Assembly: GCA_013076295.1 (NCBI GenBank)
Contig: RQOL01000923.1
Location: 1 to 64,000 of the forward strand
DNA from: Sanderia malayensis
Taxonomy: Eukaryota; Cnidaria; Scyphozoa; Semaeostomeae; Pelagiidae
DNA: 64,000 bases
Direction: 5' to 3'
The notes under the pieces were generated by a model. That model was not told where the DNA came from. It made no database searches and was given only the letters and a program-made list of their open reading frames with translations. The position numbers were made by a program, and so were the translations under genes. This document shows, one piece after another, positions 1-64,000 of this stretch (position 1 is the first letter of the stretch; every line of letters starts with the position of its first letter).

Positions 1-316
1 TATGCCGAGTTAAGTGAGTATATCGGGAACATCAACATTGTCATGATGATAACATTCAAAGCAGTTGCTGGAGATATGTAACCGAACACTAAGAAAGGCA
101 ACAAAAAAAACAGCCACACAAATGCATAGCCAGGTCGTTTTGAAGGAAGAAAGGACAGAAATGTACCTTCAAAACTCCCTGAGAAAAAATTCACGCATTG
201 TGTCAACATGCAGTTTGTCAGATGAATTCTCCTTGACGTACGATTGCATTCTTTTTTTGAAAAAAAAGAATGCAATCGTAAAATATCTATAATAATCTAT
301 AAAATATTCCTCAGAA
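1..316. other. left flank of duplication copy A
   Basis: This stretch has no counterpart upstream of copy B, so the duplication homology starts at about 317. Short ORFs here have no recognisable domain. The only structured element is the hairpin at 239-280, listed separately. Confidence 0.5.
239..280. repeat. perfect hairpin near the copy A breakpoint
   Basis: Arms 239-258 and 261-280 are perfect 20-bp reverse complements separated by 2 bp. The structure sits about 40 bp left of the point where homology to copy B begins, so it may mark the rearrangement junction. Confidence 0.8.
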
Positions 317-318
317 AT

Positions 319-501
319 GGCAAGGATAGTGAAGCGCTCCATTGCTTTCAGGTTGATTCCATGGTTGGCAACCTGAACCACCTTTTCTCTAATACCTCTC
401 GCTGGTCGTTGTCTAGGTTTTATGAGTTCGCTAGAGCTCTAGGTCCCTCTGATATAACCTTTAACAAACTTTCTATGTCTGCCGTTTGCCTTTGCGTGTG
501 A
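319..501 (+). pseudogene. 3' end of the ORF upstream of SNase (copy A fragment)
   Basis: About 60 codons that match the last part of the 34302-35104 exon in copy B, ending in the same TGA at 499-501. The upstream part of the gene is missing because the duplication starts at 317. The reading frame continues past the TGA into the SNase ORF. No known domain is recognised in this part. Confidence 0.6.
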
Positions 502-1074
502 ACTAACTACGAACTTTTATTCGAACTTTTATTTGCTCTCGGTCTTCTTCAACCGTGCGGTAACCTCATCCGTGATGGTTTGTATAAGCTGGTCTGTGTG
601 GAAAAAAAGGTCATTTTCCAAGACGGTGACTCTTTCACATGTTTTGTCCCGGACAGCCAGCAAGAATCAATAAGACAGCCGCCTTCCAGTGAGCATTTTC
701 GGTTTAGGCTAGAAGCTTTAGATGCTCCTGAGCTAGACGACGTAGTCGAGTATAGAGACGCCAGAAATCGTTGTAGCTATCGTAGTTGCCTTGGTTACAA
801 GGCCCTTCGATTAGTTAGACGTCTTCTAGACGAGGCTACCGAGGCTAGAATTTTAGTTAGGCTAGATTCTGCTGGTCTTCCTGTGCGTGGTGCACACGGA
901 CGTATAGTCTGTCGCCTAGAATGCTGTATAGGAGGTGACTGGACCGACGTAGGGCAACGACTGATTACAGAGGGCTTAGTGTTTTTGTACCCGATATTCG
1001 GCTTGCGTGAGGCCTATGTCGAATCAGCACGATATGCCGTCGATCGCAGATCTGGTTTGGTCCTTTATCCTTAA
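502..1074 (+). CDS. staphylococcal-nuclease-like (SNase/TNase) domain ORF, copy A
   Basis: The ORF is open from the codon after the TGA at 499-501 to TAA at 1072-1074; no ATG is needed if it is part of a longer protein. The SNase fold is read from an N-terminal DGDSF (Ca-binding Asp region), then FRLEALDAPE, which matches the family Arg-35/Asp-40/Glu-43 motif spacing, then HGRIVCR for the second catalytic Arg, then an LITEGLVFLYP strand-helix and a YVESARYAV terminal helix. All expected catalytic residues are present, so phosphodiesterase (DNA/RNA hydrolysis) activity is possible. Copy B at 35105-35677 is nearly identical but has lost one Asp of DGDSF and has L-to-P within the Arg-35 motif. 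Partial copies of the C-terminal half occur at 2617, 37213 and 41354. Whether it is a host gene or an element-borne gene is open. Confidence 0.65.
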   Translation, partial: TNYELLFELLFALGLLQPCGNLIRDGLYKLVCVEKKVIFQDGDSFTCFVPDSQQESIRQPPSSEHFRFRLEALDAPELDDVVEYRDARNRCSYRSCLGYKALRLVRRLLDEATEARILVRLDSAGLPVRGAHGRIVCRLECCIGGDWTDVGQRLITEGLVFLYPIFGLREAYVESARYAVDRRSGLVLYP

Positions 1075-1591
1075 CACTGCGGTCCCTTTAACCATTCACA
1101 GTCTTACAGTCTTATTATTCTTAATGTTTTATCTTATCCTTTTGTTGTTGTTGTTGTTGGTGGTAGTATTGTTAGCCGTTTGAAAGTGCTAATGCAACGA
1201 AATTTGACATATTGATTATTTATTTTAAACGAAAGTCAAAGATATATTGGTCAGTTTGATGCAATTTAGACGTGCATCTGACAAGTATAAGTTACTTTAA
1301 TTTCACCTTGAATCGGGCCACCTTTTGCGAAAAATATCGCAACGCTGTCAAGTAACAGTGATGACCCATAATATTTTTCCGAATGGAATTCAATGGATTT
1401 TTGCGAACGTCGTCTGGCCCGAGTAAAGAAGCTGAGAGTCACACTTTGGGTTACGAGCTTGTTTACTGCCTTTATTGCAGGAATAGCGTTTGATGTTAGC
1501 TTTAATCTCATCTTTAAAATCTTTCCCAACATCTCTCTTTACTTCAAAGCAAAAGTGAGCGCCATAATGAACAAAATTCTGCTACATTAAA
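1075..1591. other. non-coding stretch downstream of SNase
   Basis: Contains a short TTG-repeat tract near 1143-1160. Overlapping ORFs on both strands at 1266-1590 are mutually antisense and carry no motif, and the block is repeated in copy B. No gene is supported. Confidence 0.4.
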
Positions 1592-1708
1592 ACCGAAAAC
1601 TTTCGGACTTAAAAATTTCGGACAATATACTTCGGACAAGAAACTTTCGGACGCCTTTTTAAGAATTTCGGACGAAACAATTTTCGGACTAGACACATTT
1701 TCGGACAA
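1592..1708 (+). repeat. TTTCGGAC short tandem-like repeat
   Basis: The octamer TTTCGGAC, or a one-base variant, recurs about seven times at irregular 12-22 bp spacing. The same block is present in copy B at 36199-36310. Function unknown. Confidence 0.75.
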
Positions 1709-2616
1709 AGCTAAAATCGATGAAGGTGGCAAAATTTGTGGACGAATTTTTATAAAAAAAATGTGTGCGGATAGCATGTTAGTTCATAATTGATATGATA
1801 TTCAGTTTAGATCTTCAAAAGAGCCCTCTGGCTCCAGCTCCATGCTAATGCGCCATCGATCCCTGACATTTGAAAGCCTTTTCTCATCATTTCAGGGTTG
1901 TTACGCAAATAGTCGTACAGCCAAGTCAGTCACTGCGCAGGAAGAGGCTTCATCGTAAAAAGCTTTCGTGAAACTTCAATGGAATAGACTTCAATTCCAC
2001 AATTGATATGGGCCCGACACTCTTGGCATACAACTCTTTAAACTTTGATTTTAGAAATTTTTTTGCGGACTATTGACAGTAGGCTCCAGTGACTGAAGAT
2101 GATGTGCTAAATTAGCTGGCACAAACATACTGACACATTAAATGTCTTCAATTAATTGAAATACTGCATCTGTTGCTTGCTCCCTGAACACATCAAAGTT
2201 GGTGGATCGTTGGTGGATCATTCCAAAATCTCAATCTTCTCACTGTTATGTGCAACTGTGAAGCCAATAGCATTCACGGATTTCGGCCAGGCTGATTTTA
2301 ATGGCTGATTTCAATGAGCAAGAGTTTAAGATATTGCCTTTTATTTTTTAGTTGAGATTTTTTAGGACCGGATTAACCACACAGGAGTGGAAGGCCCGTA
2401 TTAGAGCCTACGCTAACGGGAATTTCAATGACCCCCAAGGGGAATAGATGGCACAAGGAGTTGTGCAGGGTAGATGCCTGCCCTCGAAAGACCAAACCAC
2501 AAAGACATTTTTGGCAGGGTGGTGATTGTGTGTGCGGATACCATGCATCGGTATTGTTTATATATTTCTCTATTTTGTTGTTGTTCTACATTTAAATTCA
2601 AGGAGGCAAAGTAACG
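1709..2616. other. non-coding, duplicated in copy B
   Basis: No coding signal. It includes GTTGGTGGATC-type short direct repeats near 2200 and ends where homology to the SNase C-terminal region starts. Confidence 0.35.
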
Positions 2617-2876
2617 TGGGGCAACGACTGATTACAGAGGGCTTAGTGTTTTTGTACCCGATATTCGGCTTGCGTGAGGCCTATGTCGAAGCAGCACGAT
2701 ATGCCGTCGATCGCAGATCTGGTCTGTTCAACCATGCTGTAACCGTGCGTCGGGAATTACTTCCTTGGCACAGGCGGCAGCTCAAGGAAGGTGGGGCCAT
2801 GATTGATAATAGGATTAGGCCAGATGTCTCCGAGGCACGGGGAGATATTCAGCGTAGTTTCCCCGTCCAAACTTGA
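2617..2876 (+). pseudogene. partial SNase C-terminal copy with alternative tail (A)
   Basis: Starts abruptly at the VGQRLITEGL segment of the SNase ORF, runs through the terminal helix, and then instead of the short VLYP ending continues into a basic tail beginning FNHAVTVRRELLPWHRRQ. The same tail occurs at 37213-37429 and 41354-41701, so it may be the ancestral C-terminus or that of a paralogue. The catalytic N-terminal half is absent. Confidence 0.6.
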
Positions 2877-3548
2877 AAAGGATATTTTAGCGTTCGAGCG
2901 GAAGGTATCTGTACGGCCGAGCAGCTTACCTTCGGGGGGGGGCAGGGTCTTTTCTTGTTATCCCACCCGGAGGTTTTCCCACGCAGTGCATTCATTATTC
3001 AACTGAGGGTTAACATGCCAATTGAACACCATCTCATATATGACTCAAAAGAGCTATCAACAATTGAATAGTAGCATTCATTTAGCCTGCCAACAACACT
3101 TGAAATAGATGATATGCGTATTGACGTCACAGTCCATTCGCCGCCATACTGAGTGGTAAAATGAGTGGTAAGATGGCGGCCACGAAGTAGCCTCCAAATA
3201 GGCCCCTTCAAAAATTACATAATAGACAAGGATGCCAAGTCAGATTTGCAAAAAAAATTGTCACTTGACGTCAAAATAGTAGTTTTCTGTAATGAAATCA
3301 GATTTTTATCTGATAGACTTTCTTTCTTAAAAAAGTTTAACCGAAAAACAGCTTTTCGGCCAAGGCTCGCGGCTCTTTAGAAAAAAGTTAGGCTGAAGTA
3401 CACAAATCTTTGTCATTGACAAGAGAGGCTGGTGATGAACAAAAAAGGGCGCGCAAAACAATTTTTGATTTTGCAGCGATATTTTTTCAAAATTGTTAAG
3501 TTTTGTTCTGCTGTTGGTTGCACGAAAAATGGGTTTAAGGATTGACTG
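2877..3548. other. degraded sequence before transposase remnant
   Basis: Duplicated at 37430-38144. A poly-G run lies near 2933 and the rest is low-information AT-rich sequence. Possibly decayed 5' part of the ISL2EU-type element, but no frame is convincing. Confidence 0.3.
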
Positions 3549-3806
3549 TTGCAAGAAAAAAGTACATGCATTCCCATCACAACAAAAAAGCTCTCTAATT
3601 TTCAAGAACTTCTTCTTGCACTAATGCGGTTGCGTCTTGATTTATCAGAGCAATACTTGGCTTATCGTTTTGGAATTCACCAAAGTATCATCTCTTTGTC
3701 AAAATGTCCATCTGCCCTTATTGGCCTGAAAGGGAAGTTCTTCACAAGACCATGCCTACAACATTCAGGGAGCATTTTTCAAAGTGTGCTGTGATCATTG
3801 ATTAAC
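3549..3806 (+). pseudogene. ISL2EU/Harbinger-type transposase, N-terminal helix-turn-helix remnant (A)
   Basis: The translated segment with NFQELLLALMRLRLDLSEQ and LAYRFGIHQS matches the helix-turn-helix preceding DDE_Tnp_4-type endonucleases. An out-of-frame continuation ending CAVIID at about 3800 is the start of the catalytic domain. The middle of the catalytic domain is missing and a deletion after HQS, relative to copy B, removes part of the helix. It is clearly dead. Confidence 0.6.
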
Positions 3807-3824
3807 ATTGCCTAATGCACAAAT

Positions 3825-4025
3825 CTACACTGAACTGAGGACCAAATTTCCAAAGCTCGGACCTCTTGCTCCAAGAGACTCATGCTTGCAAATAATAGCA
3901 TGAAATGCCAATGTATTTCCTGCGTCAACTCTCTCTACCAAATCTCGTAAACAGTTATAAATTGGACCAGTCAAAGCTTTTATTGGTTTTCCTCCGATGT
4001 TTATAACGCTGAACAGGTTGCACAA
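3825..4025 (-). other. unidentified ORF fragment conserved in copies
   Basis: A minus-strand frame of about 66 codons (VINIGGKPIKALTGPIYN and following) stays open in both duplication copies (38418-38648), and a third, stop-containing copy lies at about 40205-40410. It occupies the gap where the ISL2EU transposase catalytic middle should be. I do not recognise the family, and it could be an antisense shadow. Confidence 0.3.
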
Positions 4026-4101
4026 AAATGTTCAATAATTTCGTAATTCTTGCTCTGGCAAGTTAATAGATTGTCCTTAGCTTTGTAGAGTTCTTGTCAT
4101 C

Positions 4102-4323
4102 GTGATATTCCACATGCAAATTCATGTGGAAAGAGTAATTGGACTGCTTCGAAATAAATTTACATCGTTGCAGAGCATCATCCCCATCAAGTTGCTGATG
4201 AGCAAAACTACAGAAGAAGATAGCATTCTTGATGATATCTTGGTTGTATGTTCAGCTCTTCGCAACCTCTGTGAACAGCTGGAACTCTATCATTTTTTGA
4301 AAATTATTTGTATGCCTCATTAG
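4102..4323 (+). pseudogene. ISL2EU/Harbinger-type transposase, C-terminal catalytic remnant (A)
   Basis: The segment IHVERVIGLLRNKF is the characteristic C-terminal block of DDE_Tnp_4-type transposases and holds the last catalytic Glu. It is followed by an ILVVCSALRNLCEQ helix typical of the family end. It is separated from its N-terminal remnant by unrelated sequence. Copy B has the same arrangement at 38725. Confidence 0.65.
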
Positions 4324-5009
4324 AGATGCATAAAGAAAAAATTGTATTCTCATCAACAACTTGAATATCTTTTATATAGCCATAATGAAGAGAAGGATCA
4401 GCATAGTAACCTGGCATGCAATAATAGCTGCATACATGTCAGACATCGAAGATAAACAACAAATTTTCGTCCGCAATCAATGAAATGGATGAAGCAGCAT
4501 TAAAAAGACAAGATCTGTTTGGTTTTAGGGCACACTTATAATAGATATGTGTAAATCTGAAATCCTGAACTTAATTAGGATGTTAAGAGGTGGTCAATTC
4601 AATTTTGTGAGCCATTTAGCCAACAACAAAAACGTCATCGTAACCATGCCAATTAACTTCAAATGAAAATCGAATGATACTCACCATCCAAGCAGCGTGC
4701 TTCTGAAGCAGTGCTGGGGTCACTTTCCCTATTGCGTTGATCCCTCCTATTTCCATTTATCTTCCACATTACCCCAGCTATGGAAATTATAGTCAACACT
4801 AATAAGGTTCCCAACATCTATATAGGTTTAGACCAATTTATATAATGCTCAGGCACAATTGATAAATTCAATATTTACACAATAGGTTGAAGATTTCCAG
4901 CCCTATTTTTTCACAAGTTGGAAACTGCAACCTTGTTGCTTCCTGGGCTTTAGGCAAACCCAAACGCAAGCTCATTTTTTGCCTTTTTGATTTTCTCATT
5001 ACAAGTAAT
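4324..5009. other. non-coding, duplicated at 38950-39640
   Basis: AT-rich sequence with no supported gene. It lies between the transposase remnant and the minus-strand cysteine-rich exon. Confidence 0.35.
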
Positions 5010-5145
5010 GACACCCACCAACCCCTTTGCTATCTATGTCCCTCCTTCGGCAAACCGTATCGTTGGTCCTTGTGCACTTGCTAATGACACCATTTGTGCA
5101 GTTGCTACATGTGTAGCACTTTTTGGTATCGTTTGTGAACTGATT
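5010..5145 (-). pseudogene. TNFR-type cysteine-rich-domain exon (A)
   Basis: On the minus strand an acceptor (tttgattgcag) precedes an exon starting in phase 0, with NDTKKCYTCSNCTNG, then KCTRTNDTVC. The pattern C-x2-C-x2-C, then C, then DTVC is that of a TNF-receptor cysteine-rich repeat; such receptors bind TNF-like ligands at the cell surface. The donor is unclear, and the frame meets a stop at 4999-5001 if not spliced. In copy B the same exon (39640-39770) has lost this acceptor and changed DTVC to NKVC. A matching phase-0 signal-peptide exon exists only in copy B at 40711-40764. Probably remnants of a duplicated receptor gene. Confidence 0.5.
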
Positions 5146-5678
5146 CTGCAATCAAATAAAATACAAGAATACCTCATCAGACTATTATTACCAGAATTTA
5201 AGATCTGACAACAACTTTCTGACAACATAAGCTTGTTTTGCTAAATACCAATAGTGTTGTGGCGTAATCTGTTGCATCTTGTACCGTCTCTTTAGGGTCC
5301 TCGCTTTTCGATTCTGGTATGGCCAATAGTTCATTTTTGTTATCTGTTTTACTTGCTTTTTCGATGTTCATGTTTTTTTAAGATCTATGATGACGTACAG
5401 AAAAGTATGTACATCACACCAGCCTGAGAAGTAATAAGAACAAGAACTAACGTCCCCCGCTTATTAAAATTTTCAATTTCGCGTAAGTGACGCGTATTGA
5501 AAATTCGTATCAGTTTGCCTGGTTTACGCTGATCCTTGAGGAATTACATGATTCTATAAACTCTCTTACCTCTTTCGCTCTGCCCAGAGTTTTTGGTTTT
5601 TCACCAAGCCCAAGGCATAATGCACACAGTATCGAGAATTTTTGTCTACAGAATGGAACCATGTTGATTAGGCTGTAT
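5146..5678. other. non-coding, internally duplicated segment
   Basis: About 5180-5390 recurs at 8600-8825 and 39800-40010. No coding signal on either strand. Confidence 0.4.
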
Positions 5679-6150
5679 TTACCGAGACATTCTCAGTGAG
5701 CTTTTACCTCTTTTCTGCCATGTACCATCAATAGCGACTCTTGTATCAACAATATCTGTTGGATTTGTCATGTTTTCTTTGACTTCACAAGCAGCTTGAC
5801 TCATGCTGTCATTTGCAGCTTCACTATATACTTCATTCAGCCTTTCCACCGTTTTCTGAAAACTAGATATGTTCGCTGGTGGCAGGAGATTGAGTACTTG
5901 TGAGAACATATTGAGTGATTGGTATCCCAACCCAATTTCCTTGATTGCCGCTCTATAATTGATTTCAAATGCATTACGTCCTGGTGTCAACTGTTCTTCA
6001 ATTTCATGATGTATAGAAATGCAATTTCCAGCTGCACTTCAAGCATTTTTTTGTGATTCCTTGGCAAAATCCATACTTTTCATCAATTTCCAAAATAACA
6101 GAGGCATTGCAATCTTTACATTTTCCTACAATTTCAAACACACTTTTTAG
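5679..6150 (-). pseudogene. Mutator-like transposase domain remnant (A)
   Basis: Two minus-strand pieces. The first (about 6150-6004) shows a zinc-binding start, GKCKDCNASVILEID, with a later C-x2-C. The second (5990-5679) shows FEINYRAAIKEIGLGYQ and ends VAIDGTWQKRGKSS, the hallmark around the first catalytic Asp of the invertebrate Mutator-like transposase domain. Sequence stops resembling the family right after this motif, and a stop separates the two pieces, so it is inactive. Copy B (42335-42810) is broken in the same way, so the truncation predates the duplication. Confidence 0.6.
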
Positions 6151-6419
6151 TATGGAATAGCCAATGAATCAGGGTATCTTTTAAGAAAATTTTACTGGTG
6201 GGGAATTTACGCAAAAGGGCACTTTCCTTAATGTAACGCAACTGACGGCAAAAACAAAAGTAAAGGGACGAGTATACATAGTTGGTAAGGTTTTCACTGT
6301 CTTGCACATACTGTTTTGAACAGTTATGATAACTTGTTGATTTGACACAGCATAACCTCGCTGTTGGTAATGATTGTAAGGGCAGAAAAAGCAGTAAAAC
6401 GTCACAAAGTCTCACTTAC

Positions 6420-6556
6420 GTTGTTCTTTTGGTGTTTGTGTTCTTTTTCTGTTGTTGAGTGTACCCGGAGCTTATACAATGTATTGTGGGTACTGTTGCA
6501 TGTCTAGTATGGTACTTGACCAGCCATGCAAACCCGACAGCTTGTACATTTATCTA
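6420..6556 (-). pseudogene. short Cys-rich exon remnant (A)
   Basis: Minus strand KCTSCRVCMAGQVPY (C-x2-C-x2-C) followed by a stop, then a donor-like AAC/GTAAGTGAG at its end. The intact version is at 42111-42240. Possibly a second TNFR-type exon, but the plus strand also carries a donor-like site over the same bases, so strand is uncertain. Confidence 0.35.
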
Positions 6557-6724
6557 CCTCCAGGTCCAGGTAGGTATTGTTTTTACACTCTTCACATACA
6601 GTATTTTCTGTGCCACCGCATGCAAGAGCAATTTCGTGTCCCGGGGGACACATTCTGCATGCGCGGCACACGTGATGGCGAACAGAAAAATATGTGCCGT
6701 TATAGCACCTGTTCAGCGGGTTTT

Positions 6725-6919
6725 TTATGCGTTTAGCTGAATATTTTCAGCTGGGGTGCCTTCAGCGTCCTCGCTGTTACGCGTGCGTCTTCTACGATGG
6801 CACCAAAGCACTATTGTAACAACAAAGACGATGAAGGCAACCGCTCCAACTATTGCTCCAATTATCTTTGCAGTGTCTGCCTGTTGTTTTGGCGTTTGTT
6901 TCCTTTGTCGTTTGCTTGT
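6725..6919 (-). CDS. exon encoding a single transmembrane helix and basic tail
   Basis: A minus-strand acceptor (gaagttgcag) begins a phase-0 frame with a Lys/Gln-rich juxtamembrane stretch, a hydrophobic helix IIGAIVGAVAFIVFVVTIVLW, then HRRRRTR stop-transfer charges and a short acidic tail ending in a stop. It reads as the membrane anchor and cytoplasmic tail of a type I receptor. It abuts, and overlaps in another frame, the Gag-like ORF. It may be the terminal exon of the TNFR-like gene whose remnants flank it, or a real Gag-TM fusion. Copy B has no counterpart. Confidence 0.45.
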   Translation of the reverse strand, partial: TSKRQRKQTPKQQADTAKIIGAIVGAVAFIVFVVTIVLWCHRRRRTRNSEDAEGTPAENIQLNA

Positions 6920-6925
6920 CTGCAA

Positions 6926-8092
6926 CTTCAGTGGCTAGAACCGAGGCTTGATTGTTCTTAGCAGGGCGTTTTCTTGCTCCAAATTTGTTGCTTCTCTCGC
7001 TCTCTGTTGTCATCGCGATGTTGATTTCACGTATCAAAACTTCGTCTGAAACGCGCGACATTTCCAGAAATGGGCGTATACGCGTACGTATTGCGTCATC
7101 GACTAAACCTGTTTCTACGGCATTGATAAAAACATTCTGAACTAAAGTAGTATCATAACGAATTTTTGATTCTTTTTCTTCACTTGCAAGCAAAATATGT
7201 TGCCTGAGTTTTAGAGCTCTCATCAAGAAATTTAGTGCGGTTTCATTAGGCTCCTGTACCACATTGGTTAATTCTTGGTATGCCTCTGTGGCAGACTTTT
7301 CGCAATAGTGACTGCGCAAAATTTGTCGCAATTCTTTCAAACTCAGATTTTTCATGCCCTCCAAATATGATCTTAAATGGAGTTGAGGTGAGATAGCATT
7401 TATCACAGCATCGACGATTTCTTTCTCAGGATAACTTTTTTCTATTGCACTGTCTATTTGTTTATTTAAACTTGTGAAAGACAGGCGGTTTTTCTCGTTT
7501 GAAATTACTCCGTGAATTTTTAGGTCTTTGAAACGAAAAACATTTTCAGCTAAGTTGGAAGTTGGGACCTTTGTTTCAGAAGTATAAACTTCCCTACCTT
7601 TTCTACTCGGTATGAGGGGTGATAAACTGCGAACTGGATCAGACATACGAGAACATGGAGGCTTGGTAAGCTTCTGAATTCGATCCTTAGCTTCTGAAAT
7701 CTTTTCCTCTTGCAACTGCAGCATTTTCAAGAAATCTTCCTGCATAATCGTATACTCCTGCTTCGCTTTCTCCAATTCTTCTGTATCAACTTCACCTTCA
7801 CTCGAGTCCTCATCTTCATCACTAGCCTCTCTCGATACTTCAAGGGTGGAGGTCCGCCTTTGAGAAATACCAACAGCTCATCCAAGGTCTTCATTATAGC
7901 CTGATCCTCCTCTGATTCACCTTGGCCGATCGTTGCGCAAATCCTCTCTAATTCTTCTCGTGTTTTGTTAATGATCTGCCTCTTCGTCCTGCCTGTATCT
8001 TCGATTTTTAACAATGCGGTAGCTTCTTTCAGTTTTCCATCAGTTGCACCGTAGAGTAAGCTTTCGATTGACAACTGTAGCTCCTCGGCCAT
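6926..8092 (-). pseudogene. retrotransposon Gag-like protein gene
   Basis: The minus-strand start at 8092 reads MAEELQLSIESLLYG; the middle has LRSYLEGMKNLSLKELRQIL and ETALNFLMRALKLRQHIL. This capsid-like pattern belongs to a Gag family widespread in corals and fish. A frameshift near 7840, after the PPPLK segment, separates the N-terminal part from the coiled-coil and capsid part. The frame then runs out through the transmembrane exon. No protease or reverse transcriptase follows, so this is an isolated or co-opted Gag. It is absent from copy B, where a coiled-coil exon (43330-43602) occupies the equivalent interval. Confidence 0.55.
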
Positions 8093-9441
8093 CTCTGAGA
8101 GCTCCCCCTTTACATCTTAAGCAAAACTTTTCCAGTCCAGACTGTTCCAAACTTTAAGTCGGTAATATAATAGGCCTGTTGAAGAGTAGCCGTTAAAATA
8201 ACAAACTACCCTCTGCTACCAAAATGTCAGGCCCTTCAGATCTCACAGAGACAAAGACATGAACTTAGGTGTGTTTATGCGGAAGCGTGTCTTCTTTCAT
8301 GTCACATATCTCAAAACATATATTAACCAAGTTTAACATACTATCATGTCGAACGTTTCTAACTAATCATCTCTAAAGTCGATACAAAGGTTGATGTTCC
8401 TCCCACTTGGACGGGGGTAATGAGCAACGGCACATGTGACTACGACAGTCCACTATTACTATTAGATTAAATACAAAAAAACATTGTTACGTAAAAACGT
8501 CATATCTGACACTGGTACACTTGGTGATAACACCATCAGTGCAGTTGGTACACGTGTAGCACTTTTTGGTGTCATTTGTGAACTGATTTTTCAAGCAAAT
8601 AAAATGTAAAAATACCTCATCAGACTATTATTACCAGAATTTAAGATCTGACAACAACTTTCTGACAACATAAGCTTGTTTTGCTAAATACCAATAGTGT
8701 TGTGGCGTAATCTGTTGCATCTTGTACCGTCTCTTTAGGGTCTTCGCTTTTCGATTCTTGTATGGACAATAGTTCATTGTTGTTATTTGTTTTACTTGCT
8801 TTCTCGATGTTCATGTTTTTAAGATCTCTGCGGTTTTTTCTTCGTTACTGGAAAACTTTTATAGAGATGCTTTTTGCAAATAACAACTGATGTTTATAGT
8901 TTACTGTGCTCCTAGACTTAATCAACTGCCAAAAGCATTTGATAAAATAATAGCTTGGACGTTTCTTCGTCAAACCTCCCTAACTCTTTCACTTTTTCAA
9001 AACGTTCTCCTCCAACAACTAGACAAGAAATGAAAAGACAGGAAAATTCAATTTAAGGTCGGTAATTCATCTATTGGGCAAAGTTGAAAGTTCAAAACCA
9101 GATAATTAGCTTGAATCTGAATGAATCTGGCGCATCGTGCACCATCTAAATGGAGTCTTCGCTCTCGGACCTTACATTGTTGATTTAAATAACAAAACAA
9201 CTGTGACACCCACCTGTGTCATCTATATTCCTCTTTCGGCAAACCGTAGTTTAGACAGTTTTACAAAATGCGGTAAGGACATTTTGTGGTCGCTGTTTAG
9301 GTTGCATGGCTTCGCTATACCTTTAGTTTGATCTGACTAATTAGTACACTTTTTTTAATAGCAACTAGACTTTGGTCCAGCCCTTAAAGTTGTTCAAAAT
9401 TTGGATATTTTAGCCCTCAAAGTTGCTTAAAAGTTGCTTAA
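8093..9441. other. non-coding mosaic left of the Kolobok element
   Basis: Contains a duplicate of the 5180-5390 segment (8600-8825), a TNFR-type exon piece (8515-8585) and its detached second half (about 9178-9255, minus strand). The AGTTGCTTAAA motif recurs next to the insertion site. No intact gene. Confidence 0.4.
8515..8585 (-). pseudogene. truncated TNFR-type cysteine-rich exon (A, second)
   Basis: The minus-strand frame NDTKKCYTCTNCTDG followed by ITKCT repeats the cysteine pattern of 5010-5145 but breaks before the DTVC segment, which is found in 43975-44075. Confidence 0.45.
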
Positions 9442-9502
9442 AGGAGACCTGCAACCTAAAACAAGTTGAGCTCTATTGATCAAATCTAATGCGCTGATCA
9501 CA
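9442..9502 (+). repeat. Kolobok left terminal inverted repeat
   Basis: Matches the reverse complement of 14282-14342 over about 60 bp with a few substitutions and a one-base gap; starts AGGAGACCTGCAACC. Confidence 0.9.
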
Positions 9503-10023
9503 ATATCAAGTTATTTTTTTCATGCGAGTAACCGTTTTCGAGTAATTGCCACTAAAGTGGCGTTTTTGTCCGCGGACAGTTTCAGCTCGTTTTGGGTGAT
9601 GACGTAACTGGTGAACAATCTTTTGGCCTAAATGGTGAAAGTCATAGAGAACTTGCGTTTTGTAATAGTTTCCATTATCACAAAAATAATATATTGATAC
9701 AAAAATGAATTGCTATTAATCTGTTTTCCTGTCAAGCCCACTCATTAACATTCATTATTCCAGAATGAATGGTGAATGTGTATTTTTTCTCTTCATGGCC
9801 GACACGAATGGCTGCGTCACCAAATTCCTTCATTGACCTTCACTTGACGCAAATAACAATAAAAAGACAAACTGCAACACTTTATTTGCAGAAATCATAG
9901 ATCCCTAAACCGTTTGAAATTTCATCTCCAGTAATACTCACAATGTTTATTATGGGGTTTTTCACACTCCTATATGAAATGGGCTATTGACGTAAACCTT
10001 TTCCGCTGCCGGTAAAGATGGGA

Positions 10024-10032
10024 GCATATAAA
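10024..10032 (+). promoter_or_regulatory. TATA-like box of the Kolobok transposase
   Basis: CATATAAAA lies about 60 bp upstream of the THAP-exon ATG at 10088 and inside the element, so transcription can start within the transposon. Confidence 0.45.
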
Positions 10033-10087
10033 ATCAACAGCACTTTTTCTTAGCACATATAGTTTTTTGTGTGCTAACGAAGCAAAC

Positions 10088-13000
10088 ATGGTTGGGTGTG
10101 CTGCGTATAACTGTTTCAACAACAGCAGTCGGCATAAAAAAGTTACATTCCACAGGTTTCCTAAAGATAATAACTTACGAAAGAAATGGATTACCAATTT
10201 AAAACTAACAAATTTTGTATGCAACGAAAATAAAAGACTTTGCAGCGACCATTTTCACCCGAATGCTATGAGACACGAAAATTTTTTATGGACTCACTTG
10301 GACTGACTACCGGCAACGAAAGATTAACATTAAAAGAAGGGGCCGTACCAACAATATTTGATTTGGAGTCCGAAGGGTCGCAAACAGATGAAAGGAAAAA
10401 GGAAATTCACAACATCGAAACCCAAGTTGGCTACGCTCAGTCCTAGAAAGTCACAGTTCGTAGCAGCAGATCAAGTCCAGTTAAAAGAAGGGCGTTTGAA
10501 AAAACGGCAAAAAATGAGGGTAAGTCCGCCAATGGCGCATTCCATCAATATTATGTATTGATCAATGTGGAAATTTGTCGTTTTATTACACTTCTTTATG
10601 ATTACTACTATTGAATACAGAATGTATAGATGTGCTATTGCATAACAGCGAATAATCCGATACTGTGTTTCTAGGTCTTGGAAAGTTATTGTCAGCAGGC
10701 AGAAAACTCGGGATTTTGATGAGATTACCAGTCTAGCATCAGAAACAACAGATGAAGAGTATACCGGTGTACTTGAGGACAGCTATCAACGTCGGAAGGC
10801 ACCCATTCAAAAAGCATCCAAACCGATGTGCCTACGCGCAGTCGATGTGAGTTGATACTTAGAAATGGTGTTCTGCTTATTTAATGATTATGCATCATTC
10901 CTCTGATTGACATGTTTTATGGCCCTTGTTGTAGACACACAAACATCTTTCCGCAAAAATGCAGTCGCTACACAATGCTGTTTGCCAAACCCATACACCT
11001 GCGACAGTTCCACCAATGCGAGCCAGAAGACGTGCAATTACAAGATACCATCTTGAAGATTGTGATTCTGCCACCACCAACCGGATTCAGGTTCTGATAC
11101 TGCAGAGGAAGAATGGCTACCAGACAGTGACGGCGAAATATCGGACGAGGTGCAAGATGCGGGAGACAAAAACCAAAGTACGCCCATGGAACGCAAATAT
11201 CTGGTGTTCAAATCATGTTTGCTACAGCTCTTCGCTATATGCAGACTTTGTTTGGCACCAGCATCCCAGACTGATTGCAAGGAAAATGGTACCCATGATA
11301 TCTGTGACAACAATGTGTATGAATGGTCACACCTATCTGTGGAATAGTCAACCAGAAAACAACCGCATGCCTTGGGGCAACTTCCTGGTAGCTGCATCAT
11401 GTCTTTTCTCAGGATCTCAGCCATCAAAAGTGCTGACATTTTTCAAGCACTTGAATTTGGCATGCATATCTGAAAGGCTGTATTCACTGGTCCAGTCATC
11501 AAACCTTGTGCCAAGTGTGTTTGAGTTGTGGAAAGAACATCAACTGGAAATTCTGTCAAAATATAAAAATGAAAAATTAACAATTGGTGGAGATGGTCGC
11601 AACGATACTCCTGGTCATACTGCAAAATATGGCTCGTATAGTGTAATGGACTTGGATAGCAATAAAATCTTGGATGTACAGTTGGTACAGGTAAGTACAT
11701 GTAAATAATATACCATGAATGTAAGTAATACACCATAAATCAGTAGTGATCACAAAAGATCTCACCTTACAACATTAAAGGCACACATAACTATTCCCTT
11801 TAGTAAAACTGTCTTCTTCTATTGTTCTACAGAGTACTGAATGTGGTGGTTCTGCCTATATGGAATTGGAGGGTTTCAAACGCTGCATTGGCACAATGGA
11901 ACGGCAGAACATTACCATTGGGACACTTGTATCAGATCGACACACCCAAATACGAAAGTACATGAGACAGAAGCATCCTGAAATAAAACACTACTTTGAT
12001 GTCTTCATGTTGCAAAAGGTAAAGGCAATCCCGCAAACTATGTTTTCCTGTTTCACAGCAACCTAAACACGCCTTTAAAAGTGTTGTTACAGTATTAATA
12101 CTATATTTACGTTTTCAGGAATTGGTAAGAAAGTTGAAAAAATAGGGAAAAAGAAAAAAAACTCTGCAGTGCTGGAATGGGTGCAAAGCATAAAAAATCA
12201 TTTTTACTGGTGTGCTGCTTCAAGCAAGGGAGACCCTGTTCTGATTGCAGAAAAATGGTACTCTCTCCTCAATCACATTGTAAACATCCATACCGGACAT
12301 GGGGAAAAATATCAATCTTGCCCACATGAAAAAATTGATAGAAATTGGCTTTCACCAGGTGAGATAGTTCTTGTGGAGCTTGCAAAACCTTATCAGCCAA
12401 CATTGCTTCCAAACCTCATGTCACTTTCATGAAATGATTACTTTATATTTGCCATTCTAGGGAGCAAAGGATATAAAGAATTAAAAGACAAATTATTGAA
12501 ACCAAGGCTCATAAATGACATCAAAAAGTTATCACCGTTGAAGCAAACAAGTGCCTTGGAATCATACCACAATATTGTCATTCGATTCGCTCCCAAACAT
12601 ACACATTTCTTTTATTTGCCAATGAAGGCCAGGTAAGCAAAAATAACTCTGGTACTGTATATGCAATGCACATTATCCATTGCCCATTTTTTAATCAACC
12701 ATAACCATGTTTTTAGATTGTTACTGGCATCTATGCACTTCAATGAAAACTCTGGACGAAAGCAGGCAAAAACTAAAGAAGGGAAGGAAAAATGGAAAAT
12801 AAATTACAGGAAATATAAAACAGAAGGTTTTGCACAAGCAGTGACAACAAAGACAACATATGGTGAGTAGTGACAAGAAATGATAAAAAATTGCTTTTTC
12901 TCGTTACTATTGAATTACATAACATCAAACAACGAGTACATGCCATAAATCTATATTTGCAGGTTACGTATCCAAATTAATGGAAAAAGCAATGGAAAAA

Positions 13001-13246
13001 AGAATGCAACAGTGCACTCACACTCATGCAAGAGCCAATGCGCAAACTTTACAAAATGCAGCACCAAATTTCTTGTCAGCTACAAAGGAAAAATTAGACA
13101 AAAATGTAGTGATTGAGAAACACAAAAGCAGATTTTCAAAAACGGTCACACATTTAGAGAACATATCAGGAAACAAGGCTCAGCAAGAATCCATTAGGAG
13201 CAAAAAAAGAAAAATCCAAGTAAGTACCTCTTTGTTCAGTAATTGA
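10088..13246 (+). pseudogene. Kolobok transposase, THAP + DDE, multi-exon
   Basis: Exons by splice sites and homology: 10088-10519, 10675-10846, 10935-11690, 11833-12018, 12119-12358, 12461-12632, 12717-12862, 12963-13246. Exon 1 encodes a THAP zinc finger (MVGCAAYNC... CSDHF), which binds the TIRs in this family. Later exons give the catalytic core: GGDGRNDTPGHTAKYGSY (first Asp region), VSDRHTQIRKYM (second Asp), NHFYWCAASS, and SALESYHNIVIRFAPK (Glu region). The start is the only ATG fitting the THAP consensus. Frame breaks: a one-base deletion near 10250 inside THAP, another break near 10440, and a one-base insertion near 11300. The rest is intact, which points to recent inactivation. The nuclear transposase would cut at TTAA. 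Confidence 0.85.
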
Positions 13247-14037
13247 TTTCAGGGTAGCGAAATCCGGTGTACTGTTCAGCAGGAAGACGGACCTTATTCT
13301 TGCTACAACACATGCAGGCAAAACTTGGCGCTGATGTCTTCCCAAGTAGTGCCAAATCCACCTGACAAACTGTCTGTAGCTAATATATCTGTACAGTCTG
13401 GGCAGACACAATGCATAAACTGTGGTTAATTTAAAAGATAGATCAATTCTTGGAATAATAATTACAATTTATGTTAATTTCACAGTGATTGATAAACGTA
13501 CATACTCGTGAGGTAAATGGTCATCAACATACTGCTCATCTTCGATATACTGGTAAATGGCACAAAGAATGACATCAGTATTTAAACAAACTTGTTGAAA
13601 GCCATCAACAAGCGTTATACAGCTGCATCCTGCTTGCCTGGTTTTAGCTGCGACAAAATCCACCTCCAAACAGCAAATGCTCTCCCTCCCGGACGGCATG
13701 ACTTGGCAATGGTTGCATTGGCACCTGGAAGACAAAAGGCCTTGCTTTTATTGCTTACCAAATTATCTTTAATTTGTGTATAATCTACGGAGAAATAATA
13801 AATATGACCTTACCAGTCAGTATTTCCTATTCTGTTTTGGTTTATGTCTTCATCACCACTTGCAACTCGTGCAGAACCTTCAGAATCCGAACTTGGTGAT
13901 GACGGTGATGATGACGGTGATGATGGCCTAGGCACTCGTTGGCTTGCTCGAGGCAGTGGTTCAAACTGAAATGGCTCCACTACACCTTCCTCAGTATCAG
14001 CAAAACCATAATCAAAATCACCGTCAATATGATCCAT
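13236..14037 (-). CDS. P2X7 C-terminal (ballast) domain protein, Kolobok cargo
   Basis: Three minus-strand exons: 14037-13814, 13724-13506, 13388-13236, with donors GTAAGG and GTATGT, and acceptors cttccag and tgtacag that join in phase. Exon 1 starts at ATG and is acidic and Ser/Pro-rich, ending GNTDW. Exon 2 opens CQCNHCQVMPSGRESICCLE, the Cys cluster of the P2X7 C-terminal domain, then GFQQVCLNTDVILCAIYQY. Exon 3 has YISYRQFVRWIWHYLGRH and VLPACVVARIRSVF, and the domain's usual PAEQYTGF ending is visible one base out of frame (a 1-bp deletion near 13285), so this copy is slightly damaged. In vertebrate P2X7 this domain is cytoplasmic and binds zinc and guanine nucleotide. Free-standing versions are known from invertebrates with unknown function. 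There is no channel domain here. It lies wholly inside the transposon and ends within about 10 bp of the transposase stop. Confidence 0.85.
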
Positions 14038-14281
14038 AATTTTAAAATATTTAAACCGTTATTTATACAAGTAATTGCCGTACAATTTTGGCTAATGCAA
14101 ACTCAACACACTCCCCACTCAATAAAAATCATTGTTCACCAGTTACGTCATAATCCTCCCGCGAGCAAGCACGTCTTTGCCCGTCCTTTAAACATAATGG
14201 CGGATTTTAGCCAAATTTTCGCACTTTAACAGCTTATATCTCGAAAACAAAGCTTGACTTTAAAAAATGAATAGCGGATTC

Positions 14282-14342
14282 GTAATCAGCGCATTAGAAT
14301 TGATCAAAAGAGCTCAATTTGTTTTTAGGTTGCAGGTCTCCT
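14282..14342 (-). repeat. Kolobok right terminal inverted repeat
   Basis: Ends GGTCTCCT immediately before TTAA. It pairs with 9442-9502. Confidence 0.9.
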
Positions 14343-15301
14343 TTAAAATTGTTTGTACCTATAACAGCCTCTCCTGTCCCCAGGGTACCACTCCTAAGTT
14401 CGTGGGTCAAAATCTTCAACTGTAATGCCTACAGCACAAGACTTAAGAGACAGTATAAGTGTAAACATGCTACTCAAGAACTTCAACAGCACAATGAACA
14501 TTCGTGCCCAGTTTTAGCATTTTAAAATAAATGACGTTTAAATTCTTAGTTGCTAACAGTAATTCAATTGAGCCCTCGAGTTGCTCAATCTTAGGGTCAA
14601 TCCAGCCCTAGTTGCTTGTTGAGCGGTTGCTTATTAAAAAGAAGTGTATTAAAGCTGTGGACAATCTTTTCCTGTTAACGGGTCAATGAATTGAAGATCT
14701 TTTGGTAAGCAGCTGTGCAATTTTGTCTTGTCACTTGCACCGGTGACGAACCCCAACAACAACAACACGTATGTTTCTATTGTTATTTATGTACACAATT
14801 TTCCTAATAATTACCATTAGTATAATAGCAGTCTTGATAATAGAGCTTCTTGTAGTACAGGAAATATTTGCAGACTTCTATAAACATGGACGTTATCACG
14901 AATATTAGACTATAACAGACTTCTTCAATAACACTAATAAATACATAGTAAAATACTGGTATAACAAGGGCAGACAATATGAAGTTATCACGTTTACTGC
15001 AACATCTAACCTGAGGAATAACAATGTACAACGAGTTTCTTGTAATACAGGAAATATTTGCAGACTTCCGGAAACATTGACGTCATCACGAATATTGGAA
15101 TGTTACACACTTGGAGTAAAAAACGAACGGAACAGTTGGCTATTAACAATAGGTAATGCGAATTGAGTTGTAAAATTAAAACAATTGTACTTTATTATAG
15201 TTACGAATAACCAAAAAACAACACTAAAGGATTCAATTGGGCAATCGCCTTCCTCATTAAAACAAGTAATCATAAACAATACAAAAAATGTGCAAGAGTT
15301 T
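14343..15301. other. non-coding, multi-copy segment
   Basis: 14347-14590 recurs in copy B and again at 55221-56225. 14760-15300 recurs at 21480-24300, 46260-46800 and 51840-52400 as the shared 3' flank of all four Crypton-like elements. No gene seen. Confidence 0.5.
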
Positions 15302-16689
15302 CTAATTGTGTACCTGATTATGAATTACCCTGCGACTTGTTCGCAAACCATAAACTTGTGTTGTTTCGTTGAAGACAATGTCGATAGGATGTATTAGGCT
15401 ATCCCAACTCTCCACCCAAGTGTCTTCACCAACAGTCATGACAAAGCAATTTTTTTCCAGGTTCTTTAAATGGGCGAGTGTCGCTGTTTTCAGTTCTCTA
15501 TCCAGGAAGATCACCTTACCGAGGATTATATCTGGATGGGTGTATGTGCTGGATTCCGTCACCATCGCTACAATTTGATATAGAAATGGTGCGTCTTTTA
15601 CATTTTTTGTTATTTCCAACCCAATGGAACTTGCGGCTTCTGTTGACAGATGTTCTACTGCGGGTACAGTATTGTTCTTCGGCTGTGTGTAATACCGCAG
15701 CCTTTGCATCCTGGGTGTGTGACGCATCAATCTAGCCAGAGAATCTGTTATATCCTTGTTTGATCTATTGCCATTCAGTACAAAGTTAACGCAAGCCTTT
15801 CTCATGTTTGTAGTTGTTAGTCGGAGGCCGGAAAATTCCGCGAAAGCTGTACACATATATTGGGAGAAGGCAGCTGAACTCGAAAAGGGCGAACCATCTT
15901 TCTGTACAAACAAAAACTCGTGAGTATTGCCACTTAGCAATCTTTGCCTGTGCTTGTCAACATACCTAGTTATGTTACTGACCAAGTATCCAATGTTGGT
16001 AACGTCTATTACCTGCGAGCCATAGGTGGAGCTGGTTTTATATTTGCGAAAAGTAAATGTTACTGTCCCATCACTCTCCCCATACATAGGTAGTGATTCT
16101 CTTCCATTGTCATATGTGTACTCTTTCTTCCAGAAACGGCACCAGCCCTGAAAAAGTGGGGAGGACGGGGGAAAATTTTTAGGAACACGCCCATTTTTGT
16201 GGAAGCCACGCCCATTAGGAAAATTACACTTTCCTGTATAGTATGGTATATTGTACTGTATAGGGTTTGTATATTCAAAAAGTCTTTTTCATTTCCATGT
16301 ATATTGGGGAGGACATGTCCTCCACAGTCCTCCCCGTGGTGCCGCCTCTGCAGCAATCCCATAGTATCAATGTAACGAAATCTAGATTTCTACCTGGGTT
16401 GCAGGTTGTAAATATTAGCAATAGCAAAAAGTTCATAAACAGGCGTGCTTCCTCTTGGGGTAAACCAGCAAAGTTCTCAATGGCGCTTTTCATTTTTTTC
16501 ACAATGATTAACACCTCTGTCCAATAAAATAATTCGTCTTTTGGCTTTATTGTGACATTCGTCTTTCTCTTTCGTACTCCGTTTGTGCCTGACGCTGCAA
16601 GTTTTTCAATTGCACCAGACATTTCACATTGCCATAATCGTTAGATGTTTTCACACCTTTGTGTAAATATTTTTCTGCATTGCCATACC
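15302..16689 (-). pseudogene. Crypton-like tyrosine recombinase, form I (A)
   Basis: The minus strand begins after an acceptor (ttccaacag) at 16689. Box I Arg is in CNPGRNLDFVTLILWD. After an interruption (16140-16360) the second part reads TTNMRKACVNF (box II Arg) and LARLMRHTPRMQRLRYY, with His and Tyr nine residues apart as in the GH...Y box of tyrosine recombinases. About 130 further residues follow, to a stop. Such enzymes integrate circular intermediates by site-specific recombination. In copy A a 4-bp deletion near 16550 breaks the N-terminal frame, which stays open in copy B; B in turn lost one base near 48005. Neither is intact. Confidence 0.6.
16140..16360. mobile_element. short insertion inside the recombinase gene
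   Basis: A block bounded by GTGGGGAGGAC-type and GGGGAGGAC/GTCCTCCCC motifs interrupts the recombinase between box I and box II. It is present at 47650-47870 too, so it inserted before the duplication. Likely a MITE or other short element; ends not resolved. Confidence 0.4.
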
Positions 16690-17034
16690 CTGTTGGAAAA
16701 TATAAACGTATTTGAGAACACCAATATGTTAAGTATTTTAAATAAACGTAGCATATACACATATCCCGCGAATACAAGAACAAGTAAATGAGCAGATGGG
16801 CGTTTTCTAAAAATAGGCCTTGTCCCGAGTTTTTTTATACTTGCTAACAGTTTCCCGCTTACCCTCTAACGATTTTTCGACCCCTTATGTAAACTGATGT
16901 GCTTTAAATATTATATAAACCTAGCAAAGTATTTAAACCCCAATTCATCATCGTGGAACCCAGTTCAACAATATTGAACCTGGGCCAGCGTCGTTGCGGA
17001 TTAAGGATTAAAATCAACTTTTGACAATGTCTAT

Positions 17035-17090
17035 CACATTCAATTGAGCTTAGTTCAGCAATGATGCTGAACTAAGTTCAATTGAATGTG
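17035..17090. repeat. 26-bp-arm palindrome
   Basis: Arms 17035-17060 and 17065-17090 pair with one mismatch around a 4-base loop. Copy B equivalent at 48541-48590. Confidence 0.85.
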
Positions 17091-17394
17091 CTTACATTTT
17101 GGGGACATATATATACTGTAAAAGCTCTAAAATTAGCATTATTCGTAACGTAATTGAACGTCAGTAACAGGAAATGTAAAAAAGGGCAGGGTTTTCTTTT
17201 CATAAACTTTGAGAGGGTGGTGGGAATACAAGATTCATGTGATGATTATCCTTTTTCAGTATTCCTTGCATGCTGAGGAAACCCGAACGCATGCAGGGAA
17301 TCTTTTTCCGAAACACAAAACAATGACTTCTGACCTATGAAAATGTCATTGGATATTTTCATACGTCAATATCAAGTATCAATATCATTTACAA

Positions 17395-17625
17395 TCCTGA
17401 ATGAACGTAGTATTCATTCACTAGACGAAGTGAATGAATCAATCAATCAATCAATCAAAAAACTGTCAATATCAAGTGTCAATATCATTTACAATCCTGA
17501 ATGAACGTAGTATTCACTAAACGAAGTGAATGAATGAATGAGTCAATCAATCAATTGATTGTTTCATTCACTTCGTTTAGTGAATGAATACTACGTTTCA
17601 ATGAATGAATGACTCACTCCATTGA
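17395..17625. repeat. TGAA/TCAA microsatellite with large hairpin
   Basis: Two direct copies of an about 100-bp segment end in (TGAA)n and (TCAA)n runs. The second is followed by its inverted copy, so about 17504-17600 folds into a hairpin (CGTAGTATTCACT...). Copy B has it at 48895-49105. Confidence 0.8.
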
Positions 17626-18184
17626 TTGACCAAATAAATGGATGGAGTCCATAGACGTACCGTAAATCCTAAAAATTACCCCCCTGGGGCTTATTTATTT
17701 TTGACATTTTCAGAGACGGGCTTATTCAAGGGGTTTTATTAACAATTTGTTGTCCTAGGGTGGGGGCTTGTTCAGAAGGGGGCTTATTCGAGGGAGGGGG
17801 AGGGCAATTCGAGGATTTACCGTATTAAATTCGTGTAATCCGAAGTTGTAAGATATCGTATCAAGTAGCCCGCTTGTTCTTACGCTGTCCGTAAGCTGTC
17901 GTGTATCTTTTTCTGAAAAGAAACATTGATTGTCCCTTCCTCGCGATAATTTATAATTTATCGGTTGGAAATGGTTGTATGTAAGAGCTACGGGGTACCC
18001 ATTCCCAAATTCTATCGGATCTGCAATGTACGAAACTTAACTTGCAAATAACGTATATAATGTAATGTAATAAAAAGCATGACTATTAACGTTGCTCGAA
18101 GAAATCGTAATAACCTTTCATGTTGCAGAGTTAATGTTGTGACATGAAAGTTTTGTGAAATATGTAATGTAATTAAATTGCATA

Positions 18185-18533
18185 CTTTAATCGGAGGAAC
18201 TTTCGCTGGAAGAAACTTTCGCGATTTTCGCGTTTTTGGCTAAAATTCGCGAAAGTTTATTGCGCAAAACTTTCTAAAATATGAAATTCGCGAAAGTTTA
18301 TTCTTTATAAAAAATTTCAAAATTGGAAATTCGCGAAATTTATGAAAAGTTTCACTTTGAATAAAAACTACTTCAAGGTTTCTGTTTAAAGTTTCTGTTC
18401 AGACTTGGAATTCGCGAAAGTTAATTTTCGCAAAATGTCCGATTTTGCCTAAAACGCGAAAGTTAATTCTAGAAATTTCGCGTTTTTTTCGCCTCGCGAA
18501 AGTTTCTTCCCGCGAAACTTTCTCCGATTAAAG
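18185..18533. mobile_element. Tc1/mariner-type MITE, A-specific
   Basis: 349 bp, TIR CTTTAATCGG...CCGATTAAAG, flanked by TA (18183-18184, 18534-18535). Copy B has the empty site with one TA at 49906-49907. The interior is rich in CGCGAAAGTTT repeats and non-coding. A divergent relative is at 58191-58447. Confidence 0.88.
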
Positions 18534-18855
18534 TACTCCATTATTTAAATGGCATGTATTTATGTTTGTATGAGTATATATGTATGTATATGATTATTTA
18601 CACTGCATAATATTGTACAATTTAAAATTTATGCAATGGTGCAGTAGTAAAATACTTAAATGAATATTGCAAGCTTTCATTAGATGGTAGGTCTATTGAT
18701 ATATATACTGTATATGTAGAATGTAATGAAGATACCAGACGTACTGTAATTATTTAAGGTTTGCCTGGAAAAAGGAAGCACATTGCGTGTAATAGATACA
18801 TATAATTGCAATACACGTGTAATAATTACAGTAAATTATTGTTGATTTAATATGG
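18534..18855. other. AT-rich spacer
   Basis: GTATGTATA-type short repeats and no gene; homologous to 49908-50226. Confidence 0.4.
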
Positions 18856-20790
18856 TTGGGTAGCTATTGCCATGGAACCATGCTTACAATGCTTATCATG
18901 GACAACAAGATGCAATATTTGTATTATCTTGAAATTAAAGCCATCTACAAAACAAACAATATTAAACGGACGCAAATCAAAGCTTTCATCAATTTTGCAA
19001 ACAACAGACAACTGAGCTTGCCATCAAGTGTAACTATTTTTGATGTCCTGCCCATGAGACAAAGAATGAAGAACCCAGTACTGCATGCGAGCAATCAGCA
19101 ACATTATTGCAGGTAAGTGTGTAATTTCCAGACTGTCATACCTTTGGCAAGGTTCCTACTACCCTTGAACATTTTCAAAAGACAGCGAAGGCATATTTGG
19201 GAAATATTTTGAAGTTTACATAGTAAGTTGATTGTCACTTGCTTTCTAGAATTGTTCAAGATACATGAGCAATTATTTATAATGACAAGTGAAGTTTCCA
19301 TAGAACCTGGTACACCAGATTGAACAACCCAGTACTGCATGGGAGCAATCAGCAGCGTTATTACAGGTAAGAGTGTAATTTCCAGACTGTCATACTTTTG
19401 GCAAGGTTCCTATTACCCTTGAACATTTTCAAAAGACAGCGAAGGCATATTTGTGAAATATTTTGAAGTTGACATAGTAAATTGATTGTCACTTGCTTTC
19501 TAGAATTGTTCAAGATACATCAGCAATTATTTATAAGACAAGTGAAGTTTCCATAGAGCCTGGTGTGCCAGAATGAACAATACTGCATGCGAGCAATCAG
19601 CAGCATTATTACACGTAAGAGTGTAATTTCCAGACTGTCATACTTTTGGCAACGTTCCTATTACCCTTTAACATTTTCAAAATACAGTGACGGCATATTC
19701 GGGAAATATTTTGAAGTTGATATAGTAAGTTGATTGTCACTTGCTTTCTAGAATTGTTCAAGATACCTCAGCAATTATTTATAATGACAAGTGAAGTTTC
19801 CATAGAACCTGGTACACCAGAATGAACAACCCAGTACTGCATGGGAGCAATCAGCTGCGTTATTACAGGTAAGAGTGTAATTTGCAAACTGTCATACTTT
19901 TGGCAAGGTTCCTATTACCCTTGAACATTTTCAAAATACAGTGACGGCATATTCGGGAAATATTTTTAAGTTTACATAGTAAATTGATTGTCACTTGCTT
20001 TCTAGAATTGTTCAAGATACATCAGCAAGTATTTATAATGACAAGTGAAGTTTCCATAGAGCCTGGTGTGCCAGAATGAACAATACTGCATGCGAGCAAT
20101 CAGCAGCATTATTACACGTAAGAGTGTAATTTCCAGACTGTCATACTTTTGGCAAGGTTCCTATTACCCTTTAACATTTTCAAAATACAGTGACGGCATA
20201 TTCGGGAAATATTTTGAAGTTGACATAGTAAGTTGATTGTCACTTGCTTTCTAGAATTGTTCAAGATACATCGGCAATTAATTATAATGACAAGTGAAGT
20301 TTCCATAGAACCTGGTACACCAGAATGAACAACTCAGTACTGCATGGGAGCAATCAGCAGCGTTATTACAGGTAAGAGTGTAATTTCCAGACTGTCATAG
20401 CTACTTTTGGCAAGGTTCCTATTACCCTTGAACATTTTCAAAATACAGTGGAGGCATATTTGGGAAGTATTTTGAAGTTGACATAGTAATGTCCCTTGTT
20501 TTCTAGAATTGTTCAAGATACATCAGCAATTAATTATAATGACAAGTGAAGTTTCCATAGAACCTGGTACACCAGAATGAACAACTCAGTACTGCATGCG
20601 AGCAATCAGCAGCATTATTACAGGTAAGAGTGTAATTTCCAGACTGTCATACTTTTGGCAAGGTTCCTATTACCCTTGAACATTTTCAAAATACAGTGAC
20701 GGCATATTTGGGAAATATTCTGAAGTTGACATAGTAATGTCCCTTGTTTTCTAGAATTGTTCAAGATACATCAGCAATTCCTATAAAGGC
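18856..20790 (+). repeat. tandem array of exon/intron-like units (A, seven donors)
   Basis: A first exon-like ORF (18856-19111; HASNQQHYC at its end) closes with a consensus donor, AG/GTAAGT. Then follow units of 248-254 bp, each with a GTAAGAG donor (19111, 19365, 19613, 19867, 20116, 20370, 20622), an intron-like stretch, a TTGCTTTCTAG acceptor and a ~117-bp exon-like block ending in the same SNQQ-coding sequence. Spacings alternate 254/248 and 254/249, hinting at a dimeric expansion. Each exon-like block has stops in all frames, so translation past one unit is unlikely. Copy C (27380-28045) and copy B (50460-51130) have about three units each. Confidence 0.75.
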
Positions 20791-21768
20791 CCCAAGAAGC
20801 ACAGCAGATTATGATCATCAGTTGTTATTTGCAGAAAGCTAATTGATTGATGTCTATGTCTAACACAAACACAAGAGAACCATAAAACAATGTATGATTT
20901 AAATGTTTCATTATCAAGAAAAAATATTTTCATTACATGTAAACTATTTAAGAATGAATTTGATAACTGCTTAAGTTGTGTTTTAGTGTGAAGCATTAAA
21001 CATTCATTTGTATTTTTTTCCAGATCCTAACAAAATTTTTAGAATGAATCAAGCAGAAGCCATGATGGCTTCATGGCTTCTGCTTGATTTGATGATGATG
21101 TGTAGACAGTTTTACAAAATGCGACAAGGACATCATCGCATTTTGTAAAACTGTGGTCGCTGTTTAGGTTGTATGGCTCCATTATACCTTCAGTTTTATC
21201 TGAATTTTAGTATTAAAGCTGTGGATATCTTTTTCTGTTAACTCGCTAATGAATTGAAAATATTTTGATAAACAGCTATGCAATTTTGTGTTGTCACTTG
21301 CACGGGTGTTTTGGCTTCTATCATGTTTCATGCCAGCGTGATTTCAGGTGGCTTGAAAGGGGCATGAGCGTTAGCGAAAGCAGCGCACGAAATGCGCCTA
21401 TCAGTCAATGTTTCTTGATAATAGATACACGGGCCGGCGAATTACCAATTAAATCTGGACTTAAATACGAACCCCAACAACAACAACACGTATGTTTCCA
21501 TTGTTATTTATGTACACAATTTTCCTAAAAATTACCATTAGTATAATAGCAGTCTTGATAATAGAGCTTCTTGTAGTACAGGAATTATTTGCAGACTTCT
21601 ATAAACATCGACGTTATCACGAATATTAGACTATAACAGACTTCTTCAATAACACTAATAAATACATAGTAAAATACTGGTATAACAAGGGCAGACAATA
21701 TGAAATTATCACGTTTACTGCAACATCTAACCTGAGGAATAGCAATCTACAACGAGTTTCTTGTAGTA
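20791..21768. other. non-coding right of array, with paired hairpins
   Basis: Shared with 51140-52140. Two back-to-back hairpins occupy about 21046-21165 (AAGCAGAAGCCATGA arms, then ACAGTTTTACAAAATGCGA arms). Versions of both sequences without the second arm exist elsewhere in the window (28316 and 9247). No gene supported. Confidence 0.5.
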
Positions 21769-24027
21769 GCGTAATTCGGGGCAAGATGAGACACATAAGG
21801 AAAGAATGTTATTTTTCTCAAGTCAAACACTTTTAACAAAAGTAAAACTGATGCAAAAGAATCAAATATGTGTAACTAGTAAGATTAACACAAATTAGTG
21901 AAGTTTTACATAATGCGTGGAAAAAATTGTGGTTAAGGTTATCTGGTCAAATGTCTCCTCTTGCCCGAGTGTGGGGGCAAGATGAGACAACCTTAAAAAT
22001 ACTTTGTTTAGTCAATAGAAATGATTCAATTTCTTTCAGGCATGATAAATTGTTTTATTAACTTGAAAAAACACAAGAATATTTTAAAATTTAAGACAAC
22101 ACCAATTCTTATTGGAACACACTATGTTTGCAACAGAAAAAAAGTTTTTGAAAAATGTTAAATTCAGTCAGTCAAGTTTTAAAAACACTATGCATTTTAA
22201 CTAGGCAATGCAAAAGTCACACTTGAAGTTATTGAATTTAATGAGCAACAGTTTTCATGGTACCAAACAGAACATTTAGTACACTGGATCCAGTCTTCGC
22301 CAGGAAGAGACTCCAGCCAGCCACCATCGCAAACTAAACACTTGTAGTCAGAGCTTGCTTTCTTTTTCTGCTTTCCTTTTTCTTGTTTTTCTGCACCCTT
22401 CTTCAATGCATTTAGTTTCCTTTTATCACCCTTAACTTGCTTCTGTTTGCTTTTCTTTTCTGCTTCTTGCAGACTCCTTTTGTAGGGAGAGCGTGTTATT
22501 ATTTGGGACTCCTCACTCCGCTTTTTTCCCTGCTTTGCCACAATTTTAGGAACCGGCAAAATCTTTTCGAATGAGAACTCAAGCTCAGGATCATATGTAC
22601 TTTCAGCTGATGTTATTACAAATGAATCTAGTGATTCATTGGATGGGCCAGGAGTTGGTTCCATTGTTGTAACTTGGTGTTCATTCTGGGTATCTTCTAT
22701 TGGTTGATCAGATGGAACAGAAGTGGGCTCCATTGTGGCAGCTCGATCTTCCGTAGAAGCAGCTTCTCTTGGGTCCTGCAGGTATTCTGCATCAGGAACG
22801 ATGCCAGAGTTGAATGGGTGAATACCTGTTGTCTTGAACCCTGATACTGCATTTTCAACTGTTGCAGATTTGAGATAGGCCTCACTGAAGAGTTCCCCCA
22901 GCTTATCGACTGTAATTCTTCTGGCAGGGTGTTTACGCAGCCATGAGTTGCAAGCAACATTGAATCCAGACTTCAAACCCTTCAAAAAGCTTCGGTCCAA
23001 AGGCTGAAGCTTGTGTGAGGTATGTGGCGGCAATGAGAGTAAAGAAAGACCATTTTCTTTAGCATAATCAATAAGCTCGATGTTTTTGGTGTGCGATTTG
23101 TGGCCATTCAAAATCAACAACACTTTTGAATCTTTGCTGCATTTTGTATGCTTTAAAAAATGCTTTACGAACTTAAAGAAAAGATCTGTGTCAACCCAGC
23201 CACTGTCGGAAACACCACCAATTGTCCCAGGTGGGGCACGCTCAATCAACTCAGGATTCATGCGCTTCCTCTTGAATATCATGAGTGGAGGTACAAAACT
23301 ACCAGTGGCACTCATTGCACAAATAATTGTTGTGGTTTGCCCTCTCTCACCACTGATAACAGATGCCACAACCCGCTTTCCTTTCGGTGCTATTACCTTC
23401 ACAGGCTTGTGCACACACGTTATTCCTGTTTCATCGCAGTTAAATATCTGATGTGGCTCAAAGTTGTGTGTCTCTAATAACTCTTCCAAATTTTTGAAAT
23501 AGTTCTGAACGGAAATTTTATTCAGACCAAACACTCGATTTAGCGCAATTGCCTCTGGTTTCCTCAAAGAGAGTGTTTTCTGCCTTTTCAGAAATCCATC
23601 AACAAAGTCTCTTCCAGCCATTTTCTTTTCTTTGTTGAAAGGGTGGTCCAGTTTGTTCTGTTCTGCAAACTCAAAGACAAGTCTCCGAATTTCATTTATG
23701 GAAAGACCATAAAAGGATGAATCCATTTGTTATGAAGGGAAGCAACACCTTTGACAAACGATGTTAAAATTATGCCAGAATTATGCTAGATTTCAGATTA
23801 TGCTAGATTTTATGCTAAATGACGATTTTCGGTCAAAATTATGCTAAAAGCATAATATTATGCTAGGTCTGGTCACACTGTCAAAAACACAAAATCAGCA
23901 AGGGGAAATGAGAAAACACGTGTTTTAATATGATTTAGAGGCCGAGGTATCCTAAAAGAGGCTGGAGAATAGGTTTATGGGAAAGTGTCTCATCTTGCCC
24001 GACGTCGCATCTCGCCCCGAATTACGC
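21769..24027 (-). mobile_element. Tigger/pogo-like DNA transposon
   Basis: 2259 bp with TIR GCGTAATTCGGGGC...GCCCCGAATTACGC and TA target duplications at 21767-21768 and 24028-24029. The unoccupied site is preserved in copy B (TA at 52141-52142). It inserted into the 3' flank of the form II Crypton-like element. It encodes one transposase on the minus strand. Confidence 0.92.
22197..23726 (-). CDS. pogo/Tigger transposase with C-terminal PHD-like finger
   Basis: 509 codons. Residues ~1-70 form a CENP-B-type helix-turn-helix (KKMAGRDFVDGFLKR). The DDE_1 core follows, with DETGI (Asp98), LILNGHKSH and LQPLDRSF (Asp244). The second catalytic Asp is Asn207 (normally LLDGHxSH), a single G-to-A-type codon change that should abolish cleavage. 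Residues ~310-465 are a low-complexity, then Lys-rich, linker, and ~465-495 a PHD-like zinc finger (CLVCDGG...CTKCSVWYHENC). The usual N-terminal Psq-type helix-turn-helix is missing: only 300 bp remain to the TIR, and these hold ATTATGCTAG repeats. An otherwise intact reading frame with a dead active site suggests recent loss, or selection for DNA binding. Confidence 0.9.
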   Translation of the reverse strand: MDSSFYGLSINEIRRLVFEFAEQNKLDHPFNKEKKMAGRDFVDGFLKRQKTLSLRKPEAIALNRVFGLNKISVQNYFKNLEELLETHNFEPHQIFNCDETGITCVHKPVKVIAPKGKRVVASVISGERGQTTTIICAMSATGSFVPPLMIFKRKRMNPELIERAPPGTIGGVSDSGWVDTDLFFKFVKHFLKHTKCSKDSKVLLILNGHKSHTKNIELIDYAKENGLSLLSLPPHTSHKLQPLDRSFLKGLKSGFNVACNSWLRKHPARRITVDKLGELFSEAYLKSATVENAVSGFKTTGIHPFNSGIVPDAEYLQDPREAASTEDRAATMEPTSVPSDQPIEDTQNEHQVTTMEPTPGPSNESLDSFVITSAESTYDPELEFSFEKILPVPKIVAKQGKKRSEESQIITRSPYKRSLQEAEKKSKQKQVKGDKRKLNALKKGAEKQEKGKQKKKASSDYKCLVCDGGWLESLPGEDWIQCTKCSVWYHENCCSLNSITSSVTFALPS

Positions 24028-24282
24028 TACAGGAAATATTTGCAGACTTCTATAAACATCGACGTTATCACTAATATTAGAATGTTACACACTTGGAGCA
24101 AAAAGCGAACGGAACAATTGGCCATTAACTATAGGTAATGCGAATTGAGCTATACAATTAAAACAATTGTATCTTATTTCAGTTACGAATAACCTGAAAA
24201 CAACACTAAAGGATTTAATTGGGCAATCGCCTTCCTTATCAAACCAAGTAATCATAAACAATTAAAAAATTTGCAAGAGTTT

Positions 24283-25153
24283 CTATTTATCTACCTGATT
24301 ATGAATTACCCTGCGACTTGTTCGCAAACCATAAACTTGCGTTGTTTCGTTGAAGACAATGTCGATAGGATGTATTAGGCTATCCCAACTCTCCACCCAA
24401 GTGTCTTCACCAACAGTCATGACAAAGCAATTTTTGTCCAGGTTCTTTAAATGGGCGAGTGTCGCTGTATTCAGTTCTCTATCCAGGAAGATCACCTTAC
24501 CGATGATTATATCTGGATGGGTGTATGTGCTGGATTCCGTCACCATCGCTACAATTGGATATAGAAATGGTAACTTCTGCTATGCAATCAGTACTTGGCT
24601 GCACCACTGTGTCTGCTTCGTTAACGTCTGTATTTACGACATCATAGTTGTTTTCCGTCACTGCTCCTCCAGCATATACAACATCTTCTTCTTGTAGGCA
24701 CTCTGTACTTGGCTGTGCTCTCGTTGGTGATTCGTGAAATTCGGAATTTACCACGTCATGGATGTTTTCTGTTACTGCTACTCCAGCACTCGTAAGCTCC
24801 CATTCTGCTGAAAAAGCCATGCTTTGCTCCATTGCTGTTGCTGCTTCTTTATCATCTGAATCACTCACAATCTCTTGTTGTGCTGTTGACTGACGATACT
24901 TTATTAGGAATTCATTAGCACTTTTGGTATCAATTACGTAGCAGCCACCACGTTGAATCCCAGTTCTCGTTTTGACAATTTCCTTTACATCGTTAATTGC
25001 CAAACTGGGTTTAACTTGCAAACGTTTCAGGCGGGTTTTAAATGTTTCTTTGTTGACATTTGGGAAAAACGTTAGTCGGAATACCTCAACTGCAACAACA
25101 TCGTAATTTTCCATGAAGAGTGAAATATTTTTCAGTAAATGATCAGCCATACC
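24283..25153 (-). pseudogene. Crypton-like element, form II (A)
   Basis: Starts after the same acceptor context as form I (CAG/GGTATGG) but continues into a different sequence, MADHLLKNIS..., with FRLTFFPNVNKETFKTRLKRL and an acidic Ser/Thr-rich region. It joins, at ACCATTTCTATATC, the C-terminal tail shared with form I but one base out of frame. The recombinase core is absent. Best read as a deletion derivative retaining the N-terminal region. Copy B equivalent is at 52460-53261. Confidence 0.5.
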
Positions 25154-25405
25154 CTGTTACAAAATATAAACGCATTTGAGAACACCAATATCTTTAGATG
25201 TGTATTTTAAATAAACGTAGCATCACATATCCCGCGTATACAAGAACAAGTAAATGAGCATATGGGCGTTTTCTAAAAATAGGCGTTGTCCCGAGATTTT
25301 TTTCATACTTGCTAACAGCTTCCCTCTTACCCTCTAACAAGTTTTCGAGCCCATTTGTAAAATGATGTGCTATAAAAAAAGTTATATAACCCTAGCAAAG
25401 TATTT

Positions 25406-25429
25406 AAACCCTAACCCTAACCCTAACCC
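25406..25429. repeat. interstitial telomeric repeat (A)
   Basis: Three CCCTAA units plus a partial one, directly after the TATTTAAACCC end common to all four Crypton-like copies. Homology between duplication copies stops here. Confidence 0.85.
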
Positions 25430-25600
25430 AGATTGAACCTATTTCAAAATGTTTGAACTTAGTTCAAAATGGTTGAACTTAGTTCGAAATTGTTGAACTT
25501 AGTTCAAAATGGTTGAACCTAGTGCAACATGATTGAACCCAGTTCAAAATCGTTGAACCTAGTTCAATATGGTTGAACCTAGTTCAACATGTCTTTATGT
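25430..25600. repeat. GTTGAACYTAGTTCAA minisatellite
   Basis: About seven units of 20-22 bp, each a short palindrome (TTGAAC...GTTCAA). Related units occur at 16965, 58450-58500 and 58770-58850. Confidence 0.8.
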
Positions 25601-26207
25601 GAATTTTAATCCTTTCCGCGATCTCGGCGACCCTCAACTATCATATGGAAACAATGCTTCAAAATAACAGAGAATGTTGACGGTTGCAAACATGTAGAAA
25701 CGAAAGACCGAGTACATTATAAATGTTCCTTTTTGCTCGACCTGTTCTGAAATTTTTCACAATGGACGTGCATTCAGTAAGAATGGAGAAAAATAAACGC
25801 TAATGCAGTTTCGTGGAGACTACAAAGTCATTTTTATGTGACCAAAAATGAAATCCACGGATATTTGTCAATGGTGGACACGCTTTGTTGTTCGTTTTAC
25901 AGACAGATGGATTTTTGTTGCTGGTATGAAATGATGTTATATATTATTAGTACTCATTTTATGCCGTGCAGAAAACCCCCTGGTTGATGTTTTTAGGGAA
26001 GCAAGGACTTGAAATAAGAAACTTTTAGGGCCTGAATTCAAAATGTGGTATCTTACATCCGCGAACCTACAGTCTATATACTCCAGGTCCACCATATAGA
26101 AAGAAATTTGAAGTTAGGTTTGGTAAAGCTATTAGAATGACCCCATCTTCAAACGCTTAAGAATACGGAACTTTGACAAACTTTACAAACTTGAAGGAGC
26201 AAAGTTC
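25601..26207. other. non-coding before LINE remnant
   Basis: No domain found. Probably decayed LINE 3' region near its end. Confidence 0.3.
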
Positions 26208-26471
26208 ATGTTTCAAATTAACAAAGAGGCCAAATACACTACTCTAGGCCATGGATTTCTAAAACCAAAAACTCTCCATAGTTACAATACAAGGCAATCA
26301 TTAAACCTTGGCTCTTCCCTACAAGCAATATCAAACAACTTTAAAAGACATTTTCTTACATTTGATGGTATTAAACTTTGGAACTCTTTGCCACTAAAAT
26401 TGAAAAAAGCCAACAACAAAATATCTTTCAGAAATAAAATGAAACATTACCTTTTAGAAACCCTGACCTGA
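26208..26471 (+). pseudogene. non-LTR retrotransposon (CR1/L2-like) ORF2 C-terminus
   Basis: LHSYNTRQSLNL, then KRHFLTFDGIKLWNSLP and FRNKMKHYLL match the conserved end of CR1/L2/Jockey-type reverse-transcriptase proteins. The reverse transcriptase itself is not present, as in a 5'-truncated copy. Confidence 0.65.
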
Positions 26472-27084
26472 TTGAAGTTGATGAAACTAATTGCACATGC
26501 TATAAACCTAATCTTCCCACTTTGGTTTTTTTTGTAGTTTTCTTTATTCATTTTCATTCTCTTATTCATTTTCTTTTTATTCTTTTACTTCAGTGTTATT
26601 AGCATTCTGTTATCTTATTGTTACTATTATTCAAAATGAAACAAAATAAATTGTAAACGTTAATGCACGTCAATTGGGCACATGGCTTTGATAGCTCGAT
26701 CCTGACTTTTTTCATGTGTCCATCAGCTTACTTGGTATCATTATATGGTTGCTCGTTTTTAATGTTCTTTTTTTAATTTTCGATCAGTACATGAACTTGA
26801 ACAACTATCTTAAATGACGTACCTTGTAATTAATGAATTTGCTGAGAAACATTTATGATGAAGCACAAAGTTTTTTCAAAATATTTATTCAAAAATATTT
26901 CATATAACAGATTTCTTTGCACATAGAAATTCCTGAAGGACCAGTGTAAACTGGGCAAGCTAAAACTATAACTTTATTTACATACCTTATCGTTAATCTT
27001 TGAATCTTTGCTTTTGTACAGTAGAGCCAAAAACCAATGCAACAAACACTGACAGTTTTTCTGCTCGGACAATACACACGTACT
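26472..27084. other. AT-rich non-coding
   Basis: Likely LINE 3' UTR and flank; no gene. Confidence 0.35.
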
Positions 27085-28330
27085 GATTGAACAATTGAAT
27101 GTGCTTACATTTTGGTGACATATGTATATACTGTAAAAGCTCTAAAATTAGCATTATTCGTAACGTAACTGAACGTCAGTAACAGGAAATGTAAAAGGGT
27201 AGGGTTTTCTTTTCATTGTTATAAACTTTGAGATGGTGGTGGGAATACATGATTCATGTGATGATTATTCTTTTTTCAGTATTCCTTGCATGCTGGGGAA
27301 ACCCGACGGCATGCAGGGAATCTTTTTCCGAAACACAAAACAATGACTTTTATATTTTGAAGTTGACATAGTAAATTGATTGTCGTAAGAGTGTAATTTC
27401 CAGACTGTCATACCTTTGGCAAGGTTCCTATTACCCTTGAACATTTTCAAAATACAGTGAAGGCATATTTGGGAAATATTTTGAAGTTGACATAGTAAGT
27501 TGATTGTCACTTGCTTTCTAGAATTGTTCAAGATACATCAGCAATTATTTATAATGACAAGTGAAGCTCCCACAGAGCCTGGTGTGCCAGAATGAACAAC
27601 TCAGTACTGCATGCGAGCGATCAGCAGCTTTATTACAGGTAAGAGTGTAATTTCCAGACTGTCATACCTTTGGCAAGGTTCCTATTACCCTTGAACATTT
27701 TCAAAATACAGTGAAGGCTTATTTGGGAAGTATTTTGAAGTTTACATAGTAAACTGATTGTCACTTGCTTTCTAGAATTGTTCAAGATACATCAGCATTT
27801 ATTTATAATGACAAGTGAAGTTTTCATAGAGCCTGGTGTGGCAGAATAAACAACTCAGTACTGCATGCGAGCAGTCAGCAGCATTATTGCAGGTAAGAGT
27901 GTAATTTCCAGACTGTCATACTTTTGGCAAGGTTCCTATTACCCTTGATCATTATCAAAATACAGTGACGGCATATTTTGGAAATATTCTGAAGTTGACA
28001 TAGTAACGTCCCTTGCTTTCTAGAATTGTTCAAGATACATCAGCAATTCCTATAAAGGCCCCAAGAGGCACAGCAGATTATGATCATCAGTTGTTATGTG
28101 CAGAAAGCTAATTGATTGATGTCTATGTCTAACACACAAACACAAGAGAACCATAAAACAATGTATGATTTAAATGTTTCATTCTCAAGAAAAAACATTT
28201 TCATTACATGTAAATTATTTAACAATGAATTTGATAACTGCTTAAGTTGTGTTTTAGTGTGAAGCATTAAACATTCATTTGTTTTTTTTCCAGATCCTAA
28301 CAAAATTTTTAAAATCAATCAAGCAGAAGC
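27085..28330 (+). repeat. third partial copy (C) of the array region
   Basis: 27085-27350 matches 17085-17330; 27380-28045 carries about three exon-like units with donors near 27385, 27637 and 27890; 28046-28330 matches the region right of the array, ending at AAGCAGAAGCCATGATCATG. The TGAA hairpin, the MITE and the first exon are absent, so it is an internally deleted copy. Confidence 0.8.
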
Positions 28331-28611
28331 CATGATCATGATTATATTTTGGATAATTATAGCATGTCATACAAATATGATTATTATTGTTGTCAAGGAA
28401 TATTATAACTATGTTATAATTTTAACAATTGTAATTATAAACTTTTACCATGATTATATAACAGTCTCTTCACTTAAAATAAAAACATTGACTTCATTGC
28501 AGAGTCCATATATCTGACTACACCAGCCATCCTTGCACAGGGCCAAGACCCGGTTGGACTTAGGGCCGGGTCACACATAGCACACTTGTACTGCATACTG
28601 CTGCTGAAAGT

Positions 28612-28690
28612 GCCTACCTGTATGGTACTTGTATGGTACTTGACCAGCCATACAAACCCGACCGTTTATGCACTTTTCTACATTCAGGTT
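28612..28690 (-). pseudogene. Cys-rich exon remnant (C)
   Basis: Minus strand GRVCMAGQVPY, matching 42111-42240, with one Cys changed to Gly. Confidence 0.35.
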
Positions 28691-29025
28691 AGTATTCTAG
28701 AAAAAAAGCAATGCGGAGTGGTTATAATCTTTAAGACGGAATCGATATTGAAGAAAGAGACATGAGTTCATCTGATAATAACGAGAGAGAGAGTCTTTAA
28801 AGAGCACAGTTGAGAGTCTTTGCAATAATCAACTTGTCATTTGAGAGTTTGTTGATTAAAGGAGTATTTTCATGGGTTAATCTGCAAAAGATCTATGACT
28901 GAAAATGGCAAGCCTTTTACAAATTCTAGAGAAAATTATATCGTTTCAGACCTGCAATAAGAAAAAATTGTATTCTCATCAACAACTTGAACTGCTTTTG
29001 AAATTCACTGTAAACTGAATCTTCT

Positions 29026-29757
29026 TCACCTGCTTGTTGATTTTCTAGCCCTAGGACATAGGTTACAAAAGCGGTCGTAATCTGCCAATGTTCCTTGAGC
29101 AAAAGACATGTGTCCTGTATCCGTACCGACTCCAGTAGATATTAGTGTCCAGCCTAATCTGGTATGTTCACCCAACGGCTCTCCGGATTTACCAACTTTC
29201 GCTTTTGTATCTGTCTTGATCTTTGCATACTCTGATGCTCCCAAGATTAAGTGAACAGGAAGCTCTGGTTTTCGATCAACATCATCCATCGTTAATCCCT
29301 GCAAGTGAGGGTATTTCTTCAAAACATCTTGATACCTGGGATTCTTTACAGAAAGCAAAACCCCTCTATCAACATTGCTTGCATCAATTTCTAGCATGAA
29401 GTCCCCTCTGAGGTTGTTTACTTGCACATTGTATATCTCAATCTGCTTGTTCACTGTGCTTAACATCATGTCTATTTGTCTGCTTTGCTTCATCACCGGT
29501 CTTTTTCCAATAACATTCACCAGTTTGTTTGAAATGTACGAGCTGCCAGCTCCTGTGTCTAACAAGGCCCTGCATTTTACGCCATTTACACTGACAATAA
29601 CTGTGGGATATATTACTCCTTGTTCTCCGGTTGCCAATAAAACTTGATCTGGTTTCCTGTCACAAACTGATGTGTGATGTCTTGCACTGCAAACTTGACA
29701 ACCGCTTTTAACTCTGCATTCCCCAGCTCTGTGATTACTGACTGAGCGAAATCCCAT
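29026..29757 (-). pseudogene. BEL/Pao retrotransposon, zinc-knuckle end and protease
   Basis: The minus-strand frame has NHRAGECR...CQVCSARHHTSVC (Gag/Pol-junction zinc motifs), then the aspartic-protease active site ALLDTGAGSSYIS, then LILGASEYAKIKT and LGWTLIS, typical of the BEL/Pao Pol N-terminus. Reverse transcriptase, RNase H and integrase are missing. The 5' neighbour of this segment lies next to it in the opposite orientation (29757-29965), so the fragment is internally inverted and inactive. Confidence 0.75.
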
Positions 29758-29965
29758 GTCCCTAGACGACAAGGGGGCAAGCACAAATATAAGGGAGATT
29801 AGCCAGGGTATGCAAAAGCGTGGAATTTCTTTCAAGCAAAACAAGAATGGAAGAGGAGGCCATGTGTATATTGTGAGGGGGAGGACCACAAAACACTTGA
29901 TTGTAATAAAGTGACAGGCTTAAGCCAAAGGAGAGAGTTTCTCAACCAAAAGAGACTTTCCTTTT
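29757..29965 (+). pseudogene. BEL/Pao Gag zinc-knuckle segment, inverted relative to protease
   Basis: The plus-strand frame RRPCVYCEGEDHKTLDC then LSQRREFLNQKRLSF is the BEL/Pao zinc knuckle that normally lies just upstream of the minus-strand segment. Confidence 0.7.
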
Positions 29966-30145
29966 GAGGATATATTCCTACTTGATTTAAGTAGCTTTCC
30001 AACGTTTACCAAAACAGTTCAAAATATAAGAAATTTTGGATATGATGTCACATGACCACACCCTGCCACACTCACCGCTGATTCGTTTGGTAACAACCAG
30101 ATTCGGAAAGAGCATGCAATTTTACATAGGGCTAAAGGTTACGTT

Positions 30146-30225
30146 CTAAGACGTTTGATCTCTGCGGAGGAGTTCACAATCAAATCCTCATTTCGAAACT
30201 CCTCCGCAGAGGTCAAACGTCTTAG
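30146..30225. repeat. 29-bp-arm hairpin
   Basis: Arms 30146-30174 and 30197-30225 (CTAAGACGTTTGA.. and its complement) pair almost perfectly with a 22-base loop. Confidence 0.85.
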
Positions 30226-31479
30226 ACCGGAACTTTGAACCCTCATATCTCCCCCACCCACCCCAAGATCGCTGTTTACCATCGCGTTTCTCAATGACAG
30301 ACACAACGGCTGCACAAAAATCATAGTCTGGTAAATTCCGCACAAAAGTGGTACCTACCTCCACCACAGCCTTGTCTATATGTTTTCTGCAAAGACTTTT
30401 GCATGCACGTTATGACAAATTTTCTTCCTTAAGCTATAAGAAAGAGTTGACATCGCTTCATATAAAAAGCATAATTTTGTTTTCCTTAATTTTAACAACT
30501 ACCTTAATGACGTATAGCTTGTAATTAATCAAGTGGCTAAAAAATGTTTCACTTCATTCATTTCATTTCATTTGATTCGAGTGAGACATTTCAGAGGGCT
30601 TCAAATTTGCTAATACATGCTTATTAGTCTGGTTTATTGCCCTGCATCAAAGCGGGGCCTCATAGTGTACCCCGCAGGAGATATAGAGAATGTGTGTAAA
30701 TTTTTCCACATTTTTCGTCATGTTGTCAGACAGGTAAAACAGGTTTGAAGCGACTTGGCACCGAGTTGTGTTGTTTGCCGTGGTGTTTGCATGCTGTGAA
30801 AGAAGGAGACGCAGCAATTCTGCTTTCTGGTTGTTGGAATCAGTAGTTGAAAAAGTTTATTTTCTTTGACGAAAAAGACAAGGGAACATTTTGCCTCCTG
30901 TGGGCGATTGCAAAGGGTTAGTAAGGCCTAGTGGCCTTCTATTCTACCTAGGCTGGGCTTTGTGAAAAGAAATAGGTCGTTGTATCTCTACTTACAAGTT
31001 TGATTGTCTGGTAGGCTATACATTTGATACAAAATCGATTTTATATATTTTTAAATAAGAGAGCAATAGATGAATTATTTTTCCAGATTTATTTGCATTC
31101 AATGGCAGTGAAGTGATCAGTTGCCATTTCGATGCTTCGGTTTTATTGCACTGCACTATTTATAAACTGAGCCTGTTGGTGCATTACATTTGTGCAATTT
31201 CATTATTTTGTAGATTTTTGCTACTGCTAGTTTTAGCATTGACTCTTCAGACATAAAGAACAGTTCCAATACTTTTATTTACCACGCAGAGGTCAAAGTG
31301 GCAAATTACCTTCTTCTTTGTGGTTGTTTTAACGATTCTGTCGTCACATGAAATGCAGCGGAAATGTCTCGAGCAACAAAGGAAATTCAGAGGCGCTGAC
31401 ATCTGGTTTCAAACTTCTGTCGCTTTTCTGGCTGATTTTGCAACGAGTGTGATGAGAAACACAACCATCTTTTGTGAAT
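30226..31479. other. putative upstream region of the 31480 gene
   Basis: No repeats recognised and no coding domain. May contain the promoter or 5' UTR of the following gene, but no core element is distinct. Confidence 0.3.
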
Positions 31480-34400
31480 ATGGCACTGCAACGAGTGAAC
31501 GCACGCTTTCTCCTGAATCTGACTCAGAGGGTCATGTCGAAGGGCATGCTTTCTGAGGAAGTTCAACAACTGGATGTTGCAGTCACGAACTTCAGAAACT
31601 CCGTTCGCGACGTTTTACGTACGTGTATAGTTTTTTATTGTCAATTTCATATCTATAATATATAATCGCAGTTCCGCATTTATGCCATGACAGTTTTCAC
31701 GTGGCTTCTGCTTTGCAATTGCAATTTCATTTTCATGTGTGAATTTTAGCATTATTATTATTCATTTGGTATTTGTGACTGTCATTCATATCGTTTTATG
31801 CACAGTCCCAGTTATCATGAACGATTTGGAATGGGTGGAGCAAACCAAGAGCCCTTTGAAAATACCTTGGTTTTGCCTGGTTAGTATATTTGTTAGTACA
31901 GTGGAATCCCGCTATAACGAATTCTGTAGGGACCGAGAAAATAGCTCGCAAGAGCGGGAGTTCGTTATACAGAAGGGACATTTTTTTATGAAGAACTACT
32001 TCCCAGAATCCAAGGGACCGGAGTTTTAGTTCATACTAGCGGGAAGTTCGTTATAAACGGGGTTCGTTATAGCGGGATGCCACCGTATATTGTATATTTG
32101 ACCACTTTTACATTCGTTTTTGAAAGCGAGACGTCAATTCTAAAACGAGGCTAGCGCTGTAGTGCTATTTTTTTCGCAGTGGTACTATTCTGTATAGTTT
32201 CTTCAATTATTTAATTAAAAATTGATCAATTTAAAAAATTATTGGCCGAAGACGTGGAAGATTATTACAAAGCCATTATTGGCCAGTTAAAATTAATTTC
32301 GGAACCATACAACGGGAATACGCCATGCTCAAAGACTGAAATGTTGCGGGCCAAGGCCATACATACAATCTCGCCTCAACTATTAAGCAAATGGAGATAC
32401 GCTTGTTCCGAAATCGGGTGACTATTAAAGCGCATATATACAAATAGGAATGTTTCAATTATTATAATGTGACTTGACTTTTGCACCCCTGCCTTTTTTG
32501 CCCCGTTATACAAACGTAGGCTGCTGTAGAAGTAGGATGACCATACATACCCTTTTCATAAATAAAATTAATGCGTATCGGCATACACTCTTTTTTTATA
32601 AGAATACACTTTATAAGAATAACGAGGCTCAAAATTCGTGAAATTGAAGAAAATTTTGAGAGTATTGTCAGGCTCATGATCTTGTGAAGCTATTATTCTT
32701 AGCAGGCGTTTTTTATTTTTGAATTGGTGTGCTTTTCACAGGAAACGGTTTTAAATATGTACTCATCCAAATTTCAATGAAAGTGTGGAAAACACAGGCT
32801 ACATTATGTAAATTTGAGAAATTAATTTGAGAATAGCAGGCTCTAGTAAATAGGTGTCAAGAACTAATATCATCGCCAAATTACTCTCAAAGCAATTCTC
32901 TTAGTTTTCCTCTATGATATGATCTTTCACTTGATATTGGTATATTAATGCCTGAATACCAACATACCTGTTATATGGTGGGCAACATTGGAGCAAGGTC
33001 AACAACTTTATTATTATGTTGGTGGTGTTCTCTTTGCCTGACGATTTTAAATATGAAATTTCTTAATTATTGTCCTGAGTTTCACGATAAAATCATGAAA
33101 CAATTTTGTCATAATCACGCAAATAACAGTAAGCATGATCAACGTTCTTTGAGGCACAATTTCATTATCATTTCCCAATTAGCATCTTCTCTAATGATTT
33201 TGTTAATGAAAACTGGTGCAAAGAAGCATACAAGTCTGATTATTTTTGACTGAAAAATACTCTGTGCTGGCAATCATTGTTTTTACTCTTAAAATTTTCT
33301 CATGCAAAAAGAACACCATCAGAATGGTTGCAGTTCAGCAACTGTTGGATAGATTATTAATAAATTCCATAATTTACATAACGTAGCCTGTATTCAAACA
33401 TTAAAATAATATGTCATCTATAGCCACTGCAAATCCTTTATAAAAAGTTTGGACAGATTTCAGCTTATCGTGTGCGGTGTACCCTTTTGACTTACTATTT
33501 CGATACGCATTAATTTTATGAAAAGGGTATGTATAGCCATTCTACCTCTACAGCAGCCTACGTTTGTATAACGGGGCAAGAAAAGCAGGGGTGCAAAGGT
33601 CAAGTTACATTATAATAATTGAAACATTTCTACGATACAGCGGGTAGTGGGAGGTACCACTGCGAAAAGAATTGCACTACAGCCTCCTTTTAGAATTGAC
33701 GTCTCGCTTTCAAAAACGAATGTGAAAGGGGCTTTTCGAATTCATGTTCACTTTTATTGTGTTTTTGAGCTCAAGGCCTTGCTACCAAGTAAACAAAATT
33801 CATTTTAATTCATCTTATCCATCAAGGTTACAACAGGCCTATAGCAAAATAGTTGGTTGATATTCTTACTTTGGAAAAATCTCTCTTGATGGCAAATTAT
33901 TGTGCAATGTTTCACGCGTTATATTGTATTCTTTTATTAACGGACTCGTCCTGCATGATGTTCCCTAGTCTGACCATGTACATGTGTTTAATTTATACAG
34001 GCAGGAACAAGCGTCGATGCAAGAGGCCCTTTTCTCCGAGGCCATTTGTATTGGAGAGGGATGAGGAGGTGAGTTAAATGATTTTCCATTGTCCTAATCC
34101 GAAGTGTTAAAAGGTTATGGATCTACATTAATCCTGAATAGCCGCATTTGCAAATGACTTATGTTATGCTCCATGTAATCAAGCAGAATTTTTATGTAAT
34201 TCAGTCACATATCCGTGGCTTATTTACGTATTTACCGTATCATAACGGTAAATATATGCACAAGGCAAGATATATAGCTATTTCTCAAATAATTCTTTCA
34301 GGATGAGAACGCTTTTGAAGACAAAGACCATACAGGTATTCCTAGTTCTGCTTCTGCCCTCAATCATGCCCTTTCCTCAATCATGCCCTTTCCTCTGTCA

Positions 34401-35104
34401 CAGGCCCTGTTCTGCCTCCAACCTCTCCTTTGTCTGTTGGTGAAGTCAAAGATTCCCAAACATGTAACCCTAGGTGTTCTAGGATTCCCGTGCATTTGAA
34501 AGGGAAAACTATTCGCAAGAATACCTTGACAGAGCACGCTGCAGGCAAATTGAGGCATGTCTGCAGAAGACCCAAAGTTAAGGAAGACATATCTGTGGCA
34601 GAGGCTTTCATGAACGATATAGGTTCTTGGCTTCTACATCATCACGACATCGCCCCTAACCTTAGTTCTCTTCAGTATGCCGATGATGATGCCTTTCTTG
34701 ATAGGATTCTCACGTCGTTTAATTTTTATCAAAGTGTACAAAACAAAGTGCACTATGAGATCGGACTGCTGATTATGAGAATTCAATTCTCTCGGGGAAC
34801 ACCCCATGAGCAGTTACCGTCCGATTTGGCGAAGCGTTTCTTAGATTATAAGAAGGGCCGATACCATGAGATTCTTCGGCATTGCAGCTTTTCTCTCTGT
34901 TTGGCTGCTTTGCAGTTTAACGGCAAGGATAGTGAAGTGCTCCATTGTTGTCAGGTTGATTCCATGGTTGGCAACCTAAACCACCCTTTCTCTAATACCT
35001 CTCGCTGGTCGCTGTCTAGGTTTTATGAGTTCGCTAGAGCTCTAGGTCCCTCTGGTATGACCTTTAACAAACTTTCTATGTCTGCCGTTTGCCTTTGCGT
35101 GTGA
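31480..35104 (+). CDS. multi-exon gene of unknown function leading into SNase (B)
   Basis: Exons with good splice sites: 31480-31618 (ATG, MALQRVNARFLLNLTQ..., donor GTACGT), 31806-31879 (acceptor gcacag, donor GTTAGT; phases fit exon 1), 34001-34068 (acceptor tatacag, donor GTGAGT; basic RNKRRCKRPF then acidic end) and 34302-35104 (acceptor ctttcag; phase fits the previous exon). Exons 2 and 3 do not match in phase, so an exon between them is lost or unseen; a MITE and a foldback element occupy that intron. A 17-bp tandem duplication at 34360-34393 shifts the frame in the last exon. The frame then reads to TGA at 35102-35104, after which it continues into the SNase ORF. I do not recognise the family of the N-terminal part. 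Confidence 0.5.
31899..32085. mobile_element. pogo-type MITE
   Basis: 187 bp, TIR CAGTGGAATCCCGCTATAACGAA with TA on both sides (31897-31898, 32086-32087). It starts 20 bp after the exon-2 donor of the surrounding gene. Confidence 0.85.
32110..33723. mobile_element. foldback-type element with long inverted arms
   Basis: Outer arms 32110-32192 and 33643-33723 and inner arms about 32449-32590 and 33501-33635 are inverted repeats (e.g. CATTCGTTTTTGAAAGCGAG). The left arm is split by a ~255-bp insertion (32193-32447) that the right arm lacks. The central ~0.9 kb is non-coding. Sits in an intron. Confidence 0.75.
34360..34393 (+). repeat. 17-bp tandem duplication causing frameshift
   Basis: TCAATCATGCCCTTTCC twice in direct succession. 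Seventeen is not a multiple of three, so the frame entering from the upstream exon is displaced from the frame used downstream. Confidence 0.85.
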
Positions 35105-35677
35105 ACTAACTACGAACTTTTATTCGAACTTTTATTTGCTCTCGGTCTTCTTCAACCGTGCGGTAACCTCATCCGTGATGGTTTGTATAAGCTGGTCTGT
35201 GTGGAAAAAAAGGTCATTTTCCAAAACGGTGACTCTTTCACATGTTTTGTCCCGAACAGCCAGCAAGAATCAATAAGACAGCCGCCTTCCAGTGAGCATT
35301 TTCGGTTTAGGCCAGAAGCTTTAGATGCTCCTGAGCTAGACAACGTAGTCGAGTATAGAGACGCCAGAAATCGTTGTAGCTATCATAGTTGCCTTGGTTA
35401 CAAGGCCCTTCGATTAGTTAGACGTCTTCTAAACGAGGCTACCGAGGCTAGAATTTTAGTTAGGCTAGATTCTGCTGGTCTTCCTGTACGTGGTGCACAC
35501 GGACGTATAGTCTGTCGCCTAGAATGCTGTATAGGGGGTGACTGGACGGACGTAGGGCAAAGACTGATTACAGAGGGCTTAGTGTTTTTGTACCCGATAT
35601 TCGGCTTGCGGGAGGCCTATGTCGAATCAGCACGATATGCCGTCGATCGCAGATCTGGTTTGGTCCTTTATCCTTAA
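35105..35677 (+). CDS. SNase-like domain ORF, copy B
   Basis: Same frame as the preceding exon, directly after the TGA at 35102-35104. Differs from copy A by four Asp-to-Asn changes (NGDSF, VPNS, ELDN, LLNE), one Arg-to-His and a Leu-to-Pro next to the Arg-35 equivalent (FRPEALDAPE). Arg, Asp and Glu of the active-site motif and the HGRIVCR Arg remain. The Pro in the core strand and loss of the first Asp may weaken it. No other break. Confidence 0.6.
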   Translation, partial: TNYELLFELLFALGLLQPCGNLIRDGLYKLVCVEKKVIFQNGDSFTCFVPNSQQESIRQPPSSEHFRFRPEALDAPELDNVVEYRDARNRCSYHSCLGYKALRLVRRLLNEATEARILVRLDSAGLPVRGAHGRIVCRLECCIGGDWTDVGQRLITEGLVFLYPIFGLREAYVESARYAVDRRSGLVLYP

Positions 35678-37212
35678 CACTGCGGTCCCTTTAACCATTC
35701 ACAGTCTTACAGTCTTATTATTCTTAATGTTTTATCTTATCCTTTTGTTGTTGTTGTTGGTGGTGGTAGTATTGTTAGCCGTTTGAAAGTGCTAATACAA
35801 CGAAATTTGACAAATTGATTATTTATTTTAAACGAAAGCCAAAGATATATTGGTCAGTTTGATGCAATTTAGATGTGCATCTGACAAGTATAAGTTACTT
35901 TAATTTCACCTTGAATCGGGCCACCTCTTGGGAAAAATATCGCAACGCTGTCAAGTAACAGTGATGACCCATAATATTTTTCCGAATGGAATTCAATGGA
36001 TTTTTGCGAACGTCGTCTGGCCCGAGTAAAGAAGCTGAGAGTCACACTTTGGGTTACGAGCTTGTTTACTGCCTTTATTGCAGGAATAGCGTTTGATGTT
36101 AGCTTTAATCTCATCTTTAAAATCTTTCCCAACATCTCTCTTTTCTTCAAAGCAAAAGTGAGCGCAATAATGAACAAAATTCCGCTACATTGAAACCGAA
36201 AACTTTCGGACTTAAAAATTTCGGACAATACACTTCAGACAAGAAACTTTCGGACGCTTTTTTAAGAATTTCGGACGAAACAATTTTCGGACTAGACACA
36301 TTTTCGGACAAAGCTAAAATCGATGAAGGTGGCAAAATTTGTGGATGAATTTTTATAAAAAAAATGTGTGCGGATAGCATGTTAGTTCATAATTGCTATG
36401 ATATTCAGTTTAGATCTTCAAAAGAGCCCTCTGGCTCCAGCTCCATGCTAATGCGCCATCGATCCCTGACATTTGAAAGCCTTTTCTCATCATTTCAGGG
36501 TTGTTACGCAAATAGTCGTACTGCCAAGTCAGTCACTGCGCAGGAAGAGGCTTCATCGTAAAAAGCTTTCGTGAAACTTCAATGGAATAGACTTCAATTC
36601 CACAATTGATATGGGCCCGACACTCTTGGAATACAACTCTTTAAACATTGATTTTAGAAAATTTTGACTGAAGATGATGTGCTAAATTAGCTGGCACAAA
36701 CATGCTGACACATTAAATGTCTTCAATTAATTGAAATACTGCATCTGTTCCTTACTCCCTGAACACATTAAAGTTGGTGGATCGTTGGTGGATCATTCCA
36801 AAATCTCAATCTTCTCACTGTTATGTGCAACTGTGAAGCCAATAGCATTCACGGATTTAGGCCAGGCTGATTTTAATGGCTGATTTCAATGAGCAAGAGT
36901 TTAAGAAATTGCCTTCTATTTTTTAGTTGAGATTTTGTAGGACCGGATTAACCACGCAGGAGTGGAAGGCCCGTATTAGAGCCTACGCTAACGGAAATTT
37001 CAAATTTGGCCAAGGCCAATGACCCCCCAAGGGGAATAGATGGCACAAGGAGTTGTGCAGGGTAGATGCCTGCCCTTGAAAGGCCAAATCAGATAAAGAC
37101 ATTTTTTGCAGGGTGGTGATTTGCATGTGCGGATACCATGCATCGGTATTGTTTACATATTTCTCTATTTTGTTGTTGTTCTACATTTAAATTCAAGGAG
37201 GCAAAGTAACGT
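35678..37212. other. non-coding, copy B equivalent of 1075-2616
   Basis: Includes the TTTCGGAC repeats at 36199-36310. No gene supported. Confidence 0.4.
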
Positions 37213-37429
37213 AGGGCAACGACTGATTACAGAGGGCTTAGTGTTTTTGTACCCAATATTCGGCTTGCGTGAGGCCTATGTCGAAGCACCACGATATGCC
37301 GTGGTGCTTCTGTTCAACCATGCTGTAACCGTGCGTCGGGAATTACTTCCTTGGCACAGGCGGCAGCTTAAAGAAGGTGGGGCCATGATTGATAATAGGA
37401 TTAGGCCAGATGTCTCCGCCCTCCTTTAA
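37213..37429 (+). pseudogene. partial SNase C-terminal copy (B, second)
   Basis: Begins VGQRLITEGL and carries the FNHAVTVRRE tail. The DRRSG segment is replaced by an inverted copy of GAAGCACCACG, making a perfect hairpin at 37284-37311 and altering the protein. Confidence 0.6.
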
Positions 37430-38144
37430 GGCACGGGGAGGTATTCAGCGTAGTTTCCCCGTCCAAACTTGAAAAGGACATTTTAGCGTTCGAGCGGAAG
37501 GTATCTGTACGGCCGAGCAGCTTACCTTCGGGGGGGGGCAGGGTCTTTTCTTGTTATCCCACCTGGAGGTTTTCGCACGCAGTGCATGCATTATCCAACT
37601 GAGGGTTAACATGCCAATTGAGCACCATCTCATATATGACTCAAAAGAGCTATCAACAATTGAATAGTAGCATTCATTTAGCCTGCCAACAACACTTGAA
37701 ATAGATGATATGCGTATTGACGTCACAGTCCATTCGCTGCCATACTGAGTGGTAAAATGAGTGGTAAGATGGCGGCCACGAAGTAGCTATCAAATAGGCC
37801 CCTTCAAAAATTACATAATAGACAGGGATGCCAAGTCAGATTTGCAAAAGAAATTGTCACTTGACGTCAAAATAGTAGTTTTCTGTAATGAAATCAGATT
37901 TTTATCTGATAGACTTTCTTTCCTAAAAAAGTTTAACCGAAAAACAGCCTTTCGGCCAAGGCTCGCGGGTCTTTAGAAAAAAGCTAGGCTGAAGTACACA
38001 AATCTCTGTCATTGACAAGAGAGGCTGGTGATGAACAAAAAAGGGCGCGCAAAACAATTTTTGATTTTGCAGCGATATTTTTTCAAAATTGTTAAGTTTT
38101 GTTCTGCTCTTGGTTGCACGAAAAATGGGTTTAAGGATTGACTG
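37430..38144. other. degraded sequence, equivalent of 2877-3548
   Basis: No supported gene. Confidence 0.3.
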
Positions 38145-38431
38145 TTGCAAGAAAAAAGTACATGCATTCCCATCACAACAAAAAAGCTCTCTAATTTTCA
38201 AAAACTTCTTCTTGCACTAATGTGGTTACGTCTTGATTTATCAGAGCAATACTTGGCTTATCGTTTTAGAATTCACCAAAGTAGTGTTTGCAGAATTTTC
38301 TACAAATGGATCATTGTTTTGTCAAAATGTCCATCTGTCCTTATTGGCCTGGAAGGGAAGTTCTTCACAAGACCATGCCTACAACATTCAAGGAGCATTT
38401 TTCAAAGTGTGCTGTGATCATTGATTAACAT
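38145..38431 (+). pseudogene. ISL2EU/Harbinger-type transposase N-terminal remnant (B)
   Basis: Keeps more of the helix-turn-helix than copy A (FRIHQSSVCRIFYKWI) and, in another frame, TFKEHFSKCAVIID. Broken by frameshift and a stop, then unrelated sequence. Confidence 0.6.
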
Positions 38432-38648
38432 TGCCTAATGCACAAATCTGCACTGAACTGAGGACCAAATTTCCAAAGCTCGGACCTCTTGCTCCAAGAG
38501 ACTTATGCTTGCAAATAATAGCATGAAATGCCAATGTATTTCCTGCATCAACTCCATCTACCAAATCTCGTAAACAGTTATAAATTGGACCAGTCAAAGC
38601 TTTTATTAGTTTTCCTCCGATGTTTATAACGCTGAACAAGTTGCACAA
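38418..38648 (-). other. unidentified conserved ORF fragment (B)
   Basis: Counterpart of 3825-4025 with few differences and no stop; family not recognised. Confidence 0.3.
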
Positions 38649-38724
38649 AAATGTTCAATAACTTCGTAATTCTTGCTCTAGAAAGTTAATAAATTGTCCT
38701 TAGCTTTGTAGAGTTCTTGTCATC

Positions 38725-39078
38725 GTGATATTCCACATGCAAATTCATGTGGAAAGAGTAATTGGACTGCTTCGAAATAAATTTACAATGTTGCAGAGCA
38801 TCATTCCCAACAAGTTGCTGATGAGCAAAACTACAGAAGAAGATAGCATTCTTGAAGATATCTTGGTTGTATGTTCAGCTCTTCGCAGCCTCTGTGAACA
38901 GCTGGAACTCTATCATTTTTCGAAAATTATTTGTATGCCTCATGAGAGATGCATAAGGAAAAAATTGTATTCTCATCAACAACTTGAATATCTTTTATAT
39001 AGCCATAATGAAGAGGAGGATCAGCATAGTAACCTGGCATGCAATAATAGCTCCATACATGTCAGACATCGAAGATAA
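38725..39078 (+). pseudogene. ISL2EU/Harbinger-type transposase C-terminal remnant (B)
   Basis: IHVERVIGLLRNKF block with the last catalytic Glu, as at 4102. The frame runs about 35 codons further than in copy A because the stop there is a sense codon here. Confidence 0.65.
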
Positions 39079-39639
39079 ACAGACAAATATTCGTCCGCAA
39101 TCAATGAAATGGATGAAGCAGCATTAAAAAGAGAAGATCTGTTTGGTTTTAGAGCACACATATAGTATATATGTGTAAATCTGAAATCCTGAAATTACTT
39201 AGGATGTTCAGAGGTGCTCAATTCAATTTTGTGAGCCATTTAGCCAACAACAAAAACGTCATCGTAACCATGCCAATTAATTTCAAATGACAATCGAATG
39301 ATACTCACCATCCAAGCAGCGTGCTTCTGAAGCAGTGCTGGGATCACTTTCCCTATTGCGTTGATCCCTCCTACTTCCATTTATCTTCCACATTACCACA
39401 GCTATGGAAATTATAGGCAACACTAATAAGGTTCCCGACATCTATATAGGTTTAGACCAATTTATATAATGCTCAGGCACAATTGATAAATTCAATATTT
39501 ACACAATAGATTGAAGATTTCCAGCCATATTTTTTCACAAGTTGGAAACTGCAACCTTGTTGCTTCCTGGCGTCTAGGCAAACCCAAATGCAAGCTCATT
39601 TTTTGCCTTTTTGATTTTCACATTACAAGTAACGACACC

Positions 39640-39770
39640 CACCAACCCATTTGTGATCTATGTCCCTCCTTCGGCAAACCTTATTGTTGGTTCTTGTGCA
39701 CTTGCTAATGACACCATCTGTGCAGTTGCTACATGTGTAGCACCTTTTGGTATCGTTTGTGAACTGATTT
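39640..39770 (-). pseudogene. TNFR-type cysteine-rich exon (B)
   Basis: NDTKRCYTCSNCTDG then KCTRTNNKVC. The acceptor AG of copy A is replaced here (ttgaa instead of tgcag) and the DTVC motif is degraded, so it is probably not spliced in. Lies about 0.9 kb downstream of the signal-peptide exon. Confidence 0.5.
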
Positions 39771-40710
39771 TTCAAGCAAATAAAATGCAAAAATACCTCA
39801 TCAGACTATTATTACCAGAATTTAAGATCTGACAACAACTTTCTGACAACATATGCTTGTTTTGCTAAATACCAATAGTCTTGTGGCGTAATCTGTTGCA
39901 TCTTGTACCGTCTCTTTAGGGTCTTCGCTTTTCGATTCTTGTGTGGACAATAGTTCATTGTTGTTATCTGTTTTATTTGCTTTCTCGATGTTAATGTTTT
40001 TTAAGATCTGTACGGTTTTTTCTTCGTAACTGGAAAACTTTTATAGAGATACTTTTTGCAAATAACAACTGATGTTTATAGTTTACTGTGCTCCTAGACT
40101 TAATCAACTGCTAAAAGCATTTGATAAAATAATAGCTTGGATGTTTCTTCGTCAAATCTCCCTAGCTCTTTCACTCTTTCAAAGAGGTCTCCTCCAACAA
40201 ATAGTGTAGCACTGAACTGAGGACCAAATTTCCAAAGCTCAGACCTCTCGCTCCAAGAGACTCATGCTTGCAAATAATAGCATGAAATACCAATGCATTT
40301 CCCTAGTCAACTCTCTCCACCAAATCTCGTAAGCAGTTATAAATTGGACCAGTCAAAGCTTTTATTAGTTTTCCTCCGATGTTTATAACGCTGAACAGGT
40401 AGCACAAAAATGTTCAATAACTTCGTAATTCTTGCTCTAACAAATTAATAAATTGTCCTTAGCTTTGTAGAGTTCTTGTCATCGTGATATTCCACATGCA
40501 TATTATTATTATTTTGGGTAAATTTTTATTAGTATGTATGCCGGCACGCCGACTTGCTTGAGCCTTGAGTGCAAGCCGAAGATCTTCGGGCCTAAGTGCA
40601 TGGAATGTACCCTGGCTAAAAATGCTTCACATGTGTTCGATTCAGTGAGCAAATAAAGATAAATTTCGCTTTAAAATAGCCAACAATATATTTCAAAATC
40701 GTTAACTTAC

Positions 40711-40764
40711 CGCAAATGATGTTGCAAAAGCTAATGAAATCAAAAAAATAGTTTTTCTATCCAT
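40711..40764 (-). CDS. signal-peptide exon
   Basis: Minus strand ATG with MDRKTIFLISLAFATSFA, a classic 18-residue signal peptide (basic start, hydrophobic core, small residues at the end), ending exactly at GCG/GTAAGT in phase 0. The TNFR-type exon in copy A begins in phase 0, so the two could join into the N-terminus of a secreted or membrane receptor. An in-frame upstream ATG at 40884 is less likely to be used. No counterpart in copy A. Confidence 0.5.
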
Positions 40765-41353
40765 TTCTTGTATGAAAGATAGATATCCACTTGGCCGAAT
40801 TGGATGAAATTGAGTATATGAGTTCCAGGAGTTCTTGTCATCGGCTTTGCGCTCCCCAGACATGCCCAGGTTTGCCTTGAACATCTAACGAAAGTAGCCA
40901 CGATGATCCTTGACTTTCCCAGAATCTTGATACTTTTTTATTGTGACAGACTCTCAAAGTTGTACCATAAATGCTTCAATTGTGAGATAATGGAAAGAAG
41001 GGCGTTGGTGCTTTGCCCATAATCAACAATAAATTTTTATTGTCGATGTTTTCTTGATGTCGACGTTGTGTGCTTTTTCCTGGAAGTCAAACCTATTTAT
41101 TTACAGCAAGCTTCCTCATGTTACCAACCAACCACCTGCCCTTTTAATATCTTTCATAGTGCAATCCACTCTTATATTAAAGAACCAGCTAGTAGTGTGA
41201 TAATTTCACATTTACTATTTCACACTTGGTTCGGTTGTTGCACCGAATCCCACTCGTTGTATGCCACATTCATGTCCCGTATTTCTGGCTGCATTTTCGA
41301 ATGGGATAGTGATGACGTGGACAAGCTGAAACAAGCCAAGAGAGGAGAGCTGG

Positions 41354-41701
41354 TTGCTGCTATTCGGCTTGCGTGAGGCCTATGCCGAAGCAGCACGATA
41401 TGCCGTCGATCGCAGATCTGGTCTGTTCAACCATGCTGTAACCGTGCGGCGGGAATTACTTCCTTGGCACAGGCGGCAGCTTAAGGAAGGTGGGGCCATG
41501 GTTGATAATAGGATAAGGCTAGATGTCTCCGTCCCCCCCTTTAAGGCACGGGAAGGTATTCAGCGTAGTTTCTCCGTCCAAGCAGCTTACCTTTGGGGGG
41601 GCAGGGTCTTTTCTTGTTATCCCACCCGGAGGTTTTCCCATGCGGCTCATTCTGGTACATCAGAGTCAGTATCAGTTTGCCTGGTTTACGCTGATCCTTG
41701 A
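41354..41701 (+). pseudogene. partial SNase C-terminal copy (B, third)
   Basis: Begins at FGLREAYAEAARYAV and carries the FNHAVTVRRELLPWHRRQ tail plus a further ~60 residues, the longest version of the tail in the window. Catalytic half absent. Confidence 0.55.
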
Positions 41702-42110
41702 GGAATTACATGATTCTATAAACTCTCTTACTTCTTTCGCTCTAGCCAGAGTTGTTGGTTTTTCACCAAGCCCAAGGCATAATGCACACAGTATCGAGGA
41801 CTTGCATGATTTACAATAATTTCAAATGACAATTGAATGATGCTCACCATCCAAACAGCGTGCTTCTGAAGCAGTGCTGGGGTCACTTTTTGGGTGTTGG
41901 GGTCGCGTTTTAATGAAAAAGATACCTGTAAAATTTTTCGCTAATTAAACATTCATTTGTATTTTTTTCCAGATCCTATTGCATCAGGCTATGTTTGCTT
42001 ACTGTTTTGAACAGTTATGATAACTTGTTGATTTGATACAGCATAACCTCGCTGTTGGTAATGATTGTAAGGACAGAAAAAGCAGTAATACGTCGCAAAG
42101 TCTGACTTAC

Positions 42111-42240
42111 ATTGTTCTTCTGGTGTTTGTGTTCTTGTTTCTGTTGTTGACTGTACTCTGCACAAAGTGTTTTTTTGTACTGTTGCGTGGCTGATATGGT
42201 ACTTGACCAACCATACAAACCCGACAGTTCACGCATTTTC
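42111..42240 (-). pseudogene. Cys-rich exon, intact version
   Basis: Minus strand, acceptor gatgtag and donor AAT/GTAAGT, open throughout: KCVNCRVCMVGQVPYQP and a Lys/Asn/Thr-rich remainder. C-x2-C-x2-C fits a TNFR-type repeat start, but later cysteines are absent. Related copies at 6420, 28612 and 43080-43215. Confidence 0.35.
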
Positions 42241-42334
42241 CTACATCCAGGTAAGAATTGTTGGATTCTGTTGTTTCACACTTTGTCCACTAAATGGAAC
42301 CATGTTCCATCTGGACAATTTGATTTGGCTGCAT

Positions 42335-42810
42335 TTACCGAGACATTCTCAGTGAGCTTTTACCTCTTTTCTGCCATGTACCAGCAATAGCGACTCTTGT
42401 ATCAACAATATCTGTTGGATTTGTTTTCATGTTTTCTTTGACTTCACAAGCAGCTTGACTCATGCTGTCATTTGCAGCTTCACTATATACTTCATTCAGC
42501 CTTTCCACCGTTTTCTGAAAACTAGATATGTTCGCTGGTGGCAGGAGATTGAGTACTTGTGAGAACATATTGAGTGATTGGTATCCCAACCCAATTTCCT
42601 TGATTGCCGCTCTATAATTGATTTCAAATGCATTACGTCCTGGTGTCAACTGTTCTTCAATTTCATGATGTATAGAAATGCAATTTCCAGCTGCACTTCA
42701 AGCATTTTTTTGTGATTCCTTGGCAAAATCCATATTTTTCATCAATTTCCAAAATAACAGAGGCATTGCAGTCTTTACATTTTCCTACAATTTCAAACAA
42801 ACTTTTTAGT
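42335..42810 (-). pseudogene. Mutator-like transposase domain remnant (B)
   Basis: As 5679-6150: GYQSLNMFSQVLNLLPP and AGTWQKRGKSS. The key first Asp motif (DGTWQ in copy A) reads AGTWQ here, an added catalytic loss. Confidence 0.6.
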
Positions 42811-43329
42811 ATGGAATAGCCAATGAATCAGGGTATCTTTTAAGAAATTTTTACTGGCGGGGAATTTACGCAAAAGGGCACTTTCCTTAATGTAATGCAA
42901 CTGACAGCAAAAACAAAAGTAAAGGGACGAGTATGCATAGTTGGTAAGGTTTTCACTGTCTTGCACATACCGTTTTGAACAGTTATGATAACTTGTTGAT
43001 TTAACACAGCATAACCTCGCTGTTGGTAATGATTGTAAGGGCAGAAAAAGCAGTAAAACGTCACAAAGTCTCACTTACGTTGTTCTTTTGGTGTTTCTGT
43101 TTTTGTTTCTGTTGTTGAGTGTACCCGGAGCTTACACAATGTATTGTGGGTACTGTTGCATGTCTAGTATGGTACTTGACCAGCTATGCAAACCCGACAG
43201 TTCACGCATTTGTCTAGGTAAGTATTCTAGAAAAAAAGAAATGCGGAAAGGTTATAATCTTTAAAATGAGGACGAAATCGAAAAACCACATTTTGATGCT
43301 GAGGTATGACTGCAAATAAGACAGTGAAA

Positions 43330-43602
43330 CTAACAAACTTGATACTTTGCATTTATATTTTCCACAAATTTTGACAGCTCCTCACGAAATTTCATTCCAT
43401 TGGAGTTCTGTTCATCTGATGAAGACGTGCTAGTGCTAGCATCATCAGATGCTTCTTCATGCCTCTCTAATTCCGACAACTTCTCTTCATTTGCTCTTAA
43501 AATCTCTGCATGATCAATCTTCAAAGCAGAAAACTCTGAACTCGTCATCTCAAATTCTTCTTCCTTCTCTGCAAGAGTCTTTCGGCATTTTTCTACCGTC
43601 AT
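43330..43602 (-). other. coiled-coil/Ser-rich ORF, unidentified
   Basis: 90-codon minus-strand frame from ATG: heptad-like EKCRKTLAEKEEEFEM and LRANEEKLSELERHEE, then an Asp/Ser-rich block. It replaces the Gag-like region of copy A. It could be part of a Gag or a receptor tail; no family assigned. Confidence 0.35.
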
Positions 43603-43974
43603 GTACGGTTTTTTCTTCGTAACTGGAAAACTTTTATAGAGATGCTTTTTGCAAATAACAACTGATGTTTATAGTTTACTGTGGTCCTAGACTTAATCTA
43701 TGGCTAAAGGCACTTGATAAAATAAAAGCTTGGATGTTTCTTCGTCAAACCTCCCTAACTCTTTCACTTTCTCAAAAAATTCTCCTCCTACAACTAGACA
43801 AGAAATGAAAAGACAGAAAATTTCAATTTAAGGTCGCTAATTCATCTATTGGGGAAAGTTGAAAGTTCAAAACTAGATAATTAGCTTGAATCTGAATGAA
43901 TCTGGCGCATCGTGCACCATCTAAGTGGAGTCTTCGCTCTCGGATTCTTACATTGTTGATTTAAATAACAAAAC

Positions 43975-44075
43975 AACTGTGACACCCACCTGTGTCATCT
44001 ATATCCCTCTTTCGGCAAACCGTATCTTTAGTCCTGGTACACTTAGTGATAACACAATCAGTGCAGTTACTAAGT
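43975..44075 (-). pseudogene. TNFR-type cysteine-rich exon, C-terminal part
   Basis: Minus strand ITKCTRTKDTVCRKRDID then GGCHSC, the continuation missing from 8515-8585. Confidence 0.4.
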
Positions 44076-44792
44076 CTTGTATAGTCAAAATAAGATAAAA
44101 ATTGAGTCTGGGAAAGGAGAACAACTTTGAAATAAATTTTTCACAAAAAGAAGAAACTTAACTTGTGAATTTTTTGCATAAAATTTTGTTCTGTTGTCAC
44201 GACTTTCATATTAAAAAGACTGATGCTAAATGCATTTATCATTCAGTATATCTTTCTTCGTAATTTAGACCCCCGCTAATTGGCACCTCCCGGCAGTTAA
44301 TTTTCAACAAAAAATCCAACCCCCCCCGCTAATTGGGACCCCCCGCGGCACTTAGGCACCTAAGAGTATTTACCACCACCCTGATGTTGATGTGTAGACA
44401 GTTTTACAAAATGCGGTAAGGACATTTCGTGGTCGCTGTTTAGGTTGCATGGCTTCGCTATACCTTTAGTTTTATCTGACTATTAGTACACTTTTTTTAA
44501 TAAGCAACTAGACTTTGGTCCAGCCCTTAAAGTTGCTTGAAATTTTGGATATTTTAGCCCTGAAAGTTGCCTAAAAGTTGCTTAAAAGTTGCTTAAAAGT
44601 TGCTTAAAATTGTTTGTACCTATAACAGCCTCTCCTGTCCCCAGGGTACCACTCCTAAGTTCGTGGGTCAAAATCATCAACTGTAATGCCTACAGCACAA
44701 GACTTAAGAGACAGTATAAGTGTAAACATGTTACTCAAGAACTTCAACAGCACAATGAACATTCGTGCCCAGTTTTAGCATTTTAAAATAAA
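44076..44792. other. non-coding, Kolobok target region (B)
   Basis: CCCCGCTAATTGG-type repeats at 44268-44370 and four to five AGTTGCTTAAA units just before the unoccupied TTAA at 44604-44607. Confidence 0.5.
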
Positions 44793-46039
44793 CTAGGGGT
44801 CATCACTCGCTTCGCTCGTTCGCCCCAGCCTGCCAAGTAAAAAAAACTTAATCTGGTTGGCGCACTTCGTGCACTGCATTCGCTTCGCTCATGCCTCTTT
44901 CAACCCCATGTACAATGGGTTAGCTCGCTGCGCTCGCCTGTCTATCTATTAACAAGAAACATTGACTCATAGGGCGCACTTCGTGTGCTGCATTCGCTTC
45001 GCTCATGCCTCTTTCAACCCCACGTACAATGGGTTAGCTCGCTGCGCTCGCCTGTCTATCTATTATCAAGAAACATTGACTGATAGGGCGCACTTCGTGT
45101 GCTGCATTCGCTTCGCTGATGCCTCTTTCAACCCCACGTACAATGGGTTAGCTCACTACGCTCGCCTGTCTCTCTATTATCAAGAAACATTGACTGATAG
45201 GGCGCACTTCGTGCGCTGCATTCGCTTCGCTCATGCCTCTTTCAACTCCATGTACAATGGGTTAGCTCGCTGCGCTCGCCTGATAACCCCTTATTATAAT
45301 TTGTTTGTTAAAACTTTGACTTTGTTTACATTAGGCCTAAGCGTCACAGTATGCCGAAGCAACAATGGCAGTCGTACAAAAACTAAAACTATCTCACTCA
45401 AAAAACAAAACAAAGCTATCACCTGTGTTCTCAATTGTTTCCTGTAATTTTCCAGAGGTCTCTCAAACAATTAGCAAGGCTTTACAAAGATAATTCAGGT
45501 CGTAAAACACTTTGAAAGGCGCCCAGTTATCCTTTGTGTTGAAAACAAAAACACGCGTCTTCTCCAAAAGTACATGCTGTTCAACCCGAGGGCTAATTTG
45601 CATGATAACGAAAAACGCGTCACTTTTCACGTGAAGTCACGAAAGAGCCAATCAAATTGCAGCAAAAGGCGAAACGCGTCACGTGAAGAGCGAACGCTTT
45701 CTTCGAAATTGGAGTTCGCGACGCGAATTTGGAAGTTTCGCCAGCGTAAACCATCGTTTTTTCGTGATAGCACAATTACTAGGATAATTAATGGAATAAC
45801 TCAAAAATTCTTTTAAAATAGGCTTCCAAAAATAGATAACTTTTGCCTACTCCAGAAACGAAGCCTTTCTATGCAAGTGTCAACTTTGTGCGCCCCCATT
45901 GAAAAAAGCCTTATTGATCACCGATTGGCCGTTTCGGCCCATTGTTTTGAGGCGTTCGACCTATTGTTTCGGGTCGAATCTATTGTTTTTGGCAAGAAAG
46001 TGCGTCATCATGTGACCTCTGCAGAATATATATATTAGA
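44793..46039 (-). mobile_element. non-autonomous Helitron-like insertion
   Basis: 1247 bp absent from copy A, whose intact sequence around 14531-14532 is AAATAAA/TGACG. Read on the minus strand the insertion starts TCTAATATATA and ends GACCCCTAG, sits between A and T and makes no target duplication, all canonical Helitron features. The GCGAAGC mini-hairpin lies ~15 bp before the CTAG end. No Rep or helicase is encoded. The interior holds four 114-bp tandem repeats. Confidence 0.7.
44858..45290. repeat. four 114-bp tandem repeats inside the Helitron-like element
   Basis: Unit starts at 44858, 44972, 45086 and 45200. Each holds hairpins such as GCGCAC-TTC-GTGCGC and GCTTCGCT blocks. 114 is a multiple of three, so a long ORF appears by chance. 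Confidence 0.85.
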
Positions 46040-46819
46040 TGACGTTTAAATTCTTAGATGCTACCAGTAATTCAATTGAGCCCTCGAGTTGCTCAATCTT
46101 AGGGTCAATCCAGCCCCAGTTGCCTATTGAGTGGTTGCTTATTAAGAAGAAGTGTATTAAAGCTGTGGAAAATCTTTTCCTGTTAACGGGTTAATGAATT
46201 GAAGATCTTTTGGTAAGCAGCTGTGCAATTTTGTCTTGTCACTTGCACCGGTGACGAAGCCCAACAACAACAACACGTATGTTTCTATTGTTATTTATGT
46301 ATACAATTTTCCTAATAATTACCATTAGTATAATAGCAGTCTTGATAATAGAGCTTCTTGTAGTACAGGAAATATTTGCAGACTTCTATAAACATGGACG
46401 TTATCACGAATATTAGCATATAACAGACTTCTTCCTAACACGTATATAGCTACATAGTGAAATACTGGTATAACAAGGGCAGACAATATCAAGCTATCAC
46501 GTTTACTTCAACATCCAACCTGAGGAATAGCAATGTACAACGAGTTTCTTGTAGTACAGGAAATATTTGCAGACTTCCAGAAACATTGACGTCATCACGA
46601 ATATTGAATGTTACACACTGGGAGTAAAAAACGAACGGAACAGTTGGCTATTAACTATAGGTAATGCGAATTGAGTTATACAATTAAAACAATTGTATTT
46701 TATTATAGTTACGAATAACCTAAAAACAACACTAAACGATTCAATTGGGCAATCGCCTTCTTCATCAAAACAAGTAATCATAAACAATACCAAAAATGTG
46801 TAAGAGTTTCTAATTGTGT
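46040..46819. other. shared Crypton 3' flank (B)
   Basis: Equivalent of 14532-15300; no gene. Confidence 0.5.
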
Positions 46820-48199
46820 ACCTGATTATGAATTACCCTGCGACTTGTTCGCAAACCATAAACATGTGTTGTTTCGTTGAAGACAATGTCGATAGGAAGT
46901 AGTAGGTTATCCCAACTCTCCACCCAAGTGTCTTCACCAACAGTCATGACAAAGGAATTTTTTCCAGGTTCTTCAAATGGGCGAGTGTCGCTGTTTTCAG
47001 TTCTCTATCCAGGAAGATCACCTTACCGAGGATTATATCTGGATGGGTGTATGTGCTGGATTCCGTCACCATCGCTACAATTTGATATAGAAATGGTGCG
47101 TCTTTTACATTTTTTGTTATTTCCAACCCAATGGAGCTTGTGGCTTCTGTTGACAGATGTTCTACTGCGGGTACAGTATTGTTCTCCGGCAGTGTGTAAT
47201 ACCGCAGCCTTTGCATCCTGGGTGTGTGACGCATCAATCTAGCCAGAGAATCTGTTATATCCTTGTTTGATTTATTGCCATTCAGTTCAAAGTTAACGCA
47301 AGCCTTTCTCATGTTTGTTGTTGTTAGTCGAAGGCCGGAAAATTCCGCGATAGCTGTGGACATGTATTGGGAGAAAGCAGCTGAACTTGAAAAGGGCGAA
47401 CCATCTTTCTGCACAAACAAAAACTTGTGAGTATTGCCACTTAGCAATCTTTGTCTGTGCTTGTCAACATACCTAGTTATGTTACTGACCAAGTATCCAA
47501 TGTTGGTAACGTCTATTACCTGCGAGCCATAGGTGGAGCTGGCTTTATATTTGCGAAAAGTAAATTTTACTGTCCCATCACTCTCCCCATACATAGGTAG
47601 TGGTTCTCTTCCATTGTCATATGTGTGCTCTTTCTTCCAGAAACAGCACCAGCCCTGAAAAAGTGGGGAGGACGGGGGAAAATTTTTAGGAACACGCCCA
47701 TTTTCGTGAAAGCCACGCCTATTAGGAAAATTAGACTTTCCTGTAGAGTATGGTATATTGTACTGTATAGGGTTTGTATATTCAAAAAGTCTTTTTCATT
47801 TCCATGTATATTGGGGAGGACATGTCCTCCACAGTCCTCACCGTGGTGCCGCCCCTGCAGCAATCCCATAGTATCAATGTAACGAAATCTAGATTTCTAC
47901 CTGGGTTGCAGGTTGTAAATATTAGCAATAGCAAAAAGTTCATAAACAGGCCTGCTTCCTCTTGGGGTAAACCAGCAAAGTTCTCAATGGCGCTCTTCAT
48001 TTTTTCACAATGATTAACACCTCTGTCCAATAAAATAATTCGTCTTTTGGCTTTATTGATTGTGACATTCGTCTTTCTCTTTCGTACTCCGTTTGTGCCT
48101 GACGCTGCAAGTTTTTCAATTCTACCAGACATTTCACATTGCCATAATCGTTAGATGTTTTCACACCTTTGTGTAAATATTTTCCTGCATTGCCATACC
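46820..48199 (-). pseudogene. Crypton-like tyrosine recombinase, form I (B)
   Basis: Same motifs as 15302-16689 (CNPGRNLDFVTL; MRKACVNF; LARLMRHTPRMQRLRYY). The N-terminal frame is open through ERERRMSQSIKPKDELF, unlike copy A, but a one-base loss near 48005 and another near 46960 break it later. Confidence 0.6.
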
Positions 48200-50226
48200 C
48201 TGTTGGAAAATATAAACGTATTTGAGAACACCAATATGTTAAGTATTTTAAATAAACGTAGCATATACACATATCCCGCGAATACAAGAACAAGTAAATG
48301 AGCAGATGGGCGTTTTCTAAAAATAGGCGTTGTCCCGAGTTTTTTTATACTTGCTAACAGTTTCCCGCTTACCCTCTAACGATTTTTCGACCCCTTATGA
48401 TGTGCTTTAAGTATTATATAAACCTAGCAAAGTATTTAAACCCCAATTCATCATCGTGGAACCCAGTTCAACAATATTGAACCTGGGCCAGCGTCGTTGC
48501 GGATTAAGGATTAAAATCAACTTTTGACAATGTCTATCACATTCAATTGAACTTAGTTCAGCAATGATGCTGAACTAAGTTCAATTGAACATTTTGGGGA
48601 CATATATATACTGTAAAAGCTCTAAAATTAGCATTATTCGTAACGTAATTGAACGTCAGTAACAGGAAATGTAAAAAAGGGCAGGGTTTTCTTTTCATAA
48701 ACTTTGAGAGGGTGGCGGGAATACATGATTCATGTGATGATTATCCTTTTTCAGTATTCCTTGCATGCTGGGGAAACCCGAACGTGTGCAGGGAATCTTT
48801 TTCCGAAACACAAAACAATGACTTCTGACCTATGAAAATGTCATTGGATATTTTCATACGTCAATATCAAGTGTCAATATCATTTACAATCCTGAATGAA
48901 CGTAGTATTCATTCACTAGACGAAGTGAATGAATCAATCAATCAATCAATCAAAAAACTGTCAATTTCAAGTGTCAATATCATTTACAATCCTGAATGAA
49001 CGTAGTATTCATTCACTAGACGAATTGAATGAATGAATCAATCAATCAATCAATTAATTGTTTTATTCACTTCGTTTAGTGAATGACTACTACGTTTCAA
49101 TGAATGAATGACTCACTCCATTGATTAACCAAATGAATGGATGGAGTCCATAGACGTATCGTAAATCCTAAAAATTACCCCCCTGGGGGCTTATTTATTT
49201 TTGACATTTTCAGAGACGGGCTTATTCAAGGAGGGCTTATTAACAATTTGTTGTCCTAGGGTGGGGGCTTGTTCAGAAGGGGGCTTATTCGAGGGAGGGG
49301 AGGGCAATTCGAGGATTTACGGCATGCTAGCAAGCAAGTTATTTATGCTCCATCCCCTGTGTTCCGAGGTTTGGAATTAAATCGTTTGGTGTTCTCATTT
49401 GAAACTACTCCACGCATTCAGGTTGTTTCTACCTGATACTTATCCATGGGTGGAAAGATATCTTTTATTTTGTCCATGCAAACGCGAATATTTCATCATG
49501 TTATTGAGGTATTCTTGTTTGCGTAGAGGATGTTTTGATGTTAACATTAAATTCATGTAATCCGAAGTTGTTAGATATCCTATCAAGTAGCCTGCTTGCT
49601 CTTACGCTGTCCGTAAGCTGTCGTGTATCTTTTTCCTGAAAAGAAACATTGATTGTCCCTTCCTCGCGATAATTTATAGTTTATCGGTTGGAAATGGTTG
49701 TATGTAAGAGCTACGGGATACCCATTCCCAAATTCTATCGGATCTGCAATGTACGAAACTTAACTTGCAAATAACGTATATAATGTAATATAATAAAAAG
49801 CATGACTATTAACGTTGCTCGAAGAAATCGTAATAACCTTTCATGTTGTAAAGTAAATGTTGTGACATGAAAGTTTTGTGAAATATGCAATGTAATTAAA
49901 TTGCATACTCCATTATTCAAATGGCATGTATTTATGTATGTATGAGTATATATGTATGTATATGATTATTCACACTGCATAATATTGTACAATTTAAAAT
50001 TTATACATTGGTGCAGTAGTAAAATACTTAAATGAATATTACAAGCTTTCATTAGGTGGTAGGTCTATTGATATATATACTGTATATGTAGAATGTAATG
50101 AAGATACCAGGCGTACTGTAATTATTTAAGGTTTGCCTGGAAAAGAAAGCACATTGCATGTAATAGATACATATTATTGCAATACACGTGTAATAATTAC
50201 AATAAATTATTGTTGATTTAATATGG
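48200..50226. other. palindrome-rich non-coding region (B)
   Basis: Equivalent of 16690-18855 without the MITE. 49321-49546 has no match in copy A (about 17819), either an insertion here or a deletion there; its ends show no clear target duplication. Confidence 0.5.
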
Positions 50227-51135
50227 TTGGGTAGCTATTGCCATGGAACAATGCTTACAATGCTTATCATGGACAACAAGATGCAATATTTGTATAATCT
50301 TGAAAATAGAGCCATCTACAAAACAAATGGACACAAATCAAAGCTTTCATCAATTTATGTAAACAACAGACAACTGAGCTTGCCATCAAGTGTAACTATT
50401 TTTTATGTCCTGCCCATGAGACAAAGAATGAACAACCCAGTACTGCATGGGAGCAATCAGCAGCATTATTGCAGGTAAGAGTGTAATTTCCAGACTGTCA
50501 TACTTTTGGCAAGGTTCCTATTACCCTTGAACATTTTCAAAATACGGCGAAGGCATATTTGGGAAATATTTTGAAGTTGACATAGTAAGTTGATTGTCAC
50601 TTGCTTTCTAGAATTCTTCAAGATACATCAGCAATTATTTATAATGACAAGTGAAGCTCCCACAGAGCCTGGTGTGCCAGAATGAACAACTCAGTACTGC
50701 ATGCGAGCAACCAGCAGCATTATTACAGGTAAGAGTGTAATTTCCAGACTGTCATACCTTTGGCAAGGTTCCTATTACCCTTGAACATTTTCAAAATACA
50801 GTGAAGGCATATTTGGGAAGTATTTTGAAGTTTACATAGTAAATTGATTGTCACTTGCTTTCTAGAATTGTTCAAGATACATCAGCATTTATTTATAATG
50901 ACAAGTGAAGTTTTCATAGAGCCTGGTGTGGCAGAATAAACAACTCAGTACTGCATGCGAGCAGTCAGCAGCATTATTGCAGGTAAGAGTGTAATTTCCA
51001 GACTGTCATACTTTTGGCAAGGTTCCTATTACCCTTGATCATTATCAAAATACAGTGACGGCATATTTTGGAAATATTCTGAAGTTGACATAGTAACGTC
51101 CCTTGCTTTCTAGAATTGTTCAAGATACATCAGCA
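50227..51135 (+). repeat. exon/intron-like array (B, three donors)
   Basis: Same first exon as copy A and donors near 50473, 50728 and 50982. Units resemble copy C more than copy A in detail (e.g. GAAGCTCCCACAGAGCCTGG in both). Confidence 0.75.
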
Positions 51136-52459
51136 ATTCCTATAAAGGCCCCAAGAAGCACAGCAGATTATGATCATCAGTTGTTATTTGCAGAAAGCTA
51201 ATTGATTGATGTCTATGTCTAACACACAAACACAAGAGAACCATAAAACAATGTATGATTTAAATGTTTCATTCTCAAGAAAAAACATTTTCATTACATG
51301 TAAATTATTTAACAATGAATTTGATAACTGCTTAAGTTGTGTTTTAGTGTGAAGCATTAAACATTCATTTGTAATTTTCTCCAAATCCTAACAAAATTTT
51401 TGGAATGTATCAAGCAGAAGCCATGATGGCTTCATGGCTTCTCCTTGATTCATTCTAAAAATTTTATGATGATGTGTAGACAGTTTTACAAAATGCGACA
51501 AGGACATTATCGCATTTTGTAAAACTGTGGTCGCTGTTTAGCTTGTATGGCTTCATTATACCTTCAGTTTTATCTGACTTTTAGTATTAAAGCTGTGGAT
51601 ATCTTTTTCTGTTAACTCGCTAATGAATTGAAAATATTTTGATAAACAGCTATGCAATTTTGTGTTGTCACTTGCACGGGTGTTTTAGCTTCTTTCATGT
51701 TTCATTCCAGTGTGATTTCAGGTGGCTTGAAAGGGGCATGAGCGTTAGCAAAAGCAGCGCACGAAATGTGCCTATTAGTCAATGTTTCTTGCTAATAGAT
51801 ACACGGGCCGGCGAATTACCAATTAAATCTGGACTTAAATACGAACCCCAACAACAACAACACGTATGTTTCCATTGTTATTTATGTACAGAATTTTCCT
51901 AAAAATTACCATCAGTATAATAGCAGTCTTGATAATAGAGCTTCTTGTAGTACAGGAATTATTTGCAGACTTCTATAAACATGGACGTTATCACGAATAT
52001 TAGACTATAACAGACTTCTTCAATAACACTAATAAATACATAGTAAAATACTAGTATAACAAGGGCAGACAATATGAAGTTATTACGTTTACTGCAACAT
52101 CTAACCTGAGGAATAGCAATCTACAACGAGTTTCTTGTAGTACAGGAAATATTTGCAGACTTCTATAAAATTGACGTCATCACGAATATTAGAATGTTAC
52201 ACACTTGGAGCAAGAAGCGAACGGAACAATTGGCCATTAACTATAGGTAATGCAAATTGAGCTATAGAATTAAAACAATGGTCTCTTATTTCAGTTACGA
52301 ATAACCTAAAAACAACACTAAAGGATTTAATTGGGCAATCGCCTTCCTAATCAAACCAAGTAATCATAAACAATTAAAAAATCTGCAAGAGTTTCTATTT
52401 GTGTACTTGATTATGAATTACCCTGCGGCTTGTTTGCAGACCATAAACTTTTGTTGTTT
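51136..52459. other. non-coding, equivalent of 20791-24282
   Basis: Hairpin pair at about 51412-51530. The unoccupied pogo site TA is at 52141-52142. No gene. Confidence 0.5.
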
Positions 52460-53261
52460 CGTTGAAGACAATGTTGATAGGAATTATTAGGCTATCCCAA
52501 CTCTCCACCAAAGTGTCTTCAATAACAGTCATGACAAAGGACTTTTTTCCAGGTTCTTTAAATGGGCGAGTGTCGCTGTATTCAGTTCTCTATCCAGGAA
52601 CATCACCTTACCGAGGATTATATCTGGTTGGGTGTATGTGCTGCATTACGTCACCATCGCTACAATTTGATATAGAAATGGTAACTTCTGCTATGCAATC
52701 AGTACTTGGCTGCACCACTGTGTCTGCTTCGTTAACGTCTGTATTTACCAAATCATAGATGTTTCCCGTCACTGCTCCTCCGGCATATACAACATCTTCT
52801 TGTAGGCACTGTGTACTTGGCTGTGCTCTCGTTGGTGATTCGTGAAATTCGGAATTTACAACGTTATGGATGTTTTCTGTTACTGCTACTCCAGCACTCG
52901 TAAGCTCCCATTCTGCTGAAAAAGCCATGCTTTGCTCCATTGCTGTTGCTGCTTCTTTATCATCTGAATCACTCACAATCTCTTGTTGTGCCGTTGACTG
53001 ACGATACTTTATTAGGAATTCATTAGCACTTTTGGTATCAATTACGTAGCAGCCACCACGTTGAATCCCAGTTCTCGTTTTGACAATTTCCTTTACATCG
53101 TTAGTTGCCAAACTGGGTTTAACTTGCAAACGTTTCAGGCGGGTCTTAAATGTTTCTTTGTTGATTTTTGGGAAAAACGTTAGTCGGAATTCCTCAACTG
53201 CAACCACATCGTAATTTTCCATTGAGAATGAAATATTTTTCAGTAAATGATCAGCCATACC
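52460..53261 (-). pseudogene. Crypton-like element, form II (B)
   Basis: As 24283-25153 (MADHLLKNIS..., FRLTFFPKINKETFK). The upstream side carries an inverted duplication forming a perfect hairpin (53251-53278) across the acceptor, not present in copy A. Confidence 0.5.
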
Positions 53262-53510
53262 CTGTTGGGTATGGCTGAGCATTTATGGCTGATGTTTAGA
53301 TGTGTATTTTAAATAAACGTAGCATCACATATCCCGCGTATACAAGAACAAGTAAATGAGCATATGGGCGTTTTCTAAAACTAGGCGTTGTCCCGAGTTT
53401 TTTTTTCATACTTGCTAACAGCTTCCCTCTTACCCTCTAACGAGTTTTGGACCCCATTTGTAAAATGGTGTGCTGTAAAAAAAATTATATAACCCTAGCA
53501 AAGTATTTAA

Positions 53511-53532
53511 ACCCTAACCCTAACCCTAACCT
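53511..53532. repeat. interstitial telomeric repeat (B)
   Basis: Three CCCTAA units and a partial one at the end of duplication copy B, followed by sequence unrelated to that after copy A. Confidence 0.85.
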
Positions 53533-53604
53533 TTCGATAAAATTTCGCGACGGGAAAAGCACACGAAATGTTTTGGACAAACTTTTGCGAATTTACAAAT
53601 TGTT

Positions 53605-54163
53605 AATGTTATCTCAAGAAATTGGGCGGTCAGCCCACCGGCCCGGATTGCTTGAGTAGCAAAACACCTTTTACGGTCGGTGACCCCGATTTGCCGTGCA
53701 AATTCCGGGCGGTACACCTGGCAGTACTCCCGGATGGGCGAACTGCAAATCATAACAAAGAAAATACTCAACAAAACAATATATAAGGAGAGGGAGGGAG
53801 GGAGAAATTGAACCTTTGTTGTTGGTCCCCAAGCGTCGAATGATGGAATGCTTTAGTTTGTTACTATGATATGATCCAGCTAGCTCTAACACACAGTATG
53901 ATCACAGTAAGACCCTTAACACTTAACCCTCCTAGGAAGTAATGTCAAGGACTGGTTTATTATTATCATTATGCCCAGAAATGATGTGATTTAGCATGCA
54001 TCATTATAAACATTTCTTTCGAACATTAACCCTGCTTAAACAAGGTTTAACCAGCATTTAATGTTATCTCAAGAAATTGGGCGGTCAGCCTACCGGCCCG
54101 GATTGCTTGAGTAGCAAAACACCTTTTACGGTCGGTGACCCCGATTTGCCGTGCAAATTCCGG
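53605..54163 (+). repeat. 104-bp direct repeats bracketing a 255-bp repeat
   Basis: 53605-53708 and 54060-54163 are identical but for one base; 53803-54057 ends two bases before the second copy. Looks like a recent local duplication or insertion. No gene. Confidence 0.8.
53803..54057 (+). repeat. 255-bp dispersed direct repeat, first copy
   Basis: Nearly identical to 57936-58190 (one or two differences). Ends are not TG...CA, so an LTR is not supported. Confidence 0.85.
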
Positions 54164-54560
54164 CCACAGAACACGTAGTGTGACCCCACCGAACGTAACA
54201 TATAGTTTTTCCTGCAGAACTTAACTAAGACTTGTTCTCGTTATTATTACTATTATTCTTATTCTTATTATTATTATTATGACCTTTCGTTGCTGTTCTA
54301 TTATTTGGTTCGGAGATATCAATTCCTCCCCACCCTCCAAACGATAAACTTAGAAAATGGCAGGTCAGGAACGTAATACTAAGAAATAACTGTAAACAAA
54401 TCATAACAAATCATAATGAAGGCTCTGCTACCGTCGAAACACTGCGATCGGTATAGGCCGGAACCTTCTAAGGAAAACAATAAGGCCACATAAAGGCAGC
54501 AGGCAAAAGGCCACGCTAACCTAAAGGCTCGGCATAGCATGTGTCAATCGGGACATCCCG
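54164..54560. other. non-coding with TTATTA microsatellite
   Basis: TTATTA-type run at 54238-54285; no gene seen. Confidence 0.4.
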
Positions 54561-55085
54561 AGACACCATATCAACATCCAGTGTTCAGGACTTTCCTGAG
54601 ACACCATATAAACATCCAGTGTTCAGGACTTTCCTGAGACACCACATTAACATCCAGTGTTCAGGACTTTCCTGAGACACCATATAAACATCCAGTGTTC
54701 AGGACTTTCCTGAGACACCATATAAACATCCAGTGTTCAGGACTTTCCTGAGACACCACATTAACATCCAGTGTTCAGGACTTTCCTGAGACACCATACA
54801 AACATCCAGTGTTCAGGACTTTCCTGAGACACCATATAAACATCCAGTGTTCAGGACTTCCTGAGACACCATATAAACCTCCAGTGTTTAGTGCTTCACA
54901 CCATATAAACATCCAGTGTTCAGGGCTTCACACCATATAAACATCCAGTGTCCAGGGCTCCCTGAGATACCATATAATCATCCAGTGTGCAGGGCTTCCC
55001 GAGACATCATATAAGCATCCAGTGTTCAGGGCTCCAGGAGATATTATATAAAAATCCAGTGTTCAGGGCTTTCCTGGGACACTAT
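54561..55085 (+). repeat. 38-bp minisatellite, about 14 units
   Basis: Unit begins AGACACCATATAAACATCC and ends AGGACTTTCCTG. The first ~9 units are nearly identical; later units (54880 on) are diverged or shortened. Confidence 0.9.
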
Positions 55086-55220
55086 TTACATAATCCTATT
55101 GAAGGCCCTGCAACCACCGCAACATCACGATCGGCACCGGCAGGACCCACTAAGGAAGCCAAAACGCCGAAACAGGCAGCAGGCAAAGGCCACGGTAATT
55201 AACAGGCTTTAGAGTTCACT

Positions 55221-56225
55221 TGAAAGTTGCTTCAACTTTTTAGTACCTATAACAGCCTCTCCTAAGTGACTGGGTCAAAATCATCAACTGTAACGCCTAC
55301 AGCACAAGACTTAAGGGACAGTAAGTGTAAACATGTTAGTCAGGAACTTCAACAGCACAGTGAACATTCCTGCCCAGTTTTGGCATGTGAAAATCAACAA
55401 GAGATATCCCAATCCTAAGATTTGCGCTAGATAGTGCAGGTGATTGACTAACGGAATGAGAGTGATCAGATGGTTGTTTAATGTTAAATTCGATGACATG
55501 CAGGGTTCGTATCAATATATATCCATGTGGGCCACCAACATGCCACATCTTTATTGTGTTTCCTTATTTTTGCCTCAATTCATTAGCAAGAGTAAATAAC
55601 GCGTGTTGTTTATGTAAAATATCGCAAAATTCATGAAAATTCATAAAGATATGGCATGTTTTTGCTTTCATATCCCTGTTATAAGGATGAACCTTAAAAC
55701 TCAGACCGATGGAAACTCAGAAAACCATTGCTCCCCCGAAAAACTTTTGCCCGAAGCCGTTATCCAAAACTATTTGTGGCAGCAACCCCAAACAAAAACA
55801 TCACTTTCTCACAGCTCGGCGGGATATTAGCCGCCATGACAGACACTTTTGTTGCGTTTTGTTACATTTCTGTGGAGCTGTGAAAGCATTCATATGCTAA
55901 TTTCTGCGCATATATTTCCTCGGGTGTTTCGTCAAACTCGCGCAGATATGTCTGGCAACCCAAATCAGGATGCTTATTGTTATTATGGATGTAAAATGCA
56001 GCATGCTCATTGGCGGGGCTCTCTGCTCTCTTTGGTGACGTTGAAAACGTATTTTACATGACATCCGGTTGAGCGAATATTTTACATGACATCCGGTTGA
56101 GCGAATTTTAATATTTGCATTGCTGCTTCGCAGCGCGCAAATCAATGACGTTTGAATTCTTAGTTGCCAATGCCATTGTTAGTTGCTAACAGTAATTCCA
56201 TTGAGCCCTCGAGTTGCTTTGCTCA
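55221..56225 (+). repeat. partial paralogue D of the Kolobok/Helitron target region
   Basis: 55221-55395 matches 14340-14525; 56142-56225 matches 14531-14600. The ~745 bp between them is absent from A and lies at the same point as the Helitron-like insertion of B. Its right end holds a nested hairpin (GCTGC-TTC-GCAGC). No gene inside. Confidence 0.7.
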
Positions 56226-57935
56226 ACGTTCTTATTTCTATGTTTCACTAATTTGCCTGTCATAAGAAACTATTTTGTCTTCTATTCGATGGACAACATC
56301 GAGGGTGTAATTTGTTTGTCGCGCAGGACGACAAATATCGGACGAGGAATATGTTATGTTTCTCCCCTCCTTGTTTATATTCTCGAACAAAGTAGAGATA
56401 TCAGAATGCATAGCTTTGTGTCATTTGCTGCTAACATGTTTAACATAAAAATTATCAAATGCAGATCGCAGCAAGCAGGCAGTTCAACAATATGTATACA
56501 ATCTTGTTGTTCAAAATACTGATCTGGAGAATCTTCATATAATTCATCGCTATCTCCCACGCCATTGAATTTGTTGTGTGCAATACGTCTAAAGCCAGCC
56601 ATTTTGATAGAAGTTGCAATGTTGTTTGAACGTGTTGTTTGTTAAATGAGTTGGTATTTGAATGAAACAAAATGGGCGCGCCCATGATATGCATGTTGAC
56701 ATGTTAATTTGCTTGTTGCTGACAGGTCTTAATGGATGAAAAAGGGGGCCCTGTTGCTAAGAATTTGAGACATTGCAAGTCGGATACGCATTAATTAGAT
56801 AATTGCATTACGCAACACGCTAGGTTAGACAGACTTGGTCATGTTTCAAGCTCTCGTGTAGATGGGCCCTTACTTACTGTAATTTTATTTTATTTATTTA
56901 TTTATTTATTTTTTTTTTTTTTTTTTTTTTTTTTGGGGGAGGTGACGCAAGTTGTGTTCTTTGACAAATGGTGGCTGGCCCTCCCGTAAAGTAAATGCAA
57001 GTATAACGATAAACAGTCAAAAAAAGAAACAAACAAACAAACAAAACAAAATAAGAACGATATCAGGTAATTGCTATATTTTCCGTCAGAAATCCATGCA
57101 CAGAGAAAACGACATTTCAGAATATGACTAACACAATAATCAACTGAACATACACTGAGAATGCTAGTTGCTTTTACACGAGTTAGTGTCTCCCAAGATG
57201 GTCAGGTCAGTTACCGAGCACACCATGGTCACCTCGCAAAACATAACAAAGACTAGGTGTTGACTAACCTTTTACAGAAAACAGAAATTGTTGACGAAGA
57301 AAGGAAACAAGTTGTTTACAATAAAATTTGTTTGTGGTCGTAACAGTAATAGGAACAGCAATACAGAAAATATTAACGTTTGGAGTATCCGTAGTGATTT
57401 GGCTATTTGTGCCAGGGTGAGCTACCAACCCAACACCCGACAGTAGAGTTTAGCCCAAATTAATGTTAAGGTCGCTAGACTCAAGGTTAGTGCTCCAAAT
57501 TTTAGAATAATTTTAGAGCTCTGCCGACTATACGAAGCTGAGATTATTGAAGAGTCACTACAGGCCAGCAGAACAAAATGTTCACGTAACGTGTGGCCTA
57601 CAAAATTCCAGTAAAACTTACTGCAGGCCAGAGGCCAAAAAAGGAGTGGCCCGAACGACATTTCCAGGTTTTTTGAACTATATCAAGTCTCGCAAAGAAT
57701 AAATTACAATGTTACATGGATGGATCGGTAAACTATCGGTCGCTTGGGATGAAACAAGTACGAACTGAATTCGAAACAGTGGAAATGTCTTGTTTATATA
57801 TAGCTAGCAAGTGCCAAGTGAACCTACGCTTTAATTAAGATACATTACCAAATGAAAACGATCTCACCGGCGTTGTTCACGTTATCTTGAAAATCGTCGC
57901 CATGAAAACAGCAATAGGCCATAGGAAGAAACGCA
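56226..57935. other. unique non-coding region
   Basis: A TTTA-rich then poly-T tract at 56886-56934 followed by GGGGGAGG could be the tail of a minus-strand retroposed copy. Short ORFs lack domains. Confidence 0.35.
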
Positions 57936-58190
57936 AGAAATTGAACCTTTGTTGTTGGTCCCCAAGCGTCGAATGATGGAATGCTTTAGTTTGTTACTAT
58001 GATATGATCCAGCTAGCTCTAACACACAGTATGATCACAGTAAGACCCTTAACACTTAACCCTCCTAGGAAGTAATGTCAAGGACTGGTTTATTATTATT
58101 ATTATGCCCAGAAATGATGTGATTTAGCATGCATCATTATAAACATTTCTTTCGAACATTAACCCTGCTTAAACAAGGTTTAACCAGCAT
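57936..58190 (+). repeat. 255-bp dispersed direct repeat, second copy
   Basis: See 53803-54057; 3.9 kb separates the two. Confidence 0.85.
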
Positions 58191-58447
58191 AAAAAATTTC
58201 AAATCGGGAAACTTTCGCGAATACAGAAATTATGTAAAATATTTTACATATTTCTGTACATTTGAAAAGGTTTTACAGATATAACTGGTTAAATTTTGGC
58301 GAATGTCAGTTTTAGAAAGATTTCGCGAGAAAAACTTTCGCGAGTTGCAATTTTCAAAAATTCGCACGTCAAGCCTTCGCGAAATTGGTTTAAAATTCGC
58401 TAAATTCGCGAAAGTTTATCTGGCGAAAGTTTCTCTGATTCAAGTAC
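58191..58447. mobile_element. degenerate relative of the CTTTAATCGG MITE
   Basis: CGCGAAAGTTT-type interior and a right end TCTGATTCAAG before TA resembling 18521-18535. Left end not clear. Confidence 0.5.
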
Positions 58448-58852
58448 TTCCATATCGTTGAACCTAGTTCAATATGGTTGAACCTAATTCACCATGGATT
58501 ACCAAATTTGCGCAACAAATAACGATCATTGTTTAATTCTAATATGTTAAACGCCATACTTCAAGGGAAAAACAAAAATATAATTTGACTCACTCTCTTT
58601 TGTTGTATTGAAATTTACTTCTCTTGTCCAAGTACTCCATGCATACTTTGCATCCTAACAGCTTTGTAGGCAGCGCCAACCATATTAGTCTTTCTACAAA
58701 ATTAAATAATGTCTCATGTCTCAGCTCACATAAGGAAGTTCATCTTACGAAACTCTTTTCATTCGTTTTGGAACCAAGTTCAAATTGTTCAACATAGTTC
58801 AAATTGTGGAACCTAGTTCAAAATGTTGAACCTAGTTCAAATCCTAAATTAA
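58448..58852. repeat. GTTGAAC/GTTCAA unit clusters
   Basis: Short runs at 58452-58500 and 58770-58850 of the minisatellite seen at 25430-25600, with unique sequence between. Confidence 0.6.
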
Positions 58853-61800
58853 AAGCTTGGAGCTCAGATCCTAAATTGCCATCAAGCTTCGTTTTATAAC
58901 GTCCTTTATCAGAAACAGAGTTTTTTTTAGGGAGACCCCAGTTTTTTGCCAAATCAGGAAGTAATCTTCATGATAGGCAAAACGTGTGCTTTCCAACTTG
59001 TCATGTTCCCAGAAAGCCATTACATAATTTTCCTTTAATCTTTTCATTTGTGCTGCTTTAGCAAAGCTCTGGTTTCTTATCAGTACTCACTATGCTTAAT
59101 TGAAAACCAGTAGCTTTGCAGTATCTGCAGCTTGGGTTATGAAGACTTCCCAAGTTGTCCATTAATAAATTTTTTTCATAAAATTTAATGTCTCTTAACC
59201 TGAGCCACTGTTCCGCTAGGCTTTTGTTAGTGAGAGCACTGCTTTTTTGTCAGTACGCACTAAACTTATCTGAGAACAAGAAACTGTTACAAAGTTTGGA
59301 GCTCAGATCCTAAATTGCCATCAAGTTTTGTTTTATAAAGTTCTTTATCAGAAACAGAGTTTTTTTATGGAGACCCCAGCTTTTTGCCAAATCAGCAAGT
59401 AATCTTCATGATAGGCAAAACGTGTGTTTTTCAACTGGTCATGTTCACACAAAGCCATTAAATTTGGACAGTCAAATTTTCATTTAATGTTTTCATTTGT
59501 GCTGCTTTAGCGAAGCTCTGGTTTCTTGTTAGTACTCACTATGCTTGATTGAAAACCGGTAGCTTTCCAGTTTCTGCAGCTTGGGTTATGAAGACTTCCC
59601 AAGTTGCCCATTAATAAATTTTTTTCATAAAATTTAAAGTCTCTTAAGCTGAGCCACTGTTCCGCTAGGCTTTTGTTAGTGAGAGCACTGCTTTTTTGTC
59701 AGTACGCACTATTTTTATATGAGAACAGGAAACTGTTACAAAGCTGGAGCTGAAATTCTAATTTGCTGTCAAGCTTCGTTTTATCAAGTCCTTTATCAGA
59801 AACAAAGTTTCTTTATGGAGACCCCAGCTTTTGCCAAGTCAGCAAGTAATCTTCATGATAGCCAAAACGTGTGTTTTCCAACTTGTCATGTTCACAGAAA
59901 GCCATTACATAATTTTCCTTTAAACTTCTCATTTGTGCTGCTTTAGCAAAGCTCTGGTTTCTTGTCAGTACTCACTATGCTTAATTGAAAACCAGTAGCT
60001 TTGCAGTATCTGCAGCTTGGGTTATGAAGACATCCCAAGTTAACCATTAATAAATTTTTTTTATAAAATTTAAAGTCTCTTAAGCTGAGCCACTCTTCCG
60101 CTAGGCTTTTGTTAGTGAGAGCACGGCTTTTTTGTCAGTACGCACTATTTTTATCTGAGAACAGGAAACTGTTACAAAGCTGGAGCTGAAATTCTAATTT
60201 GCTGTCAAGCTTCCTGTAATAAAGTCCTCTACCAGAAACAGAATCTTTTTATTGAGACCCCAGTTTTTTGCGAAATCGGCAAGTAATCTTCATGATAGGC
60301 AAAACGTGTGTTTTTCAACTGGTCATGTTCCCAGAAAGCCATTACATAATTTTCCCTTAATCTTTTCATTTGTGCTGCTTTAGGAAAGCTCTGGTTTCTT
60401 GTCAGTACTCACTATGCTTGATTGAAAACCGGTAGCTTTCCAGTTTCTGCAGCTTGGGTCATGAAGACTTCCCAAGTTGTCCATTAATAAATTTTTTTCA
60501 TTAAACTTAAAGTCTCTTAAGCTGAGCCACTATTCCGCTAGACTTTTGTTAGTGAGAGCACTGCTTTTTTGTCAGTACGCACTAAACTTATCTGAGAACA
60601 AGAAACTGTTACAAAGTTTGGAGCTCAGATCCTAAATTGCCATCAAGTTTTGTTTTATAAAGTTCTTTATCAGAAACAGAGTTTTTTTATGGAGACCCCA
60701 GCTTTTTGCCAAATCAGCAAGTAATCTTCATGATAGGCAAAACGTGTGTTTTTCAACTGGTCATGTTCACACAAAGCCATTAAATTTGGACAGTCAAATT
60801 TTCATTTAATGTTTTCATTTGTGCTGCTTTAGCGAAGCTCTGGTTTCTTGTTAGTACTCACTATGCTTGATTGAAAACCGGTAGCTTTCAAGTTTCTGCA
60901 GCTTGGGTTATGAAGACTTCCCAAGTTGCCCATTAATAAATTTTTTTCATAAAATTTAAAGTCTCTTAAGCTGAGCCACTGTTCCGCTAGGCTTTTTTTA
61001 GTGAAAGCACTGCTTTTTTGTCAGTACGCACTAATTTTATATGAGAACAGGAAACTGTTACAAAGCTGGAGCTGAAAGTCTAATTTGCTGTCAAGCTTCG
61101 TTTTATCAAGTCCTTTATCAGAAACAAAGTTTCTTTATGGAGACCCCAGCTTTTGCCAAATCAGCAAGTAATCTTCATGATAGCCAAAACAAGTGTTTTC
61201 CAACTTGTCATGTTCACAGAAAGCCATTACATAATTTTCCTTTAAACTTCTCATTTGTGCTGCTTTAGCAAAGCTCTGGTTTCTTGTCAGTACTCACTAT
61301 GCTTAATTGAAAACCAGTAGCTTTGCAGTATCTGCAGCTTGGGTTATGAAGACATCCCAAGTTAACCATTAATAAATTTTTTTTATAAAATTTAAAGTCT
61401 CTTAAGCTGAGCCACTCTTCCGCTAGGCTTTTGTTAGTGAGAGCACGGCTTTTTTGTCAGTACGCACTATTTTTATCTGAGAACAGGAAACTGTTACAAA
61501 GCTGGAGCTGAAATTCTAATTTGCTGTCAAGCTTCCTGTAATAAAGTCCTCTATCAGAAACAGAATCTTTTTATTGAGACCCCAGTTTTTTGCCAAATCG
61601 GCAAGTAATCTTCATGATAGGCAAAACGTGTGTTTTTCAACTGGTCATGTTCACAGAAAGCCATTAAATTTGGACAGTCAAATTTTCATTTAATCTTTTC
61701 ATTTGTGCTGCTTTAGCAAAGCTCTGGCTTCTTGTCAGTACTCACTATGCTTGATTGAAAACCGGTAGCTTCCCAGTTCCTGCAGCTTGGGTTATGAAGA

Positions 61801-64000
61801 CTTCCCAAGCTGCCATTAATAAATTTTTTTATTAAATTCAAAGTCTCTTAAGCTGAGCCACTATTCTGCTAGGCTTTTGTTAGTGAGAGCACTGCTTTTT
61901 TGTCAGTACGCACTATTTTTATATGAGAACACGAAACTGTTACAAAGCTGGAGCTGAAATTCTAATTTGCTGTCAAGCTTCGTTTTATCAAGTCCTTTAT
62001 CAGAAACAAAGTTTCTTTATGGAGACCCCAGTTTTTGCCAAGTCGGCAAGTAATCTTCATGATGGCCAAACGTGTGTTTTCCAACTTGTCATGTTCACGG
62101 AAAGCCATTAAATTTGGACAGTCGAATTTTGATTTAATCTTTTAATTTGTGCTGCTTTAGCAAAGCTCTGGTTTCTTGTCAGTACTCACTATGCTTAATT
62201 GAAAACCAGTAGCTTTGCAGTATCTGCAGCTTGGGTTATGAAGACTTCCCAAGTTGTCCATTACTAAATTTTTTTCATAAAATTTAATGTCTCTTAAGCT
62301 GAGCCACTGTTCCGCTAGGCTTTTGTTAGTGAGAGCACTGCTTTTTTGTCAGTACGCACTATTTTTATATGAGAACACGAAACTGTTACAAAGCTGGAGC
62401 TGAAATTCTAATTTGCTGTCAAGCTTCGTTTTATCAAGTCCTTTATCAGAAACAAAGTTTCTTTATGGAGACCCCAGTTTTTGCCAAGTCGGCAAGTAAT
62501 CTTCATGATGGCCAAACGTGTGTTTTCCAACTTGTCATGTTCACGGAAAGCCATTAAATTTGGACAGTCGAATTTTGATTTAATCTTTTAATTTGTGCTG
62601 CTTTAGCAAAGCTCTGGTTTCTTGTCAGTACTCACTATGCTTAATTGAAAACCAGTAGCTTCGCAGTATCTGCAGCTTGGGTTATGAAGACTTCCCAAGT
62701 TATCCACTAATAAATTTTTTTTATTAAGTTTAAAATCTCTTAAGCTGAGCCACTATTCCGCTAGGCTTTTGTTAGTGAGAGCACTGCTTTTTTGTCAGTA
62801 CGCACTAAACTTATCTGAGAACAAGAAACTGTGACAAAGTTTGGAGCTCAGATCGTAAATTGCCACCAAGCTTCGTTTTATCAAGTCCTTTATCAGAAAC
62901 AAAGTTTCTTAATGGAGACCCCAGTTTTTGCCAAGTCAGCAAGTAATCTTCATGATAGGCAAAACGTGTGTTTTCCAACTTGTCATGTTCACAGAAAGCC
63001 TTTACCTTTTGACAGTCAAATTTTCATTTAATCTTCTCATTTGTGCTGCTTTAGCGAAGCTCTGGTTTCTTATCAGTACTCAATATATTTAATTGAAAAC
63101 AGGTAGCTTTCCAGTTTCTGCAGCTTGGGTTATTAAGACTTCCCAAGTTGTCCATTACTAAATTTTTTTCATAAAATTTAATGTCTCTTAAGCTGAGCCA
63201 CTGTTCCGCTAGGCTTTTGTTAGTGAGAGCACTGCTTTTTTGTCAGTACGCACTATTTTTATATGAGAACACGAAACTGTTACAAAGCTGGAGCTGAAAT
63301 TCTAATTTGCTGTCAAGCTTCGTTTTATCAAGTCCTTTATCAGAAACAAAGTTTCTTTGTGGAGACCCCAGTTTTTGCCAAGTCGGCAAGTAATCTTCAT
63401 GATGGCCAAACGAGTGTTTTCCAACTTGTCATGTTCACGGAAAGCCATTAAATTTGGACAGTCGAATTTTGATTTAATCTTTTAATTTGTGCTGCTTTAG
63501 CAAAGCTCTGGTTTCTTGTCAGTACTCACTATGCTTAATTGAAAACCAGTAGCTTTGCAGTATCTGCAGCTTGGGTTATGAAGACTTCCCAAGTTGTCCA
63601 TTATTAAATTTTTTTCATAAAATTTAATGTCTCTTAAGCTGAGCCACTGTTCCGCTAGGCTTTTGTTAGTGAGAGCACTGCTTTTTTGTCAGTACGCACT
63701 ATTTTTACATGAGAACACGAAACTGTCACAATGCTGGAGCTGAAATTCTAATTTGCTGTCAAAGCTTCATGTAATAAAGTCTTTTATCAGAAACAGAGTT
63801 TTTTTATGGAGACCCCAGTTTTTTTCCAAATCAGCAAGTAATCTTCATGATAGGCAAAGCGTGTGTTTTCCAAGTTGTCATGTTCACAGAAAGCCATTCA
63901 GATTTTTGCAGCTTGGGATATGAAAACTTCCCAAGTTGTCCATTAACAAATTTTTTCCTAAAATTTAAAGTTTCTTAAGCTTAGCCAGGTATGGTGAACC
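58853..64000 (+). repeat. satellite array with 440-bp monomers and trimeric higher-order repeat
   Basis: The anchor CAGTACGCAC recurs at 59251, 59700, 60136, 60573, 61022, 61458, 61904, 62350, 62796, 63244 and 63690: spacings 449, 436, 437, 449, 436, then about 446 each. The first three and next three monomers are offset by exactly 1322 bp and are more alike across the offset than to neighbours, a higher-order repeat. The last, internally deleted unit (63890-63990) may be near the array edge or may continue beyond the window. The repeated ~62-75 codon ORFs follow from the repeat and have no domain. Confidence 0.92.

Follow-up and report, generated by a model that had tools for sequence, protein, structure and literature searches.

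A two-gene Kolobok transposon of Sanderia malayensis with a convergent gene for a P2X7 ballast-domain protein

The element and its empty site

The window analyzed here is a 64,000-nucleotide stretch of Sanderia malayensis DNA (contig RQOL01000923.1, positions 1 to 64,000), and it contains a Kolobok element at 9438-14346, with TTAA on both sides, which encloses a transposase gene and, on the opposite strand, a gene for a second protein, KolX (Table 1). The inverted ends are perfect over 24 nt (9438-9461 and 14323-14346), a second arm pair of 44 nt agrees at 91%, and the element reads AGGAG...CTCCT at its termini. Both the TTAA target-site duplication and 5'-RR...YY-3' ends are Kolobok traits, the latter being described as such in PMC9587614 and PMC6004289 (AGGRR in Xenopus T2 elements). 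The window consists of a tandem segmental duplication, and the corresponding flank of copy B lacks the element, reading instead through a short TTGCTTAAAAG repeat at about 44586-44606, in which the matching TTAA unit is ambiguous. These data bore out the exact boundaries proposed in the first-pass annotation and confirmed that the two-gene Kolobok is real. RNA family searches gave no match at gathering score within the window.

Table 1. Features of the Kolobok element and of its empty site (window coordinates)
Feature	Position	Strand	Basis and remarks
Left TTAA target-site duplication	9438..9441	.	Sequence inspection and repeat search; empty site in copy B
Left terminal inverted repeat, starts AGGAG	9442..9501	+	Repeat search
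Transposase N-terminal exon, THAP and AVPTIF box	10088..10446	+	PF05485, ORFs; frame broken inside here, open in C624
Transposase exon, putative first catalytic Asp (GGDGRND)	11355..11692	+	ORFs; alignment with diverged copies
Transposase exon, putative second catalytic Asp (SDRH) and DxxH	11833..12017	+	ORFs; DxxH frame interrupted here, open in C624
Transposase exon, H2CH zinc-finger-like region	12118..12358	+	ORFs, diverged loci; motif named in PMC6004289
Transposase exon, putative catalytic Glu (ALESYHN)	12466..12633	+	ORFs; alignment with diverged loci
Last two recognised transposase exons	12717..13246 (about 12717-12861, 12962-13246)	+	ORFs; diverged loci
KolX exon 3, YRQFVRW..LPAC core	13236..13397	-	Low end set by C624 comparison; frame broken near end here, intact in C624
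KolX exon 2, predicted zinc-site cysteine clusters, begins within DWCQCNHC	13506..13724	-	Predicted gene model; PF20478
KolX exon 1, acidic/Ser-rich N-terminus	13814..14037	-	Predicted gene model
Right terminal inverted repeat	14282..14342	-	Repeat search
Right TTAA target-site duplication	14343..14346	.	Sequence inspection and repeat search
Empty insertion site, duplicated copy B	44586..44606	.	Comparison of duplicated flanks

The transposase and KolX genes

A full-length copy at the 99% level was found on one other contig, C624. Since its flanks are the same as those of the window, with 99.4% identity over 7.9 kb, C624 represents the same insertion and was rejected as an independent second copy. 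Alignment of the two elements with MAFFT revealed 22 mismatches and 28 gap runs; bases are missing from the window copy in 21 of these runs and from C624 in 7. Of the 28 runs, 27 are single-base and 23 lie beside an identical base. With BLAST the figures were 33 gap openings and 8 mismatches. Over the two 1.5-kb flanks there is no mismatch, and the gaps amount to 4 bases. One-base gaps placed mostly beside identical bases, together with near-identical flanks, point to consensus error rather than decay, and the frame break in the window copy of KolX is probably such an error.

The transposase carries a THAP domain (PF05485, 54.7 bits in the ORF at 10016-10303, profile positions 1-64 of 87), and the AVPTIF box, situated in the ORF at 10234-10446, shares one open frame with it in C624. 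The motifs GGDGRND, SDRH and ALESYHN aligned with those of diverged loci, from which the catalytic DDE residues were putatively assigned. Between the second D and the E, DVFH occupies the C/DxxH position (open in C624, with a frame break there in the window copy), and an H...H...C.H arrangement, recognized by eye at 12118-12358 and in diverged loci, corresponds to the H2CH zinc finger of Kolobok. No Pfam transposase family was matched in the window. Thus, the THAP domain and the aligned motifs upheld the earlier designation of a THAP-DDE transposase.

The predicted introns of KolX are 89 and 108 nt long, both are GT-AG, and both splice phases are in register in the C624 protein, in agreement with the cleanly joined three-exon antisense gene described previously. 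The two genes had been noted to end within about 10 bp of each other; in C624 KolX and the last open transposase exon indeed share 11 nt at their ends, and a GTAAGT ahead of this exon's end makes an additional splice possible. Exon 3 of KolX has a frame break in the window copy, so that reading there continues antisense into the transposase exon, and transposase exons contain frame breaks as well.

The spliced KolX protein, taken from the same insertion on C624 rather than from the window copy, matched Pfam P2RX7_C (PF20478) with 65.1 bits (E 1e-17; cut-off 23.5) over profile positions 66-192 of 192, and it matched chains of P2X7, an immune-cell channel, in the PDB at E 1e-8. These results substantiated the proposal that the Cys cluster and YRQFVRW..LPAC core belong to the P2X7 ballast domain. 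While exon 3 of the window alone scored 21.8 bits, below the Pfam cut-off, a chance likeness of a short Cys-rich ORF to P2X7 is extremely improbable and is already contradicted by the score of the full protein, with its splice phases in register. In ten KolX proteins the WC.C and CC cysteines never vary, and the third cysteine and that of PxC hardly do; they align with the zinc-site cysteines of P2X7 chains and are predicted to bind zinc. A structural model of modest quality, built from a KolX other than the window type, is consistent with the ballast fold. The window-type KolX matched one protein in the protein database at E <= 0.001.

Compared with the P2X7 ballast (Rump et al. 2020, PMC7016195), KolX is alike in its cysteine clusters, YR..W core, terminal YTGFRYP, and arginines equivalent to rat R546 and R578, which are the ones retained among the GDP-contact residues of rat P2X7. 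In contrast, it is devoid of the channel part and does not share rat H547, R574 and K583. These differences do not exclude KolX from the ballast domains, because the same was reported for such domains outside deuterostomes (PMC7016195).

Copies and pairing with the transposase

Related insertions on C381/C568 and C303/C5 retain parts of all three antisense exons, as expected if related copies carry both genes. The members of each pair are probably duplicates or haplotypes, since they are highly identical (97.7% over 4.5 kb for C381/C568 and 100% over the 4.7 kb fetched for C303/C5). Among the 40 of 54 DNA candidates scored, few copies possess both ends, and of these none with a full transposase was without the antisense gene. 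Three candidates for a KolX-less copy were rejected as not full-length: C688 stops before the KolX part, C758 has an internal deletion, and in L046 (C735) neither KolX nor catalytic pieces were seen. The KolX dN/dS values within the family were 0.35-0.69, based on 8-35 changes per near-copy pair among partly decayed copies; lying below 1, as had been anticipated for this gene, these ratios show past purifying selection on the coding sequence. Although many invertebrates are reported to have P2X7-domain genes of an ordinary kind (PMC7016195), there is next to no probability that KolX is a single-copy host gene broken by, or adjoining, the transposon: the gene lies inside the TIRs, dozens of related matches occur elsewhere in the genome, and the empty site in copy B, already cited against this alternative in the first-pass annotation, rules out an interrupted host gene.

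A Kolobok transposase lies no more than 4 kb from at least 40 of the 83 counted KolX places (0.34 expected by chance), and all 40, including 11 weak and strongly diverged KolX matches, are convergent. On the transposase side, the best 130 of 261 candidates were scored, and the count was made among the matches listed of 160; E-values in this count are orders of magnitude. The other 43 places showed no transposase match within 4 kb among the matches listed; many of them cover one exon only, and at C568 a later insert parted KolX from its transposase. From 145 KolX rows, 43 confined to the N-terminal exon or lying mostly within it (two extend to residues 103 and 112) were left out, plus a few rows of counted places. 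Fourteen of these 43 adjoin a counted place; the other 29 constitute further places without a transposase within 4 kb, with which the pairing becomes at least 40 of 112. At other loci, the distance between the matched KolX and transposase exons ranges from about 540 bp to 3.1 kb. Wherever the two genes were found together, their order was convergent; the two-gene element described in the first-pass annotation fits these findings. As measured on aligned loci, the divergence of KolX correlates with that of the transposase over 11-13 chosen loci (13 of 14 aligned loci were used, one with a short KolX piece being dropped; L053, L055 and L059 were not entered).

Relation to known elements and the proposed role of KolX

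Kojima and Bao (2022, PMC9587614) reported that the second Kolobok protein, KolX, matches the P2X7 "cytoplasmic ballast", and they put forward a fusion with KolX as the origin of P2X7, and KolX itself as the source of zebrafish Nanor. The pairing and the P2X7 inference are thus already published, and the present element is a good new example. It resembles their Kol0 lineage (type Kolobok-1_XT) in TTAA duplication, RR/YY ends, DDD/E transposase and a KolX with ballast domain; the KolX found here has three exons and is convergent, and the sections of that paper considered here give neither the strand of KolX nor a count of the pairing. KolobokP, too, carries a second gene downstream of its transposase and on the opposite strand. 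There, however, the product is a His-Me finger nuclease, and long terminal direct repeats are present; the element described here has KolX, and a repeat search of 9000-14900 found no long terminal direct repeat. Sections 9, 11 and 13 of PMC7016195 make no connection between P2X7-domain genes and transposons. From a further genome, the element adds support to the view that invertebrate "P2X7-like" genes can be transposon genes, so gene lists naming them purinoceptors may mislead, and it strengthens the published claim of a transposon-derived P2X7 tail.

We favor, with moderate confidence, a Kol0-kind Kolobok in which KolX works with the transposase in the nucleus and is required for transposition to be efficient. 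By its second protein, the element would be of the Kol0 kind, with a TTAA-targeting, THAP-bearing DDE transposase and a convergent KolX, the C-terminal half of which would adopt the zinc-bound fold of the P2X7 ballast, with the zinc clusters as its structural core. KolX may reside in the nucleus with the transposase and would most likely help it to assemble on, or find, the transposon ends. Harbinger is a two-gene DNA transposon with a Myb-like second protein, a presumed helper of its transposase. KolX would act similarly, by analogy only, as the Harbinger transposase and second protein are unrelated to Kolobok and KolX. According to the published proposal, vertebrate P2X7 would have gained the same module later by gene fusion. 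Weighing against a partner role are the 43 of 83 KolX clusters and 29 further places without a nearby transposase among the matches listed.

A stronger version, which we regard as possible yet tentative, is that KolX serves as an obligate and co-evolving transposition factor, binding transposon ends or transposase, and that in some lineages a fused CxC-type module strengthens this. A putative module of this type, with nine cysteines, lies N-terminal to the ballast in the L002/L003/L004 type here and in one protein of the acorn worm Ptychodera flava. Pfam made no call of a tesmin/LIN54 domain and PDB phmmer returned nothing for L002:869-1222, so the module is a candidate recognized by its cysteine spacing. 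If this version were true, the P2X7 ballast would be a former component of a transposition complex, and its puzzling zinc and nucleotide sites could be explained.

Alternatively, KolX might counter host silencing or regulate expression, for example through antisense overlap of 3' ends, instead of serving the transposition reaction. The 11-nt overlap in C624 means that convergent transcripts could form double-stranded RNA, and KolX could act anywhere in the cell. We consider this unlikely, as close overlap was seen in C624 and the exons elsewhere are well separated, and as protein-level constraint and the conserved Cys-rich fold favor a protein role.

Less probable still is passive cargo, that is, a host ballast-domain gene caught by one Kolobok and taking no part in transposition. 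That accessory genes differ between Kolobok lineages (PMC9587614) and that so many KolX places are unpaired would fit this, but the uniform orientation extending to strongly diverged matches, the correlated divergence and the selection against amino-acid change speak against it. The first-pass annotation had suggested that free-standing P2X7-domain genes, and perhaps the P2X7 tail, spread as transposon cargo. A transposon origin of both is supported by the two-gene Kolobok. The term "cargo", however, understates the link, since KolX is found with several diverged Kolobok lineages and in a single orientation. It is better regarded as a lasting partner of the transposase than as occasional cargo, and the fixed pairing makes a function of KolX in transposition directly testable.

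Boundaries and gene content of the Kolobok element

A repeat search showed TTAA on both sides of the stretch 9438 to 14346 and inverted ends perfect over 24 nt, bearing out the exact boundaries proposed in the first-pass annotation. These ends start with AGGAG, matching the AGGAG-type start expected of Kolobok ends in passages of two papers (PMC9587614; PMC6004289). The window itself is a tandem segmental duplication (identity of the main aligned blocks, about 93 to 97%), and its second copy is continuous across the insertion point with the element absent, as had been claimed for this empty site.

The 5′ part of the transposase gene encodes a THAP domain (PF05485, 54.7 bits) and an AVPTIF box, and alignment with diverged loci revealed GGDGRND, SDRH, an H-H-C-H region and ALESYHN in the downstream exons. 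These data upheld the proposed THAP-DDE transposase; the suggested profile search of translated exons for THAP and Kolobok recovered the THAP domain, but no transposase family from Pfam matched the exons carrying the latter motifs. The three-exon antisense gene KolX likewise had the clean splice phases ascribed to it, with GT-AG introns of 89 and 108 nt and a DWCQCNHC motif spanning the first exon junction. Its frame in the window is lost close to the C-terminus, and contig C624, carrying the same insertion, encodes an intact KolX of 201 residues. This protein matched P2RX7_C from Pfam (65.1 bits), P2X7 chains (E of 1e-8), and a 191-residue Xenopus laevis "P2X purinoceptor 7-like" protein (35% identity over 136 residues), confirming the homology to the P2X7 ballast.

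In the window transposase, the THAP exon and the DxxH site are interrupted by frame breaks; C624 is open in both stretches. Alignment of the two elements gave 28 gap runs (in 21 the window lacks sequence, in 7 C624 does; 27 are one base long, and 23 adjoin the same base) and 22 mismatches, the BLAST figures being instead 33 gap openings and 8 mismatches. More diverged pairs showed 10 gap openings versus 74 mismatches (contigs C381/C568) and 10 versus 166 (the window duplication). Because this gap-rich difference contrasts with the few gaps in more diverged pairs, the window breaks look like consensus errors, though not proven ones.

Elsewhere in the window, long minus-strand ORFs resemble, by eye, mobile-element proteins (gag-like, recombinase-like, pogo-type DDE with a PHD finger, and retroviral-type protease).

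Features in the window and at related loci of the genome
Feature	Location	Strand	Remark
KolX exon 1	14037-13814	-	GT-AG splicing, in phase
KolX exon 2	13724-13506	-	GT-AG splicing, in phase
KolX exon 3	from 13397	-	GT-AG splicing, in phase
Long ORF	6792-7877	-	
Long ORFs	15302-16288 + 46944-47795	-	
Long ORF	22197-23729	-	
Long ORF	29026-29919	-	
Tandem repeat	58852-63907		~445-bp period
Tandem array	C843 (G000) ~23000-37200		~2.6-kb units
Short derivative (L044)	C726:2225470-2227383		~1.9 kb
CxC-type module	L002:869-1222	+	
CxC-type module	L002:330-608	+	
CxC-type module	L049:6090-6317	-	

Pairing of KolX and transposase across the genome

Clustering of KolX matches over the ballast part gave 83 places: E was at most 1e-3 for 64 of them and lay between 1e-3 and 1e-2 for the other 19. 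Within 4 kb of 29 of the former and 11 of the latter there was a match to Kolobok transposase, against 0.34 pairs of 83 expected from random placement, and a convergent transposase was present in all 40 pairs. Five had an extra divergent transposase, either from a neighbouring unit of the C843 array or another transposase at C45. The pairs come from 21 contigs; some are tandem or duplicate copies, so that they do not represent 40 independent events. Direct alignment showed both genes in 13/13 fetched pairs, picked from the 40 because both genes had matched. The 43 places without a transposase match within 4 kb, many spanning the cysteine exon only, may represent fragments, short derivatives or domesticated genes. 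The count of 83 excludes 29 places with N-terminal KolX matches, none with a transposase match nearby, at least some of which are short derivatives of the element.

In the C843 array, every unit contains part of KolX as well as an exon of the Kolobok transposase. L044 and roughly ten places like it retain the two ends, the THAP-exon region and the greater part of KolX exon 1, and are devoid of catalytic exons and ballast.

The ballast domain and the P2X receptor

One P2X receptor locus was found in the genome, and no KolX match lay near it; thus, where the ballast domain was seen in Sanderia it adjoined Kolobok transposases or had no located partner, and it was not seen next to the channel. 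According to passages of Kojima and Bao 2022 (PMC9587614), KolX is encoded by the Kol0 lineage and matches P2X7 476-595, its fold being the cytoplasmic ballast, and P2X7 derived from KolX, as probably did Nanor. Since both pairing and derivation are already published there, the Sanderia element is another example, not a new kind. Rump et al. 2020 described free-standing ballast domains, with no transposon link drawn in the portions consulted (PMC7016195), and part of a Clytia paper says of the P2X7 tail only that it resembles unrelated gene families (PMC10620158). Kojima and Bao 2022 was the only paper found relevant to the P2X7/KolX-Kolobok link, others being judged partly by title or abstract.

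Constraint on KolX and its probable role in the element

Beyond the window/C624 insertion, KolX pieces occur in C381/C568 and C303/C5, some exons having stops or indels. C45 holds a diverged family with the same convergent gene order (43-77% identity in the open transposase pieces compared). KolX dN/dS values were 0.35-0.69 within the window-element family and 0.05-0.18 versus C45 (32-57 codons), and those of the transposase were 0.12-1.2 between close copies and 0.06-0.14 versus C45, synonymous sites being near saturation in the C45 comparisons. The antisense gene thus shows the ratio below 1 that had been anticipated. KolX and transposase distance matrices, from short alignments, were correlated with an r of 0.84 (13 loci with both proteins) and of 0.72 after dropping two near-identical members (11 loci), values reached by 0/20,000 permutations that treated loci as exchangeable. 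Taken together, the invariant gene order, the parallel divergence of the two proteins and the selective constraint mark KolX as a functional component of the element. It probably acts as a partner of the transposase at transposon ends, and we consider a direct role in transposition reasonably probable.

A nine-cysteine CxC-type module, without a Pfam domain call, lies upstream of KolX on the same strand in elements of the L002/L003/L004 type. Modules with this cysteine spacing bind DNA in tesmin-like proteins. The Ptychodera flava protein P0051 has the nine-cysteine module together with the ballast, and in P0021, a public gene model sharing 99% identity with the KolX of L003, part of the CxC-type module is joined to the ballast.
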